A stretch of DNA of 64,000 nt from the NCBI GenBank assembly GCA_033064195.1, contig JARBJD010000243.1, positions 51,433-115,432 of the forward strand, read 5' to 3'. Source of the stretch: Blattamonas nauphoetae (Eukaryota; Preaxostyla; Oxymonadida). The notes under the pieces are model-generated. The model searched no databases. It was not told the DNA's origin and saw nothing but the letters and a program-made list of their open reading frames with translations. The position numbers and the translations under genes are program-made. Shown one piece after another: positions 1 through 64,000 of the stretch; the first letter of the stretch is position 1; every line of letters begins with the position of its first letter.

Positions 1-1868
1 GACTGGTTGCGGAGATGGTTCTCACGAAGCGACTGCTTGAAGAGATGGTTCTCACGAAGCGACTGCTTGAGGAGATGGTTCTCACGACGCGACTGGTTGC
101 GGAGATGGTTCTCACGAAGCGACTGCTTGAAGAGATGGTTCTCACGAAGCGACTGGTTGCGGAGATGGTTCTCACGACGCGACTGGTTGCGGAGATGGTT
201 CTCACGACGCGACTGGTTGCGGAGATGGTTCTCACGAAGCGACTGCTTGAAGAGATGGTTCTCACGAAGCGACTGGTTGCGGAGATGGTTCTCACGAAGC
301 GACTGGTTGCGGAGATGGTTCTCACGAAGCGACTGGTTGCGGAGATGGTTCTCACGAAGCGACTGGTTGCGGAGATGGTTCTCACGACGCGACTGGTTGC
401 GGAGATGGTTCTCACGAAGCGACTGCTTGAAGAGATGGTTCTCACGAAGCGACTGCTTGAGAAGATGGTTCTCACGAAGCGACTGGTTGCGGAGATGGTT
501 CTCACGAAGCGACTGCTTGAAGAGATGGTTCTCACGAAGCGACTGGTTGCGGAGATGGTTCTCACGAAGCGACTGGTTGCGGAGATGGTTCTCACGAAGC
601 GACTGCTTGAAGAGATGGTTCTCACGAAGCGACTGCTTGTGGAGATGGTTCTCACGAAGCGACTGGTTGCGGAGATGGTTCTCACGACGCGACTGCTTGA
701 GGAGATGGTTCTCACGAAGCGACTGCTTGAAGAGATGGTTCTCACGAAGCGACTGGTTGCGGAGATGGTTCTCACGAAGCGACTGGTTGCGGAGATGGTT
801 CTCACGAAGCGACTGCTTGAGGAGATGGTTCTCACGAAGCGACTGGTTGCGGAGATGGTTCTCACGAAGCGACTGCTTGAAGAGATGGTTCTCACGAAGC
901 GACTGGTTGCGGAGATGGTTCTCACGAAGCGACTGGTTGCGGAGATGGTTCTCACGACGCGACTGGTTGCGGAGATGGTTCTCACGAAGCGACTGCTTGA
1001 AGAGATGGTTCTCACGAAGCGACTGGTTGCGGAGATGGTTCTCACGAAGCGACTGGTTGCGGAGATGGTTCTCACGAAGCGACTGCTTGAAGAGATGGTT
1101 CTCACGAAGCGACTGCTTGAGGAGATGGTTCTCACGAAGCGACTGGTTGCGGAGATGGTTCTCACGACGCGACTGGTTGCGGAGATGGTTCTCACGATGC
1201 GACTGCTTGAAGAGATGGTTCTCACGAAGCGACTGGTTGCGGAGATGGTTCTCACGAAGCGACTGGTTGCGGAGATGGTTCTCACGAAGCGACTGCTTGA
1301 GGAGATGGTTCTCACGAAGCGACTGGTTGCGGAGATGGTTCTCACGAAGCGACTGCTTGAAGAGATGGTTCTCACGAAGCGACTGGTTGCGGAGATGGTT
1401 CTCACGAAGCGACTGGTTGCGGAGATGGTTCTCACGAAGCGACTGGTTGCGGAGATGGTTCTCACGAAGCGACTGGTTGCGGAGATGGTTCTCACGAAGC
1501 GACTGCTTGAAGAGATGGTTCTCACGAAGCGACTGGTTGCGGAGATGGTTCTCACGAAGCGACTGGTTGCGGAGATGGTTCTCACGAAGCGACTGCTTGA
1601 AGAGATGGTTCTCACGAAGCGACTGCTTGAGGAGATGGTTCTCACGAAGCGACTGGTTGCGGAGATGGTTCTCACGACGCGACTGGTTGCGGAGATGGTT
1701 CTCACGATGCGACTGCTTGAAGAGATGGTTCTCACGAAGCGACTGGTTGCGGAGATGGTTCTCACGAAGCGACTGGTTGCGGAGATGGTTCTCACGAAGC
1801 GACTGCTTGAAGAGATGGTTCTCACGAAGCGACTGGTTGCGGAGATGGTTCTCACGAAGCGACTGCTG
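1..1868 (+). repeat. 30-bp minisatellite, left inverted arm of the MULE
   Basis: About 62 head-to-tail copies of a 30-bp unit, typified by GACTGGTTGCGGAGATGGTT followed by CTCACGAAGC. Two main variants (GGTTGC or GCTTGA in the first half) and rarer CACGACGC or CACGATGC endings alternate. Because 30 is a multiple of 3 and the unit lacks stops in two plus-strand frames, the array reads as more than 600 codons of a ten-residue repeat (MVLTKRLVAE-like); this openness is not by itself evidence of a protein. The array breaks at 1866-1880 into unique DNA. The rare CACGATGC unit occurs at 1193-1200 and 1703-1710, 510 bp (17 units) apart within matching context, so blocks of units have been duplicated. 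Confidence 0.95.
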
Positions 1869-2664
1869 ACGAGGAGGGTATTGATGGTTGAGAGATTCCG
1901 CGATGATGGGATTGAATTCGTCCGGGATGCAATTCTGGTCCCTCATCGAAGGATGCTGCCAATAGTGCAAGTGGCGTGGTCGAGGACTCCCAGACATTCC
2001 CATTTGTGTTGAGGGTGTCTTTTCAGTGTCATCATCTGGTTGTTGGGGAAGACGGTGTCGATGCTGTTGGGATGACGTTCTTGATGCGTATGGGGATTGA
2101 GAATCGCCCCCCTCGACACCATCCGAAATGTCGTCATGGTGAAGTGATTTAAATAGAGTTCAAAGTTTTTCGGCTTGACAGGGACATAGATGAATCCATT
2201 TCGTTCCATCGGAAGAGGAGAGTTGTGATAGATAAGGTAGTCTTTTGAGATATTTGAGGTGGTGATGGAGAAGAGGTGATACTTGGGAAATTAGAGATCG
2301 ACGATCTTAAATACTGATTGAGATGTGGAGTTTCAATTTGGTACCCATTCTTTGAAAAAGCGTTCCCAACTTTTTCAATCAGATGCAGATAACCTAATTA
2401 TTGCATCTCGTTGTTAATACTCTTCACTTGGACTCGCTGTCGAAATTTGGAGGGTCTATAAATTGTTTAAAAGCTTCTCAATGAAAGAATCTAAACTGTT
2501 GAGAATCATCTCGCATCTGATGGGATGATTCAGGGACATTTTTTACTTATGTTCGGTTTCTTTCTTCTGTTGCTCATTCAGTATCGCTCTTTTTCAGCTT
2601 TTTCTGTTGAGCGAGTCGAATGACTCTGATATCCGCTGGTTCCCGAGCTTTGTTGCTCCTCCTT
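1869..2664. other. MULE interior between left arm and transposase; no assured gene
   Basis: AT-rich sequence. One minus-strand frame of 88 codons (1943-2209, starting MERNGFIYVPVKPKNF) is open and lies downstream of the transposase on the same strand. It could be the tail of a second element protein or chance. I recognise no domain. The rest shows nothing I can name. Confidence 0.3.
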
Positions 2665-4365
2665 TCAATTTGTTTTCCCTTGTGACTTGCGCACGGCTCT
2701 TCGGCTCCAATAGTTGTTGTGGAGTGGATAATGAGGTTTGGTCTGGGTGAGGCGTGTCAGGTGCCAACCACCAACATTTGCCAATTTCAGATGGTTGGAT
2801 GGATATTCCTCGCTGAATTTTGTTCCGTATGTTGCACAGGCAAGGGACGCGATGGGTTCTTTGGATGAGGCAGTCACATCTTTTGTGGGATGGTTCCTTC
2901 CATCTACTGCGATATCACTGATTGCCTTCAGACAATCAACGGACACGACGCTAATAACAGAATGGAGGAGATGTTGGTCTCGGAGATATGCTGGTTGCAT
3001 AATTTTTCGCTCCAAATTTCTTTGTAAAACTGCGAGTTGGGCCGTTGTATATGAAGCGATTCTGTCAACAGTCGTAAAAGGTGTTGGGAAGGAGTAACGA
3101 TATAGTCCTTAAGGACTCGATGGAGACCTTCTAGAGGAGATGTGGTGAGTTCTCCAAGATGGGGATGGCGGTCAATTGAGTATGAACAGAACTTGTCTGC
3201 AAATGGCAGCCAAGTATTCGAAAGGTATGACATTCCCTTTGGGATTTTTGAGTATTTTTGTTTTAGGGACTCAAAGGCAAGGATGAAATTTGATTTCGTG
3301 CTTTCTGAGATCATTGATTGGAAATCTCCCATAAAATCCTCAAGCAATTTGTTGTCAGGCAGCTTTGTTTTCGGATTGATGAGGAGAGGAAGAAAGTATG
3401 CTTTGACAGCTGTGAGAATGTGGAAACGGCAGAGAATGACTGGAACGGCAGGCAGAGTACTATGTAGAGCATTCAACTGGGCGAGTGATCTATCGGAAAG
3501 TATGACTTCAACATTTTGAATCCTACTAGATCGTTAAAGGTGTGCAGTATTTCGGAGATATCATTTTCTGCTTCTCCCTCATCAATCCAAAACCGATAGA
3601 AAAGTGTCGCCGCAGGATGTGCGCCCTGCAAAATGGAGGAGGGGCATTCCGTACCTGTTCGTTTTATAAGTTGAATCCAGGTAGACAACAGATGGAAACA
3701 AGCGAAACATCTGAACAGACCTGGGGTCTGCAAAGAACAAAGCTCGAAGGTGTCCTTCTTGATCTTGCATTTTCTAAAAATCCACTTTTCTTCACTTAGC
3801 TCAGCTTCAAGCATCTCCATCGCGGTCCTGCCTTGCATGGCCTTCTTTGCTCTTCTCTCAGAAGGTTTGTAAGATCTTTGCCAATCACTGGCACTTCTCT
3901 TGTAGAATTGATGCCAACGAGGATGTTCTTCCGTCTTGTTCCCGCCGCAAACTGTGCTATTGCTGATTTCCGTTCCTCATCCGTGAGACCCCGAGCCTCA
4001 TGGTAAACGCCCATCTGTTCTACGTGCTTGTGGTCGTGTTCGCGATGGTTCCAGGTTCGCCTCCATTCTTTGTCACCTATCTTCCGAATGTAGACACCGA
4101 ATGGACACGAACCAGCGATTGAGAATCGCTTCCTCTTCTGTATGGAATCTGTGCCATCGGTACTATGGTATGACTTACTGTGTTTACATTTCAGAATTGC
4201 CTTTGAATCCACTTTTCCTCCAGCTATCGACAGGATGTAGCCATTTCGAAGAGCGAAGGCTTTGGTGTCTTCGATTGCACTGGCACGACTGGCAAAAGTT
4301 TCATCAGGAGGAGGAACGAAATCACTGTCTTCATCGTCTGAGAGACTATCTTCAATGAATGACAT
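2665..4365 (-). pseudogene. MULE transposase, frameshifted
   Basis: Read on the minus strand, fragments in different frames align end to end as a Mutator-family transposase. The N-terminal part (4365-3796) carries a FAR1/zinc-finger-like DNA-binding region with cysteine and histidine pairs (LKCKHSKSYHST, WNHREHDHKH). The core has the first catalytic aspartate in YLDSTYKTNRYG (about 3690), the second in ILSDRSLAQLNAL (about 3500), the MULE CxxH box as CRFHILTAV (about 3430) and the glutamate in SPLEGLHRVLK (about 3130). At least four frame changes are needed (near 3835, 3760, 3600 and 3500), so this copy cannot make a full enzyme unless the breaks are sequencing errors or unrecognised introns. 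The arm-derived reading frame on the same strand ends at 4422, just upstream. Confidence 0.85.
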
Positions 4366-4439
4366 CGAGACAGTTGCAACAGCTCACCAATAATAATTTT
4401 ACATTTGGAGTGAAGTGTGACTCAGATTCCACTCCGGAT

Positions 4440-6378
4440 ATTCATGTGACACATCGACATCGTCTCCTCAACCAGCCGACTCGCGACAACCATCTCCTCA
4501 ATCATCCGACTCGCCACAACCATCTTATCAACCATTCGATTTGTTGACATCGTCTCCGCAACCAGTCGCTTCGTGAGAACCATCTCCGCAACCAGTCGCG
4601 TCGTGAGAACCATCTCCGCAACCAGTCGCTTCGTGAGAACCATCTCCGCAACCAGTCGCTTCGTGAGAACCATCTCCGCAACCAGTCGCTTCGTGAGAAC
4701 CATCTCCGCAACCAGTCGCTTCGTGAGAACCATCTCCTCAAGCAGTCGCTTCGTGAGAACCATCTCTTCAAGCAGTCGCTTCGTGAGAACCATCTCCGCA
4801 ACCAGTCGCTTCGTGAGAACCATCTCCGCAACCAGTCGCTTCGTGAGAACCATCTCCGCAACCAGTCGCTTCGTGAGAACCATCTCCGCAACCAGTCGCG
4901 TCGTGAGAACCATCTCCGCAACCAGTCGCTTCGTGAGAACCATCTCCGCAACCAGTCGCTTCGTGAGAACCATCTCTTCAAGCAGTCGCTTCGTGAGAAC
5001 CATCTCTTCAAGCAGTCGCTTCGTGAGAACCATCTCCGCAACCAGTCGCTTCGTGAGAACCATCTCCTCAAGCAGTCGCTTCGTGAGAACCATCTCTTCA
5101 AGCAGTCGCTTCGTGAGAACCATCTCCGCAACCAGTCGCGTCGTGAGAACCATCTCCGCAACCAGTCGCTTCGTGAGAACCATCTCCGCAACCAGTCGCT
5201 TCGTGAGAACCATCTCCGCAACCAGTCGCTTCGTGAGAACCATCTCCGCAACCAGTCGCTTCGTGAGAACCATCTCCGCAACCAGTCGCTTCGTGAGAAC
5301 CATCTCCGCAACCAGTCGCTTCGTGAGAACCATCTCCTCAAGCAGTCGCTTCGTGAGAACCATCTCTTCAAGCAGTCGCTTCGTGAGAACCATCTCCTCA
5401 AGCAGTCGCTTCGTGAGAACCATCTCCGCAACCAGTCGCTTCGTGAGAACCATCTCCGCAACCAGTCGCTTCGTGAGAACCATCTCCGCAACCAGTCGCT
5501 TCGTGAGAACCATCTCCGCAACCAGTCGCTTCGGGAGAACCATCTCCGCAACCAGTCGCTTCGTGAGAACCATCTCCTCAAGCAGTCGCTTCGTGAGAAC
5601 CATCTCTTCAAGCAGTCGCTTCGTGAGAACCATCTCCTCAAGCAGTCGCTTCGTGAGAACCATCTCCTCAAGCAGTCGCTTCGTGAGAACCATCTCCTCA
5701 AGCAGTCGCTTCGTGAGAACCATCTCCTCAAGCAGTCGCTTCGTGAGAACCATCTCCGCAACCATCCGACTCGTTGGCATCGTCTCCGCAACCATCCGAC
5801 TGGTTGGCATCGTCTCCGCAGCCATCCGACTCGTTGGCATCGTCTCCGCAACCAGTCGCTTCGTGAGAACCATCTCCGCAACCAGTCGCTTCGGGAGAAC
5901 CATCTCCGCAACCAGTCGCTTCGTGAGAACCATCTCCTCAAGCAGTCGCTTCGTGAGAACCATCTCTTCAAGCAGTCGCTTCGTGAGAACCATCTCCTCA
6001 AGCAGTCGCTTCGTGAGAACCATCTCCTCAAGCAGTCGCTTCGTGAGAACCATCTCCGCAACCAGTCGCTTCGTGAGAACCATCTCCGCAACCAGTCGCT
6101 TCGTGAGAACCATCTCCGCAACCAGTCGCTTCGTGAGAACCATCTCCTCAAGCAGTCGCTTCGTGAGAACCATCTCCGCAACCAGTCGCTTCGTGAGAAC
6201 CATCTCCGCAACCAGTCGCTTCGTGAGAACCATCTCCGCAACCAGTCGCTTCGTGAGAACCATCTCCGCAACCATCCGACTCGTTGGCATCGTCTCCGCA
6301 ACCATCCGACTGGTTGGCATCGTCTCCGCAGCCATCCGACTCGTTGGCATCGTCTCCGCAACCAGTCGCTTCGTGACA
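4440..6378 (-). repeat. 30-bp minisatellite, right inverted arm of the MULE
   Basis: About 60 copies of the left-arm unit in reverse orientation, with a degenerate inner edge (4440-4558). A block of three divergent units (ACCATCCGAC with TTGGCATCGTC) occurs at 5761-5850 and again at 6271-6360, exactly 510 bp (17 units) apart, the same spacing as the duplication in the left arm. A single variant, CGGGAGAAC, recurs at 5532 and 5892 (360 bp, 12 units). The order of variants differs from the left arm, so the arms are not perfect palindromes and have evolved separately. The array is open on the minus strand from 6416 to 4422 and in one plus frame; I do not call these proteins. Confidence 0.95.
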
Positions 6379-6600
6379 ACCCCCTCCTCCTCAACCTTCC
6401 GAATCGTTGACTTCATCTAAACCAAGTCTCTCTCTTTTCTCACTTCGACATCCCACTTTGTGAACGAAGTTAGTTCGCGACCCTTTACCTTAATCTATCA
6501 TTTTCAATCTTTGAAATTGCTCGATTCTCCTTTTCTCTCTATTCCACGTCTCTGTCATTCATTAAAGACACATTATAAACCAAAATAGAGACAATAATAA
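6379..6600. other. unique sequence between right arm and element tip
   Basis: AT-rich, no gene seen. It links the minisatellite arm to the terminal block and is inferred to be part of the transposon. Confidence 0.4.
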
Positions 6601-6689
6601 CAGATCTGCGTGTAGACTTTCAGATCTGCGTCTAGACCGATCTGCAGATCTGCGTCTAGACTTTTTCGGATCTGAGCCTAGACTTACCC
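6601..6689 (+). repeat. MULE right terminal block with four subterminal 17-bp motifs
   Basis: Four tandem-like copies of a 17-bp motif, CAGATCTGCGTCTAGAC and variants, separated by 2-7 bp, end in GACTTACCC. The same arrangement, inverted, starts the element at 6845 and, in this orientation, ends it at 8958. Repeated subterminal motifs are commonly transposase-binding sites; that function is inferred here. Confidence 0.7.
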
Positions 6690-6844
6690 CTCAATCGTGA
6701 CCACACCCTGCTTCTCGTTGGCCGCGACTGGGTTTGATTTTCAGGATGGAAAGTGGGATTTGAAGGGGACATTGATGAGAGATGGATGTGCATGATTGTG
6801 TGGTGATTGTTGGGCAAAATGGAGCTCTCTTGATGACGGATTGG

Positions 6845-7082
6845 GGGTAAGTCTAGGCTCAGATCTAGAAAAGTCTAGGCGCAGATCTGCAGATCGGTCT
6901 AGGCGCAGATCTGAAAGTCTACACGCAGATCCGTCATTCTTCGCCTTGCTTTTGCTTCCATATCACATTTTCGACATCCGACATCTAAATTTCGATATCA
7001 TTTCTTCTTTTTCGTTCACTTCTCACCTTATCCCGTTTTTTAGACTGTTCTCACAATGTTCAAACACTCCTTGGGTTGATCA
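6845..7082 (+). repeat. left terminal inverted repeat of the element at 6845-8958
   Basis: Matches the reverse complement of about 8722-8958 with scattered differences. Contains the four 17-bp tip motifs and then an AT-rich stretch. Confidence 0.8.
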
Positions 7083-8721
7083 AGTCTTCTCACCGACTCA
7101 ACGAAGAATAACGCCTGGATGATGGTTCACTAGCAAATGTATGTCATCTAAATCCTATTTCATTCTCATTTTCTGCCTTATCGATCCCACAGCTCTATGA
7201 TACGTTTGACGTTCCGCACACCGTCTACGAAGACATGTGCGTTGATACACATTTTCTCCCATATCAACTGATTGCAAGAACTAATGGGTTTGCTTTTTCG
7301 TCTTTTCTTCCCTTTTGTTGGTTCTTCATCGATATCAGCTCAAACTCTTTTCACAAAGTGCCAACCCTTCATCCTCGTTCTTCTCGCCCTTCACGAATCT
7401 TCAATTTTGTATTCGTTCCCTTCTGGACATTATCAGGGGACGAAAGTGTGTGAAAATTACCTATAGTTTTCAGGAGATCACTTCCGTCTCGATCTCGATT
7501 CATTCTCCTCGCTGTATGACTTCCCTCTGTTCATCTCCTCTCTGTTCTGTTGTCTTCATAGATCAGGAAACTTCAGATCCATTGTTGGTTCATTGGAGCC
7601 TTCGATGATCACGAAACACCGTTGTTCACCTCGCTCCGTATTAAGTGGGGATCCTCACTCGAATTCGCATCTACATCTCCCACACGATTCATCTCCCCGT
7701 TCTGACGGCCGACGAACCAAATCCTTCCTGAATTTGTCCATTTCACATCACTCAACATTGTGATCCCATTACAACGTCTAACATCACGTTCACAATTGTA
7801 ACACCATGCGCAACGAATTTGTCCAACTTATCAATTAAAAGAACCACAAGACGAGTCAATTACTTCGGAATTGTCTTCAGATTTGCCGTTCGATCTCGAC
7901 ATTGGACTACAACCATCATCACCATCAAGATCACAGTTCCTCTCCAATCAGAACGATCCCCGAATGGTCTCAGAGGGAAAAACGGAGCAGGACATGTTGA
8001 ACAATCATTATTATTTGCAGAAATTCGACTAACATCGCCACTGTTGAGACGGAGGAATGGAATAGCAGATACGAAGATAAGAGGTGAATTTCCATGTATG
8101 CACTTAGAATCGTCAACAAAGACCACTTTTCATTTTTTGTGCTTTTTGTTATCTTCTTCAAGTTCTTACAGCCTTTGATCTTTCTTTTTCTCAGTTTCGC
8201 CCAATTCCGTTGATGTACCAAATTATTGTTATTCGGATCATCCGCACAGTAACGTGGAGTCTGCAAACACTACTCAAACCGCTAGTAGATGCCATTCTGA
8301 TTCAGAAGAAGTCAGGACAAAGCATGGAAGAAAAATTGAAAGACAAGAAGAGAGAAGAAGAAACAAGTAAGAAAGGGAACAGAAAATGAGTGCGTCGCTC
8401 GATTCTGGCTGACTATGACCAACCGATTGACGAGTATGACAGCTTCCACAACAATCTTCAATTCTCCCTTCATCAGTATTCTCCTCGTCTCTCCTCCCTC
8501 CCAGTAGCATTAAATTCCTTCTCACCACCTCCTCCTCCCATCATCTCGCTCAATTTTCCCACTATGCCTTCTCCCTCCTCTCAATCACCTCTCTCCGCAT
8601 CCTCTGCTCATATGGATGAGACCAGACACCTCTAAGTTGTTCGTTCATTTCCAGCCTTCTTACACGTCACGACAAACCAACGTGATTGATCAAATTGCTT
8701 CAAATGACCACTTCCTCCTTG

Positions 8722-8958
8722 ATCAACCCAGGACATGTTTGAACATTGGGAAAACAGATGGAAGAATGTCAAAAAGTGAGAAATGAGCAAAAAAAGTGGA
8801 AATGATGTCGAAATTTAGATGTAGGATGTCGAAAATGTGATATGGAAGCAAAAGCAAGGCGAAGAATGACGGATCTGCGTGTAGACTTTCAGATCTGCGC
8901 CTAGACCGATCTGCAGATCTGCGCCTAGACTTTTCTAGATCTGAGCCTAGACCTACCC
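8722..8958 (-). repeat. right terminal inverted repeat of the element at 6845-8958
   Basis: Inverse partner of 6845-7082. Its last 90 bp closely match the MULE tip at 6601-6689, tying the two elements into one family. Confidence 0.8.
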
Positions 8959-8967
8959 ACGGATTGG

Positions 8968-9992
8968 GATTGTGAGACGGCCTCTCCGAAACGATCGGCA
9001 TCGACCGTCGTGCTGAACGATTCGGAAATTGGAAGAACGAAAATGGTTGTCGATGCGCACGCGCGGATTGTTGATGGCTGGGACTGGAAGAGAGATGACG
9101 ATGGAAAGAATGGAGCTGACCGACGAAACCAGAGCCAAACGAGGTTGCTGGCAAAAAGACAGTCGGAGGGTGTTGGTGAGGGAGGGAAGAGCGAGTGATG
9201 GACACAGCGACAACCCGAACGATCTGTCCTTGACTCTGCCGCTGCTGGCGAGTGTGTGCTCGTCGCTGGACTGTTCTGAACAGGACTCGTCGACAGTGAT
9301 CGAGCCATCCGCTGTAGTCTTCGTCCCAACTCTGACATCGACGCGCTGCTCGCACTCTCCGCTGCTCTTCTGATTCTGGTCTCGCCGATCTCGAATGCTG
9401 CGCTGAGATTGGTTGAGCCACTTGAGATCTCTGGCACTCCATCCTCATCGCGTGCCCTTCCCACTTCCCTCCTCCCCAACTCGCTGTCTCCTCTCTCGTC
9501 GTCTGTTTGATCGTCGCTCGCTCGCCAACGAAGCTGTTGAATGGCTTCGAGACCCCTTCTCTCGTCCAGTTTCCCTCGATGATCACTACATTCTCCTTCG
9601 CCGCGACTGTCGCACTGCTCAGAAATGGGAGTCTTCGTCATGTTGGAGTGAATGACGATGAGCGTTGCGGTGAATGGAGGTCGAGAGTGCACTGCTCAGA
9701 AATTCACTTTCAATGGGACCGATCATAACCTGATCTCAGAAAGTTCTTTCCTCAATTTCTCTTCTTTCAAATTATCTCCTTCCAAGTGTTCTTTGTCATC
9801 AGCGTCTTTCAGGCTCCAAAGTGCTGAAGGAGGGCCCACAAGGCAACGGAACACTCCAAATGGTCACTATTGGGAAGAAAATGAAGAATCAATGAAGAAA
9901 GAAAGGAGAGAGGAAACAAACTGGATCCAACATTCGCATCAGAAGCGCTCGTTCTTCGCCTCCACAATCAGACTCAATCATCGAAACGAAAC
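8968..9992. other. no assured gene
   Basis: Long frames are open on both strands (minus 9692-8925, 255 codons; plus 9029-9373), without a domain I recognise. Several overlap, which suggests compositional openness. The minus frame runs into the transposon end. Nothing else is seen. Confidence 0.3.
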
Positions 9993-10352
9993 AACTCGTT
10001 TGATGCAGCCATTGTGGCTTTTGGTGTTCGCAACTTCGAAAAATTGGACAAAGGACTGAAAGAGATCCTTCGCGTGCTGAAACCCGGCGGACAGCTTATG
10101 ATTCTGGAATTATCGACTCCCCAACATTTCCCGATGAAGCAGGGCTATTGGCTGTACTCCAAGCTGTTTATTCCAACCGTCGGCCGCCTGATGTCCAAAG
10201 ACAGCGTCGCCTATGCTTATCTGCCGAAATCGATCGAGGCCTTCATTCAGGGCAAAGACATGACGGATACCCTGCTGAAGAATGGATTCAGCCAAGCGAC
10301 GTACAAAACATACACTTTCGGTGTTTGCACTATGTATTTGGTGACAAAATAG
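9993..10352 (+). pseudogene. ubiE: 5'-truncated bacterial-type UbiE/MenG quinone methyltransferase
   Basis: The frame from the codons [15 protein letters not shown] (9993) to the TAG at 10350-10352 is the C-terminal half of the SAM-dependent methyltransferase that methylates demethylmenaquinone and related quinol precursors. Recognisable segments are [32 protein letters not shown] (the post-motif III region), and the conserved tail ending [10 protein letters not shown]. The family is about 240-250 residues; only about 119 are here, and the SAM-binding N-terminal half is missing. Sequence and codon choice (CCGAAATCGATC, CTGCTGAAG) look bacterial, Bacteroidota-like in my judgement, unlike the neighbours. 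The 5' edge falls abruptly into non-matching DNA. I read it as a fragment transferred from a bacterium, not a working gene. Confidence 0.85.
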
Positions 10353-10668
10353 CGTTTATTCGAGCATACTGGGCTGTGTTAGAAAACCCAGCACCAGCGT
10401 TTCTCGGTTCGTTTCGCACTTATTAAGTTTTAAACATCATTTCTTCGTGAATCAGTCTTTTGATGGTAAGTTCTCTTTTTTCTTCATCTTTCCTGCAAAG
10501 ATAACGCCACCAAAAGTGAATGATGCAAGGGATACTCCATTTCGTTTGAGGAGTCAAACAAAAAAGGAGAGAAGATTGGTGGAGATGTGAAAAAAGTAAA
10601 AAAAGAAAGTGCCCACTTGTGGACAGATTCTTGCTTCGACAACGAATGAAAAACGTGAAAGTGAATAT

Positions 10669-11619
10669 TCACATGACCTCGCAGTTTGAATTTCCGTCAT
10701 CATCACTACCTCTTCCAGATCGTCTTTTGGTCAATGCCCTTTCGAGAGCTGCCTTTGCAACGGTGTCGAAGACATCCGAAAGGTTTTCTTTTGTTTTCGC
10801 CGAACACTCAACGTATTTGTACAGTTTCAGTCTCTCCACCAGTTCCTCGGCCTGCAATGAAGACAAAAAGCGGAAAGGTGAGGCAGGAGATGAGAGAGTG
10901 GAGAAAAGTGGCAAGGAGGGGAAGAGAAGGAATGTGTTGGTGATGGCGGCAGACCTGCTCCTTCGAGACAAGAGTAGTACCGTCAGGGGGATTCGCACGA
11001 TAATCACTCTTTGTGCCAACAAGCACAACGGGAGTGTCGTGTGTATATGTACAGATGTCTGGGAAATACTGTCGAGACGAAAAGATGATGATATGGAAAC
11101 ACCAGATGAAGACAGACTCGGCTTTCAATGTTCTTAAACGACTGCTCATTGATTATGGAGAAGAGAAGCAAGAAAACATCTGTTTCGGAGAAACTGAGCG
11201 AGCGAAGTCTGTCGTAGTCTTCTTGGCCTGAGGACAGTTGAAAGTGATAAAAATGAGATAGATGTAATGATATAGACCATAAAAATGTCATAAATGGACT
11301 TGAAGCACATACCGGCAGTATCCCACAGTTGGAGTTTCACTTTCTTTCCATCCACCACTTGAAGTGATTCATAGTTGTCGAACACTGTGGAAACGGATGT
11401 GTCAGAAAACGAATTTTGGGTGTAGGAGAGAATGAGGCATGTTTTACCGACAGCGCCATCACCAATCACAGAAACTTTAGCTTCCTGAAAGTGAAACGAA
11501 TTCCGAGTTGGGAGGAATGCGATGATTGAAAAGAAGGGGAGGAGAAGAGAGTGAGGAAGGCAGAGATATGAACAGACCGTCACAATAGAGTTTCCAGATT
11601 GTGCACCACTTCGTGACAT
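10669..11619 (-). CDS. Rho-family small GTPase (five exons)
   Basis: Joining 11619-11578, 11484-11313, 11227-11118, 11068-10955 and 10851-10669 with GT-AG introns keeps frame throughout and gives 206 residues, usual for Rho/Rac proteins. All nucleotide-binding boxes are present: P-loop GDGAVGKT, switch [10 protein letters not shown] (Rho signature, with S where VPTVFDNY is common), [16 protein letters not shown] for guanine specificity, and ECSAKT. A short basic stretch (KRRSGRG) precedes a C-terminal CEVM, a CaaX prenylation box, so the protein should be lipid-anchored and act as a GTP-controlled switch for actin or membrane traffic. The start [10 protein letters not shown] is the only ATG before the first intron. 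Confidence 0.93.
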
Positions 11620-11951
11620 TGAGATAAGCTATTAAGGGCGTCATGACAAACGAGAGCACTGGCTTCAAGGGTTGATCGAATGGAAGACGACGAAGAGCGA
11701 CTTCGAATGGGAAGAGTGTTTGAAAACAAGTTGGTTTCGACATTTCAATGATCAAGGCCATCAATTTTTTCATGAATCTACAACTGACCACAGCTTTTTT
11801 GTTCCTCAGTGATGATCTCTGATTCAGTCTTACTTCAACATTGTGATTGTATTGTGTGTTTCTCCTTTTCTAACATTTTTCCGAGACCTCAACTTTTCTC
11901 GGTCTTTTTCTCGTATTCTCTGAGTTTTTTTCTGATTCAACAAAACTTTAG

Positions 11952-13775
11952 GACGAGGTCAATTCGGACGGTATTTCTCACTGGTCATTCTGAACATTTT
12001 CAGAGTCTATTGTGTTCGACAGTCAAACGGAAACGTATTCGCAGCTAAAATCATCGATGATCACCTGGCTGCTCAGAAAGAATATGTTATTGCCACTCTT
12101 CTCGGTCAGTGTGTTTTCGTCGATGTTCACTCCCTCTATTAGGCTGTGTGAGAAGCATCGATATCTTACAGTCACGTACGATGCCTTCAGATCCCCAACA
12201 ACTGACCAAGTCGTCCTTTTCATGGATTATGCTGATCGCGGAGTTTGTATTTTGTTTTTCGTTCACCTGATCAGAATTTACACGACATTATCAAGGCCAT
12301 TCAGAGCAACGGGGCCCCTGAATCTCTTGTGAAGAAGATCGTATTTATGATAGGTCTGCAAAATGCATCTTTACGAAACTATATCCCAGCTCATGGACTC
12401 ACCCAACTGCATGCTAACAACTTTATTCATCGGTATTGTCCTTTCTTTTAATCTGCTCAGAGATATCAAGCCAGATAACGTCGTCCTTGTGTATGATCCA
12501 ACAGCATCTACAGTTCGAACGCTAATCTCTGATTACGGTCTTCTCCGTCGAATAGATGATTCATATCAATCTCTTGGGGAAGTTTCGATGACTTTTTGCG
12601 GGTTTGTCATGTCTTTCTGTCTCACTCTTTCGTCACCATTGAAGAACTCCACTATACATGGTTTTCTTCCACTTTCTCTAATTTTTCAAAGTCTCCCGAA
12701 GCATTAGATGAAGCTCTGTATGATCAAACACTCGATATCTGGTCAATTGGCTGTATTACTTACGAATTATTACAAGGAAAGTCTGTGATTTCATCCATGA
12801 TCTCTGTCTATGTCTCAGACACCCCTTTCAATCAACGGGATATATGTCTCTTCGTAAGTGTGACTTCACTTTCATCATTATTGATTCAGGAAAGTTGACA
12901 AGCCACCGCCACCCATCACCACACAGCAACTCTCCAAAGAGTGCCAAGATTTCCTCAATCAAACACTGCAAAAAGATAAGAATCTGCGACTGTCAGTGAG
13001 CAAAGGGACATTATTATCTCATCCCTGGCTCTCCGATTTGAACGAGCAAAATACCGAACTCTCATGGGACGAGTTCGTTTCTTTATCATCTCCAAAAACG
13101 ATCACACAAGATGTCGATGTTCCGAGAGCACAATATGTTCCCAAAAATATGCAGACTAGCCATTCCTCAACTCCTCAGAATCTGAACCTCATCGATCAAA
13201 CATTTTCGTCTCAGAAGCATATATACTCACCACACACCCCTCCCAATTTGTCGATTGTCCACACTCAATTCGCAACTAGCGTTTTCAATCCCGTGAACCC
13301 CACCACCAACGATTCATCATGTCTGCCAATCAACAATCAACAGCGGTTGAACCAAGCTGATTTCTTCAAACACAATCCTTGCCCTCAACCATATCAAACA
13401 ATTCAGCAAGTTGAACAGATTGTAAAACAAACAATACCTCGCTGGCCTCCCCCTCTCCAGGTCAAGTCGCAACGACACTTCCCACAACGACCCACCCCTT
13501 TCACGACGTTTGAACCGTTTTGTACTTTTCCATGTATATTTTCCAAGCTGTACTGTAACGATCAGGGATTGATAGATGATGCCAGAGCTCATCAAGAGTC
13601 AGAACGCTCAGATAGATCCATCTTCAAGGACTATCGATCGATGCTTCATCTGATCGATGCCATTCACAATCGGCAGTCAACACAATCTAGAACCTCGCAG
13701 ATTCTTCCCATCCCCAAAATGAATAAAACGAAAAACGCAAAGCAGTGGCGTAGACAACGTCATCGATCACATTAA
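11952..13775 (+). CDS. protein kinase, eukaryotic type, multi-exon (5' exon unresolved)
   Basis: Exons 11952-11970, 12004-12108, 12143-12242, 12275-12353, 12390-12432 and 12461-about 12605 join in phase through introns of only 28-36 nt; further exons run to 13775. They encode a kinase domain: glycine loop GRGQFGRVY, the ATP lysine in FAAKIID, hinge VVLFMDYADRG, catalytic loop HRDIKPDNV, the metal-binding motif as DYG instead of DFG, an SPEA in place of APE, and DIWSIGCITYELLQGK (subdomain IX). The HPWL motif closes the domain near 13030. The last 250 residues are Ser/Thr/Gln-rich and unstructured. I could not fix the first coding exon (somewhere in 11690-11950) or the two junctions near 12605 and 12855. 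Catalytic residues are intact, so it is probably active; the subfamily is not assigned. Confidence 0.85.
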
Positions 13776-13799
13776 TTTTCACGTTTCACATTCAACTAC

Positions 13800-13990
13800 G
13801 TGCGGAGTTCTGGTTTCACGTGCACACAGCACTCAGCCGGAGTACAAATCACTTGCAACAAACGATCGAAGGCGACAGCCATGTTCCAGATCGTTCCATT
13901 TGGGAGAGGTAATTCGAATTCTCTCCAAAAGTTCTCAAACTCGCAACATTCATTCACATTGCTCGCTTCTTTCTGTTTTTGTTCACCTCT
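13800..13990 (+). pseudogene. relic of an AIG1-like GTPase joined to a duplicated spacer
   Basis: The codons SGFTCTQHSAGVQITC (13804 onward) match the region after the P-loop of the fourth array member (19378-19440). They are followed at 13888-13985 by about 95 bp that recurs almost unchanged downstream of that member at 20360-20456. Start, P-loop and the rest of the gene are absent. The arrangement suggests an internal deletion of a former array member. Confidence 0.7.
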
Positions 13991-14186
13991 GTGAAGGAAG
14001 AAGTGTTTGGGAGTCAATGATGGTTTGATCGAATCGAACATAACACCAAGACAATATTTTCGACTGTATTGATGCAGATGAACCACAGACATGACGACAT
14101 TGGCACAGTCAGCCCAATTTGTCAATCGATTGGAACTTGGATTGAAGCTAGTTTCAAAAATTACGTTATGGGTCTCATTCTTTCTC

Positions 14187-15299
14187 ATGTCAAGACAACA
14201 ATCTACTCCCCAAACTATAACTGTCACTGCCCTCGGACCGGCTCTCCATGGAAAATCTCAATTCCTCTCGATGCTTTTCGGGCAGGAGGTGTTCACAGTT
14301 GGGCACACAGGTTTTCCGCACTCACAGCAGTCACACGCTCTTGAACGCCAGATCAACTGGCATCGTTTTCGTCTAGTTGATCAGTCAGGCTTTTCTGAGC
14401 GTGGTCAAGATGAACAAAGGCACTTAGACACCATTTGTCAATCTCTTCGGAATGAGAGATCGATGAATGTCATCTGTTTGTGCGTTCGGATCGATGGTGT
14501 CCGAGTTGGGGAAAACATCCATGCTGCCCTTCGTCATATCCGCAATATGTTCGCCACACCTGATATTTACCCACACATGTGTCTGGTCCTCACTTTCACA
14601 CAAACACCACAGATGAAGTCAAGATTTCTGAACAAAATACTCCCAACTGTCAACAAACATATCGAAGAGCTGTTCGACGATCAAAGAAAAGTTCATGGCG
14701 ATCTCCCAATCTTCTTCGTGGATTCAGCGATCAACCTAGACAGAAGGACTCTGAAGGAAAAGGAACGATTTCTGGCTCATGTATCGAAGTTGAGCGCATT
14801 TCCCACATCGAACATCAACCGTTTGGATGGAAGATTAAAACTGGTGACAGAAGAGATCGTCACCGAAACAACTCCTGGCCGGCCTCGACCCTTCATGGTC
14901 ACAGTCATTCGCGATGGCATCCAAATGGATCCAGAATGCGGAGAACTGATGCCAACGACCATCCATCAGAATGTTCGGCGATTAAGGCTGGAATTGTGGC
15001 ATCCCGACGAATATGGCCGTACCACTTCATTTCGGACGATAGGACCAGTTGGCGAACCTTGGGAGACGGTCGACGACAGCTGCATTCGAGTCTTCAAGAA
15101 AGAAGTCACAACGAGAAGAACGATCACAGGTGCAACTCAACTAAGACAACGAAATTTCGACAGGAATGGGAAATGCATCGAAGCATCCCCATGGATACAG
15201 ATCAAAGAAAACACAGAAAATGATGGAGACACTGTCGGAGCGGGGGTCGCTGGATTGTTTTTTGCGCTTGGTGCATTCGTTCTCTCTATTATTTTGTAA
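14187..15299 (+). CDS. AIG1/GIMAP-like GTPase, tail-anchored (array member 1)
   Basis: Single-exon gene of 370 residues from the ATG of MSRQQSTPQ. All four array members align from an MS-R start here, so the longer upstream frame (from 14091) is not used. P-loop GPALHGKS at residues 17-24; the G3 box is VDQSGF; the region NVICLCVRIDGVRVG matches the AIG1-type hydrophobic box; the G4 position reads TFTQTP, lacking the aspartate seen in members 2-4, so guanine specificity may be weakened. A C-terminal half conserved among the paralogues (VTEEIV, GPVGEPWE, RVFKKE) has no name I know. The last 20 residues form a membrane helix (GVAGLFFALGAFVLSIIL), so it should be tail-anchored with the GTPase in the cytosol, as in GIMAPs. 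Confidence 0.8.
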   Translation: MSRQQSTPQTITVTALGPALHGKSQFLSMLFGQEVFTVGHTGFPHSQQSHALERQINWHRFRLVDQSGFSERGQDEQRHLDTICQSLRNERSMNVICLCVRIDGVRVGENIHAALRHIRNMFATPDIYPHMCLVLTFTQTPQMKSRFLNKILPTVNKHIEELFDDQRKVHGDLPIFFVDSAINLDRRTLKEKERFLAHVSKLSAFPTSNINRLDGRLKLVTEEIVTETTPGRPRPFMVTVIRDGIQMDPECGELMPTTIHQNVRRLRLELWHPDEYGRTTSFRTIGPVGEPWETVDDSCIRVFKKEVTTRRTITGATQLRQRNFDRNGKCIEASPWIQIKENTENDGDTVGAGVAGLFFALGAFVLSIIL

Positions 15300-15700
15300 C
15301 AAACTCGCTTTTGAATTAGATTCATTCACCTTCACACACATTTGATCGTCTACAATTCCGTTTTACACACTTTTCCCAAATGAAAGTTGTGCAGTGGATG
15401 CGCAACTCAGAAGAGAGAAAGGTCGTCCGCGAGAATGACGGCGAGGATGAAGCGGGAAGGATATGTAGGGAGTTCGAGAGGGCTGAAAGGGGAGAATAGC
15501 ATCGGTCAATGAACGAGGGCTTTGGAGTTCATGATGGTTTGATCAAGACGAATCCGACACAAATGAAGGACTGTCAATCATCTCGAGATATTTGGAGCAC
15601 CTTCATGATCACATTGGGATTGGCACCCAAATTTATCCTTTGATTGGACGATGGATGGAACTTAGTCTTCAAATACTTGTTATGGGTCGCATCAATTCTC

Positions 15701-16816
15701 ATGTCCGAACGACTCTCTAGTTCACAAACCTGCAAAGTGGCTATCGTCGGACCGGGTGGTGATGGAAAATCCCAGTTCGTTTCGATGGTTTGTGGCCACT
15801 CAATCTTCACCGTTGATCAATCTGGATTCTCGTGCACTGAAGACACACATAGTGTCGATTGCACAATCAAGGGCCAAAATTTTCGATTTATCGATCATCC
15901 TAGCTTTTGTGTTCTCGAAGAAGATGAACAAAGACACCTTGACACAATATTCCATTCTCTGAAAGAAGAGCAAAGCATCAACGCGATCTGTTTGGTCTTT
16001 CGGGTCACCCGAAACCGAGTTGACCTCGCCATTGAGAAAACTCTTCGATATGTCCGTAATCTGTTTACTACGCCTGACGTTTATAAACATTTGTGCCTTG
16101 TCATCACTTTCACTGACTCCATCAAGGCAAAAAAAGAATTTGAGAAGACGATGCTCCCAGCCATCAACAAACAGATCGACAAACTGTTCGACGGTCAAAG
16201 AAACGATCTTGGCGATCTCCCAATTTACTTTGTGGATTCAGCGATCATTCCAAACGATATGACACGAGCGGAAAAGGATCGATTTCTGGCCAATGTTGCG
16301 ATGATGAGTGAGATTCACACAACAAGCATCAATCGTTTAGATCCCAGATACGAATTGGTAACCGAAGAGATCACCGCTGAGAAAATAGCAGACAAGCTTA
16401 AACCCTTCATGGTCACAGTCATTCGGAATGGCGTCCAACAGAAGTCTGAAGAAGGGGAGATGATGCCAGTGACTACATATCAGAAAGTGAGGCGACTGAT
16501 CTTTGAATCTCTCACCCCTGACGAAAATGGCAACACCACTTCGTGTCGAACTTTAGGGCCAGTTGGCGAACCTTGGGATACTGAAGACGACAGCCATGTT
16601 CGAGTCTTCAAGAAAGAATACAAAACTAGAACGACCATACTCGGTGGAATTGAAGAAAGGTATAAAATTTACGACAGGAATGGCAAATGCATAGAAACTT
16701 CTCCATGGATTCAGATTGCCAAAACAAACCCTAAATGGCCTAACATTGTCATTGGGATGGGTTTTGGTGGATGTTTTCTCCAAATTCTACTCTTAGTTGT
16801 TGTTATTATTTTGTGA
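15701..16816 (+). CDS. AIG1/GIMAP-like GTPase, tail-anchored (array member 2)
   Basis: 371 residues, single exon, start MSERLSSS. P-loop GPGGDGKS, G3 box IDHPSF (glycine replaced by serine), AIG1-type box NAICLVFRVTRNRVD, G4 TFTDSI with the expected aspartate. Ends in a strongly hydrophobic helix (GGCFLQILLLVVVIIL). Its middle (about 15970-16070) and the segment encoding RLIFESLTPDENGNTTS are close to member 4, while the remainder is not, pointing to gene conversion within the array. Same strand as its neighbours, spaced about 400-670 bp apart by duplicated sequence, so the genes arose by tandem duplication and are not an operon. Confidence 0.8.
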   Translation: MSERLSSSQTCKVAIVGPGGDGKSQFVSMVCGHSIFTVDQSGFSCTEDTHSVDCTIKGQNFRFIDHPSFCVLEEDEQRHLDTIFHSLKEEQSINAICLVFRVTRNRVDLAIEKTLRYVRNLFTTPDVYKHLCLVITFTDSIKAKKEFEKTMLPAINKQIDKLFDGQRNDLGDLPIYFVDSAIIPNDMTRAEKDRFLANVAMMSEIHTTSINRLDPRYELVTEEITAEKIADKLKPFMVTVIRNGVQQKSEEGEMMPVTTYQKVRRLIFESLTPDENGNTTSCRTLGPVGEPWDTEDDSHVRVFKKEYKTRTTILGGIEERYKIYDRNGKCIETSPWIQIAKTNPKWPNIVIGMGFGGCFLQILLLVVVIIL

Positions 16817-17482
16817 CAAGCTCGCTTTCCATTTCAATTCATTCACCTTTAATTGAATTCGACTGTTTGCACTTCTGTTTCACACTCTTTTTCGAATGGA
16901 AACTGTGCAGTGGACGATCAAGTCCAGAACAAAGAATGTTCGATGAACCAAGAATCGAGAGCGTTGGGCGGTCAGATAATCCAGTCGACCAACTCGAAAT
17001 ATGTTTTCTTTCCATCGAACGGCATCGATGACAAGCGAGGTCTGGTTCGAACCATTCAAGCAAAAATCCAACAATGAAGACTCCAAATTCGGTCAGCTCA
17101 ATTCGGGCTGACACAACTGAATGATATTCGCAGATTCATCAGAATCACCCTTCCCAACCAGAGACTCGAGATTGTCGGCGAGGATGAAGCGGGAAGGGGA
17201 TGGCGGAATGAATGAAATGGTGATGGGAATGGAAAGGGAAGGATATGTAGGGAGTTCGAGATGGCTGAAAGGGGAGAATAGCATCGGTCAATGAACGAGG
17301 GCTTTGGAGTTCATGATGGTTTGATCAAGATGAATCCGACTCTAGTGAATGACTGCCAATCATCTCGATATTATTGGAGCACCATCGTGATGATATTGGG
17401 ATTGGCGCCCAAATTGATCCTTTGATTGGAAATTGGATGGAACTTAGTCTTCAAATACTTGTTATGGGTCTCATTGATCCTC
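16817..17482 (+). repeat. duplicated spacer between GTPase genes, copy 1
   Basis: About 650 bp that recurs with few changes at 18587-19252. A version with about 270 bp deleted lies at 15300-15700. It contains conserved non-coding or 3'/5' flanking sequence, including GGGAAGGGGATGGCGGAATG, and the run-in to each gene start. Unit of duplication is therefore gene plus spacer, about 1.77 kb. Confidence 0.85.
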
Positions 17483-18586
17483 ATGTCCGAACGACCTTCT
17501 CCCCGACGACCTGTCAAAGTTACGCTTCTCGGACCGTCTGGTGATGGACGATCTCAGTTCGCTACGATGCTTCTTGGTAAGTTGGTCTTCGTAGTGAGTG
17601 ACGGTCCTAATTCACAAACCGAAATCTCTGATGGTCTAGATTTCAAAGTGGGCAATATACCGATTCGTGTGATTGATCAGCCGGGGTTTGGCTCCCTCAG
17701 TCAGGATATACAAAAATATCTAAACACCATCACTTCTTCTCTTCAGCAAGAGCAATACCTCAATGCGATCTGTTTGTGTATTTCGGCCAACAGAAACAAA
17801 GTTGGAGACGACATTCAGACGACCCTTCGGAATGTCCACAATATGTGGGCCACACCAGACATATACAAACATTTGTGCCTCGTCATCACCCACACAGACA
17901 CACCACAAAAGAAAACAACATTCTTGAACAACATGCTCCCAGCCATCAACGTCGAGATCGACAAACTGTTCGGTAACTCAGAAAAAACAATTCCCAAACT
18001 TCCGATCTTTTTCGTGGATTCCGCGATCAACCCAGACAGCAGGACTCTGGCGGAGAAGAATCGTTTTCTTGCTCATGTCATGACACTGAGTGCAATTTCA
18101 ACATCGAACATCAACCGTTTGGATGCGAACTACAAACTGGTGACAGAAGAGATCGTCGATGAACCAAGTCCTGGCCAGCCTCAACCCTTCATGGTCACAA
18201 TCATTCGCAATGGCCTCCAAATGGATCCAGAATGCGGAGAACCGATGACAGTGACCATCCATCAGAATGTGAAACGACTGAGACTGGAATTGTCGCGCCC
18301 CGACAGATTTGGCGGTTTGATTTCATATCGAACGTTAGGGCCAGTTGGCGAACCCTGGCCGACCGTCGATGACAGCAAAGTTCGTGTCTTCAAGAAGGTT
18401 TTCACGACGAGAAGAACCATACTCGGTGCAACTGAACAGATGCAAGAAAACTTCGACAGAAATGGGACATGCATTGAGATTTCCCCATGGAAACAGATCA
18501 AAGATCCGAGTGCATCCTTGACTTTTGCAGTCATCCTTGCACTTGGTATCATTCTCATTCTCATCATAACCGTCGTACGTCGATAG
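17483..18586 (+). CDS. AIG1/GIMAP-like GTPase, tail-anchored (array member 3)
   Basis: 367 residues, start MSERPSPRRPVKV. P-loop GPSGDGRS has arginine for the invariant lysine, which in most P-loop GTPases cripples phosphate binding; G3 IDQPGF and G4 THTDTP are the best preserved of the four. C-terminal anchor ILALGIILILIITVVRR. About 165 nt encoding the block from HLCLVITHTD to FVDSAIN are nearly identical to member 4. The K-to-R change suggests a binding-only or regulatory partner; that is inference. Confidence 0.8.
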   Translation: MSERPSPRRPVKVTLLGPSGDGRSQFATMLLGKLVFVVSDGPNSQTEISDGLDFKVGNIPIRVIDQPGFGSLSQDIQKYLNTITSSLQQEQYLNAICLCISANRNKVGDDIQTTLRNVHNMWATPDIYKHLCLVITHTDTPQKKTTFLNNMLPAINVEIDKLFGNSEKTIPKLPIFFVDSAINPDSRTLAEKNRFLAHVMTLSAISTSNINRLDANYKLVTEEIVDEPSPGQPQPFMVTIIRNGLQMDPECGEPMTVTIHQNVKRLRLELSRPDRFGGLISYRTLGPVGEPWPTVDDSKVRVFKKVFTTRRTILGATEQMQENFDRNGTCIEISPWKQIKDPSASLTFAVILALGIILILIITVVRR

Positions 18587-19252
18587 TAAGCTCGCTTTCC
18601 ATTTCAATTCATTCACATTCACTTGCTTTCGACTGTTTTCACTTCTGTTTCACACTCTTTTTCGAATGGAAACTGAGCAGTGGACGGTCAAGTCCAGAAC
18701 AAAGAATGTTCGATCAGGAAAGAACAGAGAGCGTTGGGCGGTCAGATAATCCAGTCGACCAACTCGACATATGTTTTCTTTCCAACGAACGGCATCGATG
18801 ACAAGTGAGGTCTGGTTCGAACCATTCAAGCAAAAATCCAACAATGAAGACTCCAAATTCGGTCAGCTCAATTCGGGCTGACACAACTGAATGATATTCG
18901 CAGATTCATCAGAATCACCCTTCCCAACCAGAGACTCGAGATTGTCGGCGAGGATGAAGCGGGAAGGGGATGGCGGAATGAATGAAATGGTGATGGGAAT
19001 GGAAAGGGAAGGATATGTAGGGAGTTCGAGATGGCTGAAAGGGGAGAATAGCATCGGTCAATGAACGAGGGCTTTGGAGTTCATGATGGTTTGATCAAGA
19101 TGAATCCGACTCTAGTGAATGACTGCCAATCATCTCGATATTATTGGAGCACCATCGTGATGATATTGGGATTGGTACCCTAGTTCATGCATCGATTGGA
19201 CGTTGGATTGGACTAAGTCTTCAAATACTTGTTATGGGTCTCATTGATTCCC
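18587..19252 (+). repeat. duplicated spacer between GTPase genes, copy 2
   Basis: Partner of 16817-17482. The near identity over non-coding sequence means the duplication or conversion is recent compared with the divergence of the coding parts. Confidence 0.85.
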
Positions 19253-20284
19253 ATGTCCGAACGACCTTCTCCCCGACGACCTGTCAAGGTTACGGTTCTC
19301 GGACCGTCTGGTGATGGAAAATCCCAATTTCTTTCTATGCTTTTTGGCAGTTTAATCTTTTCTGTTGAGAAGTCTGGTTTCTCGTGCACCCAGCTCTCAG
19401 CCGGAGTCCCTCTCACTTACAACAAACGATCAATGAGATTGATTGACCAGCCAAGCTTTTATGTTCTCGAAGAAGATGAACAGGGGCACCTGGATTCCAT
19501 CTGTTATTCGCTGAAACAAGAACAATACATCAATGCGATCTGTTTGGTCTTTCGGGTCACCCGAGACCGAGTTGACCTCGCCATTCAGAAAACATTTCGG
19601 AATGTCCGTAATCTGTTTGCCACACCAGACATATACAAACATTTGTGCCTCGTCATCACCCACACAGACACACCACAAAAGAAAACAACATTCTTGAACA
19701 ACATGCTCCCAGCCATCAACGTCGAGATCGACGAACTGTTCGGTAACTCAGAAAAAACAATTCCCAAACTTCCAATCTTCTTCGTGGATTCCGCAATCAA
19801 CCCAAATCCCACCACTCTGAAGGAAAAGGAACGATTTCTAGCCCATGTATCGAAATTAGGGGCAATTCCCACAACGAGCATCAATCCTCTGGACGCCAGA
19901 TACAATCTGGTGACAGAAGAGATCGTCGAAGACACCAGACCTGGCACACCTCGTCCACACATGATCACAATTGTTCGGAACGGTATCCAAGAGAAACCGG
20001 AATGCGGAGAATCGATGCCAGTGACCATCCATCAGAATGTGAGACGATTGAGATTTGAATCACTCACCCCCGACGAAAATGGCAACACCACTTCCTATCG
20101 AATCTTGGGACCAGTTGGCGAACCTTGGCCGACCGAAGACGACAGTCATGTTCGAGTCTTCAAGAAGCAATTCTTCACAAAAACCACCGTCTTCGGTGCG
20201 AAGAAATACATGCAGAAGAATTTCAACAAGAAGGGCAAGTGCATTGAGAAGACTCCCTGGCTGGATGTCAAAGATGCCGCATAA
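19253..20284 (+). CDS. AIG1/GIMAP-like GTPase without membrane anchor (array member 4)
   Basis: 343 residues, start MSERPSPRRPVKV, nearly identical to member 3 for the first 25 codons. P-loop GPSGDGKS is canonical, G3 IDQPSF, G4 THTDTP. It ends WLDVKDAA followed by TAA, about 25 residues short of the others and lacking the hydrophobic tail, so it should be soluble. It is a mosaic: the start and the THTD-to-SAIN block follow member 3, while the CLVFRVTR region and the LTPDENGNTTS region follow member 2. The segment after the P-loop (SGFSCTQLSAGV) matches the relic at 13800. Probably formed by recombination between array members. Confidence 0.8.
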   Translation: MSERPSPRRPVKVTVLGPSGDGKSQFLSMLFGSLIFSVEKSGFSCTQLSAGVPLTYNKRSMRLIDQPSFYVLEEDEQGHLDSICYSLKQEQYINAICLVFRVTRDRVDLAIQKTFRNVRNLFATPDIYKHLCLVITHTDTPQKKTTFLNNMLPAINVEIDELFGNSEKTIPKLPIFFVDSAINPNPTTLKEKERFLAHVSKLGAIPTTSINPLDARYNLVTEEIVEDTRPGTPRPHMITIVRNGIQEKPECGESMPVTIHQNVRRLRFESLTPDENGNTTSYRILGPVGEPWPTEDDSHVRVFKKQFFTKTTVFGAKKYMQKNFNKKGKCIEKTPWLDVKDAA

Positions 20285-20359
20285 CATTTTGGCAGCAACC
20301 TTTCAAATGAAGAAAGGGTTTCACTTCAATGAGAAACGAAACATAATCCTCCGAAAGTA

Positions 20360-20456
20360 CCAGATCGTTCCCTTTGGGAGAGCTAATTCGAATTCTCTCC
20401 AAAAGTTCTCAAACTCGCAACATTCATACACATTGCTCGCTTCTTTCAGTTTTTCA
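20360..20456 (+). repeat. 97-bp repeat, second copy of 13888-13985
   Basis: Shares GAATTCTCTCCAAAAGTTCT and flanking sequence with the region after the GTPase relic at 13800, so the two mark the left and right edges of the expanded array. Confidence 0.8.
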
Positions 20457-20601
20457 TTGTACTGAAATCACGTGAAGATTCTGGAAATCAAACTGAGAGA
20501 GGGATAAGCATGAAAGAACAGATGTGGTGTTGAACTCCCCCTTAATACAAAACATCGATCCAGTTGCTGGGAATCAGGGACCACTGATCATAGCCCTGTC
20601 C

Positions 20602-22094
20602 ATGACTCAACCTCCTCCTCAAGATCCGGTTTATGTAGTCACTGTTCCTGTATAACTTCATTCATTTCTCTTTGTTTCTGATTGATTCATTGTTGCCTTA
20701 TTCCGATTCTCCTCCATTCATCCGCTTCACCCTTCAAAATATATTCGCCTAGAAAGAGCAACCAGTTACAGATGATTTTTCGGTGTGTCACTTACTCTTT
20801 TCCTCATGTGTCACAGCTAGAACTCGAACAACTCGCTGAACAGGTTTTCCTTTCATGTTCTCATTCATTACCTCTTTTTCCTCAGCATGTCGCTAATCTC
20901 AAAGATATGCACGTAGTCATGGAAAGCAAGTTGGATGACCTGGAGAATGAAGCTCTACACGAAGCTCGAGGTTCGTCTCCATTTTCTTGCCCATCATCAC
21001 TCTCTCCGACTATTTCCTGCAGACCATGAACGAATTCTGTTTACCTCATTCAGTAGGCATGTCCATGCTATCGAGAAAGAGTATGAAGCAGAGAAACAGA
21101 AGGTTCGCACCTTTCCTCATCCATCTCTTCATTTTCTCGTTTCCTGTTCTTCATATTTTTCTCCCTTCTAGCACCCGGTTTTCGATGTCTCTCACTGGGT
21201 GGGAAAATGCAAGGAAATGGAGAAGGAACTCAGCGTTCTCCGAGTCGATCTGGCCAAACTCCAAACAATCCATGACGGAGTCTTCTGTTTTGATTTTGTT
21301 CATTTTTTGGGATCTTTGTTCAGATGGCGGCGGAGTTGGAGAGCAGGAAGAGTGAAATGAGGGCGCTTGAAGCAGAACATAACGTCGTTGTTGCGGCTGT
21401 CATTGAGGCGAGAAAACGAAAGATTTCTTATCAAAATTCCATCACAGAACTGAAAAATGAACCTGTTGTTGTTGAACGAGCAAGGAGAACCAAGAAACCG
21501 ACAGACACTGTCGCAAAGAAAGGAGAAGATGAAAAAAGTTGGATCTCTACATTTTTCCATTTTTAATCACATCTTTGTTCTTCGTAAGCTCTTCGTCGGC
21601 GTCTCCTCTCCCAAATCTCAGCCACTGAAAAGCTAATTCAGGTTCACAAAACCAAAATCTCAAATCTCGAAAGGGAGAAGAAAAGGAGGAAGGAAGAAGT
21701 GACTCCTCTTGCTGTCTCATTCCGAGAATGCGTGGACGAAATCATTCAACAAGCAGAAGAAGACAGACAAGTGTGCAATCCCATCATTCCCGTTCTACTC
21801 CCCTTTCTGACGTTATTGCCTCTTATATCGTGCAATTTCATCCCATTTCTTTGTTTTCGAACGCAGTATTCCCATCCGACCCTTCCTTCATCCGCTGATA
21901 CACTGTCAACCACGATGGTGTCAGCCACCAATCGCCAGCCCACAACCACCCCAAATCTCACAATCGAGCAACGCTCAGCCATCCTCTCTCTTTTTCTCAA
22001 CAGAAATAGGAAGGTGATCGCGGAGATTCTCAATGAAGTGGAAGGGCAGCCACCTGACCAGGGAACTATCCAAGCGACGTTGTCTCCCTCCTGA
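20602..22094 (+). CDS. coiled-coil protein, nine exons
   Basis: Exons 20602-20628, 20753-20782, 20817-20843, 20886-20970, 21023-21102, 21172-21279, 21324-21537, 21589-21770 and 21867-22094 join in phase with GT-AG introns to a 326-residue protein starting MTQPPPQDPKEQ. Three exons are only 27-30 nt. Residues about 20-240 are rich in heptad-like Leu/Glu/Lys/Arg runs (VMESKLDDLENEALHEARD, MAAELESRKSEMRALEAEH, SNLEREKKRRKEE), predicting a long coiled coil. The C-terminal 75 residues are proline/threonine-rich and then helical (IEQRSAILSLFLN). The size and layout would fit an axonemal or basal-body coiled-coil protein of a flagellate, but I recognise no specific family. Confidence 0.8.
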
Positions 22095-22200
22095 ATGACT
22101 CTTATTTAGTCTTTGTTTTTCTGAGTATCTTCATTTCGTGATACATCTTCGTTTGGTTTGGTGGGGACTTCAGCAAAGTGGGTCTGATCATCATCTAAAA

Positions 22201-24606
22201 ATGTCGCAAATGCCGCGGTTGTCATTCCCTGTTGATGTCTCTGCCGAACAATCACCAAGGTCTTCATCAGGATCTGAATCAGATCAGCGCTCTGTGCAGT
22301 CCTCCAAAGACGAATCAAGTCAATCGAAAACGCCAAGCTCCTCCCCGCCAAGTCAATCCTTACATTCATTTTCACCAATGCAATCCCCAACAGTTGACGA
22401 GCCTATATCATCCAGACAACCTATTGAGCCACATGCACCTCTTTCAACCATGTTACGACCCGACCTCCAGTTGAATATGGATAAACTCGACGGAGGCGTG
22501 TCATACGAAGAGGATGAACAAGACCGTCGGGAACAACTCATGTTGTATGATGGAGAATGCTCGTGCATCTTCCCGTTCTTATACCTCGGATCGCGAACTG
22601 TTGCCAGCACGTTTGAAATTCTCGAGCAGAACTCCATCACTCATATTCTGAACTTGTCAGTCAAAGTCTTCCCGAATTATTTTCCTGATCAGTTTAGTTA
22701 TGTCGCTGTGCCTCTCAACGATGATCCCAACGAAGACATCTTGTCATTTCTACCTTACGCCGTCCACCTGATCGAAACAGTCCGTCTAAAGCAAGGCAGA
22801 GTCTTCACTCATTGCCATCTTGGTGTTTCCCGATCAGCTGCCATTGTCATCGGATATGTGATGTGGTACTGTAGTGTGGGTTACGAAGCTGCATTTGAAT
22901 ATGTCCACGGGATTCGAGAGATCGTCAGGCCCAATTTTGGGTTTGTTGCACAACTCGGAGAATGGGAGAAGAGACTCTCGGGGTATAAAGAGGATTCTTT
23001 GATCAGAATGCGACCTGTTCAGCAAAATGCGGTCTGCGCTCTTCCGACCACAATATTGCCTCCATGGACCGCATCCTCCTTCGACCCTCGATTCAGTTAC
23101 ATCCTTTGGTGCACTGATCGGATATATATCTGGCACGGAAGAGACTCACCGAATCAACTCAGAAAACAAACCGAACAATATGGATCTTCACTCCTCAATC
23201 TTCTTATGCCCAGCAACACCACTCTTCCGATGTCTATTCGCCCGTCAAACCCACAATCTGCCCATCTCCATTCACCAATCATCGATTCTGATCGATCCTC
23301 CGAATTCGAACAGCCCCCTCCAAACAAGAGCCCAGAAGACAGCGACAGAATCTTATTTGAACCACAATGGTCGAAACCTGATGGTGGGTTATTTGGACCT
23401 TCTCGAGTTTTCATTCAACAGTCTCCAGATGAGTTCCTATTCTGGAATGCTATCAACAAACATCAGCTGGAGAACACAGACTCTGAAACAAGAAGAGACG
23501 GTAAAGATGACTTCGATCCTCTGAAATTTGATTCTCATAGCATCGTTCCGCAAGCAAAGTTTGATCAAGAAGTCAGCTCGTCATTGGGCGAATCCGCATG
23601 GTCTGCCGAACCGAGTGTGTTGGCCTCACAGCGAGACAGCATGTCATGCCTCTCTGACAGAGTGCACGAACGACTTTTCCAAATGAGTTCTCGGGGAAGG
23701 ACAGATCGCGACAGAGGCACCTTGACTGATCGTGCAACAAGATTTGATCAACTAAGGCGATGGTACAACACAGGATCTATTCCACAGACTGTGGAAACCG
23801 AACAAGACATTGCAACAGTCCGAAGTGAAAGAGATACCGGGGTGACCACATCCCAACCAATTGTTCCACCACACCGAGCTCAAATTCCACTAACTGATCG
23901 CGCTCTTCCATCACATACAGGTCAGATACATCCATTGATCAACACGCGTGGATTAACCACGGATTCCATAAACGATTCATGGAAAGTGGGCCAAAATGCC
24001 AAACCGTCACCACAGATCAAGTTTTCGCTGAACTTGGGGAATGCAGTGGACCCTGCCTTGGATGATCACAATAGTCAAGCCAAGAAAGCCGATGGAAGTA
24101 TGAACAATCGCGAAGTCGCTGACTCAACTTCAAGTTTTTCTGAGACACCAATTGCTCGACTGTTTGAATTCCCAACCTTCGAAGAACTCAGACAATTCGA
24201 TAGTCAAGATTTGTGGAATACGAAACTCTTTATTTTGGTGCCCATGGACGAAATAATCCGATCAGACACGCGAACTCCTCGACAGGATGATGAAAACGAG
24301 CAAGACGAGGACCCATTACGGATATACATCTGGATCGGAAATGAATTTGAATTCTCATTCACCGACGACGAGAGAGACATAATTGAAGAAGAACGGAGCC
24401 ACGTCAAAGTCCAACATCCTCGTTTCGATTTAACTGATCGGAGTGCGGAACCGGACCAAGAAATGATACAATCTGTCGTTGATACCACAATCCTCTTTCT
24501 GTCGTCAATGAGTTTGTTTGGTGATGAGCCTGTATCTGTCGTCCCGATGATCGAGTTGGATGGAGATGAGACCAATCAATTTTGGGACTTTTTCCAGTTT
24601 GGTTGA
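22201..24606 (+). CDS. dual-specificity phosphatase with gelsolin-like C-terminal region
   Basis: Intronless, 801 residues from ATG at 22201 (MSQMPRLSFPVDVS); the frame extends upstream to 22138 only through a GTG. After about 100 Ser/Pro-rich residues, a dual-specificity phosphatase domain spans about 115-265: ILPFLYLGSR-type entry (FPFLYLGSRT), THILNLS, general-acid loop region PLNDDPNED, and the active site HCHLGVSRSA with catalytic cysteine and arginine. Further on, YILWCTDRIYIWHGRDS and LRIYIWIGNEFEFSF resemble gelsolin repeat strands. Plant MAPK phosphatase MKP1 has this order of domains, so a role in removing phosphate from MAP kinases is plausible. The middle is long and disordered. 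Confidence 0.85.
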   Translation: MSQMPRLSFPVDVSAEQSPRSSSGSESDQRSVQSSKDESSQSKTPSSSPPSQSLHSFSPMQSPTVDEPISSRQPIEPHAPLSTMLRPDLQLNMDKLDGGVSYEEDEQDRREQLMLYDGECSCIFPFLYLGSRTVASTFEILEQNSITHILNLSVKVFPNYFPDQFSYVAVPLNDDPNEDILSFLPYAVHLIETVRLKQGRVFTHCHLGVSRSAAIVIGYVMWYCSVGYEAAFEYVHGIREIVRPNFGFVAQLGEWEKRLSGYKEDSLIRMRPVQQNAVCALPTTILPPWTASSFDPRFSYILWCTDRIYIWHGRDSPNQLRKQTEQYGSSLLNLLMPSNTTLPMSIRPSNPQSAHLHSPIIDSDRSSEFEQPPPNKSPEDSDRILFEPQWSKPDGGLFGPSRVFIQQSPDEFLFWNAINKHQLENTDSETRRDGKDDFDPLKFDSHSIVPQAKFDQEVSSSLGESAWSAEPSVLASQRDSMSCLSDRVHERLFQMSSRGRTDRDRGTLTDRATRFDQLRRWYNTGSIPQTVETEQDIATVRSERDTGVTTSQPIVPPHRAQIPLTDRALPSHTGQIHPLINTRGLTTDSINDSWKVGQNAKPSPQIKFSLNLGNAVDPALDDHNSQAKKADGSMNNREVADSTSSFSETPIARLFEFPTFEELRQFDSQDLWNTKLFILVPMDEIIRSDTRTPRQDDENEQDEDPLRIYIWIGNEFEFSFTDDERDIIEEERSHVKVQHPRFDLTDRSAEPDQEMIQSVVDTTILFLSSMSLFGDEPVSVVPMIELDGDETNQFWDFFQFG

Positions 24607-24676
24607 TTCCATTTAGTTGTGGGGCTTTTATTTTTATTCATTTCATCAGATCTTTTCATTTTGGAATTCGATCAAG

Positions 24677-25404
24677 ATGTCCCATAATCCATCGGTTAGA
24701 AACTTCGAAACGATGCAGACAGAAGTATCCCTTGGATTGATGCCTCTGTGCCCGCAAACCGATGTGGGCAATGCCTTTAGTCTCATCGCCATCGTTTTCT
24801 ATGCTCTGGCCCTCGTTGTCTTCATAATCTCCGTCATCTCACCAGAACAAAAGATTATCCTCACCCGTGTGTTTCAACAATTCTCTTTCATTTATTTCTT
24901 TTCCTTATATATATTATATCCTTCCACCGACTTTTAGTGAAACAATGGTTCACCATGATGCAGATCTGTGGTCACCTGATGACTGGAGTCGTATTCTTCT
25001 CTGACCTGTTCCCGCGGAACGAGCAATTAGCCCTCTGTTATTGCTATTACAGTGCTGCCTACCAATGGATCCGTGTTCTCTTATTTATCACCGCACTCGT
25101 GTGCACCACAACCGGCGTCATGATCCTCCTCCCCTGCCGAAACACGACCATCAAATATCTGCACTTGTTGGTCAACACAGTCCATGTTGTCTTCCTCGTT
25201 ATCAACTTCCTAGGAACTGGCTGCACAGGGTATTATCAACAATGGATCACGATCCATAGCACCCTCGCCCAATTCTTCATGCCATTCATCTCGTTTTTGG
25301 CCTACTTCTTCATGCTCATTAAGGTCAACTTTAGAGTGACGAAGCGGACTGTCGTGACCAAACGCGAAGTGCTGATTGAAAATGAGGAGACGAGAGATGT
25401 GTAG
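24677..25404 (+). CDS. multipass membrane protein, two exons
   Basis: Exons 24677-24866 and 24938-25404 join in phase (donor GTGTGT, acceptor TTTTAG) to 218 residues starting MSHNPSVRN. Hydrophobic stretches at about 30-52 (FSLIAIVFYALALVVFIISV), 70-88, 102-130, 140-160 and 175-195 predict five or six membrane helices; the C-terminus is charged (KRTVVTKREVLIENEETRDV) and should face the cytosol. Four cysteines cluster before the third helix. I do not recognise a family. Confidence 0.75.
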
Positions 25405-25675
25405 AGGCTTTCTAACTGTGACGAGTATTCTCAATGGCTTTTGTCTTTTTTCTTACCCTTTATCATGATTCTTCTTGCATCTCAACCCACTATCGTTCGA
25501 TAAATCATCGCGCAATGACCGACACTTATCGTTTATTCAACTCTTTTTTTGTTCAATATAGTCAGAGCTATATGGACATAACATGCGATTTCTTCTTCTG
25601 AGCGAGTGTATTCCTCGATTTATGTCATGGTTAAGTGGAGGAGATCGATTTGGTTTGATCAACTCATTTTAGCTT

Positions 25676-27281
25676 ATGCTGCTTTCTTTCTTCTCCATCA
25701 TCCGTCTTGTGTTGATGTCAGAACTTGTCTCTGTCACTGTCATCAGTAAAAATGGTATTCACATCGATTTTCTCGAAATCCTCTTCACGTCATTTCCCTC
25801 ATTCTACCAGGAGACCGTGGGCAAGATGTCGCCATTCCCGTTTGCTTCCACTCTTTCCCTCTGACTTATCTCTGAATTAAGGGCTGGACAGTCACATCAC
25901 CTCTCCAAATCACTCCTCTCGGACTCCAACAGCATGTTCGCCTTGGTGAAGTACTGAAAGAGAAATATGTTGATGAACTCAAGTTTCTCGCTCCGAAATT
26001 CTCACCCAAGAATATTTACTCACGGGCTTCTGTTTCGGAACGCACTATGATGTCAGCTTCGGCCCAACTCGCAGGAATCTTCCCGTTGGGGGCTGGGCCA
26101 AACAATATGTTCAACTTTCCTGTGGTTTCAGAGCTTCAGCATGATGATTATTTTGCAAACGCTCCTCAACTATGGTTTGTACCGAAGTTGTCATCATTTC
26201 TGGATTTTCTCAATTTTTAGTCCAAGTGGACGAAAATATTGGGAAGAGACACAAAAATCAGAAGAATATGTGCAAAGTATGGCTAAATTCGACCAACTGC
26301 TGCAAGATGCCTCAACTTTACTCGATTTTGATGTCACCCTGTACAATCTTGAGAATGTCTATCAAGCCATGGAATATCAAAACAAATATTCGTGTGATGT
26401 CAATATATCATGATTTTCATACTCTTTTCGGAATGTTATTGACATTTATCAGGAAACTCAACCCAGAACAGACAACAGTTTTCAACCAGTTGGCAGAGGC
26501 ACTCCACACACGTATTCCTCTCATTGCTTCGTTATTTGTCCTTTATTTCCTTAGAGGAATTGTATAAGTATCCTAATGATGATGCTAATTGGTTAACTGT
26601 CGCAAATGGACTCTTCTTCTACGATGTCTGCAATCCTCTCTCGTTCTCACAGCTCTCCTTTTCTTTTGGGATATTGTTCACCATCATCAGCTCTTTTTCG
26701 GGAATCCTGCGCGAGATGGTGTCTTGTTCTCAACGTATTACAACGAAACTCTCAATCCAAAACAACTTCGCCTCTACACCATGCATAGCTCAACCGTCTT
26801 TTCTGTACTTCGTTCATTGAATGCAACGGTCTCTTCTCGCCCATATTCCGCAGCGGCCATTATTATTGAACTGTATGCATTCGGAGATTACCCCAGATTC
26901 ACGGATGGGTATCTCAAGTTTTATTATCAGCCAGACGAGTCATCAGCCAATAAAGGGCATCTATGGAATCCGTTTACACCTCGCGGATGTGTTAAGCCCA
27001 CTGACGACCCAGATGGATGCAAACTTGAAGATATCCAAGAAGAGTTCTTCGACCATGTATTCTCAGCGGAAGAAAGAGAAGATTACATCACTCTAGTCTG
27101 CTCAAGAAAGCCAAGTGATCGTTATGCACCAGCAAAGTATCGTAAACAGACTCCAGGTCGGACAGGACTGCACACAACTATCCTCACAATCTTTGGGCTC
27201 TCACTCTTTGTTTGCATTGCCTTGATCGTGGTTGGCTGTTGTGCAATGCAATCCAGGTCTAGGAAGGCACAGTGTTTGTGA
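25676..27281 (+). CDS. histidine acid phosphatase homologue lacking both catalytic residues (seven exons)
   Basis: Exons 25676-25754, 25811-25839, 25882-26174, 26221-26391, 26453-26511, 26555-26625 and 26691-27281 join in phase to 430 residues, normal for membrane-anchored acid phosphatases. An N-terminal signal (MLLSFFSIIRLVLM) and a C-terminal helix (ILTIFGLSLFVCIALIVVGC) with a short basic tail put the enzyme fold outside the cell or in the lysosome lumen. Fold markers are clear: ITPLGLQQHVRLGEVLKEKY, SRASVSERTMMSASAQLAG. However, the nucleophile motif RHGxR reads KNGDR (histidine replaced by asparagine; codons AAA AAT cross to exon 2) and the proton-donor HD motif reads HSS in LYTMHSSTVF. 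It is therefore probably a pseudo-enzyme, for example a binding or scavenging surface protein. Confidence 0.85.
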
Positions 27282-27503
27282 TTATGTTCCACTAACTCTT
27301 CAGCTTATGCGATATTGGCATCTGAACCAACTTGAGCTCTCTCTCTTCTATCTAGCACTTTTTCCGTCAATTGTGAATTCTTTACAGAATAGCGTTATTG
27401 TTATTCTCGAGTTTCTCGACTCTTTAATGAAATAAGGGTGAATAGATAGATTACTGACATGAAAATGAAAAAGTCAATTTATATTCTAAAGTATTGGAGC
27501 ATA

Positions 27504-30500
27504 TCACAAAACAACCACCAACACGGAAATGTTATCCATAGAGTCCAGTTCGCACGCAGCCACACGGATTGCAACCGCACTGAATTCTGCTAATTCTTGT
27601 TTTTCATCAACGTCTTTTCCTTCCGTCCTGCGACGAACCTGCGCGATTGAATAATCCACAAGATCGGCAATTTGATCATTCGACAATACATCAAACACGC
27701 CGTCACATCCGAGCACAATGGCCACATCCTCGCGAGGAATGGAGGGATTGTGATGAGGCTCAGAAAGTGGATGGAGAACAGGAGAGAACGGAACAACACG
27801 CTCCATCCAGTCAAGCATTGCTTCATCCGACACCTCCTCCTCTCCAATCCCCCTTCCATCCCCGATCCTTCCCCTTCTTCCTCCATCTTCATCGTCTCTT
27901 GGTCTGACAAGCGTCTGGAGGGTGATATCAGCCTCGTTGCAGACAAATGGAGCTTCGTCGAAATCACCCATCGATCGAGCGACAGCGAGCATTCCATTCA
28001 CTCGTCGTTCTGCTCCCACCCAACCAAGAACACTTCTGATGTAGTTGAACTCCCTCAGATCAACTGGCTTGTGATCGGACGAGAGCGGGCGGGCGATGAG
28101 TCGTGTTGTGGATGAGGAGAGTGAGTGTGGGAAGAGAGGGCGGAGATGACGAGTCAGGGCGAGTTCTTGTGAATATGGAAGGATGGGTGTTTGGGGAAGT
28201 GGGATTGGATCTTCTTCGTATTGTGTTCCGCATGTGACAAAGGTTTTCTGTTTGTCTGGCTGTGTTTGTGTGGATTTTGTGTTCTTCTCGTTGTTCTTTT
28301 GGTCATCGTCTTGAGTGTTGTGGTTGTTTTCGTCTTTGGTTCGTTTGTTGGTCTCATCAGCATCGGGAATGGTGATCAAATCGGCTTCCGAATCTTCCTC
28401 CCTCCTTTCCTCCTCCATCTCCTTCTTCTTCTCCTCTTCCATCTCCATCTCCCTCCCCTTCACCACCACACTTCTCGTCTTCTCTCTCGTCTCCCTCACT
28501 CTCGACACCAACACCCCTCGACTGTCTCCCATGTTAACTGTATACACCCGATACGGCGTCACAACTGCCATAATCACTGTGCAGCCATCAGGAACGTCCA
28601 AAACATGCATTTTTTCGATCAGATAATCGAAGGTACGCTCGAGGATGGTCACAAGGAAGGGGCGAGGGGAGATGGATGGGATTTCTTCGATTTTGGGGTC
28701 GGTTTCTGGTTGGTCGGTTTTTTGTTGTTCGGATTTTCGTGTTTTCTCCTTCTCTCTCTCCTCCAACGACAGATGAGCACAGATCAAGAACGCGTCCACA
28801 AAGTGCGTCGACACGAAATGTGATGCCTGGTCGCCTTTGTGCCCGTCGAACACGGCGAAGATCCCACAACCTCTCATTCCTTCCACAAACACCTCACTCG
28901 ACCGTCGATCCATCAGCGCGTTCTGCATCATCTCAACTCCACGACGAGTGAAACGCAGTTCTTGTGGGAACTTCAGAAGGAAGGCGAGTGTGTTCAGCTC
29001 GCCTGCCTCGACCAGTGCCTCCACGTCCCATCCGCTCGTTGGGAGAAGAATCGCTGCATCTTCCATCGACGGCCGCACACCATTCGTCTCGCTGATCCCA
29101 ACACTGTGGATCTTCAACGACGCCTGTGGAACGTCATCAAGCAATCCTTTCTTCTCGTCAACACTTTCTTCAACCTTCTTCTTCTTCTCACTCTCCTTCT
29201 CCAAAGGACTGTCTGACACTTCCTGTGTGGAGATTGGGGTGGAAAGAGGGGCGTTCTCCTTTCTTCGGTAGAATCCTGTTTTGGGCTTCGGGTTGAGATT
29301 TGTGGTCGATTTGAACTCGGCGAAGTCCATCTTTCGTTCTTCTTTCTTCTTTTCTTCTTCTTTCGCTTCTTCCTTCTTTTCAACTTCTTTTGCGTCTTCA
29401 TTCTTTTCTTCTTTCACTTCTTCTTTCTTCTCGTCTTCCACTTTATCAACACCATCCGCTTCTTCTTTTTGCGCTGAATCAATCGGTGCGTCGTCTGATG
29501 ATTTCGTGTCTGCTGACGATTCTGGAGATTGGACAGGAGTGAGTGGTTCTGGCGCTGAATCGTCGTTGTCTGTACTCTCTTCCTCGATTTTTGGAATCGT
29601 AAGTTCGGTTTCTGGTCTCTTGTCTTTCTCGCCCTCTTTCGAATCTTCTGCGATTGTTTCTTTCTTCTCCGATTCTGCTTTCTGTTCGTCTCCGGCGCCT
29701 TCCGTTTCACGTTCAGAACGCCCAAACTCTTTCATCTTCTCATCGGTGATCACTTCTGTCTTTGACTCATTTTCAGATTTGTCTTCTTCCTTTGTTGTTT
29801 CAGGTGCTGATTCCGTCGTCTTGTTATCATCTTCTTTCTCTTTCAGAGGAGTTGGAGTGTCTTCCTTGTCTGTCACAACTTGTTCAGCTGAGATGTTATC
29901 GTCCTTCTCCTCGGCTTGCTTCCCTTCTTCATCCTTCTCATCTTCATTCTCAGTTTCTTTCTCGTCCTTCTCTTCCTCCTTCTCTTTCTCCGCTTTTTCC
30001 TTCTCTTCCTGTTCCTTTGCGACCTGTGCTGCTTCTCTTTCCATCATCTCCCGAAGCTCCCTCTCCGCCTCCTCGTCTTCCTCTTCCTTCCTCCTTCTTT
30101 CCTCTTCCTCCTCCTTCCTCTTCATTTCCTCCTCCATCTTCTCAAAATCAACGTCAGCACATTCGGAGCACGGCACAAACCTTTTCCCAATTTCAGGAGG
30201 ATCAGTCTGTTTGACCTTCGGCTGACGAAGAGCAAGTTTGAACAGTTCAACGCTGCTAATAATCGACAGATCGGGCGAGGGCGACGAGGCAGGCGATGGG
30301 CTGGCGTTTGTTGGCTCGTTTGGAGCGAAATCTTCGATCAGATGGGAGATGAGAGAGGAGCCAGACGAGATCGGCGAAGATGATCCGAAGACACCTGCTG
30401 GAAGTTGGTTGGGATGGTCTTCAGTTTTCTTGTGAGCTTCCCTCCCTTCCTCCTTCTTCTCCTCCAGCCTTCTCTTAATCCCCTGTTCCAACAGATTCAA

Positions 30501-33181
30501 CGTCCCAAATGTCCAGAACGGAGACTGATTCAGAGCAACTGTCGACGCCGACAAACTTCGCACCAAAGTTGGCTGATACAAGCTCTCAGCGAACCGCAAG
30601 CTCAGCTCGGAAGCATGCGACATGAACACTTGTGACAGATAAGGTGAGCACGATGAGAAAGTGCTTAGAAAGTGTGGACGAAACGCGGCAACCGTGCGGC
30701 TGTGTGCTTCCTTCGTGTCTTCCACTTGCGACGAACATTCAGCGATGGTGTTGGGGGGAGTGGTTGTGTTGACGATTCGAACCAGCCCATCCAGTTCAGA
30801 TCCAACCGGGAGGACATCCAATCTGTTGAACGACACGTCCAAATACGTCACAAATGTCTTCTTCATCTTTGTGACCATGGAATTCGACATTCCGGTGCGA
30901 CGTTGCGCTGATTTCAGAAATTCCGCGCGGCCAGCTGGGAGCACCTTTGGTTTCGAGACAGGAACAGATACAATCACATCGTCTGAACTGCCTTCAGATT
31001 TTGTGATGTCTTCTCCTCCACTCTTCTCCTTCTCATCTTCGTTTTCATTCTCTCCCTCTTTTCCCGAGCCTTCCGTGTCTGTCCCATTCTCGTCCTCTTT
31101 CCCACTCACAGCCACTCGCTCAGCCTCCTTCTCCATCGACGAGCTCAGCGAATGTCCGAGTTGTCGCAGATGCAGTGGGTCCAGTTCCCCGACCAAACGC
31201 ACAATCTCGATCGGCAGTGAGCTGATTTTGTTATGGCTTAGGTCGATGAACACAGCGCCTTTAAACTCAGCAGGTATGAGGAACGGTGAGACACTGGAGA
31301 TCTCGTTGAATGACACGTCAATTCGTGTTAATGCTTGAAGCGATAGGAACAGATCACGTGGAATCTGTGTCAGGGTGTTGTGGGCGAGCGTAAGTGTCTG
31401 GATATACGGCATTTTGAGAAGGATTTCTGGGAAAGAGTCCAGTTCGTTCATATCCAGCGAAAGTCGTATTAAAGGCGACAAGGACCAGCCTGGTGATCCT
31501 ATTCCAGCAGGTGGTGATGAAAAGGAGGACGAGAAGGGCTTTGGACAGTTCAGAACTTCATCTGATGTTGGCAGTCGTTTAATTCTGTTCGCAGACAGGC
31601 GGAGATTCTTCAGATTGCTCAGCGAAAGTAAAAGTGGTGGGAGTTCCTCAATATCGTTGAACGACAAGTTTAGGGTCTGTAAATTGTACATTTCACAGAT
31701 CGTGTCTGGGATCGTCTTGATACTATTGAACGACAGGTCCAATGTCATCAATCGTCGCATTTTAGCCAAATCTGATGGAATATGAGTGATCCCATTCCCT
31801 GATAGCACAAGGGTGTTTACTGTCATACACAGTGGCATTCGACAGAACGCACGTGGAATTCCGCCAAGTTTGTTGTACCGCATATTCAGAATCTTCAGAC
31901 CACCGTTGTCTTTCGCAATATTGTCTGAATTCTTCTTCACAAATCCAAAATCAACCACATCGGCGAAGTCGGTGATCAGGTTGTCGTCCGCCCCAATACT
32001 CTTGACTTCTGAGGACAGGGGAGGAATGTATTGGATGTAGTTCGAGTTGAGTTGCAGTTGTGAGCCCGTTGGTGATTTCAGTTTGGAGAGAAATGGAACT
32101 GATGTGATGTGGTTCGATTGGGCGTTGATCGACAGACAGGGCTGAGGAAGGCACAAATACAACAATAATTGATGAAAAATTATCCATATATCATAAGAAA
32201 CAATGTAAAGAATCAATATGTGAAGAATCGTAATCCATACTGACATGTCGATGATCGAATCGGGCAATTTCTCGAGTAGATTCTCTCCAATCCAAAGAAC
32301 TTCGAGTGATGGAATCTTTTCGATTAAATCGTCAGGAAGCCTCTTCAGACTATTCATTGTCAGGCGAAGATGTTTTAGTGATTTCAGACATGTGAGCGAC
32401 TGATCAAAAAGAGCAAAATGAGAATTCCTTCAATAAAACGAACATACATCAATATCAATGTCAACCATCTGATTGAATCGCAGATCCAGGATCGCAAGAC
32501 TTTCCAAATTGCTGAGTGCGGGCAGGGTGAAGCGGGAGATCCGATTGAATGACAGGATCAGCGAGGTCAGTTTCGGTGCAAATATACTTTCTGTCAGACT
32601 CGATATGAAGTTCCCATCACTGTTCACTTCCACTAGTTCCTTGTTGTGGATCAGAGGAAGTTCATAAAGTCTGAATTCATGAGAGAGGAGAGGATGAAAT
32701 AAACCGATTGTTCGAAATCCGCAGTTTCTGAAGTTGAGGAAACAACGCTCCAATATTGTGTGTGATCTCTTGAAGTGGTGTGTTTGACATCACCAGTTCT
32801 CGTAGTGTGTGCATCACAACATGTCCAAATTGTTCAATAGGGTTGTAGCTCATCATCTATCAAACAACAATATTTATGCAAAATACAAGTATCATCCAGA
32901 ATCTCACAAGAACAGAAGTAATATACCAATTTATCCAAAGTTGTGTTGAGCGATAGCGATTGTGGAATGTCGCGAAGTTGATTCTTTGTCAGGTTCAGTG
33001 TGTCGAGTTGGGGAAGGAAAGTGCTGATATCGGGGATGTCATGAATATGGTTGTTCGATAGGTTCAGGATCGTGATGTTTGCTCGCGGCTCTTTCAATAG
33101 CTGCTCCGGAAAAACACGCAAGTTTTGGTTTGCAAAGGTCACGTTGCTTTGTGACAGATCTCGGCTTTCTGTTTGACCCAT
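27504..33181 (-). CDS. giant LRR-PP2C protein phosphatase, N-myristoylation motif (five exons)
   Basis: Exons 33181-32927, 32856-32705, 32670-32448, 32399-32241 and 32141-27504 join in phase to 1,808 residues. The start MGQTES fits the N-myristoylation rule (Gly2, Ser6), so the protein should sit on the cytosolic face of a membrane. Residues about 25-620 are leucine-rich repeats (for example ITILNLSNNHIHDIP, LMTLDLSFNSIKTIP). A very acidic, Glu/Lys-rich low-complexity stretch of about 400 residues follows. The C-terminal PP2C domain keeps all metal-binding motifs: GVRPSMEDA, VFDGHKG, VNMGDSRG, VARSMGD, LGCDGVFDVLS and MDNISVLVV; it is interrupted by a Lys/Glu-rich insert after the GDSR motif. 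A Ser/Thr phosphatase targeted by LRRs, with overall layout like PHLPP or fungal adenylate cyclase LRR-PP2C regions. Confidence 0.92.
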
Positions 33182-33312
33182 CCCCTATAGATATCAAACA
33201 GGGAAAGGAGCTTGAATAAAAGTAAAGAATACCTGTTCGGTTCAGAGATTGATACACTCGATGGGTAAGATCAAATTAGTTTGTCAGGAATGTTCCCAAT
33301 TGAAGAAATCAC

Positions 33313-33394
33313 GGCATGGATTCGGTATGTATGTCAAGCTTCGGTATGTATGTCAATTCGGTATGTATGTCAAAGATCTTCGGTATGTATGTCA
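33313..33394 (+). repeat. four copies of TTCGGTATGTATGTCA, remnant transposon terminus
   Basis: Starts GGCATGGATTCGG and repeats TTCGGTATGTATGTCA four times. This matches the left tip of the element at 50269 (GGCATGGGTTCGG, then the same 16-bp motif with TGTATGGC variants). No matching inverse end is seen downstream, so this is probably a truncated relative. Confidence 0.7.
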
Positions 33395-34062
33395 AAACAA
33401 AAATGAGTTTCTGTCTCTTTAGAGGTGAAAATCCGATCAAATTTCATCCTTATTCATCGTTTCACCATGTATTATATGGCATGATCCTACCCCGTGCCCC
33501 CCTCCAATATTTTAAGAGGAGCTTTGTTTAATATCATTTCACAATGTCTTTGTTTTTATTTTTCGATTTGAGACCGGGTTTTGGAGATATAAATTCATCT
33601 ACACTTCACCCGATCCTTTTTCCAGACACTTTTTCATAATGTCGGATAGTCTTCACAGCCCCCCGCTCAAGAGTAGGACATGTTGTTGAAAATACCAACA
33701 ATTCAATTGAGAATGACGTTTGATTCTCGCTCTGAGAGCGGTCTCAAGAGCTTCAGATGATCATCTTCCTTCTCGGGACATCTGGAGGTTTGGAATGATC
33801 TTTGTGGATTCTGCTTGGATGGCTCGAGCTGTGAAAGATGCTGTGCCGGGTATTCACTGTCGACTTGGTTCGTTCGTCGGTTCTGCACTTTCGGATGCCT
33901 TCATTGTTGTCGTTAAATGGCTTCTTCTTCCTTCACGGATTTCTTCAATCGAAGTTGGGTGATTTATGTCTTCATTTGCGATGGGTCTGTCATTTCACAC
34001 TCGTTATTCCTCCCGATTGTTCTCTGACCCATAACGAGCGATTGTCATCGGAATCCGGCCAA
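33395..34062. other. no gene seen
   Basis: AT-rich spacer between the LRR-PP2C gene and the HEAT/ARM-like cluster. Short frames only. Position 33530-33650 is particularly AT-rich. Confidence 0.3.
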
Positions 34063-35135
34063 ATGACAGCGATTGACAAGAAAACAAGCACATCCTCAAA
34101 TGTAACACACTCTGATTTGTCCTCCCCTGTTATACCATTTTCAAGGGATTACTCACCATTCCTGAATTGGAGCGAAGAAGAACATGAGTTGACAAGCGAA
34201 AAGTCGTTGTCTTTCGAGCTCTTGTTGCCACTATGAAGTTGCAACCTATGTTCGATGACTCTCTGGAAGAGAAGGCCGTGAGATTTCTCAAATCTTTGTC
34301 TACAAGAGCTCGATATTCAGCAGATGCTTTTCTCGACAGCCTTGCATCGAGTTCTGATCACTCTTTGACAAACTTCGTACAATCAATTGTGGTACTCATT
34401 TCATCGCCCAGCCGTGTCCTAAAGACCGCAGCAATGCAGATTCTCGAAACTCTCTTCTGGAACAGCTCTGCCAAAAGCCGACTTACCCTCGTTAGCGCTA
34501 ATCTGATCCCTCAGCTCTTCACATCTCTCAATCTACTGTCTCTTTCCTTTGCAAACGCATTCGACATCCACACCTGTCTCTTCTCAATCATCATTCATTC
34601 TTTCTGGCTCGCAACTCCGGATGGTCGAAGACGACTCGCAATTGAAGATGATAATCAACAACAAGCTGTTTGTGAGACGGTTTTGAAGCGAGTTCTCGCC
34701 CCATCGGAGCATTATATTCGCCGTTTGTGCGTGCTCCGCTTCTCCATCTTCGATGGAGTACAATCCGAGAATATTCTGGCACTCCTCGCCCGGCTCCTCC
34801 AAATATGTGCATTTTATCAACCAACGCTTGCTTTTGTTCTTCATATGCCAGTCGTTCTCGCAATCCCCAGTTGTCTCACATTCTTCGAACATGATCGCTC
34901 AATCTGGGGTTTTCTGCATCACATGGTCGATGCCCAGCAGGAATGGAATAAGAAAGGCGGAGAAGTGCGGCAGATGTGGAATCAAGTGTATCGAATGTTG
35001 AGAATGGAGGGCATCGAAGATATGATTGAGGAAAAGCTGCAAAACGACAGAAAAGAATTCAATGGAGATCGTCTTGTTGCCAACTCGATTGAATGGAACA
35101 ACTTGCTGGGCATGAACCTTTCAAAACAGGAATAG
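34063..35135 (+). pseudogene. HEAT/ARM-like protein, paralogue 1, with one frameshift
   Basis: Starts MTAIDKKTSTSS and shares with its paralogues the motif SPFLNWSEEEHEL, then a frame change near 34200 (in GCGAAAAGTC) puts the conserved VVFRALVATMKLQPM in another frame, which runs open to 35135. The body is all-helical with Leu-rich repeats and conserved blocks: DDSLEEKAVRFLKSL, FVQSIVVLISSPSR, ILALLARLLQICAFYQPTL, IPSCLTFFEHDRSIWGFLH, and the C-terminal RMLRMEGIEDMIEEKLQND and NNLLGMNL. I see no catalytic motif; this family resembles the HEAT/armadillo-type helical proteins common in oxymonads. A single-base error could explain the break. Confidence 0.7.
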
Positions 35136-36769
35136 AAACATACGAAAACCAGCAATCGTCTCAACCTGTTCCAACATTCTTTTGGACAACAAACACTCTT
35201 TATATGTGATCTTTGTTAGCTCTGGCACCAATTTATGGCTTGATTTGCGGGAACGATTGGGATTCTCTCTCGCCAGTCTCACTCGATGGTCGCCACACTC
35301 TCCTTCTCCTTCGCCTCATCTCTCGAACTATCGAAGACGATTCGAAAAGATCAGAGGATTTCGCCGCCGAATTCATGGCAGTTCTCGATCCCTGTTCAGT
35401 CACCAGCCGCACCCTTCCACTCCCCTCTGCCTCTCCCTCACCACCCACAACCTCCCACTCCCCTCTGCCTCTTCCTCTCCCTCACCACACGCACCCTTCC
35501 ACTCCCCCCTTCCACTCCCTCACCACCCACACCCTCCCACTCGCCTCTGCCTCTCCCTCACCACCCACACCCTCCCACTCCCCTCTGCCTCTCCACACAT
35601 CTCTCTCGGTGTGGTGCGTGCAGGTAACTGTTCGTTCAAAGCACAAGCAATTCTCGCCTCAACATCCCTCCTTCTCTTTCTTTGACTTCATCGCTTTATT
35701 CACCCTTCGCTCCTCTCTTCGTCCACTGTCCAAGATTCCACTCCAAACATGGCAGCTCGTGAGGGAAGGATGAGGAACGTGGACGAGAAGGGTCAGCGGA
35801 GAGCAGAAAGAAACATGTGGAAGAGGAGAGAAATGGCACAGCGATGTCCGGAAACAATGGGACGCCAGCGAGGAAGCGAGCGAGTGAGAATCAGAAAAAT
35901 GGAAGGGTGAGATAGCGGAAGAAGAGAGCCAATCCGGAGAAAGTGCCCGACTGTCCTCCACCACATCTCTCCACTTTTCTTCACCGCAGCAGACGAAACT
36001 CAGCCTCTCTTTTCGTCGCTCTCGCCGACTCCACCGCAACTGACAACCCGCTGTCCACCACCATTCACCAAACCCAACTCCAACCGCACTCGAGGGAAGA
36101 ACGAGACTGCTGTTGACTGACTTGAGGGGAAGCAGCCCAAGCGAACTTGGCGGCGTGCAGACGAAACGACCGAACAAAGACACAGCCGACCTCGCGACTT
36201 GCCACGTCGTCTCCACAATCACCGCGATTCTGACTGGACACACCTCACATCGTTGCCTTCGATCACTCCATGCATCGGTGCTGTGTGGAGCCTGCGAGGA
36301 CATCTGGCGACACAGCCATCGCTGTCGAGTCGACAGCTGACGCGGCAGCAGACGATGAGAGGGCAGTCGAGAGTGAAGGAGAATGGGGCTGATGAGGAGT
36401 CTGTTTGAAACTCGTCCAAGTTTCGTCATTCACTTGATTGTCACGGAATGACTGTTTTCGTTCTTTCTGGTTTCACTGACGGCAGAGCGAAGTTGGACGT
36501 ATCTCACTCCAATCCTTCACATGCTGATGGTCAATAACACTTTGGTTCTTTTTTGTCTCTTCTCACCCTTCTTGCTATCGATCAATCCATCCATCGATTA
36601 CCAACATCTCTGTCTGTTTGTCGCGCCATTTCACTTCTTCATTCATGATTGTCTCGGTCCTGGTTGGTTGATTTTTGGCTTCCCTTTTGGTTAGCTCTTT
36701 CATTTCACTCTTATTGTTTCGTTCATTCTTCTCTCCCATAACGAGTGATCGGATTCAGAATCGAGCTGA
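35136..36769. other. duplicated downstream sequence, minisatellite and non-coding DNA
   Basis: 35213-35330 is shared with 42820-42925 (both contain GATTCTCTCTCGCCAGTCTC), following paralogues 1 and 3, so the duplications included 3' flank. 35405-35600 is a C-rich minisatellite with a unit of about 37 bp (CTCTGCCTCTCCCTCACC). A minus frame of 256 codons (36429-35659) overlaps open plus frames and has no recognisable domain. 36430-36769 shows nothing. Confidence 0.4.
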
Positions 36770-37840
36770 ATGACAGGTTTAAACACGAAACTATCCTCCT
36801 ACTCCGATTCTCCTTGCTCTGGTATCTCTTCCCACAGATTTCCATGTTCTCCAGACAGTTCTGCTTTCCTGAATTGGGATGAGAACAAACCTGGATCCGT
36901 TGATGAAATGGCTGTTATCTATCGTTCTCTCGCCGCCACTGTAAAGTCCCAACATGCGCTTGATGACAGTCTGGAAGCGAAAGCAGTTAAACTTCTCTAT
37001 TGTATTGCTCCACGGAGTGAAGAATCAGCGGATGCTTTTCTCAGCAACTTTGCCTCATCGTCAGATTACTCTTTGACAGACTTCATCACATCAATCATTG
37101 TACTTGTTTCTACTTCCAGTCAGATCATGATCGCAACAGCAATGGAGATGCTGAACGATCTCCCTACGAACTGTTCAACTCTAAACACTCTAGCCCTCGT
37201 GAAAGCTGATGTGATCCCTCAACTCATCATCACTCTCAATTCACAGTCCCTTTCCTTTGCAGAAGCAGTTGATATCCACACTGGTCTTATGTCAACCATC
37301 TCCACTTTTCTCTAGTTCGCAACTCCGGAAGGACTCGAACATCTCGAAATTGGAGATGGGAATGAACAGCACACTGTTCACGAGACGTTTTTCCAACATG
37401 TCGTGGCGCATTTGGAGAAGTATATTTGGCATTTATCCGTGAACCGCTTTTCGATCATCAACGGGAATCAATCTCGAGATTTCCTGGTACTACTCACTCG
37501 AATCCTCCAAATATCTCCTTATTATCAACCAACGATGAATTTTGCTCTTCATATGCCCATATTCGTCACGATTCCAAGTTGTCTCACATTCTACGCAAAT
37601 GAGCACTCAATCTGGTTTTTCCTATATGAAATGGACAATGTCCAGCATAACTGGAACAAAACAAGGGGAGTCCAGCGACAGATGTGGAAAACAGTGCATC
37701 GAATGTTGAGAATGGAGGGCATCGAAGATGTGATGGAGGAAATCCTGCAGAACGACCCATACAAATCCGGAATAAGTCTTGTTTCTGCAACGATCAACAT
37801 GAACAACCTGCTGGGCATGAACGTACCAAAACTCTGGTAG
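36770..37840 (+). pseudogene. HEAT/ARM-like protein, paralogue 2, with in-frame TAG
   Basis: One frame encodes the whole protein (356 codons), beginning MTGLNTKLSSYSDS and ending NNLLGMNVPKLW, except for a TAG at 37313-37315 (STFL, stop, FATPEG). Paralogue 1 has tryptophan here (SFWLATPDG), so a TGG-to-TAG change is the simplest reading. The other conserved blocks are intact (SAFLNWDENKPG, DDSLEAKAVKLL, LTRILQISPYYQPT, RMLRMEGIEDVMEEILQND). TAG terminates neighbouring intact genes, so recoding is unlikely. The domain content is as in paralogue 1. Confidence 0.75.
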
Positions 37841-38594
37841 AAACAGACAGGAAACAAATTCTGACTCCTTTTTTATTGAATTTATCGTTACTGAGGCGAG
37901 ATTATCAACTGTCTGGCGAATAAATCTGGATATCCGTCAAAACAAACTCAGTTTGTCAGTGTTTGTTGGCCTTGATTCGAGACCTTCACATTTTTCTCAT
38001 TTCTCTCATTTGTTCTTTTAAATTTCTCACTTTATTTATCATCAATATCTCATCAACATCCCCGTCTTCGCCTTCACCTCTTTCTCGATCTTTATAGTCC
38101 TCTTGTGTACTCCATCCCTAATCATACTGTGATCATCAAGCCCACCCCTCTGCAAATGGATGATCATTCATACCCGCCTGAAAGAGGAAAAATGAAGACA
38201 GGACGGCAGAGAACCGAAACCAGAAAACGCACCAAAATCGAAAATTGCGATGAACTGGACAACACTATGAGGAAAGATTTGGAAGGAAGGACAATGCGGG
38301 TGGAACAGCGAACTCTGGCCCGATCGAGTTACACCCTCCGACTTCGTTGATTGAATTTTATTCATACGTTTGCATCACAGCATCGTTATTTCATAGATGT
38401 GGGACACAAAACAATTTGGAGACATAATTCGCTTTTCTACCTAAATAAGAATCAATTTCTGTTGGAGAGTGAATTACAGGTTGTAGGGAGCCTATTACAC
38501 ATCCTCACTAAGTATGAACTAAATTGGAGATGGTCCAAATTCTCGATCCTTTTTCCACTTTATGATGGGTCTCTCCATTTTTCAGAACTGATCA
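37841..38594. other. mostly non-coding; one small open frame
   Basis: A 64-codon frame starting MDDHSYPPERGKMK (38156-38350) is Lys/Arg-rich with no recognised domain. Otherwise nothing seen. Confidence 0.25.
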
Positions 38595-39147
38595 TTACAT
38601 CACATTACCCAAAAAAATCATCAATACAAACAGTAGTGAAATACAAGTGATATGACCGAAGTCTGAGTGACGTTTCTCCGCCATCTTATTGCAGAGATCT
38701 CCTCCTGTGTCATGGATCATCGTATTAACAACATGAAATCCATGCATCTGCCTAAAAATGTGAAGAGAATGAAAAGTAAGGAATAAAAATGAGAGCAAAC
38801 CTGAAAAACACGGGAAATATGCTGGATCTGAACTGATTGGTGGAGTGACCAAACTGTTCGTCTAATTTGTTGAATCAATAAAGTTTGACCGACAAACACT
38901 GAAAATGAGGAAAAGAGGAAGAGAATGAGTGATGAAGGAGAGAGACAGATCCATGCAAGAAAAATGAAGCAACAATTGCATTCCATAAAAAGAGCGAATT
39001 GAGCTTTGATTGGTGGAAAGCATACCGGGATTGCACTGCAGTGACCATCAGGTCATTGTCCGTGAGTGCGTTAATCTTTAAGACAGGATCCTTGAATGGG
39101 GATTTTTGAGCGGGCAGGGGGTATTTTGGATGTTTGATCCCATCCAT
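38595..39147 (-). CDS. small three-exon gene, unknown function
   Basis: Exons 39147-39026, 38861-38801 and 38747-38595 join in phase (donors GTATGC and GTTTGC, acceptors ATTAG and GGCAG) to 111 residues starting MDGIKHPKYPLP. The middle (TDNDLMVTAVQSRRTVWSLH) and the third exon (MHGFHVVNTMIHDTGGDLCN) look helical; the last 16 residues are hydrophobic (CISLLFVLMIFLGNV), so a tail anchor is possible unless the true last exon ends earlier at a GTATTT donor. I recognise no family. Consistent phases argue for a real gene. Confidence 0.5.
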
Positions 39148-40236
39148 TATTGGGTTTCTCAATTTTTCGGACTCTTGTTATTAGGTTTGTGCCATGTCAT
39201 CTGAGACGTGGAAGGTGAGAAGGACTGGGATATGACTTTTTCGGAGAACGGAGATTTTGTCACATTGATTGTGGGAAGATCAGACGTTGATCCTCCTTTC
39301 TCCACTTCAAGACAATTTTTCCTTTCCGTTGACTTTTGTGGCGTGAACAGACCAGTTCACGAATTATTTTCACAAATATTAGACCTTAATTGTCAATAGA
39401 TCGCTCAAAGAGGGAATTATGTCCCGAAATTGAATTATGTCCCATGTCTATCAGCTTTTGTTCAACCCCATAACGAAAATTCTTTCGCTGAATCAAACGG
39501 AATGGGCCAGATAATCAATAAAATAATCAACTCCTCAAGCTCAACGCTCTCTGACTTGTCCACCTCTCAGTTTCCATTTTCAATGGATTGCTCTCCTTTC
39601 CTGAATTGGAACGAGAAGCGTCCCGTGTCTGAACACGAACAGGGTGTTGTCTTTCGGTCACTCGTTGCCACCTTGAAGTTGCATCCTGCATTAGATGTGT
39701 CTCTAGAAGCTAAATCCGTGAAATTTCTCGAATCTGTGTTTTTTGTTGATGGCACGTCAGTCGCTGCATTTCTCGGCTGTGATGGGAGAACCACTGATAA
39801 ATATTCAACAGACTTCATTCAGTCCATTGTGGTTCTCATTTCTTCACCCAATCGAGCAATCACCACAGCGACAATGAAGATCCTTGGTTCGCTGATCTGG
39901 TCTTGTTCAGCCGAAGTCCGTCTTGCCCTCATCAAAGCTGAACTAATCCCTCAAATCATCAACACTCTCAATCCACTGTCTCTTTCCTTCACTGAAGCAG
40001 AAGATCTCCACATCAACCTCATAAAAATCATCGGTTCATCTCTCCGGCTCATGACTCAGGATGCTCTCACATATCTCACAATTGAAGATCGCAATGGGCA
40101 ACCAGCTGTTCACGAGACGGTTCTGAAGCAAGTTCTCATTCCTTCGGAGAAGTATATATGGCATTTGTGCTCCAACCGCTATTCGATCATCGATGGTATA
40201 TTATCCTTGACTTTTATGTTCCTCCTCGCCCAACTA

Positions 40237-40329
40237 TAGGGGGTGAACTAATTATGTCCCCTCAGGTTTTCTGACTATTCAGTGAATGAGGACGAAGATC
40301 AATACCAGACAGAGGCTTACACAGAGCCA
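40237..40329 (+). repeat. left terminal inverted repeat of the mariner-like element
   Basis: Outer about 35 bp nearly perfect with the right end, then divergence, then the inner block CTTACACAGAGCCA at the same distance from both tips. Confidence 0.85.
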
Positions 40330-40967
40330 GCGGATAGCTTACTGTTCAAGTTTCACCTTTTTTAAGCTTTTTTCGTGATTTTCTGCCATTTTCGGAATCA
40401 ATACGTCTTTTTCACTTCACTTTGCACCTTATTTCATGTATACATTTAAAATACTGATTTCACAAATAAAAATCGTCCGATTTCAGGAATAGTGAGTGAT
40501 AATCGTTCAACGATGAGACGAGCGGAGGGTGACCATCACGATGAGTGGGAACACAATATAAATGAGGCTTATCATCTGATACATTCTGAATTTATCAGTT
40601 GAATCATTGTACGATTGATTTCGGGTGGGAGTCAGTCCATATGTGTGAAATCTTTTGTGATACGCTTTCCTTTCATGATCGCACATCCGATCTTTGGTCT
40701 GGAGATGAAGATGTGTTCAGTTTGGATGAAATTGATGACATCAAACGAAGATGGGCAAGGTGGCATCTAAACAGTCCACATTGTTAACGAGACCAACGAT
40801 GAAATGACAGTTCAGTATCGAGTAGAAAATCCCTTGAATAACACAATGGAAACGATGAAATCGAGAAGATCAAACACAAACTGATTGGATACGGGATTCT
40901 TGTTCGATGGATTTGTCCTAGTCCAGATGGAAGCCATTGAATAGATTGATCAAACCCCACATCAGCA

Positions 40968-42043
40968 ATGGTGACCGCTGAGTACAGAATTAGGGACCGT
41001 TCTTATGTACAGAGCTGCCACAGAAAGGGGTGGGATGTAGCAAGATGTATTCGTGAAGCTCGAGACCACCTCCAATTTCCTCCATGTCCTAAAACAATCC
41101 GTAAACACTGGCGCAACCTTGAAGCCAACACATTCAGTCTTAAGTCAAGGTCACCACCTGGAAGACCGCCAAATTTGGTGAAACGTCGGCGGATCGTGAA
41201 CAGAATTGTGCGTGAGCCAAAAATTAGCACCAAGAAAGCTGCCAAAGTATGTCGGACATCACAACAAACTGTAAAAAAAGTCAACAAAGGCAGCTGGATA
41301 TACAAAACTTTCATCGCAAGCAGTCCCACACGTCCTCACAGAAGCAGACAAGGCTCAGCGTGTTCGATGTGCCCGCCAGATGCTTGACATTCTTCGAGCT
41401 AGACAAAGAAATCTGTGGTCAAACATTTTCACAGGGGATGAGTCCCAATTCTACTACTCTTATCCGGTGAAACATGTATGGGGAGAAGAGGCGAGGATCG
41501 TCCAGAAGTTCAAGATCCTCGCCACTTCCAGCAGAAGGTTATGTTTACCATTTTTTTCGGCATTAATCACACTCCTGTGATCGAACCACTTGATCAGCAC
41601 CAGACAATTAATGGAAGGTATTTCCGCGACAACATTATTCAACCACTAGATCGCTATTTAACCAATCAAGACGATCTCAATGGACCTATCATTCTCCACT
41701 TTGACAATGCTGCACCACATCGTGCAGCACAAGTCAACAGGTATTTGCAAGAAAACAACATAGAAGTGATGCCACACCCAGCCTATTCGCCTGATATTAG
41801 TCCTTGTGACTTTGCAATCTTTGGAACTTTAAAAGATCGTCTCAGGGGTCGGACGTTTGAGAATATTGAAGAATTGTCAAGGGGTTGAACCAGGAGATGT
41901 CAAGATTCACGCGACACCATCGAATACGCATTTATCGGAACTGGATGAAGAGACTCGAACATGTTGTCCGAAATCAGGGGAATTTCTACGACAAAAGTCT
42001 GTATTCTTCGTTTTCATACTCCTTTCTTATTATTAGAGGCTGA
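40968..42043 (+). pseudogene. mariner-type transposase (D,D34D), several frameshifts
   Basis: Begins MVTAEYRIRDRSYVQ with two helix-turn-helix-like segments (ARDHLQFPPCPKTIRKHW; VREPKISTKKAAKVCRTS). The catalytic core is spread over frames: first Asp in IFTGDESQFYY (about 41435), second in LHFDNAAPHRAAQ (about 41705), third in SPDISPCDFAIFG (about 41805). There are 34 residues between the last two aspartates, the mariner D34D spacing. The tail continues in another frame through RNWMKRLEHVVRNQGNF to a TGA at 42041. At least three or four frame changes make it non-functional. Confidence 0.9.
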
Positions 42044-42311
42044 ACTGCGCTATGCACAAGACCAGGCTCGCCTGGTCGACCATTAGGGGAGAATGTTCGT
42101 GCTGTCCTCATTCCGCTACATCTATCGATACATGACTTCTTTTGACCAAATTTGTTCAAATCACAAAAAATGAGTTTGAAAGAACAACTGTTGAGAGATA
42201 CACGCACTTATTGTGTTTAATTGGAGTCAAAATCACCGAATCAAATTGAGAATTGTTTGATGTGAGCGTTCCAAGAAACAAAAAGATGAAAAACGAGGTT
42301 CGAACATGAGT

Positions 42312-42403
42312 TGGCTCTGTGTAAGACTCTCGAAAAAATGATAGTGTTCTATACCTTTCCGATAATGAGAAAACTTGAGGGGACATAATTAGTTCACCCC
42401 CTA
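42312..42403 (-). repeat. right terminal inverted repeat of the mariner-like element
   Basis: Inverse of 40237-40329, with the same bipartite pattern. Two separated conserved blocks per end suggest two transposase-binding sites. Confidence 0.85.
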
Positions 42404-42744
42404 TACTCCGAACATCTCTTTATTCTCAACCGAAAATGGATTTCGTCCTGAATATGCCTGCCTTTCTCACGATCCCAAGTTTACTCACATACTTCGAAAA
42501 TGAGAACTCAATCTGGAGTTTTCTGTATGATTTGAACGAAATACAGCAGAAATTGAACAAACCAAGGGGAGGAGTTCGACAGATGGGATGGATTGTGCAT
42601 CGAATGTTGAGAATGGAGGGCATGGAAGATGTGATGGAGGAGATGCAGCGAAACGGCAAAAACATTCATTTTGGAGGAGTTTCTGTTGCCAAATCGATTG
42701 AATGGAACAACCTGCAGGGAATGAACGTACCAAAACTTTGGTAG

Positions 42745-44185
42745 AAACGGACAAGAACCAGCGAACTTTTCGAACTGTTTCTGGCTTCTTTTAAACAGAA
42801 AACACTGTTCTGTGTGATCTTTGTCGGTTCTGGCATCGCTTCTTGGTTTGGTTTGCCGGAACGATTGGGATTCTCTCTCGCCAGTCTCGCTCGATGGTCG
42901 CCACACTCTCCTTCTCCTTCACCGCCACTCTCGCACTCTCGCCCTGCACGTTTGTGGAAGGCAAAGTGTTGATCGATGGATGATGACGATTTCCGGTGAA
43001 CTCTCCATCGCCTCCTCTTCTGCCGGCATCTGCTGCATCTTCTCCAACCGCACTTCTTCCATCCGTGCCTTCTCTTCCTCTCGAACACCAAATTGGATGG
43101 TCGAGCGAACCATCTTTCCAGACCCGTCCGACACCTTCGAGTTATCGACTGTCTTCCCAACATCATATGGTATTTGAAAAATCCTTCATTTGTGTCCAGC
43201 GTGTCTGTCTGTTCCAACTCCTTCCCGTCGTCTTCGTCGTCGCTCTTTCAGACGGCGTCCGTGTCTGTCTTCCCTTTCCTCTCCGCTCGGAGCTGACGTG
43301 CCTTCGTGACGGACTAGCTGCTTGGCTTGCTCTGTTCCTTCTCCTCCTCTCGGAGTTCTTTGATCAGCACTTTCGACGATCTGTGTATCGTTTCTCGTCC
43401 TATCCGTGATTCTCGATTGACCATCGACCTGATTCCGACGTTGTCTGACGCGGTTGTGACTGAGGATGGGATCATGGAATGTCTTTCGTTGATCCTCTCG
43501 TTCTCCTTTCTGTCCTTCCGAAGCGTGTCTGATCGCTCCAAGTCTTTGTCCAACAAGCCCCGCATTGTCAACCACATCTTTGGGTCTGCTGTGAAGAGCG
43601 CACTCGTCTTCACATCCGCATTTGTTGTGCTCATCAGTTCCCACCGTCACCACTTCTTCGTCTCGCTGAGTGAGTTCAGTCTCTGCGATCATCTGAACGG
43701 CGTTTCCGCACTGCTCCACAGACTCCCGTTCCGAAGCAGCCCGTTTCACGGTTCCACCAACTGACTTCGCTAGTGCCTCTCCTCGTCTCCGCGTCCTCCT
43801 CCAACATCCACACGCAGTCCGTCTCCATTCACCACACTTTTTGGCAGGTCTATCATCAATTTTTGATGTTGGGTGATCGCGTGGAGGACATTTGTTAGTT
43901 TCTGATGCACTTCCTCTGCTTCTCTTTCACTGAACTGAGTGATATCGAAGTTGGACGGACACCACTCTCGTCACGCTGTTTCGGCATGCCGTCTCCGAAC
44001 CCACAAGCGGTTGTCCTGTTTTGGTAGCTGCTGTTTGAAGGATAAACTGGATATCCAGACTACAACGGAACATATTCACTGTCAATGGTGATTAATTACT
44101 TTTTTCTGTTCATCTTCTTTTCGTTCATCCAAATAATTCGAATCTTGAGAGACTGTTTTGTAGCTTCTGTCACAACGAATGGTAA
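42745..44185. other. duplicated 3' flank and decayed coding fragments
   Basis: 42820-42925 repeats 35213-35330. From about 42960 to 43170 one plus frame reads like a real domain (SIASSSAGICCIFSNRTSS, then NWMVERTIFPDPSDTFE), in my judgement part of a beta-sandwich domain attached to kinases in these protists, but it has no start and changes frame. At 43810-44000, NIHTQSVSIHHTFWQVYHQF and FLMHFLCFSFTELSDIE, separated by a TAG, look HEAT-like. I call this region gene debris. Confidence 0.4.
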
Positions 44186-45283
44186 TGGGATGATCTTCGA
44201 CGCTCATCAATTGAAGAAGAAAAAGTTGCAATAAACGCATCCATTGATACTTGTTTCAATGATCCATTCGAATCACAATCATTTTCCATCTCAAAAAGTG
44301 AACCTTTCCTGAATTTTGATGAGAACTCTCCCTTGTCGTTAAAGGACAGATCGACAATCTACTGTTCACTTGTTGCCCTTGTGAAAAAGGGATACCCATT
44401 TGACAAAGTCCTTCAGGACAGGGCATCCCGCTTTTTGAAGAACCTCGAACCAGAGTGGAGCGAAGATGATTTTCCAGATCAACTCGTGACTGAACTCGTT
44501 CCCTCTTCGACTGGATCGTCTTCTGCTTTTCTTGAGAGCATTTACACTCTCTTTTCCTCTTCCCACTCGACTGTAGTTGAATCAGCGTTGTCACTCCTAA
44601 ACAAAACCTTGGCTACCACTGAAATACTTCATCTGCCATCTCTCATAGAATCAGATATCATTACCAATGTGTTGATGACTTTTAAACCTCAAACACTGCC
44701 AGTTTCAGGAAAGGAAACAATACAAACCAATCTCATGGAAATAATCATCTCTTGTCTTACCCTCGCATTTCCATCTTCTCTCGCGACCATTTGCACCCTT
44801 CCAGCAGCCGTAAAACGGAGCATTCGACAGACCATATTTAAGAAGGTCGTGATTCCATCGTCTCAATTTGTGACTTTTCTGATTTCTAATCGACACATCC
44901 TCAATGGAAGCTTGCTGTATGAACTCATTGTGGCATTGTACACACTCTTTCGAATATGCCCTTTTCATCGTCCAACATTGGAATTTGTCCTCGCATCTCC
45001 GATTGTGATGACATTTACAAGCTGTCTCTCATTCATCGAAGACGATGTGTTATGTTGGAAAAATCTCTTCCACATCAACCGTTCACTGAGTGACTTTAAA
45101 ACCGAAGACCCAGAAGTAACCGAATCTGGGAAACAGATGATGCAAGCTCTGATTTCGGAAGGCTTCGAAGACACACTCGAACAGCTGTTGATGCAAGACC
45201 ATGACCCAGTTTATGGCAGTACTGTTGTCAGAAATTGTCACATCACCTTGAGATTGCTGGGATCGAATGTGGACAACGTGTGA
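44186..45283 (+). CDS. HEAT/ARM-like protein, divergent paralogue 4 (5' end uncertain)
   Basis: The frame is open from just after a TAA at 44183 to the TGA at 45281-45283. Homology to paralogues begins at SEPFLNFDENSPLS (about 44300) and continues through DRSTIYCSLVALVKKGYPFD, ALYTLFRICPFHRPTLEFVL and TSCLSFIEDDVLCW, ending ITLRLLGSNVDNV. It is much more diverged than the other three but has no break in the conserved part. No ATG lies in frame upstream of the homology, so either a short 5' exon (an acceptor-like TTTTGTAG ends near 44162) or a start further in is needed. Confidence 0.6.
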   Translation, partial: WDDLRRSSIEEEKVAINASIDTCFNDPFESQSFSISKSEPFLNFDENSPLSLKDRSTIYCSLVALVKKGYPFDKVLQDRASRFLKNLEPEWSEDDFPDQLVTELVPSSTGSSSAFLESIYTLFSSSHSTVVESALSLLNKTLATTEILHLPSLIESDIITNVLMTFKPQTLPVSGKETIQTNLMEIIISCLTLAFPSSLATICTLPAAVKRSIRQTIFKKVVIPSSQFVTFLISNRHILNGSLLYELIVALYTLFRICPFHRPTLEFVLASPIVMTFTSCLSFIEDDVLCWKNLFHINRSLSDFKTEDPEVTESGKQMMQALISEGFEDTLEQLLMQDHDPVYGSTVVRNCHITLRLLGSNVDNV

Positions 45284-46661
45284 CGGCTTGCATATCAAAT
45301 GACGCGTCGAAACCACCTCACTCGAATGACTCAACACGAGTGCATTTCACTCTCACAATCTCTAAGATGCCTACAAAACAAGTATTCACTCTCAAAACCA
45401 CATTTTGGTTGAAAAATGGAAGAAATACTGCCCAAACGTAGGGCGATCTGGAACGCTGAAAATTGTGAATCATGCGAACGCTCCGATCTGTTCAAACATA
45501 CCTATACCGTTTTCTGTTGATTTCATTTCCCATCAATATCACAAAGTACCTTATTCTATTGCTGCAATCATCCTCCGCATTCGAATTCAATTGTCTCAAG
45601 CGACACTCTCCATCACCTCGCGTATTCACTGTCAGCAACGAACAAATCGAGACCGAAACTTTCTCGTGGTCCTATCCAATTTGCCTTTGTTGTTAATTCA
45701 ACAGAGGCTTATCCTCACATTTCCTCACTTTGTCACATCTTCCCTCCTCGTGTAGTCGATATTTATCACGTTGCCCGATGATTTCCCGTTTGTGTCTCTT
45801 CTGTTTTATCTTTTCTTGCTCTTGAAGTCTATTTGTCCAGGCCATTGTCGGAATTAACACACATGTGAACACAATCCAAAATGATGATTAAATCTCTTTG
45901 TATATCTCTTCAATGGTTGAATCCTCGTTCATCCCCCCTCAAAAGATGATTCTCTTCTCTTGACTGTGCTTTTCTCCCTTTCTAATCAGCTGTAGCGAGC
46001 CATTTCACGATCTCTTGATTCACTCCTCACATTAACGCTGTAAAACGATATGCCCCATCTTTCTCGCAAAATCAAGATTGCTGCAGAAGATTGTGAACGT
46101 CTTTCGCTCCAACATTCCGCTGTTCTCCTCTCACCCATTTGGGAAGAGGAACTGAACCAGCCTGTCCCGGAACCATGACACACTCTTGCTTCTCACTTAT
46201 CCATGATTAGAATTTCTGCAAAAAGTGAAGGTGTAAAGTTGTAAGGGGTTGTTAAGGGGAGGACAAACAGAACTTCTGTTGAAAAAGACGACGGGCGCGA
46301 ATCGCCATCGATGTGATTTGAATCACTTTCAAAGATCCCAAAAGTGGAAGCTTTGACGAAAACAGAATCTTGGCAGCCTCTGGATCAGAGCACTCGAATA
46401 ACGATAGTCTGATCGCGAGTCTGTGAAGGGCGGCATGAATGAGAAAGAAAGGCTGCCCATTGAGAAGAGGAGGAATGGTGGCATCTGATGAGATTGTGAA
46501 CAATCTCAACGAAAACGGAAGTGAAAGCTTCGAGAAAACGTGGAAATGAAAAACTGTCGAGACAGTCTCAGAAGTCACGAAAAAAGAATCGCACGATCTC
46601 ACTGAGAACGAGAACGCGACAAGGAAAAACAGAATGGAAGAGAAAAGTTGAATATGATGTC
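45284..46661. other. no assured gene
   Basis: One minus frame of 116 codons (46602-46252) with a helical, Leu-rich look (IHAALHRLAIRLSLFECSD) may be another HEAT-like remnant. The plus frame at 45405-45755 has no recognisable feature. Otherwise AT-rich spacer. Confidence 0.3.
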
Positions 46662-48023
46662 TTATAGCGTCAATGGATCTTGCGTTGTTAGATCTGTGAT
46701 CATGTGTGGTTTATCCTGATCGTTGTCTGGCTCAGCGATAATTTGCTGCGGCTGAGTCTCAGAAATAAGATCGAGTTGCTGATCAGTTAGCGCTGATTCG
46801 TCCAGATCGTCGTTCTTGTCCAGTTCCTGGCTCATTTCTTTGTACGACGAGAGGCGTTCCTTCTTTTGATGGGCCCGCACATAACAGACGATCAGTACGG
46901 CCACAGCCGCCGCCACACACGCGACACAGACCACCACAACGATGATGATCCAGAATGGGAAGCCCCCGCTCGGAGGGGCTAGTCTGAATGAGGTTGATGT
47001 TCGTTGTTCTTGACCGTACACGAGGCGGCAGTGGAGATCGGCAGATGCGTCAAGAACTTCTGACAGTGTCGATTGGAGGATTGGGATGACGATGGATGTT
47101 TCTGTGAGGATCACTCCATTCTCTGCGGAGAGAGCTACTCTGTGGCGTTTCCCTTCAGTTCCATCCTTTTTCTGTTCGAACACTTCGAGTGACAAACCAC
47201 ATGGAATGAGCATGGTCCCAACAATCGAGATTCTGTGGGTTTTAGAGTCAGAGATCCATTCACTCGTTGATTCCTCCGACAGCGTGGGAACGAAATGAGT
47301 GTGATTCTCAGGAACGACCTCGCTTGTGAGAGTACAATCGTCGAAGTTCATCCAGAAGTGAGGGCGTTTTTCAGACGATCCATCACCACAGCTCAGACTT
47401 TTGATTGTGACGTTTGCCTCGTCTGTGCAGAAGAGGTTTCGGCGAGCTGATGGGTATGAATCAATGTTGAGAGGGGCGTTGTCGTCAAATTCCGACGATT
47501 CGATGTGGAGAGACCCGTTCTGAACGAAGATCGCTCCTTGCGAGAGTTGTTTCATGACGACACCATGCATCGTTGTATCCGCTTCAATAAGCTGGAAGAT
47601 ACCCGAAGTCCATTGACAAAGTGACTCAATTCGGCTTTCTTCATTGTTGGATGCTGATTGTCCTGAGACAACGCAGGAGGAAAGTGTCACATGGGCGTGA
47701 GAGGCGTGAATGAAGACAAACGATGACGATGAGGGATCGAGTTGGATTTGCAGCGACTTCATGGTAAGTGACCCACTCACATCAACTGCACCCTTCTTCT
47801 CCCCCATTTCTGTGTCTTCTGGGATGTGTAGGGTTGGTGTGGAGGACGTTGCACTGGAGAATGTTACATCCATCCCGTCTGTAACGGTGATCGCTGGTCA
47901 GAAGTTGACAGTGTCACTGAGACCGATTTCAGCTTGAGTGAACTGCAATGTCTCAACGATATTCCACACATCTTCAAGCGAACCACATGGTGAAGAGTCC
48001 GAACCGCATGTGGTCGAGTTATA

Positions 48024-49875
48024 GACCCTCCACAAACCCGTTTTTAAATATAAACCCGTCTTTATTCAAAAATAAGAAGAATAGTTGTCTCAACTCGACA
48101 GGGAGTCAAAGTGAAGTGTACAACAAACGAGTCGCAATATCTAGGCAATCTGCTTCTTATTTTCGATGTTCGGAATTGTTTTTGAAAGAATGGGTCACAA
48201 AATTATCGTTAACTTCTCTCCGATCATTATCTATGAATGATCCAAAATTTGGCATCTAACTCCTCTTCTCCATCATTCGATGCAATTTTTCAACCGTTTT
48301 CCTGATTCGAATACAAGTCAACGTTCACCACACACTCCAAGTCTCGACCCGCACACTCTCTCTTACCACAGCCTCTCACCATCCACCTAACATCATCGAA
48401 GTTCATCAGCCATACGTTTCATGCCGACTTCAGTCGATCATGTCCAGGCGGGGAAGATATTTACTCAGACACTTTCTGAAGCTATCTAGTCGCTGTGAAC
48501 AAATCAAAATCAACCAAGCGCTCCACAAACAGATGAAAAAGCCAGCATGACTTCATTGGATGCAGAATATATCCAAATAAATCACACCATTCCGATTTTG
48601 CCCAACCAGACATCCATCATCCAAAAATACCCTCTAATCCTCCCAAAGACCTCGTGGGCCCATCAGAACAAGTAAATTAGATCAGGAGCGGACGTATCAC
48701 AACCTTTTTCTTCGCAGCAGATTGAATCGGTACGAGTGATGGTCTCGCTGATCACACGTCCTCAACACCATCCGATTGGGCAGCTGACCGAAACGTAGCT
48801 GGAAATTGTTATTCACTCACTGTTTCCACTCTTCCTTGTAGGTAAACGCGTGTCTAAACGCCAACAGATATGTTTCCGTCTGAACAACAGATCAACTCGC
48901 CACAAACGGAGAATGCCAAAAGCAAGAATGGAAGCTGGGAAGGAACTATTAAATCAACCAGAAACCAACAGTAGCGCTCACACGCTCCTGAGGTCTGCCT
49001 ACTCACACCTTTTCGTCCACTTCTTCCTGTTCCTTGCCATTCACTCCATTTCCCTCGACACAGCCTTCTTTCTATTTCTTCACCCTTCCCTCATGTTTTC
49101 CTCCTTACTTTTCCCTCTCCAGGTTCCCCTCTCTCCCACATCTTCATCACCCCCTTCTCAACCGAAGAAGAGGCCAAGCATATAAAAGGCTTCTTTCTCA
49201 ACAACGGTCCCTTCGGAGGCTCAATGGAAGTGCTCCGACATCTATACACAATGCACAAATGTCATATTCCATTCACATGGACTCTGATCAAACACATTAC
49301 ACAATTGCTCGCTTGTGTGCATTGGATGCTGCCGCACGAGAACCAGGACGGAAAGGATGAGCATTTTGTATCTTTCAATGTTTGTTGACATGAAATTCAT
49401 TGGATTGGGGATATTTATCTCCTTTTCTCATCGCGTCTTTCCGTGTCATTTCTCCTCGATCTCATCAATTGTCCATAGTTCTCTCACTCTTCCTCTCCTT
49501 CCCCATCTCTCCCAGAAAACAAGCCCGCACTTCCGAATGCCAGACATGAACAATCCTTGGACAACGACAGTCCCGCTCATAGAAGAACAATCACAGAAGC
49601 ATCTGGGCATGCCCTCCACATCTTCTTCTCGTACATAAGAAAGCCACGACCAGCATCATCATCAAAGAAAAGGTATCGGAGTGAGAGAAAGATGCCCCAT
49701 TGTTTGGAAACATTCACATTTCATCACTTCATTACCGGTTCATTTTTCTCTCTAAATTTCATTGTCAACGTGTAAATAAGGGTTTAGAAGAAATGAAAAT
49801 CACACTATTATTCGAATTCTGGGTCTTGGTGAATAAAAACGGGTTTATATATTTTAGACGGGTTTGTGGAGGGAC
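48024..49875. mobile_element. 1.85-kb transposon with TA target duplication
   Basis: Tips are GACCCTCCACAAACCCGT and, inverted, GTCCCTCCACAAACCCGT; the repeat continues about 45 bp (a second AAACCCGT block and TTTATTCA). Host TA flanks both sides (48022-48023, 49876-49877), as for Tc1/mariner elements. I see no transposase. The interior includes a coding-looking stretch (about 49125-49350: STEEEAKHIKGFFLNNGP, MEVLRHLYTMHKCHIPF) bordered by a CTCCAG acceptor, possibly a captured host exon, in the plus orientation. A short-lived non-autonomous copy is likely. Confidence 0.75.
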
Positions 49876-50268
49876 TATTATCATCAGATGATGATGAAAC
49901 GACGAGGTCTCCTGAGCTTGGCTTGTTTCCAGTTTCAAATGTGACGTCTTCCAGTTGCGATGGTTTGATTCTGACGTCGTTCGATCCATTCTTCTCGATG
50001 ATTTCGACCACCGTGTAATTTGTTTTGTAGTTGAGATTGTGAGAGAATCCAAGTCCAACGAGAGCTGATGCACTGGTTGGAACAGCGCTAAACGTGATAT
50101 CAAAATACTTTTCCGGTTCGAGTTTGACGGTGTAAACCGATTGCAGATTAAGACCATCACCGATGAGTGTGACAGTGCACGAGGTGTGTAAATCGTTGGG
50201 AAAGTCGCAGGTGGTACGTGTGACGATCGGGAATTTAGGAACTATGAAAGGAATGGGATTGGCAGTTA

Positions 50269-51184
50269 GGCATGGGTTCGGTATGTATGGCAAAGTTCGG
50301 TTTGTATGGCACAGGTTCGGTATGTATGGCTAAGTTCGGTATGTATGTCACGAGTTTCCAATGACTGCTAAAGTCTTGCAAAGCCCGCTAGCTCGACCTT
50401 TTTCACTTTTTCTCCTAGATTCGTCGATTTCAACACACTTTTCATTTAAAAGGAGAGAGAAACGAATGAATGTGAAGTGAAGATGGACTACGTGAATGCA
50501 TTGCGACAGAATGGCTGTTGTATGTTTGTTCAATGTGGAAACTGTCTTTGTTCTGGTCCATGCCGTCGACTTTGAGATTTTCATTCCTTTTTGTTTGTGG
50601 TCATCAGTCCTTCTCAAAACATGAAAATCTGGTTAATATCAGATCAATGAGCGGTATCATCAATAGAGATTCGAGATTTGTCACGTGGAAAAGTGAAATC
50701 CGTGTGATGAAAAAAGGAATGGGCTTTTCATTCGAGTATGTTGCATATCACTTTTCTAACATATTAGATCACTCTCTAAATACAATATTATTGACGTTTC
50801 TGAAATGACTATTGAGTAGTAGCTGAAATGAGATAGAAAAGTTAGATCTTCACTTTTCTCAAAATTGTCTCACTTTTTTCTTCCTCACCAGGATATCCTA
50901 TCATTGCATCGAGATTCTTCTTTGATAGATCTGTTAGAGGTGATATCTTGATATTTGTTGTCTACATCGAATCATAGATCCAAAAAATTGACAAACATGG
51001 ATTTGTCCGGCTTCGCGTTTTATCCTCTGAGTTAAAATCAAGGCTCGTTGAAATTTCAAGAGATAATGTATATTCTCCCTTCTCCACATCTCATCGCATT
51101 CGTGCATTTTGGACTCTTCTATACAGTTAGGAAAACCAAAAAGACATACGTGCCGAACTTTACCATACGTGCCGAACCCATGCC
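50269..51184. mobile_element. 916-bp non-autonomous element with 8-bp target duplication
   Basis: Starts GGCATGGGTTCGGTATGTAT and ends in the inverse tip (CCGAACCCATGCC). GGCAGTTA is repeated directly at 50261-50268 and 51185-51192. The left end has four copies of a motif TTCGGTATGTATGGCA; the right end has two inverted copies with ACGTATG. An 8-bp duplication fits hAT, or MULE at the short end. No protein is encoded. Shares its tip with the remnant at 33313. Confidence 0.85.
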
Positions 51185-52556
51185 GGCAGTTATAGGTGTA
51201 GATTCAGAATGTTTAAAAGAGAGGATAGAATATTGTGTATCACAAATCAAAGAATTCGATTCAGTGATAGAACCTGTTTCAATCACATTAACTGGAATTG
51301 TGATTTCTGTCATCGATCCGCTGTTCTCAAGGTCAATTGAAAGAGTGATTTCTTGTTCTTCGTCATTGTTTGATGTCGTTGATGAAGACGATGCATGTCG
51401 GGTCACAGTCACAGAAAGTTCGCCCGCCTTACGAAGCATCCGTCCTTTCAAAGTCACACTGCCCTCTCGTGTCGTACTTTTCACCCACGCAAACGATGCT
51501 CCGGATAGAGATGGCTCGAAAGCGATGTTGAAGCTGAGACCGGTTTTCACAGGAATCTCATCTCCGCCGTCGATTCGGATCAACGGTCCGGTGACACTGT
51601 AGTGTTCATTAAACAGAAAATCTACACTTTCTCAGCCAACGGTCAAGAGTGTCGAGGTTCCAATAGTTGATTTGAAGGTAAACCGAACAGTCTTACCATT
51701 CAAAATGCAACTGTATACAGTAGTTGGACAATTTTGATAATTTGGAAACTTTGTTGATCCCATGCGCGTTCTGAAGCCGATTGATGTCCATTCTCAACAG
51801 CAACTTCCTTCCACAAAGTCGAGTCCTCCCATCCACCAACTACTTCCCATCTCGTCATCAGCACGCTCTATCCAAAAAACATCTGATTGAGGGACCAATT
51901 CGGTAGGTCTGACAGTCCAACACATATTCCGGCGTGGGATCAACAGCTGATGGTCTGTCGTTCTCACAGAGAACTCTCAACATCGCGACGAATGGAAGGA
52001 TCGTACTGTGACATGACATGATTTGGAGCTGGAGAAAAGGTTCGCATTTTGTTTGTCTTTTTTCCGGCATTTTCCAATTTCCCAAAATTGTCCAACAATT
52101 GTACGCCAGAGGGAGGTAGATAATCACCGGACAGGGTGAGCTCAAAGTCCTTGTAAGAATCTTTCAAGTTGACATTTACAGACGTGATTGTTTTGAAGAA
52201 AGGCATGAAGGATGCGGTCGTGAGAGGTGCGACGAGAGATGGGATGCCAGAGTGAGAGGAGAGAGTTTGGAGGACACCTCGCTGAGCTCCAGTCAGAGAA
52301 GGAAGATGGCAGAGGAGTGGAGAGTCGAAGTGAGCAGGAATGTTGAACCAGTGGAGAGAGACAATAAGATCCCCAACGAGGTTCAGCAAGTCCAGTTTGA
52401 CTTGTTCCATCTTCCAATCGAACGGAAATGTTCCGATTACATGATTCACGCACAAGATATGTGAAAGTGGATGCGAGTTTGGAGAGAACATTCTCGATGA
52501 AGAAAAAGTCCGGAATGTGTTGTTGACTAGGGAGGAGCAATTGTCCGGACAAGGTG

Positions 52557-52584
52557 AGGCGCTGTCCGTCCTCGGACAGCGCCT
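52557..52584. repeat. perfect 12-bp hairpin
   Basis: AGGCGCTGTCCG, loop TCCT, then the exact inverse CGGACAGCGCCT. A second palindrome, TTGTCCGGACAA, lies 15 bp to the left. It sits where the surface pseudogene sequence fades out, so it may mark an insertion or recombination boundary. Confidence 0.8.
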
Positions 52585-52913
52585 AATTAGGATGTCATTG
52601 CTCGTAACTTTTCAAAAAGGGTTTGATCAACTTTTTCTGAAATTTATTGACTAACTTGGAGAATTGAATCATTTTTAAGAAATAGGAGAGGAGGAAAAGA
52701 TGAAGAGAGATGTGATGGAGAACAGAGAAGATGAAGAGAAAGAGTTGGATGGAGAAGAGAAAGAGGATGGATAGAAATAGGTGTGGAAGGGAAGGACGAG
52801 AACGAATGATCGAGTCGGTATGGCCTTTATGTGGTTTTTGATGGACTGATTGTGAGGAAGTTCCTTTCGGAGTGTCTCCTCTCATCATTTCGTTTCTCTC
52901 CCTTCGTCTCGTA

Positions 52914-53159
52914 TCAACTTCGTTGTTCCTCATTCTCCGATTCATCTGGGACAATATTTTTGAGATCATAGATCGTAACGGAAAAAGTTCGAGCGACATT
53001 TCGATTTTCAAATATCCTTGTATCCTTCACACATTCACATTGTTTGCATTTCTGAATGGAGATTCCAGACGTTCTGATCTCCAAAGTCGTTCTGTCAATG
53101 AGTGTGGTGTGATCAAACCATAATCGTGCGTTTAGGTCAATCTTTTCTGATTGAATCAT
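52914..53159 (-). pseudogene. fragment of a surface protein
   Basis: An 81-codon minus frame (IDLNARLWFDHTTLIDRTTL, then ARTFSVTIYDLKNIVPD) has the alternating hydrophobic pattern of the beta-rich surface proteins. No start or stop context suggests a complete gene. Confidence 0.4.
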
Positions 53160-53392
53160 TTTTTTCGATTTAACTGCTTGTGAAATATATCGTTGTCACG
53201 AATGAAGGAGTTTTCAATAATCCAAAAGACAACGTATTCCGGAACTATGTGCACAGGTTCAGAAAAAAATGGTTCATGGAACCAATACAGTGAAATGGAT
53301 TAAAGAGATGAGTCATGCGACTTTGCGATTCTCTCGTTGTTGGACTTGATCACTTCGTAGATTATCTTCACATCCAACGGCACAGGACTTAA

Positions 53393-53837
53393 GTGGTGGA
53401 AAGTGTGGATTGGATTGTGGTGTTGGGGGAGGTGGTGGACGATGTGGTTTGTGGGAATGAAGTTGGAGAGCGCGAACTGAACGAGCTGTCCAAATTGAAG
53501 ATCCCGTCGCTGCTCAACCCGCTCTTCCCCATCACTCCCATCTACCACTCGCAGCCTCAGCCGCTCTGCCTGAAGTCCCTCACTTCGTTTCTATCATCAC
53601 TCGGTGCTGTTCACAGATGAGGTTTTGTCGTCGCTGGCTCGGATTCTGCGCTCGCTGCTTGGGACGTTCGACGAGGAGTGGAGGACAATCGAGTCGATTT
53701 CCATTTCTCTGTGGACGTTGTTGCTCACAGTGATTGGAGGAGTGAGCTCAGAAGAAACTGACGAGAATGATCGTGTCGACAGGGCAGTTGGAGATGTTTG
53801 GAGAATACATCAATCTCTTCTGGATGACGCAGATTAA
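53393..53837 (+). pseudogene. HEAT-like gene fragment, frameshifted
   Basis: Two plus frames join near 53610: GERELNELSKLKIPSLLNPL and LKSLTSFLSSLGAVH, then TDEVLSSLARILRSLLGTFD and SISISLWTLLLTVIGGVSS. Leu-rich helices of HEAT type. It overlaps a minus-strand surface-protein fragment at its right end, so one or both are remnants. Confidence 0.45.
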
Positions 53838-54060
53838 AGGCGAAGTCCTTCGTATTGTCCAAATACTCGAGCGTCGTGTTCTCGTCGAAATGTGTGTCTT
53901 CAAAGAAAATCATGTTTGGCTGATTGAAGTAGAGTGTGCCGCCTCTTTCAGCGGCTGTGTTCTTCCGAAAGATACATCGGTGGAAAGTGTGGTCGGAATA
54001 ATTCCACGATTGCTAAAACCAACACCGCTCCCAGAAAATGTCTTATCGGAAAACTGGCTG
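53725..54060 (-). pseudogene. beta-helix surface-protein fragment
   Basis: Minus strand: FRKNTAAERGGTLYFNQPNM and FFEDTHFDENTTLEYLD. The N-T-A-x-x-GG-L pattern is that of right-handed beta-helix repeats in polymorphic surface proteins. Runs out after CRHDHSRQF. Confidence 0.5.
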
Positions 54061-54061
54061 T

Positions 54062-55001
54062 GAAACCTTGAATGAAGGCAATTGAATCAGCTGCTTGAAA
54101 TGTCCGAGTTCGCGAGGTTCCATACGGTGATGTGAATTCGGAGTTCGAAATATCTGTGCTCACAGAATGATAAGTGATGATCTGGAGTTCGCTATCGGGA
54201 AGAGCGGTAGTGAGTGTATTGGTCGTCATAGGTGTATGCCTCAGTCGAGTTTTCCAGGCTGGGTGAGTCGGTGATGTTTTGATGGTCGGATCATTCGAGT
54301 TTCGCACACTGAATTCTGTCGACAATGAGATCCCTGTACTCACCGTTCAATAAAGCCCGTTCTCAACGTCATGCAGTTTAGTTCCCATCAAAATTTGGCT
54401 CAGACGATGGCGAGGCTGGTCCAAGGCTGGCTGTCTACACGACGACACGTTCACAAACGAACACAATGCAATAGATGTGGAAAGAGAAGAGAGTGGAGAC
54501 GGGGTGGATGTTTTCGGTGCAATGCCAGTTTTGGAGAGGACTGCAGTGGACGTGAACGAGCACGACGAGATTGTCATAAGGACGCGGCTTGACGGCGACG
54601 CTCCCTTCCGATCCAGTATTTTTAGCAAATGCAGGAATCACATCCGAAGACGAACACATTTCATATCGAACGAATGTCACCGATGTCTCCCCCGCGACGT
54701 TGCATGTGTGGTGGACCACAATCGGCGATGCCAGCTGGCCCAGTCGGAGAACAGAGTCCGAAAATGACACACAGGATGGCTCCACAATCGCACATCGCGA
54801 CGGCGAGGACAGTGTCAGAGAGACTGGATGGCCAGGTTTTGCGTTCGTGCAACCAAGTGACTCCACGTCGAAAATCAGAGCGTCAACGAAAGCGTTCAGT
54901 TCGTGATTGATGTGCTTGTTCTCGAGTCTGATGATTGGTGGCGAATCATATCCGTGTCTCGGCCTTCTTGATTCCTGCAAGAACCCGATGAGAAAGATCA
55001 T
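54062..55001 (-). pseudogene. Ig/TIG-like surface-protein fragment, several frames
   Basis: Minus frames 55001-54435, 54628-54347 and 54343-53948 follow one another with frame changes. Segments such as HPVSLTLSSPSRCAIVEPSC, SPIVVHHTCNVAGETSVTFV and SEFTSPYGTSRTRTFQAADS look like extracellular beta-sandwich repeats with paired cysteines. Related in style to the gene at 46662-52552; possibly its detached upstream part. Confidence 0.45.
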
Positions 55002-57141
55002 GACGGATGGCAGGGGAGGAAATGAACTGCCGAAGGTGTTGTGTGCGGATGGGATGCGGCGAAATGCCCTTCTTCTGATAATCTGCCCTCACAAAAGGGG
55101 CAATTGTTTCGATGTCCTTCCTCCCTTCCCATCGACACTCTTCGCAACGAACGAGTCCTGCTCGTCCACAGACTCGCTGCGGGGAGTGCGGCGAAGGAAT
55201 CTGGTCAGCCCGATCGCGATCGTCTAAAGCTTGTCTTCGTCTTGCTTGGCAGCCATCGGGGTGTGTGTCGACTGTTTCCAGTTTTTGACGAGTTCTTCGG
55301 TGTTGACCAGAATCAGCTCTGGTTCAGATAAGACAGCGACCGCAGCGACGAGAGCGATAGCGCGTTCTTCAGGGGGGACAACAAAGAGCGACGAAGAGAT
55401 CGAGTTTTTGAGGAGGTCCGTATGGTTCGGAAAGAAGAGGGGATGTCTCGACTGCGTGTGTGGATGAACAGATACTGGAGTGGGGAGAGACTCTGTCGTC
55501 GAGAGAGACGTTTTGTTGGGAGAATCGTGAGAAATGATGGAGACAGTCATCGACGTGCTTTGTTCCTTATTGTTGGGAGATTCGTGATAGCCATTCGGTT
55601 TTTCTTGTTTTTATTGTATTTCGGGTGATGCTGACCTGAATTCCAGTAATTGACGTGCTCGTCCGTGAGTCACCGCGCGATGGAAATGATGCAACAAGTC
55701 TTCCAAACTACAGTTGAACCAACCGATATATCCTTAATAATGGCCGTCCAAACGAAGAGCCAGGTCCCACAAACTTGTAATAAACACATTTTTCAACATC
55801 CGAAAATATCGGACGAGATCCTCCCGAATCTAAATCGAGTGGCAAACTGGCGGCAGCCCTGTCTGCTTCGTCGAGTATCTTCTGATCATGCGACTGGCAA
55901 TGTAGGTGTACGCGTTCAAAGTGAAGAGCTTGATTGGTAGAATCGGTGGGCGGAGAGACAGGGCCCGAGTCTTTGTGAATAAGAATCTAGCCTTCGCAAA
56001 TTTATCCATCTCTGCGCGGAAACTTTGTCCTCAGAAGTGTGATTCCGTGGAAGAGAGGTCAGGATAAACTCAAGAAGGGAAGAGTTCAGAGCGTTGTCTG
56101 ACACATGGTGGTTCAGAAAAGTGGTGAAGACGAGGAAGAATGGATTTGTTGTGGTGAATGAGGAATCGTCAAGGAGAGCATGCTGGAGGAACAACGAAAG
56201 GTAGCATTGGTCTTGCAAAGAAAGAGGTGGATGAGAGTCCAATCCCGAAATGGACGGAAGTGTCATGTTTGGCGTATTTTTTAAGGAAAGAAGAATGTCA
56301 AGCATGTGCTGGACGAATGGAGTGTCGTCCGAAGGAAGTAGAGGGCGGGTAAACCCGAGTTGGAGAAGAAAGAGAAAACTTGCTGACAACTTTTGACGAC
56401 CAAATGGTACGCTGTTCACGGAGTTGCTGGAGGGGGACAGACAAAAGTGAGAGTGTTGGCACCAATTCCTTTTCCATCTCCATATCACTTGCTCGGTGTT
56501 TCAACGAGTTTAGACAATGGTGGCAGTTGTTGCTTGGAAGCAGGGGGATCAGATCAAGCGAGAAAACTTCGTTGGAAGAAGAGGGAAGACCGGTGAGTGA
56601 GAGTGCCAGGGCTTCTTGGATGGTATGCTCATCGGAAGAAGGGACACGAGTGAGTTGGCTTGGATTGAATTCACCGATGGGGTACCTGATCGAAATTGAT
56701 ATAGGCTTTCAGGCTGGCTTGTTGATGGGGAGGATTACTCACGAAACAATTCGGCGACGAACCAGTGTCTGGGATCTATCGTGAAGGAGAACAACCAAAA
56801 CAGAAAAGTCCAATTCTTGATATGAAAGAACACATTCAGCCAGCGATGATGGAAGACGATCAAACTTCGAGATGGTAATGGAAAATGCAAGTGATATCGT
56901 GAAAAGTCGTGTTGTTATTTGAGAGAAAGATCTCAGGGGGCAGATCCATCCACCATGGCTCCCACGCAAACATTCGCTTCTCCGACGTGCTCAGTTGGAA
57001 TAAGAGAGTGTGTTTATTGTGATTGAGTTTAGCGACTGGGGGGATGCGAGCCAGCTGATTAGGAAGCACCGGAAAGAGAACTGCATCCTCGTTGAATCGG
57101 TATGTCTCTGATATCGTCACTCTCTTCAGCGAATTTTGGAT
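55002..57141. other. gene debris, mostly minus-strand
   Basis: Minus 55550-55224 (PPEERAIALVAAVAVLSEPE, LILVNTEELVKNWK) and 56488-55916 (TPFVQHMLDILLSLKNTPNM, LSLFLQHALLDDSSFTTTNP) are Leu-rich helical and could be HEAT-like remnants; minus 57153-56860 (NEDAVLFPVLPNQLARIPPV) is unassigned. None has a convincing start, and frames change repeatedly. Confidence 0.35.
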
Positions 57142-57455
57142 ATCATCACACACATTTCTTTAACATTGCGAGAACTGCACAAGCAGATAAGTGTTCATCG
57201 CGACATCAAATCGGAAATCGTGGATTTAACGAGCCCTGGAGTGGCGAAACTTGGTATGGAAGGTTCTTTCTTTCAATATGGGGTGTGTGTCTAGGTGACT
57301 GGTGAGTCGCAGAATCTACGGCATTCGTTCGAAATGGCAAGCTCGAAAAGCGACATCTGGTCGTTGGGAGTTCTGTGGCGAAACCGCAGTGCTTCTTCCC
57401 TAACACAGAAACTGACAAATACCCAACATTGTTCTGTATCGCCTTCTCCACCTTA
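57142..57455 (+). pseudogene. protein kinase fragment
   Basis: Plus strand: LRELHKQISVHRDIKSEIVD is the kinase catalytic loop (VHRDIKSEN with N changed to I), followed by GVAKLGMEG at the DFG position and, after a frame change, SSKSDIWSLGVLW (subdomain IX). The N-lobe and the rest of the C-lobe are missing, and both the Asn and the DFG motif are lost, so it is dead. Confidence 0.7.
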
Positions 57456-57589
57456 GCGGCGCTGCCGGTTCTGCTCAAGTCGTCACCGGACCTCATTTCG
57501 TATGATCAGTTCGCACACATCTTAAACGCGATTCTTGTTCTCTGCCTTGCCCTCTGCTCCTGACGACATATCAAGCAGAAGCTCTTCTT

Positions 57590-57871
57590 GTGATTATGTG
57601 CATCCAGGAACTTACGTGGCGAAGGACAAAAGTGGTGGGAAGACAAATTCGGAAACAGTTGTACGTTGAGTTCGAATACGCGAAGGCAATTGAGAAGATT
57701 GCAGAATTCGTCACACTCAATCGTTCACAGCTGCTGAACGAGCATTCATCGCTGGCTTTAGTGATGATCTCGAAGGACAAGCCGCCAGGTGTGTCACTTG
57801 TCTCATTTGAGCGTGTTTTAGGTGAAATGCAGATGTCCAGCGAACCTGAGCCGATATTGGACACGTATTAA
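57590..57871 (+). pseudogene. unassigned coding fragment
   Basis: 93-codon plus frame with coherent helical text (YAKAIEKIAEFVTLNRSQLL, SSLALVMISKDKPPGVSLVS). I recognise no family. It follows the kinase remnant and may come from the same HEAT/kinase gene family. Confidence 0.3.
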
Positions 57872-59121
57872 GCACCTCTTGTGCAAATGAAGCATCCCGG
57901 CGACTATTTGTTGTTTCTCTCGTCGAATGTGGGTACAACATTGATTGCACTTATGAGAAGCGACTTGGCGGAATTAAGGTCGATATCAACATTCATTCTG
58001 CTTGATGATGCACATTTGAACAAAACAAGTGACGAAACTTGGGGAATTCGATGATGAGACTGCGCCGTCGAATCGGACAAATCTGTTGTTGTGCGGGTTT
58101 CTGAAGACCGTGATTCCACAGATTATGGACTAGGGAATAATTTGAAGAGGTGTGTGTGAACAATTTGGAGTTTTTTTGATTTTTCTTTCCATTCGCATAT
58201 TTATCTTTGTTATTTGCTTTGCACTCATTTTTCCTTCATCCATCCAGTTCTCACAGCAAGCTCTCCTCACCGCCCTCTTCAACCTCCCTGCACCTGTACC
58301 GCCTCCCGCCCTTCATCGTTCGTGTTCGTGATTGCGTCACACGAGCACGCTCACTCCAACAAACAATCATCCCTCATCACACCATCCTTCCCCTCCCTCG
58401 AACCTCTCCGCATTTCCACCTACTCATTCAAATCCACTCTCCTCGCACCACTTCAGGCCCCTCGCTTCCAACTAGCCTCCACCACAGACTAGTGGTGTGC
58501 AGTCAAAGGGAGAGGTTCTAATCAAGCGAACTCCATTCTTATTTGTTGACCAAACACCACTCCTGCTCATCCTCACACACCCCAAACCTCACCACGCCGT
58601 TTCTGTCACTGTGACTCAGTCAGGCTTTTCAATTCAATTCGTCTCCCAAGATTCACAATATCAGACGAAACACACTCAACAATCACGTTTACATTGCTTG
58701 GTAAATACCTCTCGCCGATTTCACCACTGTTGGTGTTCTAACCCTAACAACTTTTCGTTTTTATCCAAGACAATCTCTCGCCTGACATTTTTATCCATCT
58801 TTTCATTATTTCGAGATGAACATTCAGAAAAAGCAAGAATTGAAGAGAAATCGACGAAAATTTGAAAGAAAAAGAATGGCCAAAAAGTCATGTACGGTGA
58901 AGAGAAACTGATTCAGATGGAACAAAAAACGACTCTGTGCTGTTATAATGACATTCACACCGTTGAAAGACAGTTGAGAGGACTTGTTGGAGCTGGGAAA
59001 TCAGATCATGAACATGGTAAGTGTGCTTCGCCATCGAAGTTGATGAGAGAGGGGGGCAGGAGACACGAGAGAGAGAGAAACGAAAAAATGATGGTAAGCA
59101 CGATAATAGCATGTCAAGGTG
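57872..59121. other. no assured gene
   Basis: C-rich on the plus strand around 58230-58480 and AT-rich elsewhere. Short overlapping frames only. Confidence 0.3.
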
Positions 59122-59880
59122 TCAATTAGAACGAGTTGGATGACGATGAATGAGGATGCAGAAGCATCCCAAATTTGGTGAATAGAAATTAAAAATTGAC
59201 AAAACCCCGATGTCACAGCGAGAGTGAATTCCGTTGAGAGTGAGACTGTCTGAATCCTTGTCAGACTCGACAAATTGTCGCTCGCCAACGAAGCAGTGTG
59301 CACGGGTCTTCCCAGTGATCACAAGTTTCTTCAGCTCGTAATTTGCAAAGTCGCATTCGCTAAAACTCCCCATGTCGTTTTCGAAACCCATTTCAGACTT
59401 CGTGACTTCCGCTCCGTGGGTGGGGAGGAGAAAGGAGACGATTCCAAAGGTGGAAAGAATGAAGAGACTATGGAAGCGGTGTTATCGACAACAAGACATT
59501 TGGAGTTCATATCAATTCGCTGGAATGATGATGAGGGAAAGAATCTGGAGTTCTGGACACTGACGTCTTCCCTGCTTCTGAAGAGAGTTTGGCAAGACAA
59601 ACATGTCCATGTGTCGATGTTATCCACAAAACAGCTGCACTTGCGGATAAGATTAAATTGCTGCTGGCTGGATTTGAGGCTGTTGGTTGTTTCGTTCTTT
59701 GATCCTCCAACAGCACGACACCAAACGAGTTCATCGCCTTGACAGGTTGAAAAAGGAATCTTTGCATCCACGCCAGCGAATTCTCCGATTTGTGTCCAGA
59801 TGACGAGATGATGTGTAGAGGAGTGATTAGAAGCGGAGATGGAACTGAATTCAACGCGGATGAGACGAGTTCTTTTTAGG
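59122..59880 (-). pseudogene. surface-protein fragment truncated by a minisatellite
   Basis: Minus strand from about 59880: RVEFSSISASNHSSTHHLVI, CSCFVDNIDTWTCLSCQTLF, VQNSRFFPSSSFQRIDMNSK, then after a frame change near 59340 KKLVITGKTRAHCFVGERQF. The Ser/Cys-rich beta pattern fits the beta-helix surface family. The upstream side runs directly into the 32-bp repeat array, which keeps the frame open but is not part of the protein. Confidence 0.45.
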
Positions 59881-59904
59881 ATGCGAGTTGTGATTCCTTT
59901 CGAT

Positions 59905-60945
59905 GCGCGGAGGGAGGAAGGAGGTGATTTTGCGATGGGTGGAGGGCGGAAGGAGGTGATTTTGCGATGGGTGGAGGGAGGAAGGAGGTGATTTTGCGAT
60001 GGGTGGAGGGAGGAAGGAGGTGATTTTGCGATGGGTGGAGGGCGGAAGGAGGTGATTTTGCGATGGGTGGAGGGCGGAAGGAGGTGATTTTGCGATGGGT
60101 GGAGGGAGGAAGGAGGTGATTTTGCGATGGGTGGAGGGAGGAAGGAGGTGATTTTGCGATGGGTGGAGGGAGGAAGGAGGTGATTTTGCGATGGGTGGAG
60201 GGCGGAAGGAGGTGATTTTGCGATGGGTGGAGGGAGGAAGGAGGTGATTTTGCGATGGGTGGAGGGCGGAAGGAGGTGATTTTGCGATGGGTGGAGGGAG
60301 GAAGGAGGTGATTTTGCGATGGGTGGAGGGAGGAAGGAGGTGATTTTGCGATGGGTGGAGGGAGGAAGGAGGTGATTTTGCGATGGGTGGAGGGAGGAAG
60401 GAGGTGATTTTGCGATGGGTGGAGGGAGGAAGGAGGTGATTTTGCGATGGGTGGAGGGAGGAAGGAGGTGATTTTGCGATGGGTGGAGGGAGGAAGGAGG
60501 TGATTTTGCGATGGGTGGAGGGAGGAAGGAGGTGATTTTGCGATGGGTGGAGGGCGGAAGGAGGTGATTTTGCGATGGGTGGAGGGAGGAAGGAGGTGAT
60601 TTTGCGATGGGTGGAGGGAGGAAGGAGGTGATTTTGCGATGGGTGGAGGGCGGAAGGAGGTGATTTTGCGATGGGTGGAGGGAGGAAGGAGGTGATTTTG
60701 CGATGGGTGGAGGGCGGAAGGAGGTGATTTTGCGATGGGTGGAGGGGAGGAAGGAGGTGATTTTGCGATGGGTGGAGGGAGGAAGGAGGTGATTTTGCGA
60801 TGGGTGGAGGGGAGGAAGGAGGTGATTTTGCGATGGGTGGAGGGCGGAAGGAGGTGATTTTGCGATGGGTGGAGGGAGGAAGGAGGTGATTTTGCGATGG
60901 GTGGAGGGCGGAAGGAGGGCAACTTGTGATGGGTGGAGGGCGAGA
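59905..60945 (+). repeat. 32-bp minisatellite, about 32 copies
   Basis: Unit GGGTGGAGGGAGGAAGGAGG followed by TGATTTTGCGAT. Two variants differ at one base (GGGAGG or GGGCGG). Two units carry one extra G (near 60741 and 60806), and the last units at the right edge are degenerate. Since 32 is not a multiple of 3 the minus strand cycles through three frames without a stop, giving long Pro/Ser-rich pseudo-ORFs (to 60953). Confidence 0.95.
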
Positions 60946-61172
60946 GGGGGCAAAATCAGGTCATTTGCTGATGTGTGTGAGGAGGGGAGGGGTGAAATGT
61001 GAACAAGTTGAGTGATGTGAGGAGTGAATCTTCGGTTGGTTGAATGTCTTTCCAGGTGATGACACAGACTTGTGGGCCATGGAAGACAGATTTCTCAGTA
61101 CTTCTTTCGTCCCCCAACATATATTCTTGTAAAACTCATCACTTTTCATTCCCATCATATCTTATCTCAATC

Positions 61173-63097
61173 ATGGAAGCATATTGCGCAAAACCAAAAT
61201 CTACCATCAGCACGCACGGGAAGGAGATTTACGACCTTCTCGTCAAATTTCATGGCGACTATCCAGCAGCACCACTCATCAAAGCTCTGGATAGTCGTCA
61301 TGAACTCATACCAATAAAGGAGATTGTTCTGGCTTATTACAATAGTTTGGCTTTCTTTTCTCTCATTCTTTCTCTCTTTAGATAAATTCACTTCACTTTG
61401 TTCGTCTTTGTCTCATTTACATCGTGAAATGAGAAATAAAGACGATAAGGTTAAATTAATGCAGTGTGTCTCCCAAGTGTTGTCACTTGGCGAGACCAAG
61501 ACTGCAGGGTTCGACGTCGAGGAGGGGGCATATAACTATGCCCGCTCCCGATTCGACAGAATCGGTGGGAGACCTCGAAATCCCACTCGACGTCGACCAG
61601 CGTCGAAACAGGTTACCGCTCATTTTTTTCACTTTTTTCTTAGAAAATCAACATACAAGAAGATACTGAATTAATGAAAGCAATTCACGAAAACACATCG
61701 CCAAGCTGCGAAAATCAAGCCAGACAGTCACGAAAGGAGAAGAAAAACAGTCCAACTATCTTTTCTCTTATTTCTCTCTTTTCCGAATCTCATAGAACAT
61801 TCAATCCTTGATTCAATCAACGAAGAGGACATCACTTTCCTCCTCACTCCTTCACAAGCATCATTCGCTTCCATTCCGAACACACCTTCAACCAATAGTG
61901 TCCCAACTCAAAACAAAAATTCTGAAATCCGGCTTCTCGAATCAACGAAGAAGGATTTACACCGCAAACTCGTTGAACAGGGGAAAACGAACATGTCATA
62001 TTCTTCATTTTGCAACAAAACAAAAAAAATACTACAAAAACCAAAGAAAAGAACAGACCTTTGCTCGATTTGTGAGCGAGGGAAATATCTACAAAAAAAA
62101 CAAGAAACATTAAAATCACAAAACAAAAAACTCACACAAAAAGAAGAAAATGAATTAAAAACAATTGAACAACACAAAAAAATAGCAGAAACACAAAGAA
62201 AGTTTTACAATACTTCCACTTCATCCATCGACGATAACTCTTTAGTTATTGTGATGGATTTTAAAGAAAATTGGCACTTGCCACTCTCAAACATACAAGT
62301 TGGGCATGATTTCTATTCACAAGTTTCAGTTTCTCATTTGTGTATTACCTGTTTCACCTCACAAAATTCTGTTATTACAAAAACACATCACAACTTTATT
62401 TCACCAGTGCTTTCGCACGACCACCGTTTCGTTCAAGAATGTCTTTCCGATTTATTTGCACTTCCTTCATATCATTCCAAATCACATGTCACAGTATTTT
62501 CGGACACTGGTCCACATTTTCGGAACCAGTTCGTCCTTGGTTTCTTTTTGTCTTCATTAAACCCTCTTTTTTCAGAGAAGAGGGTGTGTTACTCTTTCTT
62601 CGCCGAGCAACACGGCAAAAATTGTTGTGACTCCGAGTTCGGAGTGCTTACCACTTTCGTTTCGAATCATCTCACAACCCCCATCCGCTCCTCGGATGAC
62701 CTTTTCACTTTCTTTGATAGTCACACTGACTCTCTGAATTCATCAGAGAGGAACACCGTCCATTCTTTTCACAAGTTTGTGTTTTTTCATATCTTTCATA
62801 TATCTCCATTTTAGACATGAGGTCTTTCCAGAAGACCATAGTTACTTTCGAGTAACAATTACACGAATGAAGGATTATTTGGGATTTTTACGTGATGGTA
62901 CTTCGCTCACTGGAGCACCTGTTATTATTGATTTCTCATCATTTTCATTTCTTCTTTCCTATTCTCAGAAGAGGGGCAGAGACAACAGGGTGAGGAAGAT
63001 TTTTGAGAAGGAAGAGGTGGAAAGAGAGGAGGAGCGTGGATTGAGTGCAGAGTTGGGTGAGAAGACATCTTTTCGTTTTCATATTTGGATTCAGTGA
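61173..63097 (+). CDS. DDE/RNase H-like transposase-type protein, five exons
   Basis: Exons 61173-61344, 61382-61611, 61644-61749, 61796-62774 and 62815-63097 join in phase (all GT-AG, introns 32-46 nt) to 589 residues starting MEAYCAKPKSTIS. Residues 60-135 are basic and helical, ending in an arginine-rich GGRPRNPTRRRP stretch suited to DNA binding. A CSICERGKYLQKK segment has a CxxC pair. The core has LVIVMDFKENWHLP, then TVFSDTGPHFRNQF, then FFAEQHGKNCCDSEFG. That series (Asp; SD-G; HGK plus CD) is found in a group of animal and protist proteins I know as uncharacterised transposase-like proteins. The C-terminal exon adds a basic, Glu-rich tail. No terminal repeats were identified. Confidence 0.75.
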
Positions 63098-63277
63098 CAA
63101 ACTCCTCTCCTCATTCTTCTGTTATCCCTTCAACTCCTACTGTTCCTTTCCATTACGATTCTCCTAATTCTCCAATTCTTATTTCTCCTCCAAGCTCTCC
63201 TATTCTTTTCATTCTGATTCATTTTCACCTCACCACTTTCACCATACTAAAATAACTACCACCTCACTCTTTCCATA

Positions 63278-63353
63278 CCTGGCTTATCCTGCCAGGCCTT
63301 TTGGCCGAACAGGGCTAGCCTAGTACCTTTATGGCCCTGTGTCCGGTACTAGG
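63278..63353 (+). other. structured element with hairpins and pseudoknot topology
   Basis: In order: CCTGGC pairs with GCCAGG (63278-63283 and 63291-63296), GGCC-TTTT-GGCC (63295-63306), then ACAGGGC (63309-63315), CCTAGTACC (63319-63327), GCCCTGT (63334-63340) and GGTACTAGG (63345-63353). The last four form two perfect interleaved stems of 7 and 9 bp, an H-type pseudoknot order. It lies 180 bp after the DDE gene. It could be a structured RNA, a 3' UTR element or a transposon end; I cannot tell. Confidence 0.55.
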
Positions 63354-63628
63354 TTCACAGCAGGACTTGGAATGAGTGAGGACAACATCGAAACTCTTAG
63401 TTTTCATTATTATACCTTTTTTCATTACCACTTTCCTTATTTCAGAATTCTCATCGTTATTCAACACTCATATTTCCTCTTCCCTCTCGTCCTTAGTCCA
63501 TCAACCGGATGCTCTCTCCAGGGTTCCACTTCGACATGAAAAACATTCACCAACAAAGGAAAAACGATATGCCCTATGTTCTCGTCCTAACAAAATCTTA
63601 TCTCACTCTAGAGTCTCTTTTAGAGGAC

Positions 63629-63812
63629 GGTCGTCAACAGCTCCACTTCAGAGCCAACACCTCCACCCCCAACTCCACCTCAGAGCCAACACCTCCACCC
63701 CCAACTCCACCTCAGAGCCAACACCTCCACCCCCAACTCCACCTCAGAGCCAACACCTCCACCCCAACTCCACCAGAGCCAACACCTCCACCCCAACTCC
63801 ACCTCAGAGCCA
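63629..63812 (+). repeat. 32-bp C-rich minisatellite
   Basis: Five to six copies of CAGAGCCAACACCTCCACCC followed by CCAACTCCACCT; two later copies are shorter by 1-4 bases. Confidence 0.9.
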
Positions 63813-63814
63813 AC

Positions 63815-64000
63815 ACCTCCCCTCCCTCAACCAAACACGCAGCTCCCTTCCTCCCCGCCTCAACCAAACACACAGCTCCCTCCTCCCCTCACTCAACCAT
63901 GCACGCAGCTCCCTTCCTCCCCGCCTCAACCAAACACACAGCTCCCCTCCTCCCCTCCTCAACCATGCACACAGCTCCCTCCTTCCCTCCTCAACCATGC
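63815..64000 (+). repeat. C-rich minisatellite, 32-34 bp, running past the window end
   Basis: About six copies of CCTCAACCAAACACACAGCT followed by CCCTCCTCCC, alternating CCAAACAC and CCATGCAC. Distinct from the array at 63629 but adjacent to it. Confidence 0.85.

Follow-up and report, generated by a model that had tools for sequence, protein, structure and literature searches.

Positions 1–6689 of a 64,000-nucleotide stretch of the Blattamonas nauphoetae genome (C161:51433-115432, the whole of which is here called the window) hold a gene for a Mutator-type (MULE) transposase between two opposed arrays of a single 30-bp repeat. The locus raises the question of whether these minisatellites are part of the transposon or satellite DNA of the host, and how they reach their present lengths. 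Searches for further copies of the element and of its separate layers took in the whole assembly, 88.3 Mb in 837 contigs.

Extent and layers of the element

A preliminary description had equated the transposon with positions 1–6689 and had given it arms of 1.9 kb. The transposon is real, yet these positions hold only about half of it, since the whole element measures 13,156 bp (C161:44966-58121), with 6,467 bp lying to the left of window base 1. The inverse tip predicted there is present, the left end being GGGTAGGTCTAGACTCAGATCTG at C161:44966, with a tip that reads GGGTAGG and onwards. Each end is layered, running inward from a tip of ~90 bp through an outer repeat of 219 bp to the 30-bp tandem array, and the tip thus stands apart from the array as had been described, the outer repeat lying between them. 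The length of 1.9 kb holds for the right array, where Tandem Repeats Finder (TRF) reports 4463-6311 and 4553-6381 on the strand opposed to that of the left array. The left array occupies tip offsets 442-8327 in the contig, which amounts to ~7.9 kb and ~260 units, and is clipped by the window edge, the part inside the window being reported as 1-1865 (30 bp x 62.2, score 3205). The features are, in window coordinates:

1..1860, plus strand: left arm, inner portion of the tandem array of 30-bp units, whose scored part starts at C161:45407, ~6 kb left of the window
1861..2539, no strand: spacer from the left array to the transposase 3' end, including 2000-2228
2540..4365, minus strand: MULE transposase gene in several broken frames; 3' end approximate, taken from the open frame of other copies
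4366..4447, no strand: spacer from the transposase start to the right array
4448..6381, minus strand: right arm, 30-bp tandem array of 61 scored units plus degenerate outer units
6382..6600, minus strand: outer inverted repeat, 219 bp
6601..6689, minus strand: tip that ends CTTACCC and consists of ~4 diverged 20-24-bp units; its inverse lies at C161:44966
6690..6698, plus strand: right 9-bp target duplication CTCAATCGT (left: CTCGATCGT)

The segment at 2000-2228, inside the element, has at least 28 dispersed matches at 83-89% identity away from the copies, among the best 40 of 108 candidates.

The transposase

The open frame of the window copy has its first ATG at 4365 on the minus strand, between the arrays, and is split into several pieces, four of which were searched against Pfam. 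The first scores above the cut-off for the ZSWIM1-3 RNaseH-like family (35.6 bits) and just under it for MULE (27.5 bits against 27.6), another reaches 23.7 bits for MULE, below the cut-off, and the remaining two give a sub-threshold AFT match alone and no match, respectively. The longest open frame belongs to copy C212b and matches Pfam MULE PF10551 at E=5.4e-19 (68.9 bits against the cut-off of 27.6) and ZSWIM1-3 RNaseH-like at 3.1e-16, which together with the TRF arrays bears out the original account of a MULE transposase between opposed 30-bp arrays. An intact transposase, for which that account had proposed to search further copies, was not found: compared with one another, all six copies in the assembly have at least one frame break, and these breaks may represent decay, consensus error or, in part, introns. 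As candidate catalytic residues we take D231, D293, C314-H317 and E414, placed by motif rather than by alignment to characterised transposases. The genome search with the transposase, in which 89 of 149 candidates were scored, gave at least 91 matches; those beyond the copies are relatives of 22-78% identity, some of them fragments. Transposases of 55-61% identity lie at C830, C48, C822 and C212:247366. A search of solved structures gave nothing relevant, with a best E of 0.16. At E<=1, the Pfam search returned neither a PHD finger, the criterion for Rehavkus, nor the FLYWCH domain carried by Tm1-A (PMC3169594); AFT appeared at 0.061, below its cut-off. Since the Phantom rows in Table 1 of PMC6446971 comprise elements with no extra domain, with FLYWCH or with SWIM, the missing FLYWCH is compatible with membership of Phantom.

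Copies, target duplications and empty sites

Six core-bearing copies at five sites and one arm fragment were found in the genome, and with them the expected variation of arrays behind a common tip, the arms holding 27 to 258 scored units. The 2,501-bp core query is found whole in five places at 99-100% identity, while in the sixth, C212b, it is found as two pieces around an insert. The outer repeat is whole at at least 12 places with ~100% identity, namely eleven arms of the six copies and the fragment on C82, and at least 28 further partial matches show 80-97% identity, both counts being taken among the best 40 of 63 candidates. Copy C170 lacks the left tip, its left array adjoining other sequence; it was omitted from the core comparison, since no right boundary motif could be located in it. 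Substitutions among the five aligned cores amount to 0-0.42%, with 5-11 gap events per pair.

All five two-ended copies have inverted tips and 9-bp target duplications, a length within the ~8-11 bp that characterises MULEs. The window copy has CTCGATCGT before the left tip and CTCAATCGT after the right tip, agreeing at 8/9 positions, and the other four agree at 9/9: GGAGAGAAG in C212a, CTGGCATTC at the one site of C9 and C158, and CCTACAGGG in C212b. The duplication foreseen to the left of base 1 is thus present, if with one mismatch. The five copies represent four independent sites, because C9 and C158 share theirs; agreement at 8 or more of nine positions arose between random local 9-mer pairs in 0.00038 of trials. 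Related sites without the insertion also exist. For C9/C158, C415 (81%) and C89 (80%) match over the whole 171-base joined-flank probe, and for the window site, C130 (90%, probe 54-171) and C3 (89%, 73-171) both span the junction at base 90.

A single insertion is present twice, as C9 and C158, within a common stretch of ~10.3 kb. They differ by no substitution in 1,033+4,006 bp of flank, in 441+441 bp of ends or in 2,657 bp of core, with 7 gap bases in the 4,006-bp flank and 5 gap events in the core. Two haplotypes were considered as an explanation and rejected: the homology ends abruptly on both sides after ~10.3 kb, which makes a recent duplication appear more likely.

Two smaller observations concern individual loci. 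The core of C212b contains a nested 476-base insert with inverted ends (GGGCAAAAATTTGACAAATT...) and a possible 4-bp duplication. The fragment at C82:92300-93700 is a lone arm remnant of ~470 bp, composed of the outer repeat, a few units and a tip without its last bases.

Confinement of the 30-bp unit

A 15-base core of the unit has 1,131 exact matches in the genome and its reversed control none; 1,130 of the matches lie inside the six copies and the last in the C82 fragment. With as many as 3 mismatches allowed, the edge-type unit is matched 59 times (control 0), each time within these same seven loci. The 30-bp repeat therefore belongs to the transposon, and an ordinary dispersed satellite, which would have undone the original proposal, was rejected on the ground of this restriction.

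A broader form of the satellite explanation holds that minisatellites expand throughout this host and that the transposon ends are one case of many. Three other TRF regions with at least 8 units of at least 10 bp (32, 26 and 24 bp) in 147,229 bases outside the six elements fit this proposal, but their units are different ones, and the 30-bp unit is confined to the tip-bounded copies of one family and one arm fragment. Host-wide expansion would moreover explain growth but not the opposed pairing of the arrays, and we consider it unlikely.

Tips and array-less relatives

The tip has a wider distribution than the array. A 23-base pattern from it has 108 exact matches in the genome (control 0), and of the first 30 tip loci only two have a 30-bp array within 1.5 kb, both being ends of the C9 copy. 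Reading these 30 loci gave eight facing tip pairs, six of which have matching 9-bp flanks, one of the six being the C9 copy; five of the seven array-less pairs thus carry perfect 9-bp duplications, and the flanks disagree in the remaining two, which are the longest (9.6 and 16 kb). C161 carries a further two tip-bounded elements that lack the 30-bp array, each with a 9/9 duplication. Since the tip recurs in array-less elements flanked by 9-bp duplications of their own, the end used in transposition is probably the tip rather than the array; we infer that the transposase recognises the tip and does not need the array, though the array-less relatives may use another transposase.

These elements bear on the proposal that the arms are functional, each 30-bp unit serving as an extra transposase-binding site and long arms being selected for the transposition they add. 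For Tetris and Galileo, repeats of this sort have been proposed to hold secondary binding sites (PMC4079207 and PMC3573991), and the presence of arrays on both sides of all six copies would suit a function. The perfect duplications around array-less elements with the same tips, in the five of seven pairs and the two on C161, speak against it, as does the dissimilarity, judged by eye, between the 30-bp unit and the tip units; the former objection loses force if another transposase moves the array-less elements. On balance functional arms appear improbable.

Three tip-bounded elements may be described individually. Window 6845-8958, one of the two on C161, ends in tips of this kind, duplicates its 9-bp target ACGGATTGG without mismatch and contains neither array nor MULE match. 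To the left of the window, C161:31499-34830 is bounded by tips with the 9/9 duplication GTCTCCGGG. The element at C90:412679 holds in its inner 1.5 kb a 322-aa frame that resembles, by eye, the host protein at window 46662-47897, a possible gene-fragment capture.

Length and order of the arrays

Scored units per arm (left/right) number 258/61 in C161, 30/71 in C212a, 27/34 in C9, 48/31 in C158, 135/236 in C170 and 227/28 in C212b, and the arms measure 1.2-8.3 kb from the tip to the end of the array; the main caveat to these lengths is that they come from an assembly that elsewhere shows gaps without substitutions. C9 and C158 thus differ in both arrays despite the lack of any substitution between them.

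The caveat can be extended to the proposal that the length differences are assembly errors and that the real arrays are similar among copies. The C9 and C158 cores, with their gap events and no substitutions, look as consensus errors would make them look, and, of the four longest arms, three contain 29-base units (the left arm of C161 and both arms of C170). Against this, the array edges are largely conserved while the inner unit order is specific to each copy, private variants occur, and the differences reach hundreds of units, all of which makes error a decidedly improbable source of the differences.

Within some arms the order of units repeats itself. Repeated unit strings exceed those of all 200 shuffles in the left arms of C161 (14 units) and C212b (28 units, 84 units apart), are reached by 3-7 of 200 shuffles in both arms of C212a, the left arm of C170 and the right arm of C9, and are unremarkable in the other six of the twelve arms, where at least 44 of 200 shuffles reach the observed length. 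Among 25 unit variants private to one element, six occur at least twice, three of them in one arm and three, all in C212a, in both arms. The three C212a variants sit within an exact 295-bp block shared by the two arms, which shows exchange between opposed arms in at least this copy. Copying between arms as a general rule has weak support: arms of the same element resemble each other slightly more than they resemble arms of other elements (a likeness reached in 42 of 720 permutations for 3-unit words, and in 204 and 214 for words of 4 and 5), and the signal is clear in C212a alone. The arrays fit change by local exchange, which upholds that much of the earlier suggestion that arm length changes by unequal exchange; unequal crossing-over, slippage and gap repair are all compatible with the data.

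The array might also be thought to encode a repeat protein with a 10-aa unit, open from an ATG at its outer edge, given that an open frame of 664 aa runs through the right array. Among 28 unit variants representing 1,142 units, the more diverged variants being left out, three frames are stop-free in all variants, whereas one variant, found in 2 units, interrupts the putative coding frame with a stop; since several frames are open, openness is not specific to the putative coding frame. Synonymous differences (5 of 18, with 25 of 90 possible) give no sign of selection, and the 29-base units disrupt the frame in three arms. Neither stop counts nor synonymous differences thus support a coding repeat, which we regard as extremely improbable.

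A probable young family with variable arrays

The ends, target duplications and copies, together with an array confined to them and differing between them in the assembly, all directly observed, are best accounted for by a young MULE family that moves by cut-and-paste and whose inverted ends are composite and of foldback type, with variable arrays riding along, a reading to which we assign a probability of roughly 0.8. Foldback-type here denotes a structural class, not a lineage, the ends being composite, inverted and variable in tandem number. The transposase would act at the tips, and the arrays would be carried along with transposition, growing or shrinking by local recombination or replication slippage far faster than point substitutions accumulate; now and then the two inverted arms would exchange sequence. 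A doubtful variant of this mechanism couples array change to the activity of the element, for instance through repair of the excision gap templated by the other arm or by a sister; if true, each insertion would acquire a new unit order, and the array would be a satellite that generates itself and marks each transposition with a natural barcode.

Relation to known elements

The preliminary description had suggested that the combination of a MULE with tandem-repeat arms might be new, a suggestion that does not survive comparison with published elements. Tm1-A of Meloidogyne, a Phantom-type MULE, has foldback-like ends with 1-9 tandem units, mostly of 14 bp, and 9-bp duplications (PMC3169594). 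Like the present element, it has a MULE transposase between composite inverted ends of variable tandem number, with non-autonomous relatives that share its ends, and its end motif CCTACCC equals the left ends here (read outward) and the right ends of C9 and C158 (PMC3169594). It differs in its few short units, set against 27-258 units of 30 bp, and the ~14-bp motif C of Tm1 ends is absent, the unit here being of other length and, compared by eye, of other sequence (PMC3169594). Muta1 of Aedes, also a MULE with tandem-repeat ends and many non-autonomous relatives sharing them, has a palindromic terminal motif and subterminal tandem repeats, and is classed by its authors as type-2 foldback; 10/12 long-ended Aedes families have subterminal repeats, but the 145-bp end of Muta1 holds 9 copies of a 12-bp repeat, against kilobases here (PMC5225508). 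Rehavkus and an aphid Phantom are Mutator-type elements with a recorded minisatellite, whose position is ahead of the 3' end or behind the transposase gene, in contrast to the opposed arrays of both arms here (PMC6446971).

Tetris of Drosophila virilis, assigned to Mutator by its authors from its duplications, shares the order of flanking domain, variable tandem repeats and inner domain as well as kilobase-long arrays, and has allelic copies of three and four units; its unit is 220 bp long, none of its copies was found to bear a transposase, and its repeats often lie on contigs without other Tetris parts (PMC4079207), in contrast to the transposase-bearing copies and confined unit of the present family. 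Galileo likewise lengthens its inverted ends by tandem repeats, independently at each end, yet belongs to the P superfamily and has its longest ends in copies without transposase (PMC3573991). For MULEs, end lengths of 14-500 bp are given in the text of PMC6446971, and up to 613 for Phantom in its table.

With Tm1, Muta1, Rehavkus, the aphid Phantom, Tetris and Galileo as precedents, the architecture was already known, and the element takes to an extreme a design found in transposons of nematodes and insects. New here are the arm size, the confined unit and an array turnover that outpaces substitution; a transposase-bearing MULE with kilobase minisatellite arms did not turn up in searches of the open-licence PMC literature, which is no proof of absence. 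The case touches on the causes of foldback-arm growth in certain transposons and on a possible origin of satellite DNA in such arms. Because the transposase-bearing copies are almost the same while their arrays of a confined unit differ widely, the growth of the arms can be followed unit by unit, with the signal still unobscured by other mutations, the best case being C9 and C158, with ~8.6 kb free of substitution and different arrays.

Other features of the window

No inverted repeats of at least 25 bp were detected in window 55000-64000, and a 32-bp minisatellite of 32 units occupies 59901-60940. Four tandem frames at 14082-20284 appear related by eye, and the one that was tested has a weak AIG1 match below the cut-off.
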